Shown here: in pieces, positions 1 to 64,000 of the stretch | How positions within the stretch are numbered: position 1 is the first letter of the stretch | Layout: each line of letters opens with the position of its first letter | Program-made: the position numbers and the translations under genes | The notes under the pieces: model-generated | What the model was told of the DNA's origin: nothing | What the model saw: only the letters and a program-made list of their open reading frames with translations | Databases searched by the model: none | Assembly (NCBI GenBank): GCA_903813345.2 | Contig: CAIIXF020000009.1 | Span: 27,256,740-27,320,739, forward strand | Direction: 5' to 3' | DNA from: Owenia fusiformis | Lineage: Eukaryota; Annelida; Polychaeta; Sabellida; Oweniidae | DNA: 64,000 nucleotides

Positions 1-1127
1 CTACATATTACTTTCTATAGCCTGTTAGGTTTGATATGAAGGTTTGAATTTGATCTGGTATAGTAAAATGTGTTTTTGTTTTAAACATCTGTCCCCAATA
101 AACATATTGCATTGACTACTGAGTAAAAAAATCTCAAAGTAAATGCATGCCCCCAATGAACACTTTTTGTGAGGCTGAACCTGTTTACAATATACAGGTT
201 TTTCTGTGTAATGTTTTACATGTGGCTGTAGATTTGATCGAGAAAGTGTGGATTGAAAGTGCTACTTCAACCATCTTGACAAATTGGCACTTATACAGTA
301 CAGTAAAACATGTATATTCGAACATCTCGCTAATCTAAACACTTCTCAATATAAACACTTTTTGGTTTCATTTTTTATTTAATATGCGATAGTACCATGT
401 TAATTTTTTAAAGAACCTTGAAATATGAACACCTGCCAATTTGAACACTCGACTGTTCCCAATAGCATTTGTACTCGTTAAAAAATATGAGTTAAAAAAT
501 CTTCACTCTGTTCGTGCTTTTTGCATAGTTTTTCTCCTTAATGAGTGGTTGACTTGACATTTGTCTTCTTAATTTCTTGCTGGTTTCACTCTTGTCTTCT
601 CTATTCCATTTTGAAATATAGACACCTTGACACAGGTATACTGTGTATTTGTAGGTGATGATAATGTTAATTACACAGCTATCTGTTCTCCTTCAATCAG
701 AGAAGTCTGTGCTATTTTGATGCTGCTTCTAATGTTTTATGCAACCATACACAGTTCATCTGTGAAATAACCTAGTTGTAGGTGTATCTTCTATCTAGGG
801 GTTTGAGTTAAAGTTATGTCATAAATATAGAAGTTACATCTCACAGAGCAGTTCATCTTATAAGTCGGTATCAAGACTGGAATACCTTTCTATGTGATGT
901 TAGATTTGTTTTGAAAACATATCCTACCAAAGCTAGTTTGATTTTGTGTTTTTATAATATTGCCATTTTTTGTTGCCATGTGTTTTCACGTTGATGAAGG
1001 AATCTTGTACTAGCAATCATTAAATTGTAAGAAATGTTTCAATTTATAATCCTTCTCTTTATCCTTGGATTGCATTCGTTATGTAGATATATGCAGTTAA
1101 ACATATTTTTTGAAATCGCCTAGTCCA
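1..1127. other. AT-rich non-coding DNA with decayed repeat traces
   Basis: I see no convincing exon here. The stretch 60-480 repeats short pieces such as gaacac and aaacactt, in the style of MITEs that start with cagtaaaac. One such start (cagtaaaaca) lies at 301 after a TA dinucleotide, but I cannot find its partner end, so this is a decayed or truncated copy. The rest shows nothing I recognise. Confidence 0.4.
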
Positions 1128-1437
1128 CCCGTGTAGCTCAGCGGTAGCGCAGGTACCTCTTACGCAATAGGTCCCGGATTCGATCCCCGGTTCAGGCAAG
1201 ACTAAATTTGCTTGTTTGTGTGAAGTACTTCAGGGTGTTTGACTGAGTGGTCCGCAACTCGTACAAAAGGCTGTGGTGTGTACTTGTATGTCTATGTATA
1301 AGTGCACATAAAAGAACACAGGGCTCCTTCAAGGAGGGTTTCTGGGTCTATCTTCCAGGTTAATTACGTAAATTACGACCGTACCCAAGAGGTATTGCTC
1401 ACCTTCATTGGTGGTAAACAAAATACAATACAATACT
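1128..1437 (+). mobile_element. tRNA-derived SINE
   Basis: The 5' end is tRNA-like. It has a polymerase III A box (tagctcagcgg, about 1132-1142) and a B box (ggattcgatcc, about 1176-1186) at tRNA spacing, but the stems do not pair well enough for a functional tRNA. A unique body of about 240 bp follows, and the element ends in an A-rich short repeat tail (acaatacaatac). Head, body and simple-repeat tail is the SINE plan. The family is not recognised and the right boundary is placed at the end of the tail. Confidence 0.65.
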
Positions 1438-2874
1438 TACACTGTTTGAAATTCAGAAAATTATGAACAATTTTGAGTTTTGGCCATTTTTTCAGAAAAT
1501 GTAAAAGCGTTTTATACTGGAATCCTATGTAATACACCATACTGGTCTGCCTGGGCCATTGCATTTCGAAAAGTGGTTTACCTTAATATGGCAAGTACAT
1601 ATGTATCTTTATACTCTTTCCAATACTGCAAAGATAGTTTGGGAAGTCGTTATGGTAACATAATCCATGTTCCTTAGATGCAATTACCAATTGGTTGAAT
1701 TCTAGTTATCTAAATCCCCAGAGTAAATTGAATGAGATCTCAAGCTCATCCCTTAGTCATGTAGTTAATTAGCCAATAACAGTGGGAAGTAGAAATAGTC
1801 ACATTATTAATGTATCATTTTATTTGGAATGTATCAAGGCTTTGTAGTAATTTTCGATACTCTATACAGTCTGTCAAGATGATTGTGTACTTAGGTCGTT
1901 ATGTATATAGTAAGTGTCAAGACTTGCATAGTGTCAAGACTTGTACAGTAAGTGTCAAAACTTACACCACAATTGCCAAGACCAACAAACAGTTATTGTC
2001 AAACATTACATGTGGTAATTCTAAAGACTTGCATAGTAAATGTAATAATACACTTTTAAAATTATCATTAAGACTTATACAAGTATAAGTTAACTAAGAA
2101 GTGCAAGGTCAATACTGAGGCCATAGTGAGGCCTGTATTATAGAATTTTTTGTCATGCTCTGTAGTAGAAAAAAATGTGTCTAGATATTGTATCTAGACA
2201 TTACGCAAGTTCTTTCTTGCTTACTTACTTTTCATACAGCAAAAGGGTGTCACACTTAATATGTTACGGCCACTTGTGTATGTATCACAGACTTGGCTGA
2301 CATTTTATAGTAAATGTCAACATGTACAAATAGCTCCAAGTTCAAAGAAGAAATAAATCAATGCTGTAAAATGTAAATTACATTAAAGTGGCTGTCAATA
2401 ATCTCTTGTATATTATGGATTATGGATTGTAGATTTGATCAAGTATCAATTTGTCTAGAATCTGGTAGAGAATAAATTTGATACTAATAAACTTATTTTT
2501 ATGTTTCACTAGTATTACATTGCTATCATGGTACCCTGCGTGCAGAGTCTAGGTATGAACTGCAAAAGATGAAGCTCTCTTTTAAGAGCCAAAGTCAAAG
2601 GAATGTAGAGGGTACTATCTTGGTATAAAAAGTTATCTCGTGGACTTCAGCTCTAATAAAATATCACCAGTTAGAAAAGTTGCTTGTGTGATTTGATGAA
2701 AATTGCCTTAATGTGAACACTTAGCAAGAGGCTGGCTCCACTCTTAAGGCTTAACTCTTAAGATTACAAATTATTGAATCATTGTTTCAGCTACCTTATT
2801 AAAATTTACAGTTAAAATCTCTTCATTAAATGTTCTTTTGTTAACATTCATATATTGATAGTCCATTAAGAACA
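1438..2874. other. Non-coding stretch with minor repeats
   Basis: No supported gene. At 1908-1975 a short unit resembling agtgtcaagacttg recurs about three times. At 2178-2200 there is a perfect hairpin (tgtctagata, 3-nt loop, tatctagaca). Nothing else stands out. Confidence 0.4.
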
Positions 2875-3305
2875 CAGGGGCGTCAGAAGGATTTGCCAAG
2901 GGAGGGGGCAACTTTGGGCATGGATGGGTTGTGCGTGAAGCATGCCGCAAAGCAAAGCATTCGGCGAAATCTAGGGGGATTGGGGTGCATGCCCCCAAAG
3001 AATTTCAATTTTAGACCCTCTCTGGTGCATTCTGAAGATATCTATGAAAATATATACGTATATCTCAAAAAACTTGGGTTGCTGAGAAACTATTCATGGT
3101 ATAGAATTAAAGATAATATGAGAAATGAGATCTTCTATGCTTGGTTTAGACTAGATACTGACATAGTGTCACTTCTGTCATAATTACACTTTTACTTAAT
3201 TAGCTCTAGAGCTTTCAATTCTAGGCTCGGTTTCAAATATAAAAAATCTGGGGAAAAGGGGGGGGGGAGGACACCTCCAACGCCCTCCCCCTCCCGATGC
3301 CAATG
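2875..3305. mobile_element. hAT-like MITE, degraded
   Basis: The left end reads caggggcgtcagaagg. The right end, reverse-complemented, reads cattggcatcgggagg. Both resemble the CAnTGGCGT-type termini of many hAT-derived non-autonomous elements. The interior has the G-run and C-run pieces (gggtgcatgcccccaaag) common in such repeats. I cannot confirm an 8-bp target duplication, so the assignment is inferential. Confidence 0.35.
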
Positions 3306-3563
3306 GAACATCACTGAAAGATCTTAACAAAATTTAACATTTTACTCAGAGGGTTGTATGGTTTCCTGTTGGGAAGTGAGGGTAGGTTCTGTAAAATTGT
3401 AATGGATAGATATTGAAATAATTTAACTTTATCTTCTGCTGATGTCTTGTCTTGCCCTTAACTCAGCTTATGCATGATTAGCCTTACAATTTATAACACT
3501 TTCTCATTATCATTAGAGGTGACTAGGCTTGCAAAGGTGACTACACAGTCAATCTGCAACAAT

Positions 3564-3713
3564 ACCGTATGGTACCATTTTGGTTATGGTACTGTACAGT
3601 ACCTTGAAATATGGTACTGTAGACTAAAATGGTACCGTAAACATAGTGTACAGCGCCATACTCAAACGATACCATACGGTACCAGACTCTATATGTACCG
3701 TATGGTACCGTGA
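3564..3713. repeat. Cluster of palindromic GGTACC / ACCGTATGG motifs
   Basis: Within 150 bp, ggtac or gtacc occurs many times in both orientations. The strongest structure is a perfect hairpin with 13-nt arms, taccatacggtac (3670-3682) and gtaccgtatggta (3695-3707), around a 12-nt loop. A third copy of accgtatggtacc lies at about 3565. The sequence is compatible with a foldback repeat. It is not coding, because the ORFs across it exist only through the low complexity. Confidence 0.6.
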
Positions 3714-4795
3714 TTTTAGAGTGCGTTAAGGGGTTTAGGCCAGTGTTAAAAGATTTCATTTAAAGGGATATTTTATTTCTGAGCTAACTGCTTATATTTA
3801 CCCAAAAGTGGAATGAAATAGTTCTCTATCGATCTTAACAGATGCCCCAAATCATAGAAATGCATGTATTTTAAAGTAGTATGGGAGACGTGTGCTCTTA
3901 TACATTTCATATACCACCATCTCTGACCTTACTTCTATCTATCTAAATAAGGTCTTAATGTCACTGTGATGTAATCTTCATTCAGAAGTACATGTAGATT
4001 TTACTAATATACAAATATATTTTCAAGGGCGCTTATACTACATAACATTCGCATATGTTCTGTTGATGGTTTGGGGTTAAGTTAACTTGACTTCAGAATA
4101 TGATATGTTGTTCAATGAGTCATCATCTATTTTGTTGAAACTCCAAATATTCCTGAAAAAATAACATGATTTGATATGATATCATGATTATTAGTTTCAT
4201 TTTGAGTCTAAAGCTTGATACTTTAATCTAATTGTGATATTTTATTAATGATGCTTTAAGGTTAAAGGCTCATATCAACTTATTTTTATTATGTATATTT
4301 TGAATTTACAATTGAATTTATATTCAAAATAGTCATCCACCAAGCCATATATGGCCCCTCCCAATCTTACAATTTGATATTAGAGAGAATTAGAAGGAGC
4401 TGGATGGGGCTTGATGCAAGTCTAATTAAAAACAATTTTAAAAAAATTATTATTTCATTAGTTCGTACCTGCACATAATTATAAAGCTTCCCAGTGACCA
4501 AATTTCAGAACTAATCAAAACGCAATTTAAGGCCATACACCATTAAAAACTTAACAACCCTGTAGTTGTCATCTTGTTTTCTACTTGAGATTGAATTTTA
4601 GTAAGTTAACACACATTTTGAAGTAGATGTTTTAAGAAAATACAAACCTTATGCACTCTTACATTGTCCAGTATAGTGTGCAGTGTATAAAGTTTAAAAT
4701 ATAGTAAAAGATTAGGCCATTTTCGGTGTGCTTAGTCCCCTGGATATACCGCCTTCTGATGAAACATTTTTGAAACTGATAAGATATTAGATGTT
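3714..4795. other. AT-rich non-coding DNA
   Basis: No gene, structured repeat or RNA is recognised in this stretch. Confidence 0.4.
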
Positions 4796-4876
4796 ATGTC
4801 ACCGTCACAAGTGGTTGGTGTTTGGCAGCTGTAACAAATGGCAGGTGGTGACATTTTGCATGTTAATGCCTTGTCC
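4796..4876. repeat. Dispersed repeat, copy 1 of 3
   Basis: The core gtaacaaatggcaggtggtg, followed by a spaced ttaatgccttgt, is shared with 10747-10833 and 62654-62780. All three copies start near tgtcaccg/tgtcgcca and are in the same orientation. I do not recognise the family. No terminal repeats are visible in this copy. Confidence 0.6.
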
Positions 4877-5481
4877 CAAGTATTGTTTTCATAGCTTCCT
4901 TTTTATAGGAGGTAGGAGCCCTTAACTTTGAAATAAAGTGCCAAGATCTTGAGACAATGCAGTCTCATCTGATTGGATATAGGCTACGTCCCAAAATTGT
5001 CTCTTATTTAAAGACAAAGTAGGATTCTTATGCTGTATATCAGACTGATTAGATTCATGGCTAATAGGAAAATGTCGTAATATGCAAAATCTGAAAAACT
5101 AATTTAGTTTTGGGGAGAATCACAATCAAAGATTTCAGACATTTTCTTCTTTATGATTTATATTAGATATCAAAGGAAACGAGAGAATTATTATCTCACT
5201 ATGAGATTAATATGTGGTATGAGTGTTATTCATCATAAATGTCTGATAAAGCCAATTGAAAAATGAGTGTAATACTCGGTATTGACAAAATAATGGTAAA
5301 TTGTGCTACGGTTAAGGTCACATATTAGACACTTACAGCTGAATTTGAGATTGGAGCTATGTACGAGGGTTGATCGAAAAGTTCCGAACCGTTTGCTCTA
5401 AAAATCTTAATATTTTATGAATATTGTTCATATTTGGCCACAACCACCCCATATATAGTAGTTTCATTTTGTGTAAAAATA

Positions 5482-5762
5482 CAGTTAAACCTGGATATCT
5501 GAACACTCGTCTTATCTGAACAACTCTCAATGAGAATGTTTTTTCACTCCCGTTTTTCTTATTTTCTCTTAGAGACATCTGTGTTGATAAAATCCTTGAA
5601 ATGTGAGCTGCTAAACTGAACAATTTTGGTTGGTTCCCTGTATCAGGGGCAGGTCTGAAAACTAACAAAGGGGCACATTTCAAGTCATAATATATAGTTT
5701 TCCGCGCTCCCCTCCCCCCAGATTCGTCAATGTGTATCATTCGGATTAGACAGGTTTAACTG
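5482..5762. mobile_element. MITE with cagttaaacctg terminal inverted repeats
   Basis: The ends are exact 12-bp inverted repeats, cagttaaacctg (5482-5493) and caggtttaactg (5751-5762). The next bases also match partly (tgaaca against cgaat). The interior carries repeated tctgaacac-like pieces. A left TA is present but no right TA, so the target duplication is incomplete. It resembles the pogo/Tc1-type cagtaaaacct elements elsewhere in the window. Confidence 0.55.
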
Positions 5763-6735
5763 GAATTAATACCAGCATAGTCCTATACAGGACTTGTTTG
5801 GAATTCTGGATAGTACTAATATGATAGTTCCAAGGAGTTGTATATCTAAAAACTTGGAAAAGTCGCCAGCCTAGCTTTTCTACCTCTTTCACATCGTTCT
5901 TTCCTTGAAGTCTCCTTTTGTTCAGAACCATGAACAATGACCAAAGTGCTATGGGAAAAAATTATTTCAAAAAGGGGGTACAGTCACTACGGGCCTGGGG
6001 GTGGCACATTTCAAGGCATAAAAGATATTTCCATGCTCTCCCTAGATTCGTCAGTGTTTATTATTGGGATTGGACAGGTTTAACTGGAACTAATACTGGC
6101 GTAGTCCTATACAGGACTTGTTTGGAATTCTGGATAGTACCATACAGGTATATGCCAGTTTATTTGTTCAGGTATATGAAATACCCTGATGGATGAAGAT
6201 TAGATAGTATTCGTATGTTTTAAATTCTTCCTATTTCATTGCATTGCATATGGCATTGTTGAGAGTTATCTGCCAATATTGAAAGCTGCTACCCATTTGT
6301 GTTTCTCAGTCCAACTTTACCAACTCTCATTTTATGTTTTATTGCATACTCATGCAAAAGTGATTGTTATTATAGTTGAATGATATGTAATTTTTGTGTC
6401 ATAGTTAAAAGAATATATTAGAATTAGATTAAAATGTTTTAAATGTCAACAGCAGACATTGGCTTATTCAAGAAATCATAAGAGGTGAACATGTTTATAT
6501 AACAGAGGGTCATCCCAGGATTTTTCGAAGGGGTTGTGTATTTAAAAACTTGAAAATGTCGCCATCATTCATAGTTTGCACTTGAAGCCTAGCTTCTCAA
6601 CTTCTTTTACGTAGTTCTTTCCTTGTAGTCTCCTTCTCTTCAGAACCATGAACAATGACCAAAGTCCTATGGGGAAAAAATTATTTCAAAAAGGGGGTAC
6701 AGTCACAAAAAAGTGTGCACCCCCCTCTGGGGACG
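5640..6735. repeat. Mosaic of locally duplicated repeat blocks
   Basis: Three blocks occur twice in direct orientation. 5640-5830 matches 5981-6142, including cctatacaggacttgtttgg in both. 5831-5925 matches 6521-6645. 5925-5985 matches 6639-6707, including the piece around ccatgaacaatgaccaaag. The order differs between copies, so this is either nested insertion of related elements or stepwise local duplication. The ORFs across it are not convincing genes. Confidence 0.55.
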
Positions 6736-6930
6736 CTCATGTAACAATTCCATAACATATAAGTTCATCGTCTGCAGAAAAATTACATTCTAAAGACTAT
6801 GTCTAGAGTATTTACAGTATTTCCTTTTATGAAGTTGACATTATGAAATTAAGATATACAATACAGAAAGATCAATTATTTATAGTCAACACACTTTTTC
6901 AGAATCAATCCCTGTAGATGTGTCATTATC

Positions 6931-7412
6931 CCTTCGAACAAAGTTCGGAGGGATATAGGGAACTCCTCTGTCCATCCCTCCGTCCATACATACGTCCGTC
7001 TGTCCGTCCGTCTGGTCAATAACTCAAATACCGTTGGCCCGATTTTGTTCATATTTTGTACACATATACCCTATGGGGGTAGAAGTTCTGGTCGAAAGCC
7101 GATTTTCAAAATGGCCACTCATTTAAAAATGGCGGCCATTTTAGTGCCAATTTTACAGTAATTTAGGTGCAATATGTAAAACTGTAATAGCAATATTTTT
7201 TTTTGCTCGAAACTCGAAAAGTAGTGGAGCGATTTTGTTCATATTTGGTATATGTGAATACTATAAGCATGACACACTGTCTAATAACACTTTTGGTAGA
7301 AGGTGGCAATTTTGAAAAATGGCTGCCATTTTTGCTATATACTATGTTTGTAAAAATGCCAGCCATGGCTGTTCGATGGGATTTGCTACGCCTTGGTGTT
7401 GCTGTTGTCTAG
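6931..7412 (+). mobile_element. Interspersed repeat with (TCCG)n tract, copy 1
   Basis: It opens with ttatcccttcgaacaaagtt and a tccgtccgtctgtccgtccg tract, then alternates caaaatggc and tggcggccatttt pieces. It closes with atgggatttgctacgccttgg. The same element in reverse orientation is at 43330-43763, and a short fragment is at 35607-35690. The ORFs inside are by-products of the repeat. Similar short repeats are, to my knowledge, common in bivalve DNA, but I cannot name the family. Confidence 0.6.
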
Positions 7413-10400
7413 TTTATTTAGTCATGGTGCTTACATTGATAAGTTTAGACACATTTAAGGAGAATGTGTCTGGACCTATCACTTTTAATTGGGATCATGC
7501 AATACCTTTTATATGTATCATCATACATCCAAAAGTATCCAAACATTTATGGATATTAATAAGACATAGCTTTTCAGTGAAAAAATAATGTCAGATCAAC
7601 CCGTCCACCTTTTGGATAAAGCATTAGTTTCACAAATACCCTGATAGGAAGGGCCAAGTAATAGGTAGATGAAATCCTCTTTTTTATGCACTAAGTTATT
7701 CTATTTACCCGAAATACAGGCATTAAGCTTTGACACTAAACACGTGTGCGAGCCTTGGGAGCCTCTCAAGCGTGAAAACACCCTTACCTGGTGTTAAACC
7801 TAAAATTACAGCTAATATCCTGAATCGCTTAAAGGTGGGGTCTGAATACCCGCCACAACAAAGAATTGTGCTTATCCCAAATTTCCAACTGGCCAGTTAC
7901 TTTGTGGCCCCACTATATTGGAAATGGTATTTTGCACATGACAAATGGGATTTTGCATTTTAGATATGCGCCACATGCAAGACTAGATGATCAGGATTCT
8001 GTTCCTAGTTGTAAGAAGAAGTTTAGTAGTTTTGCACTTTTCACCTCATAGGCAAAGAAAAGGATGGGGAGGGGTGCCAAAAAACAAGATTTTAGATTGT
8101 ATGAATGAGATCTGTCTGCATTCAGTTTTGTTTCATGATTTGTTGTAACATGTGTATCATTTATCAAGTGTTTGAACCCAGATAGTGCTTTAATATTAAT
8201 CATTATTTTCATTTAACCTGAGGACATTTAGAGATATTTTGGCAGGCAGATATGGAACAATTATAACGATGTCTCTGATCATTCTATTTGTGTCTTTGTT
8301 TATCTTAATAATCTAGTACAGAATAGCTGGCCTTATTTACTGTATGTACACTCAAACAAACACATAGCCCTCTCTGAATGTTTGTTTTTGACACAGCTGT
8401 TTTTCATGTTTTCAACATCATTGGCCTCATTCCCACAATTTTCAGATATCAACACCATGACTTTCTAGACTTTTATGTTGCTCTGGAGTTTCTCCAGTTT
8501 TTTCCTTGAACATGGGTGAACATTTTAGAGTGTGGGTTCAGTAGATGATAAGGATGTATTGAACAAAACATAATAATGAGCAAGTCTACCTTTACCTTTG
8601 GCTTCACCCAATTTGAAATATTTATCCGCATTGCCTGATTCTCTGTTCGGTCATTATCTACTTTCAAATCAGTCATTGGGTGGAAAAAGGGTAGGTAAAT
8701 TAAAGGGGCTTGATGCAAGATTAGTTTTGTTGCTCTTAAGGCATCTTTATTAACAGTGTCTATATAAGAGTTATATTCTAAGGAATTAAAGCCTTATTTG
8801 AACAGAATAGTGTGCTGAGCAGTCTGCTCTATCCCTTGGAATATAACCCGAATAGAACTCTCAAGCCGGGTCTCAAGCATAAGATAAAAAGGGCCTCTAA
8901 TTAATCTGAATGTTGCGATGAGTATCAGAATGCAACAGTTGTTGCTTTTTCTCAGATTTTGATGTATAAGATTAGTTGGTAAATAATCATGCTAATAATT
9001 AGAAAATACCACCATTTCCTCCTTGTATTAATGTTATGTAAAAATTAATTCAAATATACAGCAAAGTCATTTATTGCTATTTTATATCCATCACATCTTT
9101 TTTCTTTTGACACAAGATGATTATTTCAAGACTTGAGAAGCAAGGACATGTCATGGTGTTACATTGAACCTATTTTCCCATTGTTTAAAGGCTTGTTATG
9201 GCCTTCTAAAGGTATAGTACATAAAGTATGTATGTCTTATTGATTCCAAGACTGGTTATTCTGTAATAGACATGAAAGACGTCTTTACTCGGAGCCTCAG
9301 TACAAAATCCAAATCAATGTTTGAGCAATGAGCTGTCTACAGATGATTGGATGATTATAGAATTGATTGCCTCAGAGGCATTCTTGATGAGGCCCTTGGT
9401 AACGTGAAATAGATGACCCAGATGACCTTGACCTTAGATCAGTATTAATGATGACAGTTACATCAAACGGGACAAACTGAATGCAGTTTCATTTTAAGCT
9501 AACATCTGAATGGGTTAGACGATTCTAGTCTAGCATCCCTGCCCCCACTGCTAGTAGCTGTCACAACCCGCGTCATAAATCAATTCAAATTTACCCTGTT
9601 GCCGTTTTCTCAACCAATCAGTGATCAGAATGAAACACATTTCAATATTGGTCAATTCTGGGTCGATGGTGGTCAATTCTGGGTCAACTGTGATGTCAGA
9701 GGAAATGACCATATATAGAAAATCATCCTGGTGACAACAAGTTCTGGTTGACTTGGCAGGTTGTTCTGAGAGTTTCTAACTTTCTTGAAAGAACGTTTTA
9801 GTATCAAAGCTTTTAAGTAAAACATGAATTGCCTCAGTTTAAAAATTATGACCTTGACCTTTGGCTGATATTATTGAGTTTTACCCTAGCCATGAAATTG
9901 ATGACCCAGAACATAAAATCATTGAAACTGAATTAAATCTCTAAATATGAGGAAAGCTAAGTTGAAACACAAGTATGTATATAGATGCATAATAGCATAG
10001 CTATCTATAAAATTGGCAGCTTATATCAGTATAAACAATAATTTTGATTACAGACGAGTTCTGGTATCTTTTCTGTCATCAACAGTCAGAGACTAATTAT
10101 ACTAGATATTTCCCAGAGGCAGGAATTGTATTAATTGTTATCATTAATACAAGGGCTATCAATACATTATTTGATATTTTATGATTTTATTCCTAAGGAA
10201 ATTAAAATGTGATTCATCTGTAATTTTGTGTATTATGTATTTACATTACTTCTGAGTTCTGAATGAAGGAAACATTGATGAATTGTATCGCAAATTCAAA
10301 AAAGCAAATGAAACATACTAAAATGTGAATTTTATTTATACTTATGTGTCTATTCTAATATATAGAATTTGCAAGGGAAATATTAATTAGGAGTATACTA

Positions 10401-10746
10401 AATGAAGAGATAATGACCCTATTATGACAGGTTTTAATGGAATATCTCTTGCATTTTAGCAATGCATATTCTATTAATACTGTACTGCTGAAATAAAAGC
10501 TTAAGAATTCAGTGCAAATTTTTGTTAAATAGCAAATGGCAAAAATAATGAATGAAATCAGAACCTGTGATGACGATGTGATGTAATGATGCTACATTAT
10601 TCAGGGAGTTGATTGAAATAATAGTGTTCATGCAGGGGCATAATTACACATATTAATTAACAATAGACTCTGATATGTGCTTCAAACCCCTATAAATCAT
10701 GCAGCATAATGTCTTCCTACTACGTAATTTCACCATATATTTATTA
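7413..10746. other. Long non-coding stretch
   Basis: No exon with credible splice sites is seen. A 21-bp direct repeat (tggtcaattctgggtc) lies at about 9652-9693. Two tgaccttgacct direct repeats lie near 9425 and 9851; I attach no function to them. Confidence 0.4.
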
Positions 10747-10833
10747 TGTCACCACAAGTTTGGTGGTCGGTGTTCGGCATCTGTAACAAATGGCAGGTGG
10801 TGACGTTTTCCATGTTAATACCTTGTTTATTTT
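10747..10833. repeat. Dispersed repeat, copy 2 of 3
   Basis: It shares the core gtaacaaatggcaggtggtg and the following ccatgttaataccttgtt with the copies at 4796-4876 and 62654-62780. Confidence 0.6.
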
Positions 10834-12387
10834 TGCATTTACAATCTTCCCATATTCAAGGTCTCACTTGCTACAAATGAAGATGTAGGGTTGGCTTATT
10901 TTGTTGAGGCCTTGTAATACCACAGTTAAATAGCTGCATGTAACGTATCCCGGTATCTTCTGAAGGAGAAGTCCCTCAGATCCTCAGAAGTCCCTCAGAT
11001 TAAGATGACATAAAAATCTAGAAATTTCGAGTACAGTCTGAACATTTTTCAGCACAGAATTAATCCTGGTCAAATGTGAAAAAAGTGAGTCTACCAGATT
11101 GTGTAGTGTATTAAACATTTCCAAAGCACCATTAAAGGCAGAATCAGATCTATAGGGGTGGAAAAAGTATAAGCAACATGTACAATTGACCTATTAATCT
11201 ATTCTTCACAATCTCAAATACAATATTTCCCAAAGGATTCTCAATATGTCAGTATGTTATAAATTGGTGAAGTTATTATGGATTCAAAGTTCAAAAATGG
11301 GTGAAATATGTTTAAATTCTCTCAAATAATAAGAATGGTTTACCATTCTTATAGAAAAATAATACATTATTGTAAAAATCTTTAGTTTTCCTGAAATTAA
11401 GAGTGTACTTTGTGGATTTTTAGAAAATAGACATGACAAGGAATGACATGAGCTAGAAATATTCTAAAATTGAAACAATTTTTTGTTGGCCTTCTCGCTA
11501 GATCTGATTCTCTCTTTAATTAATTTTCCAATGTTCTGTTCATACATAAAAGAAAGTGCATCTCATCTTTATACATGTTCATGCAAACATACTTATGTAG
11601 TATACATATCATGTCTAAAAGGAATTTACATACGAAGCATAATGAGTCACATAAGTAAACATTCTAAAGATTATGCCAAGTGTGGTTCTTAACCTAACCA
11701 TCAATTGTCAATAAAACTCAAGACACCTAGTATAAGTAACCATTGCATTTCATAGCAACTGTCAAATATATCAACTGATAATTGAAGATTTCTAAGATTT
11801 TTGTATGTCCCTTTGTAAACGAATACATGTATGCCAGTTTTCTTTATGTCTTTATTTCCATTCCATCATTCTTTATTAACAGGGAAGTGCTACACTTCGT
11901 TAGTTATTAGATGGGGTCGTGATTGACTGTTTTGTTTTTGGCTCATGATTATGAATCTAAACTAAAAATCAAAACATGCATTTTCCTAAAATAGAAAATA
12001 GTTTCCCACACAACTAGTATCACTTCCTCCCATTTTCTCTCATATTAAGGAGTTGTGGGTGAAGACGACTTGACACTGGTGCATTAATGTATTTTCCAGT
12101 GAAACTTTCCAAGGTGTTGGAAAGTTTCAGCATTGACCTTTCGGAAAAGATGATGCAAGATGAAATCATTCAGGCTGTAGCCAAAAATTCTTTCAAAATC
12201 ATGCAATTTTCACCATTTTGAGCACTTTTCGAGTGATTTTGGGACAAAATTGACAAACAAGACATGTCACACCTTTCCAAAAGATTTTCATTTTTTCTAT
12301 ATAACATCTTAAGTGGAACACTCTCATATGTCTGATTATTCCCATTTCATGCACATTATTCTAAGTTTCTGTCTCTTGTTGTTCCAG
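10834..12387. other. Non-coding DNA upstream of the first seen exon
   Basis: This stretch ends in the splice acceptor of the ARHGAP17-type gene (ttgttccag, AG at 12386-12387). A perfect hairpin (ataagaatggt, 2-nt loop, accattcttat) lies at 11329-11352. The short ORF at 11483 has no support. The family predicts a very short first coding exon with the initiator Met; I searched by eye and did not find it, so it is probably further upstream or outside the window. Confidence 0.5.
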
Positions 12388-15300
12388 GGCAGAGAAATCC
12401 ACTGTGCTGAGTGATGACCTTGTTAGCCTTGAGAAGAGGGTCGATCTCATAAAGCAAGTCTGCCAAAACTTCACCAAGAAGGTCCAAGGATGTATACAGG
12501 GACAGGGTCAGGATGTAGAGAAAAGACTGGTGAGTCTACATACTTGATATAGGTCATTAGTACAGACCCTTTATTATCCTAACAATGTACGATATGGGAT
12601 GAAGCTCTCTGTTCATCAGTCAGTCTGTCAGTGATGGTAGGCAGTTTTATGAAGAATATGTATTGCCCTTTTCTAATTTTGAAATAAATTTGTACTGAGG
12701 TTTCATCCTACTTCAGTTAGATTAATGTGGAAATGTGCCAACAACATTGCTCTGCTGTACATATTATATAGCAAAGATCGAATGGTGTCCAAGCTTTTCC
12801 TGACATATGCAATACATATGTTCACTGCTTACATATGAATTCACTTTATGTTTTCAGAAAAAGATTCCAGAGATGCAACTGTCCCACAATATGATAGAGT
12901 CGTCTTCATTAGTTGGACCAGATTCACTAATGGGGTATGTATAAACTTATGCACCATTTAAACATTTGTGTGAGTCCCCCCCCCCCTCCAAATGCTGGGA
13001 GGGTCTGGACTTTGACATGTATTGTATCAGGGGGCAAGATTTTGGAATAGATTTTGGACTTTTAGAATGCATATTTCCTGCAATAGGAATTCTGATTTTA
13101 TTTGACCAATTATTGCTCTCAGGATGTCTAAATCCCCACCCCCTAACTATTTGGGGGCTCTCATGCAAACCTTTGAGTGGTACATTATGCCAAGTTATTA
13201 GTAATTATTGCTACTTTCTTGCTGTGTTGATGTTGGGTAAAATTCTAAGTTTACTGATACTGAAATATTCCAAACTTGTAAAAGTATCCCAAATTTCCCC
13301 GATACTGTTCATCTATAAAGATTTGGGAATTTTGTATTTGGTGTAGAATTTCCTTCAGGTTAATTTGTTTTCATAAAATATGATCAAATATCTTAACCCT
13401 TTCACGACGATGGGCTCCATATGGAGCCCTATTATGTAATACCTTTCAGGACGATAGGCTCCTTTTGGCACCATAATTTTTATTTATATACATCGATGAA
13501 ATGATAATATCTCCAGTTCTATTCAGTATTTTTACACCAAATTTTGACAAGTTGTTCTAATACGATAGTCCTTACTAAAAAATGTATTTCAGTGATAAAA
13601 TTCAAGGTATAGGTCCCTGGGCATAGGTAATTTTCAGTTTTCCCCTAAAAACTGCTCTTACTTATCCGTCACCAGGGCCAACATTTTCCTCTTATATTCA
13701 CGTCGGGAAAGGGTTAAATTAATGTTTGAATGTGTATTTCAGTCCTATCTTAGAACTTGGAGGAAAGGCAGAGGGCAGTTTGGGAAGAGAATGCCTCCAG
13801 TTTGAGATGGAAATAGAAGAATTTGTGTTGGTGCCCTTACAGTCCTTGTTAGAGGTAAAAATATCATTTTCAGGACTTAATATGCTTTAAATGTATGGCT
13901 CTGATGAGTAGATCAATAGTAGATAGTACAGAATATGTTGTGCAGAAAATTATTGTTTTATCATTAAATTTCATTCAGACACATAAGATGGAACCAGATG
14001 GGAATACCCCAGATTACATTAGAAACTCTAGAAATTCATTTTTTTCGTAAAGATGGGTTCATTTCCTCATGGGTGCTTAATGCGCAGTATTATTATATAA
14101 TGTGCTGGAAAATCAAATTGCATGCATCTATCAAACTTGGCTAAACTGTTCGTAGATGATAACTTTTTGTTTCCGAGACCTATTGAAGATTTTTGAAATC
14201 CTATTTGCAGAATGACATTCCTCAAATCAACAGACTACGCAAACAGCTCAGCAAACTGACTCTAGACATGGACTCTGCAAGGGGAAGGTCAGTTAGGTTC
14301 AATATATCAAATATTATAAGTTGGTTGTGGTCCTATATATTGATATATAAGTTTGAAACTCCATGAAAACTCCGTAAATTTATATAGTTCTAAAAAATAT
14401 TCGAATTCATAAAAAAATTACCATTTAAGATCTTTAAATACCCATTAAATATTTGAATTCATACAAAATTACCCTTTAAGATCTTTTAATACCCATTGTT
14501 TCCAACACTGAATGGCCCAGCATTATTCTGTACAGGCAGTCAGTAAATTACATTCCTGACTTCTGTTGTAAATCCCACTTAATTTTTGTTACTACTGTAG
14601 GTACCAAGGGGCCCAGCGTCAGTCTGTAGCGGCAGACAGTAAATCACAGGCATCTGCTGCAGCAAAAGCAGATAACATCAAAGATGAAGTTGAAGATGCA
14701 ACAACTAGAGTTGAGCAATGCAGAGTGGGTGTTCTTTTAAAATACGAGCATATAGTACATTACTTCTGGGACAACCCTCGTATATACATGTTATTTATTA
14801 ATTTTAAAAAATAATTTCACAATTGTACAAATTTTTGTTTTATCGGCATTCTTTGATTTCATTTATTTCACATTCCATCTTTAAGCATTCGATAAAATTG
14901 GTGAATCAGCAATCTGATAAATTCAGATTTACACTTTTTTTTGTCATAATGACTGCATGGTAATGGAAAATCAACATGGCCAAACTCAAATATATTTCTC
15001 ATTTGAAGAATATTGCAATTCCTATGTATTAACAGATATCGATTTGAACCCTCTTGATTCAAAATAAATTGTTTATAAGTTTATAAGTAATTTTCCGTCC
15101 TAGGCAGACATTGCCTGTATGACAGTTCTGATACTTTTTGAAACTAACGTAGCTTGGGGGCTACTTGTACGCCAGCAATTTCGTAATTGAATTTTAAAGG
15201 ATGGTGATACCAATGTGCATCTAGGCGGTTCTTGAACTGGTTGACATGGACTGACTGCACTACGTACTCTGGGAGACTGTTCCAATTGTTTGTTACCCTG

Positions 15301-17317
15301 TGGCTGAAAGTGTTTTGTCTCATTGAGGTTTTGCAGTGGGCTTTTAGGAGTGGTTGGGAATTTCCTCTTCTATTGTGTGTTTCTCTTGCTTGGAAATTAG
15401 GTAATGTTGCTGTTGTGTTGACATCATAGTATGAGTTGATGTATTTGAACGTCTCTATCATATCACCACGTAGTCGTCTGTAGGCAAGTGTTGTAAGGTC
15501 TAGTGCCTTTAGTCTCTGGGGGTAGGGTAGAGCTTTAAGTGTTGGAACTATACGCGTTGCTCTTCTTTGTATTTTCTCTAGGGCTTCTATATCCTTCTTC
15601 ATGTAGGGATTCCACACTGATTGTGCAAACTCAAGTTTGGGTCTGACTTAGCCATTGAATAGTAATTTAAATGTATCAGTGTTCCAGTATGTAAAAGATC
15701 TTTTTACCATTCCAAGCACTTTGTTTGCATTGTTTGCTATGGTTTTGACATGGTTACTGAATTTGAGATTTGTATCCATATAAACTCCAAGATCTCTTTC
15801 ACAGTTACTATGTCTAATTGTAGATTTCTGGTCTGAGTTGTTGTCTTTCATCAGGTAGTCGAAATTCCTGTTACTTCTTCCAATATGTAGTACGCCACAT
15901 TTTTTAGTATTGAATTTTAATTGCCAATCTTGAGTCCATTTTTGAACATTGTCAATATCTCTCTGTAGTAAAGTTTGATCATCTATGGAGTTAACTTTTC
16001 TATGGAGTTTAGTATCGTCAGCGAACAGGCTTATATTACTGTGTTTAACAACGTTTGGCATGTCGTTGACATACAGTAGGTAGATCAAAGGTCCAATTAC
16101 AGTATAATTAAGAGGAATCCACATAAACATGTACTATGATATGTGGTTTCATAATTCATAAATATGTATTCATTTTTATCACACCATCGGTGGGATATAG
16201 TCGTCATACTGGTCGTGATCGTGGTCGTGATCGTGATCGTCCCGCTTTTTGTCATCGCCGTTTAAGGAAAACTGCTCATCAGATTTTCTCCAAATTCGCA
16301 GAGATGATAGAGCATATGAAGTACTAGAGCTGATTAACTTTTGGGTGGCCATCTTGTTTTCTGGCGGCAATTTTGAAGGTTTTTCGAAAAATCTTGTCAG
16401 CGCCATTTCAGGAAAACCGCTCATTGGATTTCCTTCAAATCTACACAAATGATAGAGGATATCAAGTACTAGAGCTGATTTACTTTTGGGCGGCCATCTT
16501 GTTTTCTGGCAGCCATTTTGCAGATTTTTCGAAAAATCTTGTCATCGCTATTTCAGAAAATCCACTCATCGGATTTCCTTCAAATTTACACACATGATAG
16601 AGGATATCAAGTACTAGAGCTGATTAACTTTTGGGCGGCCATCTTGTTTTCTGGTGGCCATTTTGAAGGTTTTTCGAAAAATCTTGTCATCGCCATTTTA
16701 GGAAAACCGCTCATCGGATTTCCTTCAAATTTACACAAACGATAGAGGATATCAAGTACTAGTTTACACTTTTCAGTTTTCCTGGTTCATAGTGTCTGCC
16801 TATTTGATGGTGTGATCTCGTTCACGTCCTGTGCCTTGTTTCAATTACTGTTTATAAGTAGAATAAATTCATATTTATTAAATATTTTCTGTTTTCAGGA
16901 TGCCCTTGCCACAGAAATGTATCACTTTGTGTCCAAAGAGAAGGAATATTGTAAAAGACTGGTAAAGGTAAGTTTTAACAAACAAAATGCAGAAAATGAT
17001 CTTGAATATTTAAGATATTAAATATTTTAAGTAGAATGTATATGTATCGTATAATAGATTATTCTTCCAATATCAAACAGTTATCTTTCCTATGCAATTT
17101 CTCAAATTAATGAGTATTGAATGTGATGAACTTTGGACATACTGTTGATTACCAAGCAAATTTTTTTTACCTCAAGATAGGTTCCATTTGACAGGTAATT
17201 GTATATTAACCCATTGTTTGATTCTTATTCTCCAGTTAGTAGAAGTCCAGGCTGAATATTACCGTAAAGCGCTGCAGTCCCTTGAAGATATACTGCCAGA
17301 AATGAACTCACATATAG
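12388..17317 (+). CDS. ARHGAP17: BAR domain exons of the ARHGAP17-type gene
   Basis: Seven exons, from the start at AEKSTVLSDDLVSLEKRVDL to ILPEMNSHI at 17317, encode the helical BAR domain. BAR domains dimerise as curved coiled coils that sense or form membrane tubules. The residues are rich in Lys, Glu and Leu with heptad-like spacing. VEQCRDALATEMYHF (across the 14724/16899 junction) and LVEVQAEYYRKAL (17236 onward) are typical of the third BAR helix in this family. Intron 14725-16898 is enlarged by the LINE fragment and the 145-bp tandem repeat. Confidence 0.88.
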
Positions 17318-20300
17318 GTAAGACTTATAGGTGTACTTCTTGAGGGTTCAAGTTGTATCTGCAGTTAACAGAGTCTTAAAAGACTGCATTAATGATACAA
17401 AAGGTGATATCCTAGCAAATACATGGTGGAAGAATATGTCTGTCTCTAAATCTAAATCTAGACACTATTACATGCTAACAAGAACATCATCTTAACCCCC
17501 CCCCCCCCCCCACTTATACTATATTGTGTGTTGCAGACCACTACGAACACATCCCTGTATATGGGGTACCCATTGAGGAACACTTGGCTGTTTCTAACAG
17601 AGAAGTAGCTTATGTACTGGAAGAATGTGTTTGTACTCTATTGGAGATAGGAATGGAGGAAGAGGTAGGTCCATTCTTTTATTTTAATTGGTGAATCTGT
17701 TGTCATGTGATCAATAGATAGATGATCTGATTGGTTTATTCTGAAGGTAAATGCAATGCACAACCAATCAATTGGTTTGATACTTTACAATGTGAATAGA
17801 TGAATGTATTTTTAACAATGATACATTTTTCAGAATACTTGAACATGTTTGCATCAATAAATCTTATATCAAATTAATTGATCAGTTCATGAAATCAGTT
17901 GAATTTAAACTTAAAACATATTGCAGAGTGGGTATATTAAATCTAATGAATACATCTCTCCTCTTACAGGGTCTGTTTAGGATAGCTGGTGGAGCATCTA
18001 AAGTGAAAAAATTAAAAGTAAGTGCAAAAATTCTCATATTATTTCCCCTTCTTTTTTGTTGTTACTTCTGCTCATATATTTATTTTTAAGAAAATTTTAA
18101 TGTGAAATATAATTTCTGGTTCTTATGTAACATGGGTACCTTTTTAATTTACAAATGTTTCCATGAAGCTCTAAATGTTTCTATTGTTCTCTTATTATGA
18201 CATCATAATGTTTCATAATTGTTTGATTACAGGCAGCATTTGATGCTGGTATGGTAGACATGGGCGAGTATATACATGATGTCCACTCTATAGCAGGTAA
18301 TCAAGTGAATCTTTCAATTTTTCTGGAAAGCTTGAATGGCAATTGCTAAGCCAAAAGTGCTTTTTTAGATTATGCTGCGATTTCTATGTCTACAAGAAAT
18401 TGGCTCAAAATATGAAAAACCAATTTAAAACTTAAACTATCCTTCCATGTTTATTATGTAACATTCAGTTTGCTTTATCTTTCTTTTCACCCTTTCTTGT
18501 GGCATATTGATATTTGATTTGGCCCATAATTTTGACTTCATACAATCAATATAATCAAAATTGCTAATATTGGACATAATGAAATAGATCTCAATGTTCA
18601 TATTTCAGTTTACCTCAGGATATCCCCATACATGTCATTCATCCATTACAGGGGCTTCATTAGCAACAAGCAACAGGCGATTTTCACCAGTCGTTTTCAC
18701 AAAATTGCCTGTTGTTCATAGGGAGTTTTCAACCTTTTCATGTTACATTTAAGATTTCCATTAATTTTGCCTGTTGTTTTCATTTATAGTGAAACCCCTG
18801 TATTATACGTATAACTATTGTTATGTAACTGACTTGTTATTCATTTGTTTCCAGGTTCACTGAAGCAATATCTTCGTGAACTCCCGGAACCTCTAATGAC
18901 CTATGACCTTTATGGTGAATGGATGCAGGCAGCATCATTGTGAGTGCATACATATACATAATTGCAAATTACAAACTATCTAGACAATTGAAGTAGTATT
19001 AGTATTAGTAATTCCAATATCGCTTTTCTAGGATTCGTGAGAGGTAACTTTGATAAGTTCTAGCGCAAAATTCCCACATAGGATTGTGAATTCCTGCATA
19101 CAAGTGCTAGATTAGAATAAATACTTGAAGAAAATGCAATAAGAATCATTCCAAGAATGCAAGTTCGATGGTGACTTCATTGGTTCGTAACATTGACAGA
19201 AAATTCACAAGATTGCATGGCATTTTCTCCACAATTTTGGAATGAAATACTTCCCTGGGATTTAATATATCATTAATGTTTACCAAAGTATACGTACTAT
19301 AAAAGAAATATTACTTAGATTGTAATTCATAAATTGAAACACCAGGTTAATTAACCTGGTGTTTCAATTTATGAATTACAATGGACATTATGATTATTGG
19401 CGTGATTCACGCCAAAATGGCAATCCCTGTGTTCCACGTTAAATGGGGTTATCGTCTCCACTGATATATACACACACATAATTACAAATTAGGGATGAGT
19501 AACTATGATTGCATATTAGAGGGGTTCCGCACAATAGGTTGCTAAAATTATCCGCAACTGAATCTCATTTTAATTGAATAACTATGCATAAATCTGGTGA
19601 ATGCCTCATGGATTAAAGACAAATTTGGTTAAAAACCATGTGCGAAACATCTCTGTTACCCAGGTTTTTTTATTCGTATTAATAATAAGATATGGATCTT
19701 AAGAAGTTTTGATGAGAAGCCTTGTCTCAAATAAACCACAAAATCTCTTTTATCTTGCCAAATATATTTACCTTGGTAGTCACTGAATAGTATAGTTTCC
19801 ATATAGCTTTTGAAATCTCGCTAAATCTCGTTTTTCGTGAGATTTTAAGAGACTTGCATATTAGACCTCTAATGACTTACATTACCTTCTTTTAAATGGT
19901 ATACAGTAAAACCTGTCCGATGGAATACCTCTCTGTAGGGAAAACCTATGAACAAGGAATGCTTTTCAAAAGAACCAAATATTTTTCCATTGACTTACAT
20001 GTTAACGGACCCTCTCTGTAGGGAAAACCTGTGAACAGGGAACAAGGAACACTATTTTGGGGCAAATTATGAAAATTCACCTGTGAACAAGGAATATGGA
20101 ATATTGGTGACACTGTATATTCCATTATTTTTCAGAGGTGTGAAAGTCTTAAGCCAATATCTGGTTCTAAAAATCTTGGATTAATATGATTGAGATTAAG
20201 ATAAGCCAATTGTTTACACGATGAAGCATCCCACCCACTGTTAATTACCCTGATATATTTTAAAACTAATACTAATCTGTTTGTTACTAATTATCATGAC

Positions 20301-23300
20301 ACTAATTCTTCCTTTCAACAAACATAATTACATCAAATCAGTTGTGATAATCTAGGGATTGACACAATTGTTTTATGGAGATAACATATAAGTACATGTG
20401 TCATGTTAAGCCAAATCTATCAATAATTACAACAACTAGACATCATCATACGCCAGCAGCAGCGGCTAAAATCAAGATCGGGAGAATGCTCCTTACCCTC
20501 AGCTAAAGGAGGGAGGTGGGAGACCTTCATACATCTTCCAAGATGTCACAACAAGTTCTAGCAACCAAGTATGGAGTCGGCATTGGTGAAATCAATTAAT
20601 GCCCAAATATATACAAAAAATGCTTATTCGGCAATTATGAGTTTGCTGAAAGTGCAGCCCCTCTCTATAGGGAAAACCTCTGAACAAGGAAACTTTCCTC
20701 CAGTCCGAAGAGCATTCCCTGTTCGCAGGTTTTACTGTATTTGAATTCAGTGGAATGTTTTCTCCTAAAATAGCTTTGATTTACACAGTTATGTAATTTG
20801 AATAATTTTCTATGACAATTTAAAAAAAGTTGGGCCAAATGTCCATAGATGCAATGCTAAAATTCTTTAAAACCGTGGATTATTTGTATGTCAATCAACA
20901 TTAGCATGTTTAATCACAACATGTTCATAAACAGGGTCATCATGTGGTATATCATTCAAGTTTTATACAGATTCAACAAACACACTTTGATAAATCATGA
21001 AATTAAGCCACTTTTCCAAGATTTTAGCATGTAAGTGAATGGAGCTCTAGCCAGAGTTAAAAGCTGAATAAAAGATGGCAGCACGAGATTTCATTGATTT
21101 TTCTGCTATTTAGAAACTATCCTATTCACTATTGTAGTTCTATATTCCAGATCAAATGAACAGAGATTACAAGCCCTATGGGTAGTAGCTAATAAATTAC
21201 CAGCAACTAACTACAACAATCTAAGGTAAGTTTACATATCTGTTATAAGTATGCCATTAATCTAAAAAATATCGATCAATTTGGGATATGCGGGTGTCAC
21301 AGCCTGCATATGTATTATTTGTTTCATGAAAAAATGAAATAAAATTACTTTAAAATTGAGTTGAATAATTGTGTTACCACCAAGAAGTCATGACATTGTA
21401 ACAGCCACCATTTTTGTGATCAGTGTTTCAGTTTGGCCTCTGAGATTGGCTTCTGTAACATATTGTCACACTTTTATAACCATTTAGGTGGTGTCATTTA
21501 TGGTGTCATTTTGTTATACATTTACTCTATTTTTATCTATCAGTATAAGATGAACCAAGAAATAATAACTAATATGAAGACATAGGTCTATGTTTAATGG
21601 CCACTAAGTTACAGAAATAGAAATACACACTTACATCTATAATTTTGCTTTCTTTGTAACAAAGAAATTTTTTCCTATTTATAAAAAAGATTTTTGATGT
21701 TAATTGGAAGTATATTTTGTTCCAGTGAGTTTATCTTTATTTTGCATATCTACAAAAGTTTATATTCTTCTTTCAGATATCTTATAAAATTTTTGTCAAG
21801 ACTGTCTGAAAATTCTGATGTGAATAAAATGACGCCAAGTAATATTTCTATTGTGATTGGTCCAAATCTGATGTGGGCGAGGGACCAAGATGGGTGAGTA
21901 TAAAAATTTATACTACAGTACATATACATTTATGGGATTCTAAATAATAGTATTCATACAGTTCATGGTATCGCCAGCTGATTATTTGATAGAGTATATA
22001 GAAAATAGCATGACAACTGAAATTCAGTTCTGGATGGTAGGTTACAAATCCTTAAGAAAAATCCTTCCCTGTTTCTTTGTTTTTGTTATAGTCCATAAGA
22101 TTTTCTTGAAATGATTTTTCAGGCCAAACATTCGCACCACTGGATCCATGAGTGCCATAATTGAGTCTTTCATTCAACATGCAGATTGGTTCTTCCCTGG
22201 GGGTGAGTGCACTGAATTCAACAGCCAATATATTTGATAGATTTATGAAAGAAAAATGAAACATTGAATATTTTACCTCTGTTCTCCTCTTCATGTTTAT
22301 TTTATTCCAATCGTTATAAAATTGCCTAATTTAAAATCTAAGAATATAAAGCTCTTCCAATTGAGTTGTTTCCTCCCACTTCATCTTTGCTATTGGTTAG
22401 TGTCCCTGGATGGCAGCTAAATGTTGTTTTACAGGTATTATTTCACAATATCTTGAATGCTTGTCAGTTTTGATTAATTTATACATGACTTTAATTTGGT
22501 GATTTTGGATTGTTTTTCGTTTTTCTTTAATTATGTCAATAATCATTCTGAAATAAAATATTTTTGTAATTACTTACTGCAAGTGATTTCATACTTCAAA
22601 AATTTCCATAATTTGTGATATCTCAAAAATATATTAACCGTTTCACAAATTGGTCCAGGATGCATTTTCGTAGTAGTTTGACAGGAAATCAGTCAATGAT
22701 AATAAAGGTTATACTTCAGGTAGTTTTACTTGGGCATTTGGCTTGTTTTTGTGACTCATGCATTATTGTACCCACTATCTATTAATTATCTATTCAGGGA
22801 AGTATGAAATCTTCTTGTAGACTCAAATCTCTTTCAAAGATGATCAAGTTAGACTCCAATTAAATTTTTTTAATGAATCATATACTTCTTAACTAAACGA
22901 CTGATCTGTTCACAATTTTCATTAATTGATTTGCTCTTTTCATTGATAATTGATATTATTAAATATATTAATTGGTGTTTGATTCCAACATTTTTAAGGG
23001 ACCATGTTAATATTGCAAATTTTTACCAAGCGTGGTAGTTAATACCATTTCAGGTTGACCGCACCATCTCCAAACAAATTCAAACAAAATTTTTATTTTT
23101 TTGGGATATTTATCGTTTTTCCAAAATTGAAATTCACTTTCTTTAAAAAATGGTGTACTGGTATGCAAATGATTTGTAAATTATGTTTCTGGGGAAACAT
23201 TGACATATTGACATTGTCCCTTGTTATCAGTATGTTTTTTGAAAAAGTTCAGAGATCGAGCTATTACATACGCAATTATCCACAAATATTCAGTGTTGTT

Positions 23301-26300
23301 TGTTTCTTGGCTCAGATGTCGGCTTTCAGCCCCGGTTGCCCAAAAGTAGTCCCAGCTTGAAAGATTGGAATTATGAACAAGATGGCAACCGTAGCATGAC
23401 ACGCAGGAAAAAACCCAAGCGTAACACATCACTGCGCAGTGCTTTTGGCTTGATGCACCGCTCGGCTGTGACACCTATAGCCAATCATGCATCTGATCAT
23501 GATAGCACCCCAGAAAGACACACAGACACTGATGATGTGCCTGAGAAACAAACAGACACGAGTGATAATTCAGATTGCTCAGATAAAGAGCCAAATAAAT
23601 CTCAAAGTATAAATGACCTTGAACAGTCCCGAAGTGAATCTTCTTCCCTATCTTCATTGACTGATGAACCTACTGTAAGAGTTCTTAAAAAGCATGACCA
23701 GGACAGTGTGATTGCAACTATAGCAGAAGAGGAAGATACAGGCAGCTTAGAAGGTGATATAACCCCTACCAATATGCCTCCCCTACAGGCATGTCCGGTG
23801 AAGTTGAGACGGAGGAGTGATGGGGATAGAATAACGCCAACAACACCCCCTCAGAGGGACAGTTTGCCTCCCCCACCCCCTCCACCCTCTAACTTCCACT
23901 CTGATGTTTATGATACTGTGTTTGCCTTGCAATCTCTTGGGGACTCTGGGTGGTCGGATTATCTTCATCGAGTGCGGACATTATGGGATGGGCATATTAG
24001 CCAACGTTGTACATCAACATCAGCGTCTATGGAGGGAGGCCTTAATGAACCAACAAAAGACTTCAGAAGAAACAGTCACTATGACAATGTGCCATGTACA
24101 GGGGAGATGGAGAATGGGGTGTGTCATGAGAGTGATGTGGTGTGTCATGATGAAGGTGAGAGTGAGGCTGAAGGCTGTGGAATGTCGGCTTTGGATCCTC
24201 CCCTCTAATCGCTTGTAGGTGCATCGTTGTCATGTAGCATTGTCCTGTAACGCGTAACGCATGGCATGTAGACGCATGGTGTACTATCACACTGCAGCAT
24301 GGAATGTGTTTTTCTTCTTTCCTGTGGAGGACATTTCGGGTTTTCATACACATATTGTATTTATTTTTTTACTTTATGTTGTAATAAGGGTCTCCTCAAT
24401 ACAGTGTTGAAAGTGGATTATAGTTTGATGCATCCTTTATAAAACCTTATAATCAAATATATTTACATGTTTAAAAATTACTAATACAATAAATCTGAAA
24501 ATATATGCTACCGATAGTAATAACCAGCTTCATTTACAGTACATTGCAGTGGAGTACAGTACAGTATAGTATAGTATTGTATAATACAGTATTATACCAC
24601 AATACAGTACAGTACATTATAGTATAATACAGTACAGTACAGAATGTTACAGCACAGTACAATATAGTAGTACATATTGAAGTGACCCTTTGATATATTT
24701 TGTACATGTATTTATAATTATTAACATGTTTAGTATTTATAATTTTTTAAGAGTTAAACCGACAAACTGTTCATCTTCTGTTTCAAAGAACCCATTATTA
24801 GACTCATTTTATATGTACTTCCAATGTCAAAAAGGGAGAAACTGAATGTACAATTTAGATCCCAAGTTGAAAGCGATGTCCATCATGACCAGGTTTCCCG
24901 TATTCAACGATATTTTGTAAATTTTCAAAAATGGAAAAAGTAAAAACAATGAATTTTTATTATATATTACAGAATAAAATATATGTATATTACTAAACAA
25001 AATCCAAATAGGTGAATGTTTGAATCAAACGGCCATCACCATTATGCCACATCAATCAAAAGAGCAAGCCAGAACAGATCAAGATATTTATCATCAAAGA
25101 TTCAATAAATCAAGAATATCTTGTTTAAATTAAAGAAGTTAGTCTCAAATGAATACTAGTTCATGTCTATATTAGCCTCAATGTGTGCTTATCTGCCTAA
25201 ATGTATAATCAATGCAGCTTATGAAATATATTTCTATATTTTTCACAATTCCTTCTCGTTTTATGTTTTAGTATAAATAAATGTGTACATGTATATTTGT
25301 TATTATACTTTGTATGCTTTTGTCTGAACTGAGTTTGCATTTTCTCCTAAGTGAAATATTATTTTTAGCTTTACCTCCCTGTTAGCATTTTAAGTGAGAA
25401 TAAATATAATATGGTCTTTAAAATTAAATGGCATGTGGCTGTAAAATAAGAATGAAAATAACAAGACAGTATGTTTGTTTTTGACTAGCGTAAGTTGGTT
25501 ATCATCTAATTCTGATTCTTGTCTATATCTCATCTTGCCCTTTTACATAATGTGAATTACATAATATGTCCTCTCATTTTCGTAAAAATGTTAACATACC
25601 ACATAGAAAAACTAATAACCTGGAGTATTCCACATTCTGTTGTGGACTGTCAATATGCAATGATAGAAAATGGGGGTGGTTTACTAGGGAAACCCTCATA
25701 GGTTTTTTAACCAAATAAATAATAAATAGGAAATTGCATCTTCTCATCAATTTGAAAAAGAATCAGAATTAGAAAATAAACTTCAGTCGACCAACCGACC
25801 ACTAGCCTTGCCTTGATTTGAATAACAAAGTTAAGATAAATGTATTTACATGTAGATTTGCAAGTTTTAATTGGCTTTACAGTTTACCTGTTACATTAAT
25901 AGATATTAATTTTTGAAAAATTAATTGACATCAAATAAGAACTAGTCACATATTTATTTTTCAGAGATCGATTTCGGAGGAGCTACAACCCCCGGCCCCA
26001 GTACCCCTTCTAGTCAGCATAGTCCAGCGGAGCAACGTACCGATACAGGGAGTGTTCAAACTACACATAACAGCGGTGCAGGGAGTGGACATAGCCCACA
26101 GAATAGCCTAACTGTGCATTCTCCCCAGCTTTTACAAACCGGGTATAAATATTAGCTTCTTTATTTCAATAATATTGTTGTAGATGTAGTATTTTCTATA
26201 ATTTATTAAAATTGATAAATGATAATGCAGCATTGCCTTTATGCATGCAAAGTGAATAAAAATTTATCTTCATTTTCATATGGTTGATGCTTTTATTATC

Positions 26301-29300
26301 AATGAAAAATGGATTCATTTCAATTGTATATGTCTGATCAGAATATTGGTAGTATCATACTTGCAGCTATAACACAAGTAAACTGGTATTTTAGATCTAG
26401 CCCAAGGCCTAAAAAGAGGGCCCCTGCTCCCCCAGGTCGCCCAGTTTTGGCTGGAAAAGATGCTATAACTGGCATCAGCCGATCATCTTCTGATTCCTCA
26501 TTGTTGGACAATGTTTCACTGAGTAGTGATGATGCTAAGGAGCCCTTAGACAGAGTATCTTCTATAAAGGCTCCTTCACAGGAACACAAACAGCCCAGTT
26601 ATGTGTATGACACTGATACTCAATCAGTTAAAGAAATGACAGATACTAGAACAATAAATGAACTTAAAGATGAGCCTACTAAAGAAAAAAACATGGCTAT
26701 GGCTAAAGTTGACCATGTGCCTGCACCAGCTGTGTTCCCAATTCAGCGTAAACCAAAGAACCATGTCTATGCTACAATAGATGATATTGCACCAGAGAGA
26801 CCCACAGCACCCCCAAGGTCACCCCAACCTTCCCCTACATCTCCCGAGGCTAAGCTGATAAACCAACCAACTGCTGCTCCAGCACTAAGTGTCCCCCTAG
26901 AAATAGAACCTGATCCTGATTATGAAGCCATAAATCCTGTCGCCCCAAGCAACAAACCAGCCCCACCACGCAGGCCCTCTATTCCCCCCAGCAAACCACC
27001 CCCACCTTCTAATAAACCAACACTTTACCCTAAGCTTCCCACCCTTGATGACACACCTGTTGAACCCTCAGATACATCCCCCAACAAAGAAACTGAGAAA
27101 GTGATAGTAAAACAGGAGATAGAAGATCTCTATGCTGTGGTCCATAAGCCTCCAAAATCTCAAAACAACAACAATAACCAAGGTGCAGAGTCTTTATACG
27201 ACAATGTAACTACCAAGCCTGTTGTTCCTCCAAAAAAATATATCTCAGAACTTCAACATGACAGTAAGCAGCCATCTAAAGATGGAGATGTGATCACAGA
27301 TGTCATCCTCGACAACTCAGCTACTAATGCTACTATCAGTGCTACCCAATCATCAAGTGCTGCTCATAATGACATCAAAATAATACCCATCAATGACCCT
27401 AGCAGTTCTCACGATCACTCAACCACAAATGTCACATCAACTTCAACCCCTAGTGTCAGATCAACCCCTTATGTTGATTCAACCCCAAATCTCACACCAC
27501 CTTCAAATGCCACTTCAAACCAAAATTTCACTTCAACCCCAAGCGTCACATCAGATGTCACTTCAACCCCAAATGTCACATCAGTCTCGAATGTCACTTC
27601 AGCCCCAAATGTCACATCAGTCTTGAATGTCACTTCAGCCTCTAAAGTCACTACAGCCCCAAATGTCACCTCCTCCCCAAAGAAACCAAGAAAGCTTAGA
27701 ATGGCTCCCCCTCCTCCATCTGATCCGTACCAAGGCAAAAGAAACATTTTATCAGAAGACACTGATTTATAAACTTACATGGATGATTAAGGACATGTAC
27801 ATACATCTAAGAAACTCATCTGCGCACTTGTTTTTAATGATTACATTGACATTTGAACTATGAAACACTTTGGATTGCCATTAGTTGATTTTCCAGTTCA
27901 AAAAAAATAATGGCTTTTGAATGTTTTTCCTTCCGATGACATCACAACATCGGGGATTGTGATTGGACCTACTTCCAATGTGGCATTCATTTGAAGTTCA
28001 GATTTTCATATTGCTAACTGTTATTGCATAATTTTTATATATATGATATTAACATATACATTGATGTACATATAGCTAAGAACATATAACTTTAATCATG
28101 TATATTTCCCAATATTTGAGATCATGTATATATAATTATATATAGTGTATATATTATAAAGGCTATTTATATACCCTTAATTAATATTTAATGAATAATT
28201 ATTATAAATTGTTGAACCAATTAAATGCTTTACAATTGAAAATTCATTGTAAATGCTTTACAAGCATTGATTCTTGATTGTGCATGCTTTATGATATGTG
28301 GCAGTCCTCATATTTCAAAAAACAATAGTACATAGGATTGATTTTTAAGTTAACTATAAATTGCAGAGGCTATCATGCTGCTGAGGCTATATAGTTATAT
28401 GCTGGTGCTTTCATTGCAGGATTTAGGTTTGCAGAATTCTGTTAAATTCAACCTAGAAGATATGTTTAATATTTGGAGAACATTGGGCATATATTTAGTT
28501 AAGGACATACAGTAAAACCTCCTAGTGGAACACCTCTGTTTGTGGAACACTGCTCCATAAGGTTATCATTAACTCAATATAAAGTAAATCTACTGGTTCA
28601 CCCCCAAAATGCAATCTGATTTTCGACGCCGTTTCTGTGACATTTCGGCACCAAATGGACTGACTAGTCCGGTGGCAAATTTTAGTGTCGAAAGGTTTCG
28701 GTGCTGGAATGGTGCTGAAATGGTGCTGGAACAGCGCCAAATTTTTTCGATGCCGAATTATATTAGCTGTCTTGAACACCTTCAATGAGGAAAACTATTT
28801 TGAGATACCAAAGGTGTTCCACTTGGATAAGTTTTACTGTACACTATATTGAAAGGAAAGGCATTCTAGGCATGTACGCCTCAAGTTTATATGAAAGAGT
28901 ACACCCAATGCTTTTCGATTCAATTTGCATCATTATAGATGTCATTTAGCGATATTCATAATTTGTTGGTTTGTATATGTTAAGGTGGGTTATAGCTTGG
29001 TGGTAGTATATTAGTTAAGTTGCTTGCTTTCTTTTTTCAGTGCATCGCCAAGCCCAAAGCAACAACGTAAATCTTCCAAGTTGAAACCTGCCCCCCTTCC
29101 CCCAGTAGATAGGACAACACAACCAGAAAGACCCCCTATAGCAAAGACACTTTCCCATGAGCCGCCATGCACAGAGGGACTCCTTATAGGGAACTTAAAT
29201 CCAGTAGAAAGATCAAAGTCTGATGTGAGCCACTCTGAGTCTCCACTCATAGACATTAGTGACACTCCACAAGTTCAAGTGGCGTCACCTCATGAGGGAC

Positions 29301-29608
29301 CTCCAGACAGACCTCCGATACCAAATCGGCCATCATTATCAGAAAAACCACACATGCATGTGCAGCCACCAGAACGGCCATTAGGGCGTCCCCCAGTTCC
29401 CACACAAGCACATGTACCCCACCCTGAGAGACCTTTAGGCCCACCCCCAGATAAACCATCATCCCCACCCTCTTTAGGTACCCCAGAGGGTGATAAACCA
29501 CTTCCTGTACCACCCCCTCCTGCCAGGAAAAGTAGTCATAAACCTAATAAACCCCCTCCTCCACCCCCTGGGAAAATATGCAATGATGATGAAATAACAA
29601 GTTTATAG
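12388..29608 (+). CDS. ARHGAP17: BAR-RhoGAP protein, ARHGAP17/RICH type (5' exon missing)
   Basis: This is a GTPase-activating protein predicted to bind curved membrane through its BAR domain and to turn off Rac/Cdc42-type Rho GTPases. All junctions are GT/AG and phase-compatible. Shared exons: 12388-12529, 12858-12934, 13743-13854, 14211-14287, 14601-14724, 16899-16967, 17236-17317, 17537-17664, 17970-18017, 18233-18296, 18855-18939, 21151-21225, 21777-21893 and 22123-22202 (1280 nt). The 3' end is then 23316-24208, or 25965-26142 joined to 26395-27772 or to 29041-29608. Isoforms would be roughly 720, 945 or 675 residues, plus the missing N-terminal 15-20. The identity rests on the order BAR, GAP, proline-rich tail with a PDZ ligand, and on exon-by-exon resemblance to ARHGAP17/ARHGAP44 as I remember them. 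The exon with the initiator Met is not found. Confidence 0.9.
13397..13713. mobile_element. piggyBac-type MITE, 317 bp
   Basis: It is flanked on both sides by TTAA (13393-13396 and 13714-13717), the piggyBac target site. The ends are near-perfect inverted repeats, ccctttcacgacg and cgtcgggaaaggg. There is no coding capacity. Close to the left end is an 18-bp perfect palindrome, gggctccatatggagccc (13412-13429). It sits in a BAR-domain intron 29 bp before the acceptor of exon 13743. Confidence 0.85.
14396..14497. repeat. Tandem duplication of a ~51-bp unit
   Basis: Two diverged direct copies sit side by side. Each contains gaattcata, then tttaagatcttt, then aatacccatt. It lies in intron 14288-14600 of the ARHGAP17-type gene. 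Confidence 0.6.
15061..16130 (-). mobile_element. 5'-truncated non-LTR retrotransposon (reverse transcriptase C-terminal part)
   Basis: On the minus strand, 16130-15648 reads as the back half of a reverse transcriptase. It starts near the GPLIYLLYVNDMP block and contains the catalytic FADDTKL motif and QDWQLKFNTKKC. One in-frame TAA (15648-15650) interrupts it. The same frame then continues to 15144 with VWNPYMKKDIE and LEKIQRRATRIV, the usual C-terminal region of Jockey/CR1-like elements. The 3' end has a ttataaac repeat tail (near 15070-15090). The upstream part is absent, as expected for 5' truncation. It lies antisense in an intron of the ARHGAP17-type gene and is a dead copy. Confidence 0.88.
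16251..16762. repeat. 145-bp tandem repeat, about 3.5 copies
   Basis: Copies begin at 16251, 16396, 16541 and 16686, exactly 145 bp apart. The last stops after about 77 bp at caagtactag. Each full unit contains a gtcatcgcc start, gatttccttcaaat, caagtactagagctgatt and ggccatcttgttttctgg. Because 145 is not a multiple of three, nearly the same peptide appears in successive frames as overlapping ORFs. This is intronic satellite sequence, not a gene. A gtcgtgatc microsatellite precedes it (16202-16240). Confidence 0.9.
17496..17511. repeat. Poly-C tract
   Basis: A run of 16 C lies just upstream of the acceptor at 17536. It is a likely length-variable and sequencing-error-prone site within the intron. 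Confidence 0.8.
17537..22202 (+). CDS. ARHGAP17: RhoGAP catalytic domain exons
   Basis: Seven exons encode the GAP domain, from YGVPIEEHL (in 17537-17664) to IQHADWFFPG (ending 22202). The arginine finger that completes the GTPase active site is the Arg in GLFRIAGGASK (17970-18017). LKQYLRELPEPLMTYDLY (18855-18939) and KMTPSNISIVIGPNLMW (21777-21893) are the other conserved GAP blocks. No catalytic residue is missing, so activity is expected. The exon ends in phase 1, which fits both downstream choices, 23316 and 25965. Confidence 0.9.
18649..18800. mobile_element. Short MITE, 152 bp, TA-flanked
   Basis: The ends are imperfect inverted repeats, caggggcttcatt and agtgaaacccctg, flanked by TA at 18647-18648 and 18801-18802. 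The interior repeats the piece tgcctgttgtt. It is non-coding and lies in intron 18297-18854. Confidence 0.6.
19319..19382. repeat. Perfect 64-bp palindrome without spacer
   Basis: Arms of 32 nt meet directly at ttaa. The left arm contains tcataaattgaaacaccagg and the right arm is its exact reverse complement. The base pairs just outside do not match, so the limits are sharp. It lies in intron 18940-21150. A second small hairpin (ttggcgtga / tcacgccaa) follows at 19397-19415. Confidence 0.95.
19904..20737. mobile_element. Non-autonomous pogo/Tc1-like element, 834 bp
   Basis: It is bounded by TA (19902-19903 and 20738-20739) and by 12-bp perfect inverted ends, cagtaaaacctg and caggttttactg. 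Subterminal blocks of ctgtagggaaaacct and gaacaagga recur inside both ends. There is no transposase ORF. It occupies the intron before exon 21151. Confidence 0.8.
23316..24208 (+). CDS. ARHGAP17: Alternative terminal exon A of the ARHGAP17-type gene
   Basis: It opens after a good acceptor (ctcag) in the phase left by exon 22202, so the GAP domain would run from WFFPG into DVGFQPRLPKSS. It then encodes about 296 residues with no domain I recognise: a basic patch (RRKKPKR), a Ser/Asp/Glu-rich acidic stretch, a run of seven prolines within SLPPPPPPPSN (a possible SH3 or WW ligand), and an acidic C-terminus ending ALDPPL, which is not a PDZ ligand. The stop is at 24206-24208 and AATAAA follows at 24488. 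It reads as a skipped-or-terminal exon, an alternative to 25965-26142. Confidence 0.75.
24488..24493 (+). terminator. Candidate polyadenylation signal for terminal exon A
   Basis: This AATAAA lies 280 bases after the stop codon at 24208. It would end the short 3' UTR of the isoform using exon 23316-24208. Further AATAAA copies lie beyond 25100, so this is only the first candidate. Confidence 0.4.
24535..24672. repeat. Degenerate acagt/tatagt microsatellite
   Basis: A run of variants of tacagtacagta and tatagtata lies just after the putative 3' UTR of exon 23316-24208. Confidence 0.75.
24680..25964. other. Intronic or intergenic AT-rich DNA
   Basis: No exon or structured repeat is recognised. 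It separates alternative terminal exon A from the linker exon and ends in the acceptor tttttcag at 25964. Confidence 0.5.
25965..26142 (+). CDS. ARHGAP17: Linker exon for the long ARHGAP17-type isoforms
   Basis: The acceptor is at 25964 and the donor ggtataa at 26143. In frame with 22202 it gives WFFPG followed by EIDFGGATTPGPSTPSSQHS, then a Ser/Thr/Gln-rich, low-complexity segment of about 59 residues ending LLQTG. An acidic residue plus xxF directly after the GAP domain also occurs in vertebrate ARHGAP17, so this is probably the ancestral continuation. It ends in phase 2, compatible with both 26395 and 29041. Confidence 0.8.
26395..27772 (+). CDS. ARHGAP17: Alternative terminal exon B: long proline-rich tail with PDZ ligand
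   Basis: It begins GSSPRPKKRAPAPPGRPV after the acceptor ttttag at 26394 and runs 458 residues to TAA at 27770-27772. It is rich in SH3-type ligands (PTAPPRSPQPSPTSP, PAPPRRPSIPPSKPPPP) and in Tyr sites of the form YDN or YAT that could be phosphorylated. The C-terminus is EDTDL, a class I PDZ ligand (Thr at -2, Leu at 0), as in vertebrate ARHGAP17. The ORF extends 5' of 26395 to 26309, but that part is intronic because the acceptor falls where the phase and motif begin. Confidence 0.82.
27572..27679 (+). repeat. 18-bp coding minisatellite (NVTSxx repeats)
   Basis: Six consecutive 18-nt units encode NVTSVS, NVTSAP, NVTSVL, NVTSAS, KVTTAP and NVTSSP inside terminal exon B. Looser copies extend back to about 27425. 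The frame is preserved. Copy number probably varies between alleles. Confidence 0.9.
27773..28509. other. 3' UTR or intron between terminal exons
   Basis: AT-rich DNA after the stop of terminal exon B, including a tatata-rich section at 28035-28165. I see no clean AATAAA close to the stop, so the poly(A) site of this isoform is undetermined. Confidence 0.4.
28510..28839. mobile_element. TA-flanked MITE, 330 bp
   Basis: TA lies at 28508-28509 and 28840-28841. The inverted ends are long and imperfect. cagtaaaacctcctagtgg then aacacctctg on the left matches the reverse complement of caaaggtgttccacttgg and gttttactg on the right. It shares the cagtaaaacct tip with the 834-bp element at 19904 but has a different interior. 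The minus-strand ORF inside it is spurious. Confidence 0.8.
29041..29608 (+). CDS. ARHGAP17: Alternative terminal exon C: short proline-rich tail with PDZ ligand
   Basis: The acceptor cttttttcag ends at 29040. The phase fits exon 25965-26142, giving QTG then ASPSPKQQRKSSKLKPAPLPPV. The 188 residues are dominated by PxxP and polyproline motifs (RPPIPNRPSLSEKP, PPPPPPGK) and end NDDEITSL, again a class I PDZ ligand (T-S-L). The beginning resembles that of terminal exon B (S-P-x-P-K, then basic residues, then PAPPP/PAPLPP), which suggests an ancient duplication of the 3' end. The stop is TAG at 29606-29608. Confidence 0.8.
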
Positions 29609-29835
29609 AGTCTCAATAGTATCTTACCATTCACTACATTGCTCATTTTAACCCCACTACTAGGAGCCGAAAAAATTCATGTTTACATTTCTTTGTACAA
29701 AATAGCTCATCATAAATTTATAAAATTCTGTGGTTCTTGCCTTTGTGTGAAATTCTTTGTACATGTTAATTCTCTTGCTTCAATGTTTTTTTAAATCACT
29801 TTTATTGTACATAAATACAAAAGTTATGTGTACAT

Positions 29836-29898
29836 GGTGGGTCAAAAGTGTATTTTGGCCAAAAATGCATTTTGACCAAAAACGCATTTTGGCCCACC
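29836..29898. repeat. Short hairpin with repeated ttttggcc pieces
   Basis: ggtgggtcaaaa and ttttggcccacc bracket two further tttt(g)gacc/ggcc pieces. The arms pair with one mismatch. It lies in the presumed 3' UTR of terminal exon C and may form an RNA stem. Confidence 0.6.
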
Positions 29899-32800
29899 CT
29901 CTATATGCATTTAAGATTTTTATGTAATTGTAAGTATGGTCAGTGCTTCACTCATGTAAACTTTCATTATGCATTGATTATATTTGAATTTTTAAAAAAG
30001 AATTTTATAGTACATTCTTTGGCAGTTTGGCTTCCTACCTCTCATTCTTTGAACTAGGCTAGGCCTTTCCAAGTTAAAATTCATTTAGCATTATCTTTAT
30101 TGGGCTATTTGTACAATCCTGAAATTTTGGGGAAATTACAAAGATTTAAAATGACTCGATTGATTGGAACTTATCCAAAGATACATCTACCTCTTTAGGT
30201 GGATTAAGATTAGGGTATAATTAATCCCAAAGATCATTTGAATTCATCCTACAATGCATTGTTATTTTTGAGAAAGTACAGATTACTTTGTGGATAGTAC
30301 AGATTCACAGCCAATGTTATCCCAAAATTTTGTGTTCAAACCTTTTTGACCATTTTGGATTTTAGATTTTTTGTTTGTGTAATTTTGACATGCATTTTGA
30401 AAAAAGAAAGAAAAGGGCCTAAGAGTCTAACAATTAACCTGTATTGTAAGGGCCTTGTGATTTTATTTTCCATGTATCAGTAATTTGGTGACTGTTAGTG
30501 TAAAAAGACTATTAGATCATACTAAGTGCAGTATACTTTTGTAAAAGTAGGTAGTTTCTGAATTAACTGATTTGTGCTACTTCTATGTGACCTCCATCCT
30601 CTGGATGCAGTGCTCCAAACACCATCTACTTCAATGGAGCTGAGTCACACTAAGACCCTGTGGGCTCATCGTTCGCCTTCATGTGGATGGCGGAGCATGG
30701 CAGGGATACACAGTGGGCAAAACAAATAGTCCTACAGTCCCCCGTCACACCAAATAAAAAATTGATCAATTCAAAAATTAATGCCCAAAATTAACCACAT
30801 GGAAGTCAACTGTGAGCCCATATGGCTAATGTGACAGCTACTTTAAGTAAGAAGGAAGGAATAGAATGGATGATGAAGTCCTGTATTGGATGGAGGCTTT
30901 ATAATTATGTTTATTGTACAATATATACTAGAATTGAAACATTGATTAAATTGAAGCAGCATTATAAGATTTGTTATCAAAAATTGTCTATTTTGAGTAA
31001 CCTAACATTATTTGACTGAGTAGGTAATTTAATTATAGTGTTACAAAATTATTGATATCGAAATAATGTAATTTGGTGTGTTTTTAATTGTGGTTGATTT
31101 GATTGATGAACAAAACACATGGTGTATATTAATACTGAAATTGGTTTCATAAACCACTGTTTTTTTCAAAAATATTGTGAGAAAATAAGAGAGAAGCAAA
31201 GCAAAAAACTCCTCAAGATTGAATAACTTTATATAAATTGACTGAAAATTGAAAAAGTTTAACTGCTCAGCTGACTGATTTATTATTTTTATGAAAAAAT
31301 GGAAAACTGGAGTATACTGATTGTTTTTCATTCTCAATAAAGCTCAAATGGTACAATAGGAGTGAATGGGTAAATGCCATGGTGCCAGAAATGATGAATA
31401 TTTTCCTAGGAGATATCCTATAAGACTATGAAAGCTTGCCATTCAGTATATTGTTTTTAATGAATTTAGATAATTTTTTCAAGTAATGATATGTAAAATC
31501 ATAATCTTCGTAGGATTAACATTACACACAATGAGCTCAATATTGTTCAAACGAGGTACCCCTGATTACCTGTTGATTAATCTCATGAATTTATTGGAAC
31601 TCCGCAGAAAAATTCATGTTGTTTCAAGTCATTATTTTCAACTAATCGGTGCAATATAATATTGGCATATTTTTGTTTTTGTAGTCATTGTCAACACTTA
31701 TATGGACTTTTAGCTCATTTGATTTTTCTTTTTGGAATTTTTTTTATATTAGATTTAAATTCATGAACATATAAACAATTTATTGTGCTCTATCAAATAA
31801 CTAACATGAATTTGGGATACTACATGTATAGGCCATATGATGCCTTGCAACATGGCCTCCGAATAAGCCAATGCATCACTAGTCTTGGATTTCTTGTATA
31901 AGAGATGTCTTGTTGAATTTGTATAAAGTCTATGAATATGTATGCATCAAGTCTCTCCACCCCCTCCCCCTTTAGCATTATCTATTGCCACAGCAATTGT
32001 GTTGAAATGATTATGGGGGGGGGGGGTTCAGTGCAGAGTCTCTATGCATGAGTCTGTATTATTATGAACATTTTCGATAATTATTGTACATAAATGTATA
32101 TTTTGCTATTTTATATCAACTTTTATAAAATGACTAGACATTCAGTCTAATAAGTTTTATCGCCAACATCATTTACTGTTACATAGTTGGCATTCGATTC
32201 AGATGGGTATATCAAGTGAGAATGGTTCATAAATTAGATGACTGGTTTTGTATTCTTTACTTTAGAACGTTAATTTTGCAAATTGTACATTACAGTTAGG
32301 ACCAACCCACCGCTTACAGAAAGTCCAACTATTGTTGTTCAGTTAAAAGTATGAGTAGAGCTCATAGCAAGTTTTAGAGAGTACAGTTAAGGTGGTCCTT
32401 TTTGGCTGGGTTCGGTAATGTTACTAAGTTATTTACCCAGATTATTCATTCAACTATGCCTACCTTAATTATCATATTATCTCTGCAATCTGTATGAAAT
32501 ATGCCACCAGTACGGAGATCCGAAAATGCATATCTGTTGCTTCTCAAAATAAGTTCATTTTAGGCAATGGAGAGTTCAAGGTAGACTAAGAGGAGTACTT
32601 TTTAAACCAAGCATACTTGTTAATATGTTAACTAGCCATATTATTAAGGAGGTTAAGCTACACATTATTAAGAGAACTTGCATGTTAATATGCAGGATTA
32701 TGAGCCACTGGGGATTAGTTCTCCCCTTTAGCTAGCTGAAATTTTTTTAGAGGGGGGGGGCAGAAACCCCTGGGGGTCATAATATCACACATTGGGGTAC

Positions 32801-33644
32801 AAGTTCTTTTAAAATGTGCAGTTTTAACCTTCATATTCATTCTATGTGTCATACCTTAAATTTGAAAATGGGAGATAAAGGGAGAAAAGTGTTTTTTGTT
32901 AGAGGAATAAAACTGTTTATTTTGAAATTGCAATGCAAGAATGGATTCAAGGAATTGTGTAAGGGACACTTGATGTTTTAAAGCAATATGGAATATGTGA
33001 TATTTCATTAGAGTACGATTTTTTGTAACATAAATTATGTAAAACAAATATGATATGATAATATATTATATATTAGAATTCAAAAGAATATATTATATCA
33101 ATATGTGATTTATAAAATATATATTGTTTGTTTGTTTGTTTGTGTGGAAGATTTCTCACTCTGGGTATCATTTTAAAATCCTAAGAAAACGTCACAATTT
33201 ACTTTTACTCAAAGGTTGTGTTATAATAAGATAATACTGTGGATAACGCTCACTTCTGTTTGAGGTACAATAACGATTTCAACCCCCCCCCCACACACAC
33301 TTATAAATTTTTCCATTGCTAAACCAACTCCTTGTAATGTTAAGTCAAGTCACCAGGGGCGGTCCACCCACGAGAGGAGGGGCTCTTCGATATAACCTTG
33401 GAATAAAATAAAAATAGTTCAGTACAGCGGAACATCGAGTTAAAAAATAAATTGTGACGTTTTCTTTAAGTTAAATCAAAAATATTTTTGGTCCCCCATC
33501 AGGCGTGCCCATAGCGGACAAATCTGCCCAATCCACCCAGTGAAAGAATAATCTGCAATAGAATGCATGGAAACGTGTAACTTGAATGATCATAGTATCT
33601 GTATTATCAAAATATACGGGGGTCCCAAACAACTACAGCTCACT
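29899..33644. other. Intergenic DNA, possibly including a long 3' UTR
   Basis: No gene is supported. AATAAA occurs at 31336-31341 and could end a very long 3' UTR of the ARHGAP17-type gene, but this is weak. G- and C-runs (32018-32029, 32751-32760), a tttg microsatellite (33126-33142) and AT-rich DNA make up the rest. The short ORFs at 31041 and 32856 are in low-complexity sequence. Confidence 0.4.
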
Positions 33645-35491
33645 TTTCATAGCCGTAGGCAGCGGGGGTTCGGTGGGTTCGAACGAACCCCCGGTCAGGA
33701 TTTCCCAAAATATCATTTTGCGGAAAAATGCATATAACCAGAAACATTAAATCACTGTGCTATTTGAAAACTACATATATGGGCAGTAAATGAATTGATG
33801 TTTGTCTTGGTGAACACGAGAGCCTTATTTTGTTGAAGACATGTCATAGTGAAGTTACACTTCCCTCAAAACAGTTGGCAACCTTAGGCACGGGATGAGA
33901 TTTTGGGAAGACCCCAGAGCATGAGATTTTACATTTAGAAATAACAATAATTTCGCACAATTAACTTAAAAGCTGCTTCTTCTCGGACAAAATAACCCAT
34001 CTTGGGCAATGGCTAAATCAGTCCTTTGTAGGAATTTTGTCTTAAGCCAGTTCTGGTCCAATACGAAGTTATTGAAAGTTATTGAAAATAATGCTAAGAC
34101 ATCCCATACTCCGAATGATTTTTACAACATTAATGAGTATATATCTGGAATAGTCGTAATATTGATGAAACACATGTTCTTTCAAATGTGTACATCTCTG
34201 TTTGGTTTTATTTCAATTAAAATTTAAAATATTTCTTGGGACATCCCTTGGGCTGGCAAGTTCCCGAAACCAATTGCGTTAAATAATTAAAAACGTTGTG
34301 AAATGAATTATTTAAAAGCGTATATCATTTATAAACACAAGCATTTGTTCCATTTATTCATTTGTTCATTTGTTCAGTATTTATTTACCAATCACTTTTC
34401 CAAAGAAAAATCAATCATTGCAAAAAATGATTTTTTTTTTCAGATACACTCCACTCATCTAAGAGATGGTATAGAATAAATTACATAATAAAAAAAACAT
34501 TGAAAAATCATATGGTATTAATTTTCAAATAATGAAGGCCTAATTTGTTATCAAGCCGTTTGAACTTAACAAAATACGTTTTATATTCGAACAGTCGCTT
34601 GTATTTATATATGATTTATATCCACCAAAACATTTTTATTATCAATTGCAGTTGATCTGCTCCGGGGGTCTTACAACTGAGCTCCGGGGACGTCCAAAGA
34701 AGTATTTTTAACTTTTTAAAACGAAGCATAACCGAGACCCACTTATTTGAATAAGAGATATTTTCATCAGTTATACGACTATCCCAGATAGTTTAAAAAA
34801 CCTTCGTGTAAACGTTGTGAAAAGTCATCGTAGAAGAACGATCTTTCGGAGTATAGGGTGTTTGCATTTGATCCGAACTGGACTCCAACAAAATTCCTGA
34901 AAAATTATGATAAGCCATTGCATGAGGTGATTTATTTTGTCCTAGATGAAGTAGCTTAAGTTAAAGAATAAATTGTGCGAAATAGTTGATATTCCTTGGA
35001 AACAAATCATGCTCCAGAGTCTTCCAGAAATCAGACGAAATAATGGTGGATTCGGGGTAAATCAGATTTCAGGATATGTATTCAGTAAAAGATTCACCTA
35101 AATATATTTTGATGCAGAAAATTAATTATAAGTTGTTTGACTTTTTTGCACGTTGCCTGTTTATTTTACTTTGTGAACATTAAAGCTACAAAGCTACAAG
35201 GTCATTTTTTGTTTAAAAAATTCAAATTCAATTATCTACTTAACTTAATGAAGGTATTAAAATGAATTATATTTCCCCTGCAAAAATAGTTCTTTCTAAA
35301 AATATAAAAATAAATAAGAAATCAAACTTAAAGATGCTTTTAATACATAATCCAATGGGTTAGTTAGGATTGCCAAACTTTTGGAGGGGGTGTAATTCTA
35401 CATTATTTGAGGAACCCTAATGAAGGGGTGGGGGATTTGTGAATAACATAAAAATAGAACCCCCGGTCACCAAATCCTGGCTACGCCACTG
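33645..35491. mobile_element. Non-autonomous hAT-like element, about 1.85 kb
   Basis: The right end, ctggctacgccactg, is the reverse complement of the CAGTGGCGTAGCC-type tip seen on many hAT-derived elements. The left end (tagccgtaggcagcgggggt) has a related but diverged tip, followed by the hairpin gggggttcg ... cgaaccccc. Both ends carry acccccggtca inward. No transposase ORF exists between them and I cannot verify an 8-bp duplication, so the pairing of the ends is inferred. Confidence 0.45.
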
Positions 35492-35606
35492 CTTTTAATC
35501 TCCAATGATTGCCTATTACATAATCGATGAAGATGAAGTGATCTTTATAGTGTGATGACCAATCGACCAATGACTGATAATGAACATATATTACTATCCC
35601 ATAGTC

Positions 35607-35690
35607 ATTATCCCATAACTAAGCTCGAAAGGATATAGAGAATGTCTCCGTCCTTTTTTCCATCAATCGTCCGTCGTTAAAAATTTTTTC
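35607..35690 (+). repeat. Fragment of the (TCCG)n interspersed repeat
   Basis: It matches the opening of the elements at 6931-7412 and 43330-43763: ttatccca..., gctcgaaaggatatag, then ctccgtcc and cgtccgtcg. It is truncated after the tccg tract. Confidence 0.45.
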
Positions 35691-35699
35691 ATTTTACAA

Positions 35700-38600
35700 A
35701 TATGATATGTTCTATGAAAGTACATGTTCGAAAGTATAAACCACAGTCCAAAGTTGACCTCTTCCGCCCACCCACTTTTCTTTCGTAGAAATTTTCCAAA
35801 TTAAATATAAGCCTCATTTCCTATAGATAACTTAACCATGCAATATATCGCCCTGGTAAAATGTCACAGTCATAAATTCTGAAAAAGCGAAATTTCCTAC
35901 AATATTAAATGCCGTCGCAAGAAAAGATGTGGAAAGTGTAACGAAATTTAATTTATGCTATACTTGGTACTATTAGCTAGATCAATTATTTTGAAATTTG
36001 GTAGACGAGTCAATTAGAAAAAAGAAAACATATCTAAAATCTAATTATTATTTGATTAACTTAAATTGCCATTCAGAATGATTTGCGTACTTTTAAACTA
36101 TAATAAAAAATACTCGATATGACATTGAGTCATGAAAAATGTTTCGTATATTTATAACTTCTCCAATTCATCAGATACATGGAATATGTCTCTATAAATA
36201 ATAGATAAAAACGCATGTCTGAGAAAATTTTATTGCTTCGAGTGTGGCGATTTTTTGCGTTCTTCAATACGATCCAGCAATGTGTATATCCCTCCGGTAA
36301 TATTATTATGATGTCGTAAGAGTACCTGTAATCTTGGGAATACTGTAGCCAAAAACAATTATCGGTTTGCTTCAGATGTAAATATTTTGGAGTAGGGTTT
36401 CATGCCCGGGGTTTCATGTCGCGTGACGCCTTTGGTCTACTCTTTATACCATGGGCTTTCAAAGCCCATGTTTATACCAAGACTTCAACATGGCAAATAT
36501 CGCTTTCATATACCCAGAAACAAAAAATAATTATCATAGCTAAACGGAGAACTCGAAGACGAACACTTTAAAATATGAAATAAACCAGCAGGAACGTATA
36601 GCCAGCAAATGTCAAGAGGGTGCGATTTTTGGGTTTGCATCACTGCGAGTCCCAACCGGGGAGGGGGCACGGATGTGCACCCCCAGAAATTTTTAAAACG
36701 TACACTTTATATTCTAAGCATTTCAAACTATAATTTGTAAATGTTATTTCAACAAATCTTAATGAAAATAAAATTAACAGGGGGTTGCGGTTTATGAGAA
36801 AATATGACCACCATGCCATCTTTATTTAAAAATTATTCCTATCGGCCTTTGCCTATGGATAATACTTGCTGTGGATCCTACAATGTAAATCATGTATTTC
36901 ACATATAGCTAGGCAAGGTGTGTCCGATTCCAGCCAATCTGAACACAGTATTTCATATACCTCCAGTGCATTATATCACCTATCAATCACCGCATCCAAG
37001 GTCATCATATTGCTCCTTATATTGACTCTACAGATTGAAATTGATGCTCTGCCAACTTAATCCTTCAAAAATGTTTCATTGAAAATACGTTCTTATAGTG
37101 ATTTCGTATATTTTAAAAACATTAAGCAATGTGTGAAAAGAATATAGCCTTAGCCCAAAATTCAATGAAAAGACCATTCCTTTCAGGGGTTGTTTCCTAA
37201 AATTCACACTTGATCCTGCACATCTCTTGCACATTTGGGAAAGGAACATCTTGATTCTCAAGGTATTAGTGTTATAACCACTTGGAATTCGAAGATAGGA
37301 AAGGAACGCCTTAAAGGAATTTTCATTCCACATTGCATTGAGTACAGGGCTTAAATCCTTATATCATTGAACATGGATTTTTAATCCCCGGTAAACTCTG
37401 ACAGAGTTATTTCGTTTAGTGATTTCTACCATCACGCATGCGCACAAGAAACAACAACAATCCTTGAAAATGGAGTTTGAAAATTTTGTTTTATTTTGCT
37501 GATTATTAGTTTAATTTAAGAAAATCTGAACAAGGTAATGTTATTTTTATATCTTCGCTTATAGTGAGTAGCAAATTGACATAAAATTGAACGATTGAGA
37601 CCTCTGTTTCATACCATTTTCAACCTATGATTTTCAGTGATTTTAAAAAATGACAACTGCCTCGCCTGAAGTGTAGTATGTATCCAACAGACCGAATATA
37701 ATATTCGGTCTGTTATGATTGATATATTTCCTGTGGAAATCTCGGTGATATTTTTTGCACATAAATTTCTCGTTTATTACAAGAATGTTCACCTTGAAAA
37801 TTGGTGAATATGTTGAAGAGATGTTCATCTTAAAGAGACTCTATTGAGACTTCTCTGTGGCATTTTTTCTTTATTCCTTTTTGTTTTGAATTTTTAACAC
37901 CATAACATTAACTAACTACTCAATATGCAACTTTTCACCGCGTAGAATTTTAAAATTTTAAGTTTGAAAATTCCATTTTTATAATGATGCTCAATGGGAA
38001 AAACTACATAATTTGAATTATTTTCAAACGTAGCGGCGCGATTTTGATAAAATTGACAGATATAATAAATATTGGTAAGACAAAATGTTTGATGAAAAAT
38101 GAAGAAAATTGACCGTCCTGGTTACGCAAACTATAGAAAAATCTGAAATAATCATAAAAACCTGTAAAAATAGATTGAAGGGGGTGATATTCATTTTAAT
38201 GTGCCTTTCAGTACTACAGGGTAACCATAATTTTGGTACTGATTTGATTTTTCAATGAAAATCATTTCTATAGTGTATAGTCAGTTTAAATAATACAATT
38301 GGTATATTTCTTTACTGAACAGTGCAATCATTTATTTATTTATCAACAGTAATGCAAACTACATATTATACAGTAAGTAAAATATTAAAATAATTCTATT
38401 AAAATTAAAGCATTGCCAGAATGTGTTGACAGCTGGCAAAAAATTGAAGAATTTGAAGAAAAATAGCCACCCAAAGACACTTACACCTGCTAATTGCCAC
38501 TTTGCAAAGAGTTTATTCAAGCAAGAAAACTATTTGGAAAAACGTAATTTCGGGTTGAACATGGTACCCACCACTCTGGTTACCTTAGCAACCATCTCTC

Positions 38601-39049
38601 AAGAACCAATCAAAATTGAGGTCCCAAAGGACCTTATACACCCTCCATTGGGATCTCCCCATGAGAAAAAATAATTTATCTGATTTTTCAAAATGAGTAT
38701 TCTGCTTTAATTATTACATTTATATGCACACTAGTATCTTGTTGACCTATATTCAGCACTGTATTGATGTATAGGCCACTTATTAGGGTCATAATTCAAT
38801 CATGAAGTGTAGAGGCATATGATTCCAAACCAGGAAGTATTTTTGTGTCTGTCAAAATCCATTTGCATCCTACGCATCCCTACATCTTATCCAAATATGT
38901 TACTACATTATGAAATAAAATAGTATATTCTTTGGTTTTACAAAGTTGTATGATTTTTGATAAGTGTAAAAGTTGTTTTTGGAGCATTTTTCTATAGCCA
39001 TTTTGTAGGGAAAAAATGATGAAAAAATGTACAATCTTTTAATTTTAAG
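35700..39049. other. Intergenic AT-rich DNA with two perfect hairpins
   Basis: No gene is supported; the ORFs at 36866, 37076 and 38423 lack any recognisable domain or splice context. Two clean hairpins occur: catgggcttt / aaagcccatg around one base at 36450-36470, and aacagaccgaatat / atattcggtctgtt around one base at 37686-37714. Confidence 0.45.
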
Positions 39050-39180
39050 TATGACCTGAATCGATTGCAAACTACATATTTGCACATTTGATGAGATAAA
39101 CCATTAGTGCCATATTGTGAAATTATTAAGTTTGCAATCGATTCGGCATACTCGTTAAATAGCGCCCCCGAAGACCCCTT
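39050..39180. repeat. Left terminal inverted repeat with hairpin insertion
   Basis: Compared with the right end, the left end is interrupted between gaatcgat and ggcata. The interruption forms its own inverted repeat, gaatcgattgcaaac (39058-39072) and gtttgcaatcgattc (39130-39144), around a 57-bp loop. This looks like a tiny element inserted into the terminus with duplication of atcgatt. The following ctcgttaaatagcgcccccg and aagacccctt match the right end exactly. Confidence 0.75.
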
Positions 39181-39370
39181 AGAAAAAATACATAAATTAG
39201 GTATAATTTTAATCTAATAAATGAAATCTATTGTCTAAAACATCTAGAAGTATCCATAAAATGCACCTTATTATCTAATTATATAGGAAGACGATGTTCC
39301 TATAGACTAGGAAGAAGACGATGTTCCCTACATTTCGTTATTATAGATTAGGAAGAAGTGTCTTATTATA

Positions 39371-39720
39371 GCTCGTTAAATAGCGCCCCCCGCCATAAAT
39401 CCTATGAGAAAATAACATGGAGGGGCGCTATTTGACGAGTTATATATAGGAAGACGATGATCCCAACTTTTTTTATTATAGACTAGGAAGAAGTGTCTTA
39501 TTATAGCTAGTTAAATAGCGCCCCCCGCCATAAATCCTATGAGAAAATAACATGGAGGGGCGCTATTTGACGAGTTATATATAGGAACACGATGTTCCCT
39601 ACATTTCGTTATTATAGACTAGGAAGAAGTGTCTTATTATAGCTCGTTAATTAGCGCCCCTTCGCCATAAATCCAATGGGGAAATAACATAGAGGGGCGC
39701 TAATTAACGAGTTATATTAT
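39371..39720. repeat. Left subterminal array, ~136-bp units
   Basis: Three units start at 39371, 39506 and 39642. Each unit contains the inverted pair ctcgttaaatagcgcccc ... ggggcgctatttgacgag around a 30-35 bp core (gccataaatcctatgagaaa), then a spacer with gactaggaagaagtgtctta. The same unit, in the same orientation, forms the right-hand array (51508-53040). In the third unit both arms changed together (ttaattagcg and cgctaattaacg), keeping the pairing. Confidence 0.9.
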
Positions 39721-39902
39721 ACACTTATTAAACAAATTTTGTAAAAATTTAAAACAATTTTTTATATTTTTTATTTATTTATTACACACACTACAACGTA
39801 AGATTACATTCTAAAAGGGATTTATTTTTGGGGCCTTATATAAAAAAAAGGGGCAAGGTATTTTTTGGGGGAAAAATAAAAATAAAATATATATATGAAA
39901 AA

Positions 39903-40760
39903 GGGGCGCTATTTAATAGCGCCCCTAACATTAGGATATTAGCATTGAGGGGCGCTATTTAATAGCGCCCCTTACATTAGGATATTAGCATTGAGGGGCA
40001 CTATTTAAAAGCGCCCCTAACATTATGACATTAGCATTGAGGGGCACTATTTAATAGCACCCATCGCTTAATAATATTACATTATAGGGGCATTACTTAA
40101 TAACGCCCCTCACATTATGATATTAGCATTATGGGGCCACTAATGATATATAATAAAACTGAAAAGTAAATACTTAATAGCGCCCCTAACATTAGGATAT
40201 TAGCATTGAGGGGCACTATTTAAAAGCGCCCCTAACATTATGACATTAGCATTGAGGGGCACTATTTAATAGCACCCATCGCTTAATAATATTACATTAT
40301 AGGGGCATTACTTAATAACGCCCCTCACATTATGATATTAGCATTATGGGGCCACTAATGATATATAATAAAACTGAAAAGTAAATACTTAATAGTGCCC
40401 CTTTACATTAAAATATAACATTATAGGGGCACTATTTAATAGCGCCCCTCACATTATAATATAACATTATGGGGCCACTAATTATTAGCGCCTGTTATAT
40501 AATAATATAAAATAAAATTACAAAGTAAATACTAATAGTGATCCTTTGGATAAAATATAACATTATAGGGGCACAACGTTAATAGCGGCACTCACATTTT
40601 AATATGAAATTATTGGGCCACTCCTTAGTAGCGCCTCCTTAATAATAATATATAATAAAATAACAAACTAAATACTTAATAGTGCCCCTGTGCATAAAAT
40701 ATAACATTATAGGGGCACTACTTAATAGCGTCCCTCACATTTCAAATTGTCACTATAGGG
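39903..40760. repeat. 46-bp hairpin array with 215-bp higher-order repeat
   Basis: Units begin at 39903, 39949, 39995, 40041, 40087 and 40133, exactly 46 bp apart. Each carries a palindrome, ideally ggggcgctatt-t-aatagcgcccc, joined by taacattaggatattagcat. A block of about 215 bp (from 39995) is repeated from 40210, and more degenerate copies run to about 40760. The palindrome shares the tagcgcccc core with the element termini. Confidence 0.9.
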
Positions 40761-40853
40761 CCACTACTTAAAATTTTTGTCCAATGCACTTCAGAAATTA
40801 AACTTCTGGGGCCCTTTTTCCTGTCAACAATTCTACATTTACACGTCCTTCAA

Positions 40854-41097
40854 CAGGGGCGGATCTGGGAACCAACAGGGAGGGGGCGCAAATTTCAGGT
40901 CAGAGGAAAATATTAAGGGCCCCTAAAACCAAAAAGGGGCACAAATTTGAGGCCCATTTTCTTCAAAAATTGGCTTGAAATTAAAAAATGAGGCCTTGAA
41001 AGGCCCACTTTTTGGGGCCTTAAAGCCTTATTTGGCCCAATTTTCTTTCCTGGGCCCACCCAAGGGTGAGGGAGGCCGTCCCCCAGATCCGCCAGTG
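40854..41097. mobile_element. Nested hAT-like MITE, 244 bp
   Basis: The inverted ends caggggcggatctggg and cccagatccgccagtg are of the CAGTGGCGGATC type. The interior is a compressed series of ggcccac and gaggcc pieces. It lies inside the giant element. No target duplication is visible. Confidence 0.6.
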
Positions 41098-41292
41098 TTA
41101 AAGTAATCAAACTTCAATCCTGAATCCGTGAAATGAACTAGGCTAACTGCCTATATTTAAAATTGAGCAAATCAGGCAAATTACAAGCGTCAAAATAAGT
41201 GTACGCTTATCTACAGTATTTACTTCTTCAAATTTGTCAAAATATTCATTTCACAAGTAACCACACTTACAAATTACAGTTTATGGCCCTTA

Positions 41293-41496
41293 ATGAGGTG
41301 TCTATTGAAAGCTATTGAACTGATCTGTTTGCCTTATATGCCTTACGTAATCATGTTTTTGTTGGGAACACACCATGCTGGTAAGCATTTGATTTTGTTT
41401 GCTAAAGGAATGGAATTATACACTGAATATATCAAGGCGAAGTTTGAGGAACTAAAACCTGAGAATCAAAATGCAGTATTTAGTCCATGTTTTTAA
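41293..41496 (+). CDS. Small ORF in the giant element, doubtful
   Basis: A 67-residue ORF begins MRCLLKAIELICLPYMPYVI, with a hydrophobic segment at about residues 7-26. A strong donor (ctg|gtaagc at 41379-41380) lies inside it, and aataaa follows at about 41532. It may be a coding exon, a 5' UTR exon of the ORF at 41683, or chance. I recognise no family. Confidence 0.25.
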   Translation: MRCLLKAIELICLPYMPYVIMFLLGTHHAGKHLILFAKGMELYTEYIKAKFEELKPENQNAVFSPCF

Positions 41497-41682
41497 ATCT
41501 TATAACCTTGTAAATTACCTAATTAGCTTTATCAATAAAGTCCTAAAATATACAATTATTTATCAGGTTCAATATTTTTCACGATCGTTCTTTGTTGTGT
41601 TCTAAATACTGAATTGCTTGTGTATGTGGTAAAACAAAGTTACTGAAGTTAGAAAATTATCTGAAGATAGATTATTGATAAA

Positions 41683-42015
41683 ATGCCACCTTCACGTATT
41701 TACGAACTTTGGAAGCTGATTATAGACTTAATAGGGCCTCTGAAGCAATGGCCTCATGGAATGAGAAAGAGATTCTGGACAACTAATCCCTCTCATTGGG
41801 ACAGAATTCTGTTGGGGGCATTTTGCTTCGTTAATGGTGCCGATCCCCATATTGTGACTGAATTCTTTGAGATAATCACCAAAGATCCGGTGAAGACGAA
41901 CCATCTGAGAGATCTGTTGCTCAAATACTTCCCCATCAAAAAATACAAGCTGTACGCGTGGAATGTATCATACCAGAGATATGAATATTTAGATGGAACT
42001 ATAAAACATAGGTGA
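41683..42015 (+). CDS. Unknown accessory protein of the giant Merlin element
   Basis: An uninterrupted 110-residue ORF begins MPPSRIYELWKLIIDLIGPL, with a conserved-looking middle (KRFWTTNPSHWDRILLGAFC) and a basic, Tyr-rich end. A canonical donor (ag|gtgagt) at 42010-42011 and an acceptor (tttttcag) at about 42101 define an intron. Whether or not it is spliced, the frame stops at KHR. AATAAA near 42167 would end the transcript. The composition (Trp, aromatic residues, mixed charge) is that of a real protein. It lies upstream of and in the same direction as the transposase. I recognise no domain. Confidence 0.6.
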   Translation: MPPSRIYELWKLIIDLIGPLKQWPHGMRKRFWTTNPSHWDRILLGAFCFVNGADPHIVTEFFEIITKDPVKTNHLRDLLLKYFPIKKYKLYAWNVSYQRYEYLDGTIKHR

Positions 42016-42221
42016 GTGTCATTAGATACAATCAAAATAACTAATTAATCAATTAATGCGCCATTAATCAATATGCTTCTCAATTATGAATATTTTTCAG
42101 ATGATTTGGAAATCAAACCGTTCGATATAGCTGACATGATGACAGGATGTCCCCCGCATTGATGCCAAATAAAGATTTACAGAATGACAATATCAAAATG
42201 ATAATGAAATCCATAATAAAG

Positions 42222-42549
42222 GTTAATTTTGAAACAACTTGAAAATACTTTAATTTGGTTAATTAATCATATTAATATTTCCGCATTATGTGAGTGTATA
42301 TCTTGGCGGCAAAATGAATTTTTTGGCGGTAAATGTGAGTGGGTTCGCGCTTTTCTTATGTGTTTTCGGCGCATATTCTTCTATTTGGTGTATATAAATT
42401 GCCATTGATTGCTGAAAAGCTAATTTTAAAACAACTTGAAAAAACAATAATTGGGTTGATTAATCATATTAATATTTCCGCATTATGTGAGTGTATATCT
42501 TGGCGGCAAAATTAATTTTTTGGCGGTAAATGTGAGTGTGTTCGAGCTT
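42222..42549. promoter_or_regulatory. Duplicated upstream block before the transposase start
   Basis: Two direct copies about 199 bp apart (about 42222-42350 and 42421-42549) share attaatcatattaatatttc, then cgcattatgtgagtgtatat, then cttggcggcaaaat and tttttggcggtaaatgtgag. The second ends 25 bp before the ATG at 42574. Between them, tatataaa at 42391-42398 is a candidate TATA box. A promoter role is inferred from position only. Confidence 0.4.
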
Positions 42550-42573
42550 TTATTTTTATTATCACATTGAAAC

Positions 42574-45500
42574 ATGCCACGGAAAGGAGAAGTTGGCAAC
42601 TTCAGAAGCAGAAAAACCGAGAGTAAATATATAACAATATGTGATTTTACCAATCCATGGAATTTTTTCCAATTATTTATTGTGGGAACACAACTTGGTA
42701 TATTAGAATGGCTTCAATACAATGGTTTGATTGGCGATGATTTGCCCTGTTGGAGAGAATCATGTGGTGGTTCACTGAAACTACGAAAGAAGAGTTGCAT
42801 AGATGGTTATGCATTCCGTTGTAGAAAAGACAAGAACCATGAGTTTTCCCTGAGGAAGGGAACGATATTTGATAAATCTCACTATCTGGTAGCGGATATT
42901 ATGGTCTTCATAAAGGTAAATATATTTTTATGTACAATTACACAAAAGCATTGCTAAGGTATGAAATCTCGTCTAACAGCCATGGCATCACCATATGAAA
43001 TTTGAACTAAATCCGTGAACTATTAATTAGGTTATAAAAGATTAAGGCCGGGGTGCATGTTGGATATTTTTGCAATTTTAAAACGTAAACCACTGAATAT
43101 TCTAGTATTGAAACATTCTGAAGAATTATGAACCCTCAATTCATAGTCTACGTGCACTAATGCATATTTAGTGCAAGAATGAAAGATGTACATAATGTGT
43201 GGAGTAAGTTATGTTTATGTGAAAAAAGCACATGGTCATGAAATTTCATTAAAGTGCACACTGACCCATGTAAAAAATAAAATACTATATTTGTCACACA
43301 AAATTTGACTTAGCTATTGGCCATATGTAAAACCAGAAAAACGGCAACGCCAAAGCATAGCGAATCCCATCTAACAGAAATGGCTGGCATTTTTGCAAAT
43401 GAATAGCAAATATCATAAAACAACACACCAGAAAGGCCACCATTTTTTAAATGGTTGCTCACTAGCCAAGTTGTCATCAGAAGCAATAATATGCTTTTAA
43501 GTAGCCACCTCTAAATAACACACATAAAAATGGTGGCCATTTTTCAAAATGGCCGACTACTCCCCAAAGTTTTTTAGACAATGTGCCATGCTTAAAGTAT
43601 TCACATATCAAATATGAACAAAATCGCTCAACTACTTTTCGAGTTATAGTAAAACACGTTAAAAGGGCGCCCATTTTTCAAATTTTTTTTCAGACGGACG
43701 GACGTACGGACGGACGGAGGCGTTCCCTATATCCCTCCGAACTTCGTTCGATGGGATAATAAATGTCACAAAGGGCCCCGAGTTATTTGTAGAATGGATT
43801 GGGGGGGGGGGGGGGTCATGCATTTCGCTAATGTTTTTTATATTAAAAACCGGAATACAGTATCATTGACTACAAGTTTACATCATATAATTAAAAAATT
43901 ATTTCTCATTTTAATTGATTATTCATGGATTTACACCCAGGTATTGTTATATTAATAAAATCTACATCATTGCAGAGTTATCTTGATGGAATGAGCCTCT
44001 ACGCATGCGCAATGGCCAGTGGAATGGAGTACAACAAGTGTTCGGTTGAATGGGCAAAGAAAATAAGAGCCGTTTTCATGGAGTATGTCGAGAAGTACGT
44101 CAAGAAAATGAAACTCTCTGGAACGATCGAAATAGACGAATCTCTTTTTGGGCGTATAGCTAAATACCACAAAGGTGATCCCAAAGGCATGAAAATGTGG
44201 ATATTTGGCTTAATTGAGAAACTAGCACCAAAAAGGTAATGCATTTATTTTGATATGTTTTTATCATGATTATAATATTGATATTGTTTATACAATTACA
44301 TTTAATTAGTGCCAAATAAGGGACCATCCCCCCCCCCGCCAATGGATCCGCCAATATGTTTAATGCTATAAAATTTTATAATTACAGACAGATTATAATA
44401 CCAGTATGTAGGAGGAATAGAACTACCCTGGAACCTCTCATTAAGCAGTACGTCGAACTGGGTTCTCAAATATTTAGCGACAGCTGGAAGGCGTATGCCA
44501 GTCTAAACGACGAAGGATACGAGCATTTCACGGTAATAAATATCAATTTATATTCATTATCTATGTATTTTAAGTATCCATAAACTATCGAGCCGTGATA
44601 CTCGTTGTCTCATTGGTCAAATAGATACCACGTGGCTAAAAATATATTGAGGTATTCCATGTAAGTTAAATTTAGATATCTTGTTAATTGTAACATGTAA
44701 CATTATAACATGAATTGTAATGACAGTATGAATAAAATGTCCCTTGGTCTTCTGGTCTTGGATTGTGATATTTATTCTTGAATGGTGGGGGAAAGGGGGT
44801 ATTAGACATTGTTTCTTTTCACGTTAGATCATGGTTTTGGGCTATATGGGGTCTGTTTTTCTTGACTGGTATGCATTTACAGTTTGCTTTTTCTTGCTAA
44901 GTTCCATTACAAGTTTTGGTCCTTTCCCGTTGGCACTAGTGCTTATATATTTGTATTATTTTTTATATTCAGGTAGTTCACAAAACAAACTTTAAAATGA
45001 AATACAAGAACCAAGCGACCGGGGAAACGATTGACGTCCATACCAACACCATTGAAGGACGATGGAAACACGACAAAGACCATTTCAGAAAGATAAATGG
45101 AACAAGTTTATCTAACTTTGAGGGTCACCTAGCAGAAGTTATGTGGCGATCCCATGTACAATGCCTGCATAAGAACAAGTAATTGTCAAGTCATTTAAGA
45201 AAATCTTAAAAAGCATTTCCATGTATAGATAATAAGGCTCATACATTGTATTTAAATTGTAATGGCAAATATTATAAAATTCACCTTATTATCTAATCAT
45301 ATCCACAATTGATATAATTAATCATAATTAAATGCCAATATCTTATTCAGCATTGATCATTATACAGACAATGTCAATATAATGACATTTAAATCAGATT
45401 TAAAATTATATAGATTTCTTATATGGAATTTAAATAGATTTATTATGACCAGAACATTAATTTTGTAAGCATCTAAACACCTGTCTGTCTTGAGTTAGTG

Positions 45501-48500
45501 ATACATGATACAAAACTGATGAATTGTTATTACAGATATCAAGCTTTCTTCGATATCCTTAAGGAGATATACACTACACGAACAAGTTCACCTACGTACA
45601 CATACACCAAGCCATTGTTCAATCACGAAGGATGCTGGGGAATGGTATAAATACTATTATACTAAACATATCACATTAACATTAATTTTTTATAATTATA
45701 AATATTTATGGTTTCTGAGGTATGCTTACAATCAGAGGTATTGATGCTTGTAGATAATGCTTGATCAAAGTTTGAAGTTTGAAGATAACATAAAAAAGTA
45801 AAAATCAAAAATATGATTTACAGCGCTTGCATTAGGTTAGATAATTTGTGAGTCCCAAGGACGGAATTTTTTTTAAAAAGTGTGTCCTTTGAAAAAAAAG
45901 TGTGTCCCCTATTTCTAGTCATATTTTCAGTTTTTGATTTCTTGCCGCGAATTTAAAATGGAAGTAAACGTTAAGTACGGACTGAATAAATGCATGTTCG
46001 TTCATTCGACAATGAATACATTTTATTTCATGAATAACGTAATATTTGTTTCTGAATATGAAAAACTGTGGCGTGTCATGGTTTCAAATCTAAAAGTAAA
46101 CAAAGTTGAAAAAATTTGAGAGAATCATGATTATTTGTAAATATTCAACATGTTGAGCCTTATTCACGATTCAAATAAAGGTGACAGATCATAATTATTT
46201 GTTTTTGTTAGGTATCCTTGTAAACACATTGTAGTATTGACCTAAAAAAATTTTGCGTCCAAAAAACGGAAATATTTTCAATTTTTGCGTCCTCCAAATT
46301 ATTTTTGAGTCCTTAACATGTACGGGACGCCGTTAATGCAAGCCCTGATGATTCACTAGAGATATATTTCACCCTACTGTCAATCAAAATGATGGTATAT
46401 TTCTTACGGGTATTATAACATTTAATATTATTTCAATAAACTCATTTCAGGATGACTTGTCAAAGATAGACACCACCACTATCCACACCATTGAGGATCA
46501 GATGAGAGTAGATGAGGAAGAAGGTGATTATAATTTTCTAAATATAGTGAAGCATTAATTGGATTCAAACATGACTGTCACTTCTTCTATAAACTGTTAA
46601 AAAAGTTCACCCCTATTTGTTAGTCTATACAATACCAGATTATATGAGTAATATGTGATGTAATAGTGGCGGCCCATAAATGAATAAAAAAAAATTTTGC
46701 TGAATATTCGTTATGATTGTAAGATAGATCTCAAATCAGTATTTATATGGAGTGCATTAGGGCTATAAACAAAATGTTTTGAACAGAATGTGATGATTTT
46801 AAAAATATAATTTTTATGCAACATTAAGGTAACTTTACATGTGGTCATATTCATTTATGAATCATTTCATGAACTATATTTAATTAAATACTAGAAATAG
46901 TAATTGAAGCAGATGAGCAGACTGTAATATTGTCCGTGAAAGAACAGGTTGAAAGTGATGAGAGTGAAGATGGTCCTCTATCAGGCATCAGTACCCCTGA
47001 AGGTAAGCATATTGTCAATTTTTATAAAAGTCAATTGTGTGAATATGATCTAAATTGTATTATTGGCCCTGTTTAAGTTATCCTTGATGAGGGAATAATT
47101 TATTTTTTAAATGACACGTTTTAAATTTTTTAAATTCTTAACATTAATTAGCTTTCAAATTAGGCGCCATAATCTAAATTGTAAGATAAATCCTATTTAT
47201 TGATTTTTCAGATGTTTTAAAAAATATCAAAATTCTTAATTTTAGTTGACCCAAGCCTGCATGATCTTCATGGAAGCTTTGATATTGATGATGTGGAGAT
47301 GTCTACAATAGGACCAGTGAAGGGCGAACTGTTTGTAGGCATGAAGGTGCAAGAAGGTCCGGATGATGAGCAGGTCATTCTATTGCTTGAAGGTATAAAT
47401 CTGAAAAAAAAATTAAACAAAACTCAAAAGATACACACACTTGTAATGTTAAAGATTTCAGTATATTACTATATACACTCTCAATAGTTAAAATGTGGAA
47501 TATTGGGCAAATCATATGCAAGCATTATGGTTGTAAAATGTGAAGTTAGAAAATTTATTTTTACTCATTTATCCCTAGTGTTGATGAAAAATAATGTTAA
47601 ATCTCAATAATTCATGTAGAGATATTTGAAAAGGAGGAAATTAAGGTTTAATTATTACAAAATTACTTATTTATGATAACAGTGTATATGCTTTTCATAT
47701 GAGGATTTCAGGTGATTAGCAAACATTCATAGTTTACTTAAGCCCACAAAAATGTACTAACTGACATAATATGAACAGGCCCTTAGCGAGGGGGGGTCAA
47801 GCGAAACTCACTGTGGCCATAATATATTTAAAAATAATAATGCAGTATTTCACCATTCTAAGCACTTTTCCAATGATTTTGTGCAATTTTTGTGCCACTT
47901 TTGTAAAACGTGAACCCCCTATAATTTTTAAAATTTTAGGAGATAAATCACCTGGAAGTAAGGGTCCCATCCACAGCACGCCACGTGTGAATCCAACTAA
48001 CATTGCTGTTAATGCTAACAGGGGCGCACCTACAGAGACACCAATTGCAAGGAACCCACATGCAGCATCAGTGGCTCCTAGTTCATCAGCTGTTCATGAA
48101 AGTATAGGTAAATCGAGCAATATTAAAAAATATTTAAATTTATTGAAGTGTTACAAGGCATTGAAGAGAAAATTACTGGTCATTGGAAATTATTCCATAT
48201 TTCTGATGAACAGTGGGTGGGTTGTGATTATCATATATCATTTGACATAATTAGCAAAGATAGATACTTTCCTTAAGCCCTGATATGGACAAACATTTAC
48301 TAATAGTACAGTTTTTCATATATTGCTTTTGAAATCTCTATAATTTCATTTTTCTTAAGATTTTAAGAGATTTGCCGATTAATAACACACATTTCTAATA
48401 ATTTTAATCATTTAAAACTGTCCTATTGATATAACATTATATTATTTCATTTGCATGTTAAAAAGGTGAAATGTACATATTTATAAATTTTCATTTTAGG

Positions 48501-49241
48501 AGATAAATCACCTGGAAGTAAGGGTACCATCCACAGCACACCAATTGCAAGGAACCCACATGCAGCATCAGTTGCTCCTAGTTCATCAGCTGTTTCTGAA
48601 AGTACAGGTACAGGTCAGTTCTTGTTTTGTCATTTCCTGTTAAGTATCATAGCACCTTAAGTGAATATCAAAAGCAACAATTATCAGGATTATAGCCAAT
48701 ATTTAGCCTAACAATCAATGCTGACTATTATATATTGTTTAAGATATTTCAAATAAGTATGTCCTGTATGTACAGAATGTTGATCCAAACCTCATAAAGC
48801 CACATGTTACTTGAAAATTGCCACACTCCTTTTCCACATTGTGTACACTGATGTTATGCAAAATTTGGGGAAAATGGGATTAATATTACAAAAATAACTT
48901 GTGACTATTCAGGATTGCATCAGCATTCCTAACATAGAGAACAACCTTAAATGCAATATTATAATGATATGGATATATTTAAACATATATTTTTAGAAAC
49001 TCAAAGAAGATACTTCAAAAAAAGAGGCATCATTTGTCCTCGAGGTTGGACATTTCAAGAAAGACAAAACAACATTGTTCCTAATTTAGTTTCAGGGGCC
49101 AGGCCAAAGACGACTGTTAAGAAAACTAAGACACCAAGGCCTAAGAGATCCAGGACAGTGAAAAAAATGGACTCATTTGTTTACGACTTCTCTTCAGATT
49201 CAGATTTTGAAGAAGCAACACCAAGATCACAAAATAAATAA
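42574..49241 (+). CDS. Merlin (IS1595/ISXO2-like) DDE transposase, 11 exons
   Basis: Exons: 42574-42915, 43976-44235, 44388-44532, 44973-45178, 45536-45644, 46451-46523, 46895-47002, 47246-47392, 47940-48107, 48500-48607 (or 48613) and 48997-49241. All junctions are GT/AG and in phase, and the total is about 636 residues without a stop. The N-terminus holds a zinc-ribbon-like set (C59, C64, C83, H89). The catalytic triad fits D168 (in EIDESLFGR), D232 (in FSDSWKAY) and E277 (in HTNTIEGRWK), followed by the typical MWRSHVQ end of the catalytic domain. After about residue 350 comes an acidic, low-complexity extension with a duplicated exon, ending in a basic patch (KKTKTPRPKRSRTVKK) that could be a nuclear signal or DNA contact. 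The transposase would bind the terminal motif and cut the element out. The intact frame suggests recent activity. Confidence 0.88.
43330..43763 (-). mobile_element. (TCCG)n interspersed repeat, copy 2, reversed
   Basis: It is the reverse-orientation match to 6931-7412, with gcatagcgaatcccatctaa at one end, cggacggacgtacggacgga at 43685-43720, and tatccctccgaacttcgttc near the other end. It sits in the first intron of the transposase. A G15 run follows at 43801-43815. Confidence 0.6.
45821..46347. mobile_element. hAT-type MITE, copy 1
   Basis: The inverted ends are cagcgcttgcatta and taatgcaagccctg. It is flanked by an 8-bp target duplication with one mismatch, atgattta (45813-45820) and atgattca (46348-46355), which is diagnostic of hAT. 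It lies in the transposase intron 45645-46450. A nearly identical inverted copy is at 50994-51507. The ORF at 45934 is not a real gene. Confidence 0.8.
47940..48607 (+). repeat. Duplicated exon in the transposase C-terminal extension
   Basis: Exons 47940-48107 and 48500-48607 both begin GDKSPGSKG and end in PIARNPHAASVAPSSSAV. The second lacks the middle 20 residues or so. Their upstream acceptors (ttttagg) and flanks also match, so the duplication included intron sequence. Both keep the same phase, so one can be skipped without a frameshift. Confidence 0.85.
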
Positions 49242-49320
49242 TTCTTTGTAGCCAACAGATAAATTAAGACTCAGAGTGGTTTATTATTATGAAGTGTTAA
49301 TGCAATTGTTTTGAAATATT

Positions 49321-49672
49321 AAGGTCAGGATGCATGATGGGAAATTTTCTGCATTACTCAATTGAGTGACATGTTATTTTTCCCAACATTATCTACATCT
49401 TCCAGATTTGCACAAAGAGTGCACTTATATGCCAAGAAAATAATTGTGCACAAGACTGTTTTGACAAAGTGTATAAAAAACAAGAAAATTCTAGTTTTTT
49501 ATACAATTTACAAAACATCCCTTCTCACAATTCTTTTCTAAGTACATATGTGCACTCTTTGTGCAAAACTGGTAGATGTAGATAATGTGGGGAAGGAGTG
49601 ATTCTTGTTCAAAAAATAACATGTCACTCAATTGAGGAATGCTGAAAATTTCCCAACATGCACCTGGCCTAA
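49321..49672. mobile_element. Foldback MITE with ~135-bp arms
   Basis: The left arm (aaggtcaggatgcatgatgg, then tcaattgagtgacatgttat, then ctacatcttccagatttgca) is matched in reverse by the right arm (gtagatgtagataatgtggg, then ataacatgtcactcaattga, then acatgcacctggcct). A spacer of about 80 bp separates them. It is non-coding and lies just after the transposase stop. A diverged single end (ggccggggtgcatgttgg) near 43047 may be a related fragment. Confidence 0.75.
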
Positions 49673-50993
49673 TGCAAGTGAATATGTATAGATCTACCAT
49701 ATAAATAAAAAAATATACATCCCTACATATAATAATATGTTTTTTTACTTCTTTATTATAACTGAATGCAACCTCAGGCATACAATGCAACCCCTACCAT
49801 ATAGCACTAAATTACAATTTAGAATTGTCCTGTCCTCATCCTCACTGAAGTAAAATTATATTTTTGTGAACACATAACAAATTATATATACTGTTTAAAT
49901 CTTCTAGATTTGCATAAAGAGAATATTTTCCTAAAATTTAAACCTAAAAAAACACCACTTGTAAAAATCAATGTAGGTCTATGTGAAAATACAAGCGAGT
50001 AGGTAAAAATCCCCCAAGGAAAATCCATACTTACTAGATTACCTTAGGCCATTTATTGTTTGCAATGTTATGGTATTTCCAGGGGTACGGTATTTAAGCA
50101 AATAATTTACATACCTGTTAGTTTTGGTAGGTCCCATCAGTTATCAGTTTCCAAGATGCTACTCGAATATTGTATTACTTGACACCATTTCACTGTGTTG
50201 TTTATCAGTAATAGCTCCTAGGGTTATCTTATATTCCTAATGTAATGAGGCCTATTGTAGTCTAGTTTAAAATCTCTACTATTTACTTTGATGTAAAGCC
50301 ACTCGTGTACATTATAAGTATGCCAATAATAATCTAATGATGAGACAAATCATTATTCCATTCGTCGCTTTGCGCATTTTGAAAGAGCGTGTGCTCATGT
50401 CTGCGGTTACACGTGAAAGGAGGATATCTTTTCTCGTTATATCAATTCATACTATTTGTTTATGCATAAATAGATTGACAGGCGCTGTCTACTCTAATTC
50501 ATCTAGGAGCTTAAATCTTATTGGTTCCACGTCTTTGTAGGCGTGTTCACGCAATTACACTGACCGGAGTGTTTCAGTGGAGAATATGACTTCTAATATC
50601 TATACGCAATAAATACCCCTTTTCGTGATTGTTCCCATGTGATTCTCACATCATTGAAAGTTTCCTTCTTAAATTTATCTCAAAACTTAAAAAAGTAAAT
50701 TTTATTCCTCTCAAATTCATAGATATATCCATGTACAGTTAAATTATTTCGAATTAATCCCTCGTGTCCAATGTATGAATACTTCATATATTTGAGTTTG
50801 CATAAAACACCGTGCATCTAGTCACGTACACCAATTCTTCAAACTGACCACTAGGCCATTAATTTTATATATGTGTTGAACGTCCTACAATGTTTTATTC
50901 CAATATCACTGATGAATAAAATACAGATTTTAATTATATGAACATGTGTGACATGTTATTGCCCAATAGTTTTTATTATAGACTAGGAAGAAG
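49673..50993. other. Non-coding part of the giant element
   Basis: No domain-bearing ORF is seen; the 67-residue ORF at 50337 has no splice or motif support. The first AATAAA after the transposase stop overlaps it (49234-49241), and further tataa-rich sites follow. Confidence 0.4.
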
Positions 50994-51507
50994 CAGGGCT
51001 TGCATTAACGGCGTCCCGTACATGTTAAGGACTCAAAAATAATTTGGAGGACGCAAAAATTGAAAATATTTCCGTTTTTTGGACGCAAAATTTTTTTAGG
51101 TCAATACTACAATGTGTTTACAACGATACCTAACAAAAACAAATAATTATGATCTGTCACCTTTATTTGAATCGTGAATAAGGCTCAACATGTTGAATAT
51201 TTACAAATAATCATGATTCTCTCAAATTTTTTCAACTTTGTTTACTTTTAGATTTGAAACCATTTGAAACTATTCAGAAACAAATATTACGTTATTCATG
51301 AAATAAAATGTATTCATTGTCGAATGAACGAACATGCATTTATTCAGTCCGTACTTAACGTTTACTTCCATTTTAAATTCGCGGCAAGAAATCAAAAACT
51401 GAAAATATGACTAGAAATAGGGGACACACTTTTTTTTCAAAGGACACACTTTTAAAAAAAATTCCGTCCTTGGGACTCACAAATTATCTAACCTAATGCA
51501 AGCGCTG
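50994..51507. mobile_element. hAT-type MITE, copy 2, inverted relative to copy 1
   Basis: It runs from cagggcttgcatta to taatgcaagcgctg and matches 45821-46347 in reverse orientation over its whole length. It was inserted into a 137-bp array unit, since the flanks gactaggaagaag and aagaagtgtctta rejoin to the unit sequence. This shows that the array existed before the MITE arrived. Confidence 0.8.
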
Positions 51508-53040
51508 AAGAAGTGTCTTATTATAGCTCGTTAAATAGCGCCCCTCTGCCATAAATCCTATGAGAAAATAACACGGAGGGGCGCTATTTGACGAGTTATA
51601 TATAGGAAGACGATGATCCCAAATTTTTTATTATAGACTAGGAAGAAGTGTCTTATTATAGCTCGTTAAATAGCGCCCCTCTGCCATAAATCCTATGAGA
51701 AAATAACACGGAGGGGCGCTATTTAACGAGTTATATATAGGAACACGATCTTCCCTAGATTTCGTTATTATAGACTAGGAAGAAGTGTCTTATTATAGCT
51801 CGTTAAATAGCGCCCCTCTGCCATAAATCCTATGAGAAAATAACACGGAGGGGCGCTATTTAACGAGTTATATATAGGAACACGATGTTCCCTAGATTTC
51901 GTTATTATAGACTAGGAAGAAGTGTCTTATTATAGCTCGTTAAATAGCGCCCCTCCGCCATAAATCCTATGAGAAAATAACATGGAGGGGCGCTATTTGA
52001 CGAGTTATATATAGGAACACGATGTTCCCTAGATTTCGTTATTATAGACTAGGAAGAAGTGTCTTATTATAGCTCGTTAAATAGCGCCCCTCCGCCATAA
52101 ATCCTATGAGAAAATAACATGGAGGGGCGCTATTTGACGAGTTATATATAGGAACACGATGTTCCCTAGATTTCGTTATTATAGACTAGGAAGAAGTGTC
52201 TTATTATAGCTCGTTAAATAGCGCCCCTCCGCCATAAATCCTATGAGAAAATAACATGGAGGGGCGCTATTTGACGAGTTATATATAGGAACACGATGTT
52301 CCCTAGATTTCGTTATTATAGATTAGGAAGAAGTGTCTTATTATACCTCGTTATATATATATATAGCCATATATAGGAAGCCGATGATCACAATTTTTTT
52401 TTATTATAGACTAGGAAGAAGTAAACTAGATAATAAGGTGCATTTATATGAAATTATTTTCAATCTATTTATTATACACTAGGAACAAATTGTGCTGGCC
52501 TAATTTTTGGTGATTTTGATATAGGAACACGATGTTCCCTAGATTTCGTTATTATAGACTAGGAAGAAGTGTCTTATTATAGCTCGTTAAATAGCGCCCC
52601 TCCGCCATAAATCCTATGAGAAAATAACATGGAGGGGCGCTATTTGACGAGTTATATATAGGAACACGATGTTCCCTAGATTTCGTTATTATAGACTAGG
52701 AAGAAGTGTCTTATTATAGCTCGTTAAATAGCGCCCCTCCGCCATAAATCCTATGAGAAAATAACATGGAGGGGCGCTATTTGACGAGTTATATATAGGA
52801 ACACGATGTTCCCTAGATTTCGTTATTATAGATTAGGAAGAAGTGTCTTATTATACCTCGTTATATATATATATAGCCATATATAGGAAGCCGATGATCA
52901 CAATTTTTTTTTATTATAGACTAGGAAGAAGTAAACTAGATAATAAGGTGCATTTATATGAAATTATTTTCAATCTATTTATTATACACTAGGAACAAAT
53001 TGTGCTGGCCTAATTTTTGGTGATTTTGGATTTTTTTTAA
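51508..53040. repeat. Right subterminal array, 137-bp units
   Basis: Units begin at 51526, 51661, 51798, 51935, 52072, 52209, 52582 and 52719, with degenerate ones at 52346 and 52856. The spacing is 137 bp (the first is 135). Each has the inverted pair ctcgttaaatagcgcccct ... aggggcgctatttgacgag. A larger block of 510 bp, including the degenerate unit and agtaaactagataataaggt, is duplicated (52346 onward and 52856 onward). Copies are almost identical, so the array is young or homogenised. Confidence 0.93.
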
Positions 53041-53102
53041 ATTTTTTTCCAAGGGGTCTTCGGGGGCGCTATTTAACGAGTATGCCATCGATTCAGGTCA
53101 TA
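53041..53102. repeat. Right terminal inverted repeat of the giant element
   Basis: aaggggtcttcgggggcgct, atttaacgagtatgcc and atcgattcaggtcata are the reverse complement of the left end at 39050-39180 without its hairpin insertion. The match stops at 53102, which sets the outer limit. Confidence 0.8.
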
Positions 53103-55800
53103 GTGTATTTTTGGTATTTGTGTGATAATCAATAGAAACCAATGGCCTCTATTGGGATCTGCTGATATCCTCATGTTAAGTCAATGAAGCACAGCCCCAT
53201 GTAAGGCAATACAACCTTACTAAACTAAATGGCCCCCCTATCTCAGCCTATGTGTGCCCGAGCATTTTAATATTTTCCAAAGAGTTATACCTTATTAGAT
53301 GCAGTGAAGGAGTTAAATCATTGGGATCTGAATAAATCATGCAAAACATGTTTTGTACATATTTCTCATCATTTAGGGTTACCAAGTAGTTTACAAGCTG
53401 ACCTTTGCAAAATATATTTCACTTACTATCCTCATTCGCTATCACCCTATCTAGTTTCTTTCCAAATTGGCCTGGATTGCCTGGTTTATTGGTTTTAGCG
53501 AACCGTCCATTTCGTCGAACCATCATTTTGCTAAGGTTGTTTGTGATGAATATACAATATTCAGTTACATATAACTGTACAGCAACTTCATGCAAGGGAA
53601 GGTAATTGTGTGAGAGCACATAAAGTACATGAAGTATTGACCCACTTGTCTCAGTGAATCTTATAAACAGTGCATAAAGTTTTTTCTATGCAATGATTGG
53701 CTCACAGTTACTTATAGTGTAAGTTATTTTATTTCTATACAGTGTGGAATAGAGTGTATAAACTTTTACAGTTTCAAGCAGGTTTTAGTGTTTTCTGACC
53801 AATGATATATTCAGACTTATTCATTTCACGATTATGTAATACTGACCTACATATCTGTATAGCATATCTTTAAACTAGAAGCAAAAATATTTGTATAAGG
53901 CGGGTACAAGTTGATATAAAATAATGAAATGTTCAGACTCACCAAAACTTCAGGATGTGTTTATAAGTACATCGCGAAATCAATGTCAAGGACGTTTGAG
54001 TTCACGAGATTCAAACGAGATATGCAAATTTTGAACTTTGACAACACATGACCACTTGATTACCTCGGCCTTCTTCATGAATATTTCCGCTCTATTTACA
54101 TGATTTACTATAAATGAAGAAAATTAATCGGGATAATGATAATAAATGACTAGATCTAATAAATTCCCGCACAAATGGAATTTATCAACACGCTTCCGTC
54201 CGCTCCACGTGTTATTTATTTACAAATAGACTGACGTCACTGGCTAAATCTCGTTTATCGTGAGAATTGGCATTGCCAAAATGGCTTGACCTAATCAATG
54301 GCTTCGCTACAAGAAGCGTCTGTACATTTTATGAATATCTTCAGTAAGAGGACAATATACGAAAAAATAATATTGTAAGTACTTTATAAGGTAATCATTT
54401 TATTATTTAACAAACTTATTTGTAACATTTATACAACACCACATTTTACAATAGGTGACTTACAGTCTGAATATTTATTCAGACGAAGGATACAGTCTAG
54501 CCTGAAGTGGCACAGAGGTTACCCTACAGATATCTCTACTGTTCATAGTCAGTATGCATTTATGATTTGGCGCAAGAAGAAAGTTAAGATCATAACTTGG
54601 GCCTAAATCATATATGTAACTGCATAGTGACTGTGCTACTGTTAATATTTTGAAAATTAGTTTGCAACATCAATTCTCTCTCACTGGCTTTTACCTTCTA
54701 AGGCCACTGTATCATGGCCTTCATTCAAAGATAAATTCCTGCATGTATAACGGGTCATGTTGTAATCATAAAATTTGAAATCAAATTTCCGCCATTTTTC
54801 CACATCACAATTTGAATTGCGAGTTTTCATCTTATTAGTCTACCTCACCAAAAATTCCAAAACACAAATGAAGTGATCAATGTATTAGTTCACATCTTCT
54901 GGATCGCTAACTTAGAATTTACAGCCAGTTACTAATGTTAGACATTAAAGACACTTTGTCCATTTTTCGAATATCACCATTTTTTGGAGCCATTTGTTTT
55001 GATTTTAGACGAAGTCATGCAATATCTCATCAAGGAGCCCAGCCGGTCCCATTTAAATTAATGATTTATTTATCTGGCGATTTTAAAACTATTCGATAAA
55101 ATTATGACACGCCGGCCAGCTATTGACAAATTTAATGTCATCCCATATAACTTGATACTGCAAGATGTTTTGGACAGATGATACTTTTTAACCATTTCAA
55201 TCATTTCAATCGATACATCTTGGTAAATGAAATTGTAGTTTCCCTGCTTATACATGTTTCGCCGTTTCAAGCATTTCAATAAATTTGCCTGAATTATTTT
55301 CTCTTTCATTTCAACCATTGCCACCATTTCAAGCAGGTCAGCCGTTTTGCCCCTGTTTCAAGCATTTCCCCTGGCATTGCATACAGGACTAAGTAGATGA
55401 GTAGGATCAATTGTTGACTGTCTAAGTTGCAAATAGTTAAATTCTGTGCTAATGTAACTTCAAATAGGCACATATTTTTGAGGCACGGGTCAAAATAGGA
55501 AGATCAGTATTTCTGTATCTGTCACCTAAAACGCCAATGACCTTAAAAACAAATGATTGATGATGCACCACCTTAAAAAGATGAATAAGCATTGCTTAAA
55601 CCTCATAACATATTCTATTGGATTAATATTTATGGTCTCATGCCTCATTCTTCAAAATTTAAGTTATAGCCTGATTAAACTTGTTGAATAGACAAGATAC
55701 CTAATGCAGATTACCCCTCTGAAATATAAATTCATTGATATGGCAGTCACACATGACAAATAGAATATTTTGAAATTGATAGAAAAAATATATTAACAGA
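53103..55800. other. Intergenic DNA between the giant element and the PTPN13-type gene
   Basis: No coding exon is supported. Degenerate catttcaa repeats lie at 55190-55370, where the minus-strand ORF at 55070 is an artefact. A possible promoter is described separately (54200-54374). Confidence 0.4.
54200..54374 (+). promoter_or_regulatory. Candidate promoter and 5' non-coding exon of the PTPN13-type gene
   Basis: A locally less AT-rich patch contains an E-box (cacgtg, 54206-54211) and a full CRE-like site (tgacgtca, 54232-54239). About 140 bp later there is a strong donor (att|gtaagt, 54375). The first coding exon at 56587 begins with an acceptor and non-coding bases, so an upstream 5' UTR exon must exist. 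This is the best candidate by eye. Confidence 0.3.
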
Positions 55801-55804
55801 TTAT

Positions 55805-55870
55805 AGTTCAGTGGTAGAGCAATCACCCAAAAAGCAAGGGGTCATGGGTTCGATCCCCACTGGGATGGAT
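55805..55870 (+). repeat. tRNA-like sequence (tRNA pseudogene or SINE head)
   Basis: An A box (tagttcagtgg) and a B box (gggttcgatcc) are correctly spaced and a T-arm forms. The anticodon stem and the acceptor stem do not pair, so it is not a working tRNA. No SINE body or tail is clear downstream. Confidence 0.55.
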
Positions 55871-56586
55871 TGACTTTTTCACATCAGCCCTTAGCAAAGG
55901 ATTTCATTTTGTGTTTTGATTAACAAATAAAAAACAAGATTGTACTATGTTATTTGATATGTAAATATTGCACATTATTCAAAAATATTGCAATTTGCAG
56001 CTATAAAGATGTTAACATTAAAACATGAATGTGAATACAATTTAAAAGCACAGCCCCCAAAAATGCTTCACTAACCTATCAATTTATCCATGTATTCTTG
56101 GTGCTGTGCTCTAAGTTGAATACAAGCTGGGCTCGTAGTGAAATATAGGTTTAAAAGCCAGTTTGTATCAGTTAAGTAAAATCAATACTATGATTCATTA
56201 AAAAATTAATTAAAGCCAAGAAAATTTTCAAAATCATTTAACAATGAATTAAGTAGGATTTTTGTTGATAGAATCTACCGTATTTCAGTATTTTAGCAAT
56301 CAAACATGAATAAACGGAATTTACATATATAAACATTTTGAAATGTTTATGAGAACATTGTAAATGAATAACTATAAATGAATAAAGCAAGCAACAACAT
56401 CATTAATTTCAGTAAGAGTTCATCCTAAACTATTGACTTTTTATTGGTAAATCAATTTCAATTGCAGAGTGAAGTAAATACTAATCATTAAAATATTAAC
56501 ACTGAATATGTAGTATTCTGTATAGATCTGTGCAATGTCTCCACACCCTCTGATTCATCCAATTTTAACAATTTCTATTTTTGCAG
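55871..56586. other. Non-coding DNA before the first coding exon
   Basis: AT-rich sequence with no recognised feature, ending in the acceptor tatttttgcag at 56586. Confidence 0.4.
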
Positions 56587-59500
56587 TAGATTATAGCTAA
56601 GATGTTACGATGCCTGTGTTGAATATACAAGCAGTGTTATCAGAGGTGTTAGAAGTGCGTGAAGGGCCACTTAGTGAACCTGAGCTTTGGAGTATACTAT
56701 GTCTTGGTACAGAGGCCCTTCAGGATTTATTCTTAAAAGGTGGGGTATAATGAGAAAATAGATAGGGAACGATTTTATAGGTCTATGCTAGAGTGCATCT
56801 AGGACATGCTTTAAAACAGTGCATTGTACAATAGATCAAGTGATTTTTTGTACAAGCTTTCTTGGGTTCTACTACTTATATCAAGTAATGCATAATGTAA
56901 ATATTGTTCAATTACAATTACTTTTACCAAGATATGGTGACAAATTGTTAAATCCAACATTTTTTGTGACTTGCATCTGTTGTAAAACTGTTTGCAATAA
57001 CTTACTCTATAATTTTCTAATGTCAGTACCTTGTCTTTATATTATAGCCTAGTACACTAGTTTAATATTTGTGGCCTTACATTGTCACAAGCTATATACC
57101 ATATGAAAGCTATATTAATGTTATTTGGCATTGTTTAGATGTTGGTGCTGGACATCATGAGAGGGGGCCAAAATTTGCCATTACTCCCTCCTCTCTAACT
57201 CTTACCCACAATGGTAGGGTCAGATTTGTTACTACCCAAGGGCTTGATTCCCTGTCCCCTGACAGCCAGTATATCCCACCAGATATGGATGATGTGGAAA
57301 TGAATGAAACTAACATTGAGAAGGTAGTAATTATATGTCATGTTAAGCTTGATATCGAATTAAAGAGAATTGAAAGATGTCAGGGTAATCTGGCTGATGA
57401 TGAAATATATATAGATAAATAAATAGACAAAATAAAAAGATTAATGAAAAAATAGATAAATAAATGAGTCCATTGGGTTTTGTATCCATTGTACATGCAA
57501 ATCTACCACATTATGAGATGAAATTAAAATGGTTAATGTTTTTTAGACTACATATATCCAGGGCAGCTATTAAATCATGAAGTTTAACATCCCTAATTGA
57601 TCAGAATGTCCTAAACTTGTGTGACTGAATCATATGTTTAATGTATAGTTTTTGCATTATTTGTAGATGTACGTGTATATGTTGGGCATGACCCTCTACT
57701 CCGCAGCTGATTATACCCTACAAGAGTCTGAGGTATGTCAAAATCCATCTAGAAAATAAGGAAGGGTAACTTAAGAAAGAGAAAGGTCTTGATAAGCCAT
57801 ATGTTAGGGATGATGTCAAAATGTCAACAAATTTGTAAAAAAGTACAGGGTGTCCCATAAAGTCTCCTTGCAGTTTACATAGACTTTGTATTGTAACTTT
57901 AAGGAGACTTTATGGACACCTTGTAGTTCACAAACAAAGCATTGAGCCTGGTGACATTGAAATATTATTAACATATAATTTCAAAGATTGATAGTGAGCA
58001 CCATGTCATTAATGGGTTTTCATCAATCATCAAATAAATGTTAAGCTCTGAATTCTATTGTCTCATTTTGTATAGTGTATATTTCTACTTTGTATTTAGT
58101 ATCAAATGCACTGTCTGTTTTGATATATCTATAAAATCAGAAATAAATTGATATAGAAAAAAATATCCTCTTGAAAACTGCCAAATGAAATAGACGTCAG
58201 TATGTCCCATATCCCAAAAATCATCTTATTAAGTAGCGCCGATACATTACACAGTATTGAAGATGAATAAAGGATACGTGCCATTAAAGTAAGTAAATAA
58301 CCAAATTAAGAAGCACGATTTTAAAGATGAATAAAGTATGCATCCCATTAAAGTAAAATAAATGATTTCAGACCCTCAATCTGAGCAAGCAGCTTGATCA
58401 GTTACTATGTGGTATGTGTGAGGAGGAGACTAACAACAGAGTTGCCTTGGTGCATGTTCTACAGGTAAGCTATAGTAATTTGGCCTCTAGTAATGCCATC
58501 TATAACAATACATATTTACATTTACTCTCAGAAAAAGGGAAAGGGAACCCAGCTCTCAGAAAACATGAGTGAAAATCCCAATATTAGAAAACATTTTTTT
58601 GAGTTTTATATTTATATGGATTTAACTGTCAAACTGTTATTGTAAAGTTCAGCTAAAATACTCGTACTATTCATATATTTAATCTTTATATAAAACAGTA
58701 CAATTTGATGATTTTGATTTCAGGCATGCAGCACTGAAGGACCTTTACATCTTAATCAACTCTCATTTGTTCATTACAACATACAAATGTACAAGCTTTT
58801 GTTAGGAAGTCAGGAGGTAAGAACAAGTTAGATATTATATAATAAGTTTAGCAAGTTAGCCTACTCATTGTTGGTTTATATATGTAATTATACCAATGCA
58901 TTTGGATTCAGGAGTCATTCTTTCATATCGAGCAAACTATAAATTTCAAAAGTGTTACATCTACCTCTATGTAAAGCCATTGGATATGAAGTAACTTGGA
59001 GACATGTTGATTTGGATATGACTTGACTCGGAATAAATCTTGAATCACCCACCCACAGCTTAACTCATCCCTATAGTTAGTATATTAAATTCCCAGGAGA
59101 CCTAGTATTCCTCGTTAAGTAATAGTTATATAAAAAATGATATAATGAATATTTTCAACAAATAATTTACGGTTGAAACTGAAGGTTAAAGTTTTATTTG
59201 TTAAAAAGTGTTTGTGATTTCAATTAATTATAAAGTAATGTTTAGTGTTAATGTCTGTTTTAAGGTTATATCGACCCATTTTCAATAAATGTACAATTGA
59301 ATTTAGATTTTTACATATTTAATCTTCAATTTCTTCCATATTTGATCAAATATCTCACTCCCTTTTTTCAGGTAGTCCATTCAGAATTTCAAGGGAAATA
59401 GGCTAAACATTTTGCTTACTTTATAAAAAGATTGCTTCCTATGTTACACTCCATATGATATACCATTTGCTACCACTTTAAATAGAACAAATTCAAAATC

Positions 59501-62500
59501 AATAAACACATTATCCCCATCTGAATAATTCAATTAGTCTTGTAAAAAATAGTTATAAAATGCATTGTTGTAAGCTATGCATTAAAATTGTACAATCCCT
59601 TTATAATTCTAGCTGGATTTATTGCCAAATTCTGAAGAGGGGAGTCCAGTCTCAAATGCTAATGTCTCAAAGCACTCATCTGTGAATGCAGCTACTCAAC
59701 ACTCACCCACTGACCTTTATAGTAGTAGGTCAAGGTCAAATTCAAGGTCAAGGTTAGGAGGATATGGTAAGTTTATGGTAAATTTTATATGTAAAATTTA
59801 CACATGTGGTTGAAATTGAGGAATTGTAGAATTATAAAAATCATAAAATTTTGTTGTGGTGATTATTATAATGAAATTATGCTTTATAGACGATATTCAG
59901 GTTTGTAACTTGAATTCTTGAGGAGAATAAGCCAAGACTTAGTAATATATCGGAATTTCACAAAAACCAATTTTGAAATTGCATGATTTTTTTTACTTAA
60001 AATTTTGAATTGATATCATTTTTTATTTCAGGAGTACATCCATCTTCAAGCAGCCGGTCTCATTCTTTGCCAAATAGTAAAAAGAAAAATGGCGCTCTAA
60101 TGGATCGTTACATTCATGACACTGCCAGAACATTACTTCACAGAGACAGTCTTGAAAGCTCTGAAGACTATAGTAACACAAAATACAGAACTCTGTCTCC
60201 TCGGCAAAATTCTCATAAGCATTTAAGAGGATCTCATAATTCTTCAAACAATATATCAAATGGGTCTTCAGCACAAGGCAGATCTTATCATTTGTCAGAT
60301 ATTTCATTAAATTCCAACCCAAGTCATTTACAAAGTCGGACATTAGGGATTTTAGAGGCAGGTAGACAGTCTCGGAAATCTAGACACGATACATATAAAC
60401 GTTTAAATGAACGGAGAAAAAAATTGCTAATTTTACGGCGTGGACTTGACATTGAAGATTATACTCAGGGAGATGTTGTATCCCTCGCTAGTTATTCAAC
60501 TGATTATGGGGACAGAAAATCACTGATTTCAGCAACATCATATACACATGGTATGATTTTATATTTATAGCCTGTATTATTGTTCTATTAAAATTGTCGT
60601 TTTCTATATCAGAGTTCTTTCCGAATCTCAATCTACAATATCAATTGCCTTATAAGGACTCTCAATAGATGGCAAAATATCCAGTGGATTTAATTATAAA
60701 CTTTAACATGTAAAAATGCTTCAAAAATCTCCTAAATTTTATTTCAAAGAAAATATCCAAAACCTCATGATAATAAAACTTTAACATTGTCACCCACTCC
60801 ATTTTCAATTTTTTTATAAGGAAACCTCATCCAGTTAATGTAATTTGATCCATGAAAAAGAGAACCAGCCTTAACTAAACTGTCAGAAAGTGACAATATC
60901 CAATGCTTATTGTTCACTGTTAAACACCTGTTTCAGGTAGCTACAGGCCAGATCTTTACCTGAAATATGACTTATTGTTCACTGTTAAACACCTGTTTCA
61001 GGTAGCTACAGGCCAGATCTTTACCTGAAATATGACTTATTGTTCACTGTTAAACACCTGTTTCAGGTAGCTACAGGCCAGATCTTTACCTGAAATATGG
61101 CTCAGATGTGGCGCTACATCTAGCAAGAGGTGTAGGTCAGGAAGATAGTGAGTCAAGTGATGAGGATGATGTCTCATGGTACCAGCGTGTACACGAAGCT
61201 CAACAGAAACAAAAATCAAGGTCAGTTTTTGATGAAAAATAACTATGAATTATAGCAGAGAATTTTTTCATTAAAAATAAATATTGTGCTGATAATTTAA
61301 ATTTTTACTTAGATTGCCATATCTTCATAAATCCCTCTGTTTTGTTGTGTCTACATATAACTTACAAATGTGCTACTAAATTACTTATTGTACATGGTTT
61401 CTACATACTCGCTGTAAACTCATTGAGTTCTGGTTTGACACCGCTTTAGTCTTTTGTTATTGTACTCATCAATTTTCAGGCCGCAAGCACCTATGTATGA
61501 TAACTCAAAAAGAAGGACTAAACTTCCCAGACCTTATACTCCCACTCAGGATCCAAGTAGTAAGAAAAAGAAGAAAACCGCAGGCCCCATGGTTGTGTCT
61601 AAAACACAAACTAAAGGAGAAAATAAAGAAAATACAAAACCAATACAAAAGAAGAAGGTATGATGAAATGTTCCTTAAAATTGTGTACTTTTAGAGTAAT
61701 GATCTATATAGTATAGAGTGAATAATTCATTTCTATTTTGTAATTTGAAGTGTGTGTATATACTGTATATCCACAGGGTGAGCCAAAAAAGGTAACCCAA
61801 ACTAATGTTAATAACTAACTAATGTCATTCAGCATGGGTTTTAGGTCATAGATGGCACAATTAAATTTTGTTCAATGCTTTTTCATTCTACCAAGTTTTT
61901 CGGTCTATTTTCAATGATCATGATTTCTTGTGTAATGGCTCACATCTTCCTGCTGCTCTCTTGTTTCAATGTTTCAAGGGTTGTTAGTGCAGACATGAGC
62001 CCCGCAGATAAAAATCTAATGAGATTTATGTCCAGTGAGTGTGGCATGTCTCAGCATTTGGAGCATGTTTTGTTAATAATCATAATATTGTGATCATTTG
62101 ACATAGACCAATGAAACTTAGTGGAAAGAAGGGACATTGAACAAGGTTTAATTGTGTTTTAAACCCATGCTGAATGACTGAGTTATCAAAATGTATTTGT
62201 TTGGGTTACCCTTTTTGGCATACCTTTATTGAGCTAATTTCCTTCAATGCACTGTACTAGGGATTTTTAAACTCGCACATGACAGATCACTTAACATTCT
62301 AAATATGAATTTAATTATTTATCTTGCCATGTTTCATTTGTTCATATATCATGATTGGAAACAATATTATGATTCATCATGCATTCAAGTATTTGAACCT
62401 GACTTCATCACACATGATCATTAATAACTTGTTTAATGGAGTGTGCATTTCCACATTATTGTGAAAAGTAATGAACCATTCATTGTTGATTTAAATGTAT

Positions 62501-63214
62501 TATGACCCTGAGTTCATTGTGAGTAGTAATGAACCATTCATTGTTATTTTAGGTGTATTATGGCCCTGAGTTCATTGTGAATAGTAATGAACCGTTCATT
62601 GCTGTTGAACTTCCTAGTAGACAGGTATGTTATTATGGCATTATATATATTTTTATGTCGCCACCAAAAGTGGTGATAAACTTTTTTGACTGCAGTTGGT
62701 GTCCGGCATCTGGCATTCAGTGTTTTGTGTCTGTAACAAATAGCAGGTGGTGCAATTTGGCTTGTTAGTGCCTTGTTCTCCTATTTTGTGGGGGTGGGTG
62801 TGGAGATTAGGACAATAGATCCCTGTGGGTCAGTAAAATAGGTAAACAGAAAATGTAGCAATCCCTTGTATTTTAAACCATATAAAAGAAGTTCCCCATG
62901 TTCATTTACTCATGATAGAAATGATTAATATAATTCCTTTAAAGTATCACTCTTCACAATTTCTTACAACAGAATGTGATTCAGGATTTATTTGAAACTG
63001 TTTGTGTGACAATAGTGTATTTCAGTAAAGGTGAGTTTCTCATTTCAGAAAACTAAAGTAAAGAACCTAAGAGAATTTACAGTGGTTCTATTAAATGGAC
63101 AGAAATTAGCTGCTCTTTGTGATCCGACAACTCCTTGTAAGGAGCTGCTTGACGTTGTTGTGTCGTATCTACGTCTGCCTGAGCACTACTTCTTTGGTCT
63201 GACACACATAAAAG
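56587..63214 (+). CDS. PTPN13: PTPN13-type protein, N-terminal part (KIND domain to start of FERM), continues beyond window
   Basis: Coding exons: 56610-56739 (ATG at 56610), 57139-57323, 57667-57732, 58372-58464, 58724-58816, 59613-59766, 60032-60550, 61067-61220, 61480-61657, 62553-62624 and 63049-63214. They give 603 residues in frame, with GT/AG at every intron. The order KIND domain, long low-complexity linker, then YYGPEFIV and the FERM start matches PTPN13 (PTP-BL), a large submembrane scaffold and tyrosine phosphatase. FRMPD2 has a similar start and cannot be excluded, because the PDZ and phosphatase domains lie outside the window. The last donor is at 63214, phase 1. Confidence 0.87.
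56610..58816 (+). CDS. PTPN13: KIND domain exons
   Basis: Five exons encode about 189 residues. VLEVREGPLSEPELWSIL (first exon), VYMLGMTLYSAADYTLQESE (57667-57732), LLCGMCEEE with VALVHVLQACS (58372 onward) and LVLG-like YKLLLGSQE match the kinase-like non-catalytic fold of PTPN13. KIND domains lack kinase catalytic residues and act in protein binding; none of those residues is seen here. The start codon is the first ATG after the 56586 acceptor that opens the conserved frame. Confidence 0.85.
57846..57923. mobile_element. Mariner-like mini-hairpin element, 78 bp
   Basis: It is flanked by TA (57844-57845 and 57924-57925). The ends cagggtgtcccataaagtct and the reverse complement of agactttatggacaccttg pair almost perfectly. 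The cagggtgtcc tip is common to Tc1/mariner derivatives. It lies in an intron of the PTPN13-type gene. Confidence 0.75.
59613..61657 (+). CDS. PTPN13: Low-complexity linker exons of the PTPN13-type gene
   Basis: Four exons encode a Ser/Arg/Asn-rich linker with RSRSNSRSRLGG (59613-59766), a helical basic piece YKRLNERRKKLLILRRGLDI (60032-60550) that corresponds to a conserved RERQKKL-type helix of vertebrate PTPN13, an acidic cluster QEDSESSDEDD (61067-61220) and a Lys-rich end KKKKKTAGP (61480-61657). No globular domain is recognised. Confidence 0.82.
60907..61101. repeat. 65-bp triplication of an intron end plus exon start
   Basis: Three almost identical 65-bp units start at 60907, 60972 and 61037. 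Each contains cactgttaaacacctgtttc, then ag, then gtagctacaggccagatctt, that is, a complete splice acceptor and the first 30 bases or so of the exon. Only the third leads into the open exon 61067-61220. From the first or second acceptor the 65-bp step shifts the frame and a stop follows. Confidence 0.95.
61774..62226. mobile_element. MITE with long inverted ends, about 450 bp
   Basis: cagggtgagccaaaaaaggt, then aacccaaactaatgttaata, then cattcagcatgggtttta on the left is mirrored by taaacccatgctgaatgact, tatttgtttgggttaccctt and tttggcatacc on the right. The arms are about 75 bp. The ORF at 61875 inside it is spurious. It lies in intron 61658-62552. Confidence 0.8.
62457..62612. repeat. 58-bp tandem copies of a FERM exon start
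   Basis: A partial unit at 62457-62496 and full units at 62497-62554 and 62555-62612 repeat gtattatgrccctgagttca and tagtaatgaaccrttcattg. The last is the true exon 62553-62624 (YYGPEFIVNSNEPFI). The intronic copy still reads YYDPEFIVSSNEPFI, but has no acceptor in front of it and has gained a donor-like gtgagt. Confidence 0.9.
62553..63214 (+). CDS. PTPN13: FERM domain start (lobe F1)
   Basis: Exon 62553-62624 encodes VYYGPEFIVNSNEPFIAVEL, which resembles the FFGPEF element before the PTPN13 FERM. Exon 63049-63214 encodes the ubiquitin-like F1 lobe: FTVVLLNGQKLAALCDPTT, then CKELLDVVVSYLRLPEHYFF. FERM domains tether proteins to membrane receptors and phosphoinositides. The F2 and F3 lobes must lie to the right of the window. 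Confidence 0.85.
62654..62780. repeat. Dispersed repeat, copy 3 of 3
   Basis: It shares gtaacaaatagcaggtggtg and gttagtgccttgttctcc with the copies at 4796 and 10747, and has an inserted ctggcattcagtgttttgtg piece. It lies in intron 62625-63048. Confidence 0.55.
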
Positions 63215-63376
63215 GTAATTGTCTAAAACTTAAAATGTGCGATGTAAAAGTATCAGTACATTCTCATTATTTTAGCAAGAAAAAATTCAATTTTCAGTTC
63301 GGTACATTTTTAGAGGTTTTAATTCAAATATTAGATTTAGTGCATTATTTTATCAATGTACAACAATTTCACATCT

Positions 63377-63382
63377 TTTATT
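63377..63382 (-). terminator. Candidate polyadenylation signal for the FReD gene
   Basis: tttatt on the plus strand is AATAAA on the minus strand. It lies 87 bases after the stop codon of the FReD exon, at a usual distance for a short 3' UTR. Confidence 0.45.
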
Positions 63383-63468
63383 TTCTATGTTTATACTTTG
63401 TAAATCATACAGAAAAAAGTAAGGATTAGTATGCAAATAATACTCAGTACATAGATTTGTTGGATTGT

Positions 63469-64000
63469 TTAAACAGGGTGAATTTTCATTTTAATAGCTC
63501 TGAAAGAGTACCAGTCATTTGTTTTACCAGAAATTAATGTTTCTGGCCAGTAGTCCCAATGGTTGCATGTATCTTGTACATCACATAATGGACCTGTCAT
63601 ATACCTGTTAAAAAGTCTGCAGCTTGCACATGCATTATACCACCAAGGCCCCTTGTCAGTCACTGCACAATTAACAGATGGGTGTCTATCATTATCACGG
63701 TCTGATGTGGTAAAAAACATGGCATTGTGATAGTTCAAAGAATCACCAGCAGTCCCACTGAAGCCCCCTACTGTCAACCTCCATTTGTCAGTCTCTGCTC
63801 CAATATCAAATATTGCATATTCTGCATAACGTGTCTCATTTTGCCAAGTTGTCATCTCTATTCTTAGTTTATATTGGCCTTCTCTGAGAACTGCCAAGAG
63901 GTTATCAAAGCCAATGAAATGCTCAGCCAAAGGGCTACCGAATCCGTGTTTGTAGTCTTTCCATTTCAAGTTAAAGTCAACAGAACCATCAAATCTATTG
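63469..64000 (-). CDS. Fibrinogen-related domain protein, C-terminal part (cut by window edge)
   Basis: Read from the right edge, the minus strand gives FDGSVDFNLKWKDYKHGFG, the opening of a fibrinogen C-terminal globular domain. It then has GGFSGTAGDSLNYHNAMFF, the calcium-site pattern DRDNDRHPSVNCA, GPWWYNACASC, and the typical end MKIHPV followed by TAA (63469-63471). FReD proteins are mostly secreted lectin-like recognition or clotting proteins. Only this domain is visible; signal peptide and other domains would lie beyond 64000. The exon has no internal stop. It is antisense to the PTPN13-type gene and probably within its next intron. No toxin-type features are seen. Confidence 0.9.
   Translation of the reverse strand, partial: NRFDGSVDFNLKWKDYKHGFGSPLAEHFIGFDNLLAVLREGQYKLRIEMTTWQNETRYAEYAIFDIGAETDKWRLTVGGFSGTAGDSLNYHNAMFFTTSDRDNDRHPSVNCAVTDKGPWWYNACASCRLFNRYMTGPLCDVQDTCNHWDYWPETLISGKTNDWYSFRAIKMKIHPV

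What the first reader, a model, noticed from the sequence alone, without database searches (positions are those of the whole stretch)
39050..53102. A 14-kb Merlin-type transposon with an intact multi-exon transposase
Seen: inverted ends at 39050-39180 and 53041-53102, and between them one uninterrupted 11-exon gene with the D168/D232/E277 triad of Merlin/IS1595 transposases. Known: described Merlin elements are generally short. An element about 14 kb long, with introns, arrays and a second ORF, would be a giant form of this superfamily. Inference: it is one mobile unit, because array units and TIRs occur only at its two ends.
Basis: partly seen in the sequence, partly recalled or inferred. Interest (0 to 1): 0.87.

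Follow-up and report, generated by a model that had tools for sequence, protein, structure and literature searches.

The report
Fourteen-kilobase two-gene Merlin DNA transposon
A jumping gene of the usually tiny Merlin kind sits here as a 13.9-kb unit with a spliced transposase, a second conserved small gene and arrays built from its own ends, and shorter copies with the same ends elsewhere in the genome show that these ends really move.

Summary
The finding holds, with corrected ends. The element is 39145-53086 (13,942 bp). It starts GGCATACTCG, has 44-bp terminal inverted repeats (43/44) and a perfect 8-bp target duplication, ATCGATTC. The outer "inverted ends" (39050-39144, 53095-53102) are a palindrome in the repeat it jumped into; four of four other copies of that repeat examined are uninterrupted there. 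Three further copies (2.9-3.9 kb) share both termini, each with its own perfect 8-bp duplication; all three lack the transposase. No second full-length copy was found. The predicted 11-exon, 638-aa transposase with D168/D232/E277 is confirmed and matches DDE_Tnp_IS1595 and the IS1595 model. The second ORF is real: 110 aa, directly upstream of the transposase at four loci, under purifying selection. Arrays repeat the 18-bp TIR core (24 sites in the element, none elsewhere in the window). The Merlin sizes I saw in print are 1.4-2.6 kb. I file it as a new variant of Merlin: giant, two-gene, array-ended. Unknowns: what the second protein and the arrays do, and present activity.

The parts
37825..39144 (.). 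Left part of the ~2.1-kb dispersed repeat that is the insertion target (includes palindrome arm 39050-39144)
   Evidence: about 98% identical, continuous across the junction in L005-L008
53095..53873 (.). Right part of the same target repeat (palindrome tail 53095-53102)
   Evidence: full extent in L005-L007
39137..39144 (.). Target site duplication ATCGATTC, left copy
53087..53094 (.). Target site duplication ATCGATTC, right copy
39145..53086 (+). The Merlin element, 13,942 bp, starts GGCATACTCG
39145..39188 (+). Left TIR, 44 bp
   Evidence: (I9, 98%)
53043..53086 (-). Right TIR, 44 bp
   Evidence: (I9)
39314..39717 (+). Left array, 3 units of 135 bp, each with two inverted copies of the 18-bp TIR core
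39902..40771 (+). Left 46/143-bp arrays, TIR-core-derived GGGGCGCTATTTAATAGCGCCCC hairpins; no such array on the right
51508..52867 (+). Right array of 137-bp units: 8 pairs of cores (TRF rows 51507-52357, 6.2 copies, and 52519-52867, 2.5 copies), same orientation as the left array
41683..42015 (+). ORF A, 110 aa plus stop: conserved second gene; its last codon overlaps a splice-donor-like site
42218..42554 (+). Duplicated 140-bp block upstream of the transposase start (42218-42357 and 42415-42554, 91%), with four TTGGCGG motifs
42574..49241 (+). Transposase gene, predicted 11 exons: 42574-42915, 43976-44235, 44388-44532, 44973-45178, 45536-45644, 46451-46523, 46895-47002, 47246-47392, 47940-48107, 48500-48613, 48997-49241; 638 aa
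45821..46347 (-). Nested ~0.5-kb TIR element (hAT-like ends by eye) in intron 5, TSD ATGATTTA/ATGATTCA
50994..51507 (+). Second copy of the same nested element (510/512 aligned bases identical, 17 gap positions), inverted, inside the right array; 6-bp TSD AAGAAG; empty site in copy C11

Best explanation
A giant, two-gene Merlin transposon that moves by cut-and-paste. Shown: the 13,942-bp segment inserted as one unit into a dispersed repeat, making an 8-bp target duplication. It encodes a Merlin/IS1595-type DDE transposase with an intact catalytic triad (exons predicted). The same termini bound three other insertions, which lack the transposase. ORF A is a conserved coding sequence kept next to the transposase. 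Inferred: the 638-aa transposase binds the 18-bp core in the 44-bp TIRs and also the 22 further core sites in the subterminal arrays, as internal or decoy sites that help pair distant ends or restrain movement. The short derivatives were mobilised in trans by it or by close relatives. ORF A supplies an accessory function.
For: TSD and TIR unique in 64 kb, 0 in 20 controls. Empty sites 4 of 4 examined. Three other copies with 24/24 terminal bases and 8/8 TSDs (GAGTTAGC, TTCACCAA, CGACATTG), sharing one deletion junction (window about 41611/50578). Triad and exons; PF12762 E=3.3e-17 and NF033547 77.3 bits over a 75 cut-off. Exons 6-9 match relic C4d at 64-95% aa, and the relic keeps the right TIR 9.0 kb beyond exon 3 (window 8.7 kb). 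ORF A pN 0.15 against pS 0.95 to C4a; 562-746 bp upstream of the transposase at 4 loci. 18-bp core: 24 sites here and 23-26 in each derivative.
Against: Only one full-length copy in the assembly. No transcript data: introns and the exon 5/6 junction are predicted, and the codon-usage test does not single out the right frame for exons 3, 4 and ORF A. Binding to the arrays is untested. Derivatives are only about 80-86% identical to the window element inside, so its own transposase need not have moved them. The C8 relative, which has ORF A (with a frame break) and all five catalytic exons, shows neither the arrays nor recognisable termini. 24 of 31 ORF A loci have no transposase match within 12 kb downstream.
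Confidence: 0.88

Rival explanations
1. An ordinary compact Merlin inflated to 14 kb by later insertions, so that 'giant' is an accident of this copy.
For: At least two nested ~0.5-kb elements (1,041 bp together) lie inside; 43330-43760 matches a dispersed repeat outside the element.
Against: Removing the two recognised insertions leaves about 12.9 kb. C-terminal exons and the distance from exon 3 to the right TIR recur in the C4d relic. ORF A and a long spread of exons recur at C8. Arrays recur in all three derivatives, which are 2.9-3.9 kb even without the genes.
Confidence: 0.1
2. A domesticated host gene derived from Merlin, next to unrelated repeat arrays.
For: Single full-length copy, open frame and introns, as for a host gene.
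Against: Perfect TSD, empty sites in other copies of the target repeat and other insertions with the same ends. It lies in a repeat about 98% identical to its other examined copies, so it is not an old fixed locus.
Confidence: 0.03
3. ORF A is not a separate gene but a 5' exon of the transposase transcript (fusion protein).
For: ORF A's last codon overlaps a donor-like AG|GT: GTGAGT in the window, GTATGT in C4a and C3:4.32 Mb, a weaker GTGTCA in C298 (4 of 6 copies read there). In the window an acceptor at 42606 would join it in frame to the transposase.
Against: C8 and C6 have no such donor and C8 no such acceptor; there ORF A stops one codon later. Splicing to the next acceptor (window 42101; C3 in L047) gives a stop directly after the same arginine, so the protein ends there either way. 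Residues from Met1 of the transposase, which a fusion would skip, are conserved in C8, C4e and C3.
Confidence: 0.1

Closest known systems
Merlin superfamily of eukaryotic DNA transposons (PMC8101967: introduction, section 10 part 1 and section 11 read; original description by Feschotte 2004 not read)
   Different: 13.9 kb against 1.4 kb in Schistosoma mansoni (PMC1636069, passage), a mean of 1,635 bp for three curated consensuses in a mollusc library (PMC10294476, passage) and 2.57 kb for Symbiodinium Sy.m_F1 (PMC8101967); ten predicted introns; a 638-aa protein with a long C-terminal extension; a conserved second gene
Merlin families with tandem repeats in Symbiodinium (Sy.m_F1, Sy.k_F1/F2; PMC8101967, section 11 read)
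   Same: Tandem repeats in the element, differing between copies in the Sy.k families
   Different: Here the array unit carries two inverted copies of the TIR core, and such arrays lie at both ends in the same orientation
IS1595 family of bacterial insertion sequences
   Same: Catalytic domain (NF033547 above its cut-off), 8-bp TSD
   Different: Introns, size, second gene; zinc ribbon not detected
piggyBat (PMC11707139, abstract and outline seen)
   Same: Subterminal sequences that modulate transposition, as a possible analogy for the arrays
   Different: Another superfamily; there the effect was shown by experiment, here only the repeats are seen

Membership tests
Merlin superfamily | DDE_Tnp_IS1595 catalytic domain with D, D, E | tested here: met
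   PF12762 E=3.3e-17 over residues 160-309 (on a 636-aa version of the model); NF033547 77.3 bits, cut-off 75 (first 354 residues); D168, D232, E277
Merlin superfamily | TIR beginning 5'-GG | tested here: met
   GGCATACTCG at both ends of 4 of 4 copies
Merlin superfamily | 8-9-bp target site duplication | tested here: met
   8/8 at 4 of 4 copies; empty sites 4 of 4 examined
Merlin superfamily | TIR length 24-462 bp | tested here: met
   44 bp, 98%
Merlin superfamily | No N-terminal Zn_Tnp_IS1595 domain | tested here: met
   No such Pfam hit for the whole protein or its N-terminal part; a few Cys/His and a GTIF motif there are seen by eye only
Merlin superfamily | Phylogenetic placement among Merlin transposases | not tested
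IS1595 family | A single transposase gene (as described in PMC8101967) | tested here: not met
   ORF A is a second conserved coding sequence; so the element is not filed under IS1595

The most novel reading that the evidence does not exclude
A distinct lineage of two-gene giant Merlin transposons exists: a small partner protein (ORF A) is needed with the transposase, and arrays of TIR-core palindromes act as distributed binding sites that let a DDE transposase pair ends 14 kb apart or hold its own activity down.
Probability: 0.35. Interest if true: 0.75.

Novelty: new variant of a known kind. Interest (0 to 1): 0.62.

Why it matters
Merlin elements are among the shortest DNA transposons in the accounts I saw. 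An element several times longer, with introns, a co-inherited second gene and TIR-core arrays, means that searches for single long ORFs may miss part of this superfamily. It also gives a natural test of what limits transposon length and what subterminal repeats do: the host genome holds one full-length copy, deletion derivatives, diverged relatives and empty sites.

Tried and rejected
I first took the outer 103-bp palindrome for a stand-alone MITE; the four other copies examined share about 98% identical flanks, so it is part of a ~2.1-kb repeat. My notes overstated its count (39): one search lists 36 other places (40 of 849 candidates scored). ORF A as an exon of the transposase: kept only as a rival. 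Lipoxygenase, recoverin and designed-protein hits to ORF A (E 0.095-0.56): chance. ORF A structure model: mean pLDDT 49, not used. Transposase against solved structures: none at E<=0.1. Relatives of transposase or ORF A in viral contigs, and of the transposase in prokaryote genomes: none confirmed. TIR and core patterns in viral contigs, and core in prokaryote genomes: none. Rfam over 38000-54000: none at gathering scores. Termini of the C8 relative: not found; its 40-kb stretch holds 1,000 N. A Merlin length range recalled from memory (search) was not found in print and is not used. Passages seen in PMC2874221, PMC2884549 and PMC9587614 gave no Merlin element length.
Full report
Where it is. 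The window lies at G000:C9:27256740-27320739 in a 498-Mb, 525-contig genome. A FERM_N domain in the window suggests an animal; the species was not identified.

Ends. Aligning the first and last stretches shows a 44-bp inverted repeat, 39145-39188 against 53043-53086 (98%, 43/44), starting GGCATACTCG. It is flanked directly by ATCGATTC on both sides. A scan of the whole window for GG-start inverted ends with an exact 8-bp duplication returned this pair alone, and none in 20 Markov controls. Joining the flanks restores a palindrome with identical 24-bp arms, TATGACCTGAATCGATTGCAAACT...AGTTTGCAATCGATTCAGGTCATA.

Empty sites. The host genome has 36 other listed places with about the palindrome's first 95 bases (40 of 849 candidates scored). 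I examined the four that were fetched. In all four the joined flanks align at about 98% across the junction, with one ATCGATTC. So the element jumped into a ~2.1-kb dispersed repeat, and those copies are paralogous empty sites.

Other copies. The left end was found at three further loci. Fetched in 20-kb stretches, all three have both termini (24/24) and perfect 8-bp duplications: GAGTTAGC (C11, 3,902 bp), TTCACCAA (C1, 3,189 bp) and CGACATTG (C1, 2,932 bp). The longest matched stretches between pairs are 93-99% identical. Relative to the window all share one junction joining about 41611 to 50578, so they lack ORF A and transposase. Inside they are only about 80-86% identical to the window element: they descend from a close relative, not recently from this copy. 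They vary in array length, with 23-26 core sites.

Transposase. The 11-exon model uses GT-AG introns (sites chosen so) and has no stop: 638 aa with D168, D232, E277. Pfam and NCBIfam place residues 160-309 and 112-309 in the IS1595/ISXO2 domain (one search used a version two residues short at the exon 6/7 junction). A codon-usage test trained on host ORFs plus exons 1-5 scores exons 6-11 best in the predicted frame, 6 of 6; but it does not do so for exons 3 and 4, which are in its own training set, nor for ORF A, so it is weak. A relic at C4:30.17 Mb matches exons 6-9 at 64-95% aa, with 81-91% DNA identity over stretches that include introns, and keeps the right TIR (85% over 66 bp) 9.0 kb beyond exon 3. 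Its left end was not found. If intron 4 is retained, a 318-aa protein ends at once, so a short isoform is possible.

Relatives in the host. A search with the catalytic part gave 51 matches (59 of 59 candidates scored) in 29 loci, 16 of them on C4 and 8 on C3. There no match outside the window element exceeds 83% aa; in the fetched relics short pieces reach 87.5% over 48 residues and more over 11-19. So this is the only full-length copy of its family found in this assembly. C8:8.18 Mb has all five catalytic exons at 45-77% aa with the triad residues in place.

ORF A. The 110-aa ORF at 41683-42015 has 45 matches (57 of 57 candidates scored) in 31 loci. At four loci (window, C4:27.54, C8:8.18, C3:4.32 Mb) it lies 562-746 bp upstream of the transposase on the same strand; at three more the distance is 5.7-7.6 kb. 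Against C4a, 67 of 93 residues agree with pN 0.150 and pS 0.947; against C8, pN 0.22 and 0.32, pS 0.76 and 0.80. Synonymous sites are saturated, so no ratio is given, but the contrast shows purifying selection as in the transposase (pN 0.10-0.30, pS 0.76-1.09 in six comparisons). Length alone says little: 127 of 9,096 window frames tested (1.4%) are open over 110 codons. An open copy at C6 has 112 aa and stops one codon later than the window's; C8 has a frame break between residues 40 and 42. No Pfam family matched any of 8 members, and no solved structure matched convincingly. Its end is curious: the last arginine codon overlaps a donor-like AG|GT in 4 of 6 copies read, and splicing to the next acceptor gives a stop directly after that arginine in the window and in C3. 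So in those two the protein ends there if spliced so, and in the window also if unspliced. Against the two-gene reading: 24 of 31 ORF A loci have no transposase match within 12 kb downstream, many being fragments.

Arrays. The 18-bp core CTCGTTAAATAGCGCCCC of the TIR occurs 24 times (<=2 mismatches) in the window, all inside the element: 7 left, 17 right. Each 135/137-bp unit holds two inverted copies; the two units folded form hairpins (single-strand DNA z -10.1 and -8.2; one 46-bp unit -4.3). The arrays at the two ends have the same orientation; only the 44-bp TIRs are inverted. A 133-bp array 75% like these lies beside the C4a relative. A diverged family thus also carries one, but the C8 stretch shows none.

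Nested insertions. A ~0.5-kb element with CAGCGCTTGCATTA ends occurs twice, inverted, at 45821-46347 and 50994-51507 (510 of 512 aligned bases identical, 17 gap positions). The second copy sits in the array, and derivative C11 shows the site uninterrupted. Without the pair the element is about 12.9 kb.

Known sizes. In the papers seen, Merlin is 1.4 kb in Schistosoma (PMC1636069, passage), 1,635 bp on average for three curated consensuses of a mollusc library that required an ORF above 300 aa (PMC10294476, passage), and 2.57 kb in one Symbiodinium family with tandem repeats (PMC8101967, introduction, section 10 part 1 and section 11). In a microsporidian the Merlin transposase coding sequences average 880 bp (PMC4202319, passage). 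A review of giant transposons has no occurrence of Merlin (PMC6431247: listing; passages). The listings (30 of 201 papers listed), 48, 53, 73 and 74 named no giant Merlin in titles or starts of abstracts. They cover open-licence papers only, and Repbase was not searchable.

Mechanism. Cut-and-paste movement with 8-bp staggered target cuts follows from the TSDs and from what is established for such transposases. That the arrays are transposase sites is inference from the shared core. piggyBat, where subterminal sequences inhibit transposition (PMC11707139, abstract), is an analogy. The role of ORF A is open.

Noticed in passing
37825-39144 and 53095-53873: A ~2.1-kb dispersed repeat with a 103-bp palindrome, about 98% identical between the copies examined, is the insertion target; its class was not worked out.
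   Followed up: partly
45821-46347 and 50994-51507: Two inverted copies of one ~0.5-kb TIR element landed in the same transposon; target duplications look like 8 bp (7/8) and 6 bp.
   Followed up: partly
42303, 42323, 42500, 42520; C8 stretch (L023-L026 joined) 15733-15832: TTGGCGG motifs (E2F-like, recalled) occur four times in a duplicated block before the transposase, of six in the 64-kb window; the C8 relative has a 20-bp tandem repeat containing TTTGGCGC between its first two transposase exons.
   Followed up: no
42011-42015 and 42101; L047: ORF A's last codon overlaps a donor-like site, and the next acceptor gives a stop at the same residue in two diverged copies: perhaps an intron placed right before the stop codon.
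   Followed up: partly
47940-48107 and 48500-48613: Exons 9 and 10 look like a recent in-frame duplication (95-96% over the matching parts).
   Followed up: no
G000:C3 0.1-4.3 Mb and C4 27.3-30.2 Mb: Diverged Merlin transposase and ORF A remnants are concentrated in two chromosome regions, perhaps heterochromatic.
   Followed up: no
43330-43760: Dispersed repeat with a GGACGGACGG-type stretch, also at 6925-7415 in the window and downstream of the C11 copy.
   Followed up: no
40857-41118: A segment with CAGGGGCGGATC...GATCCGCCAGTG ends (hAT-like by eye) has no clear target duplication; no match to it was listed in the three derivatives.
   Followed up: no
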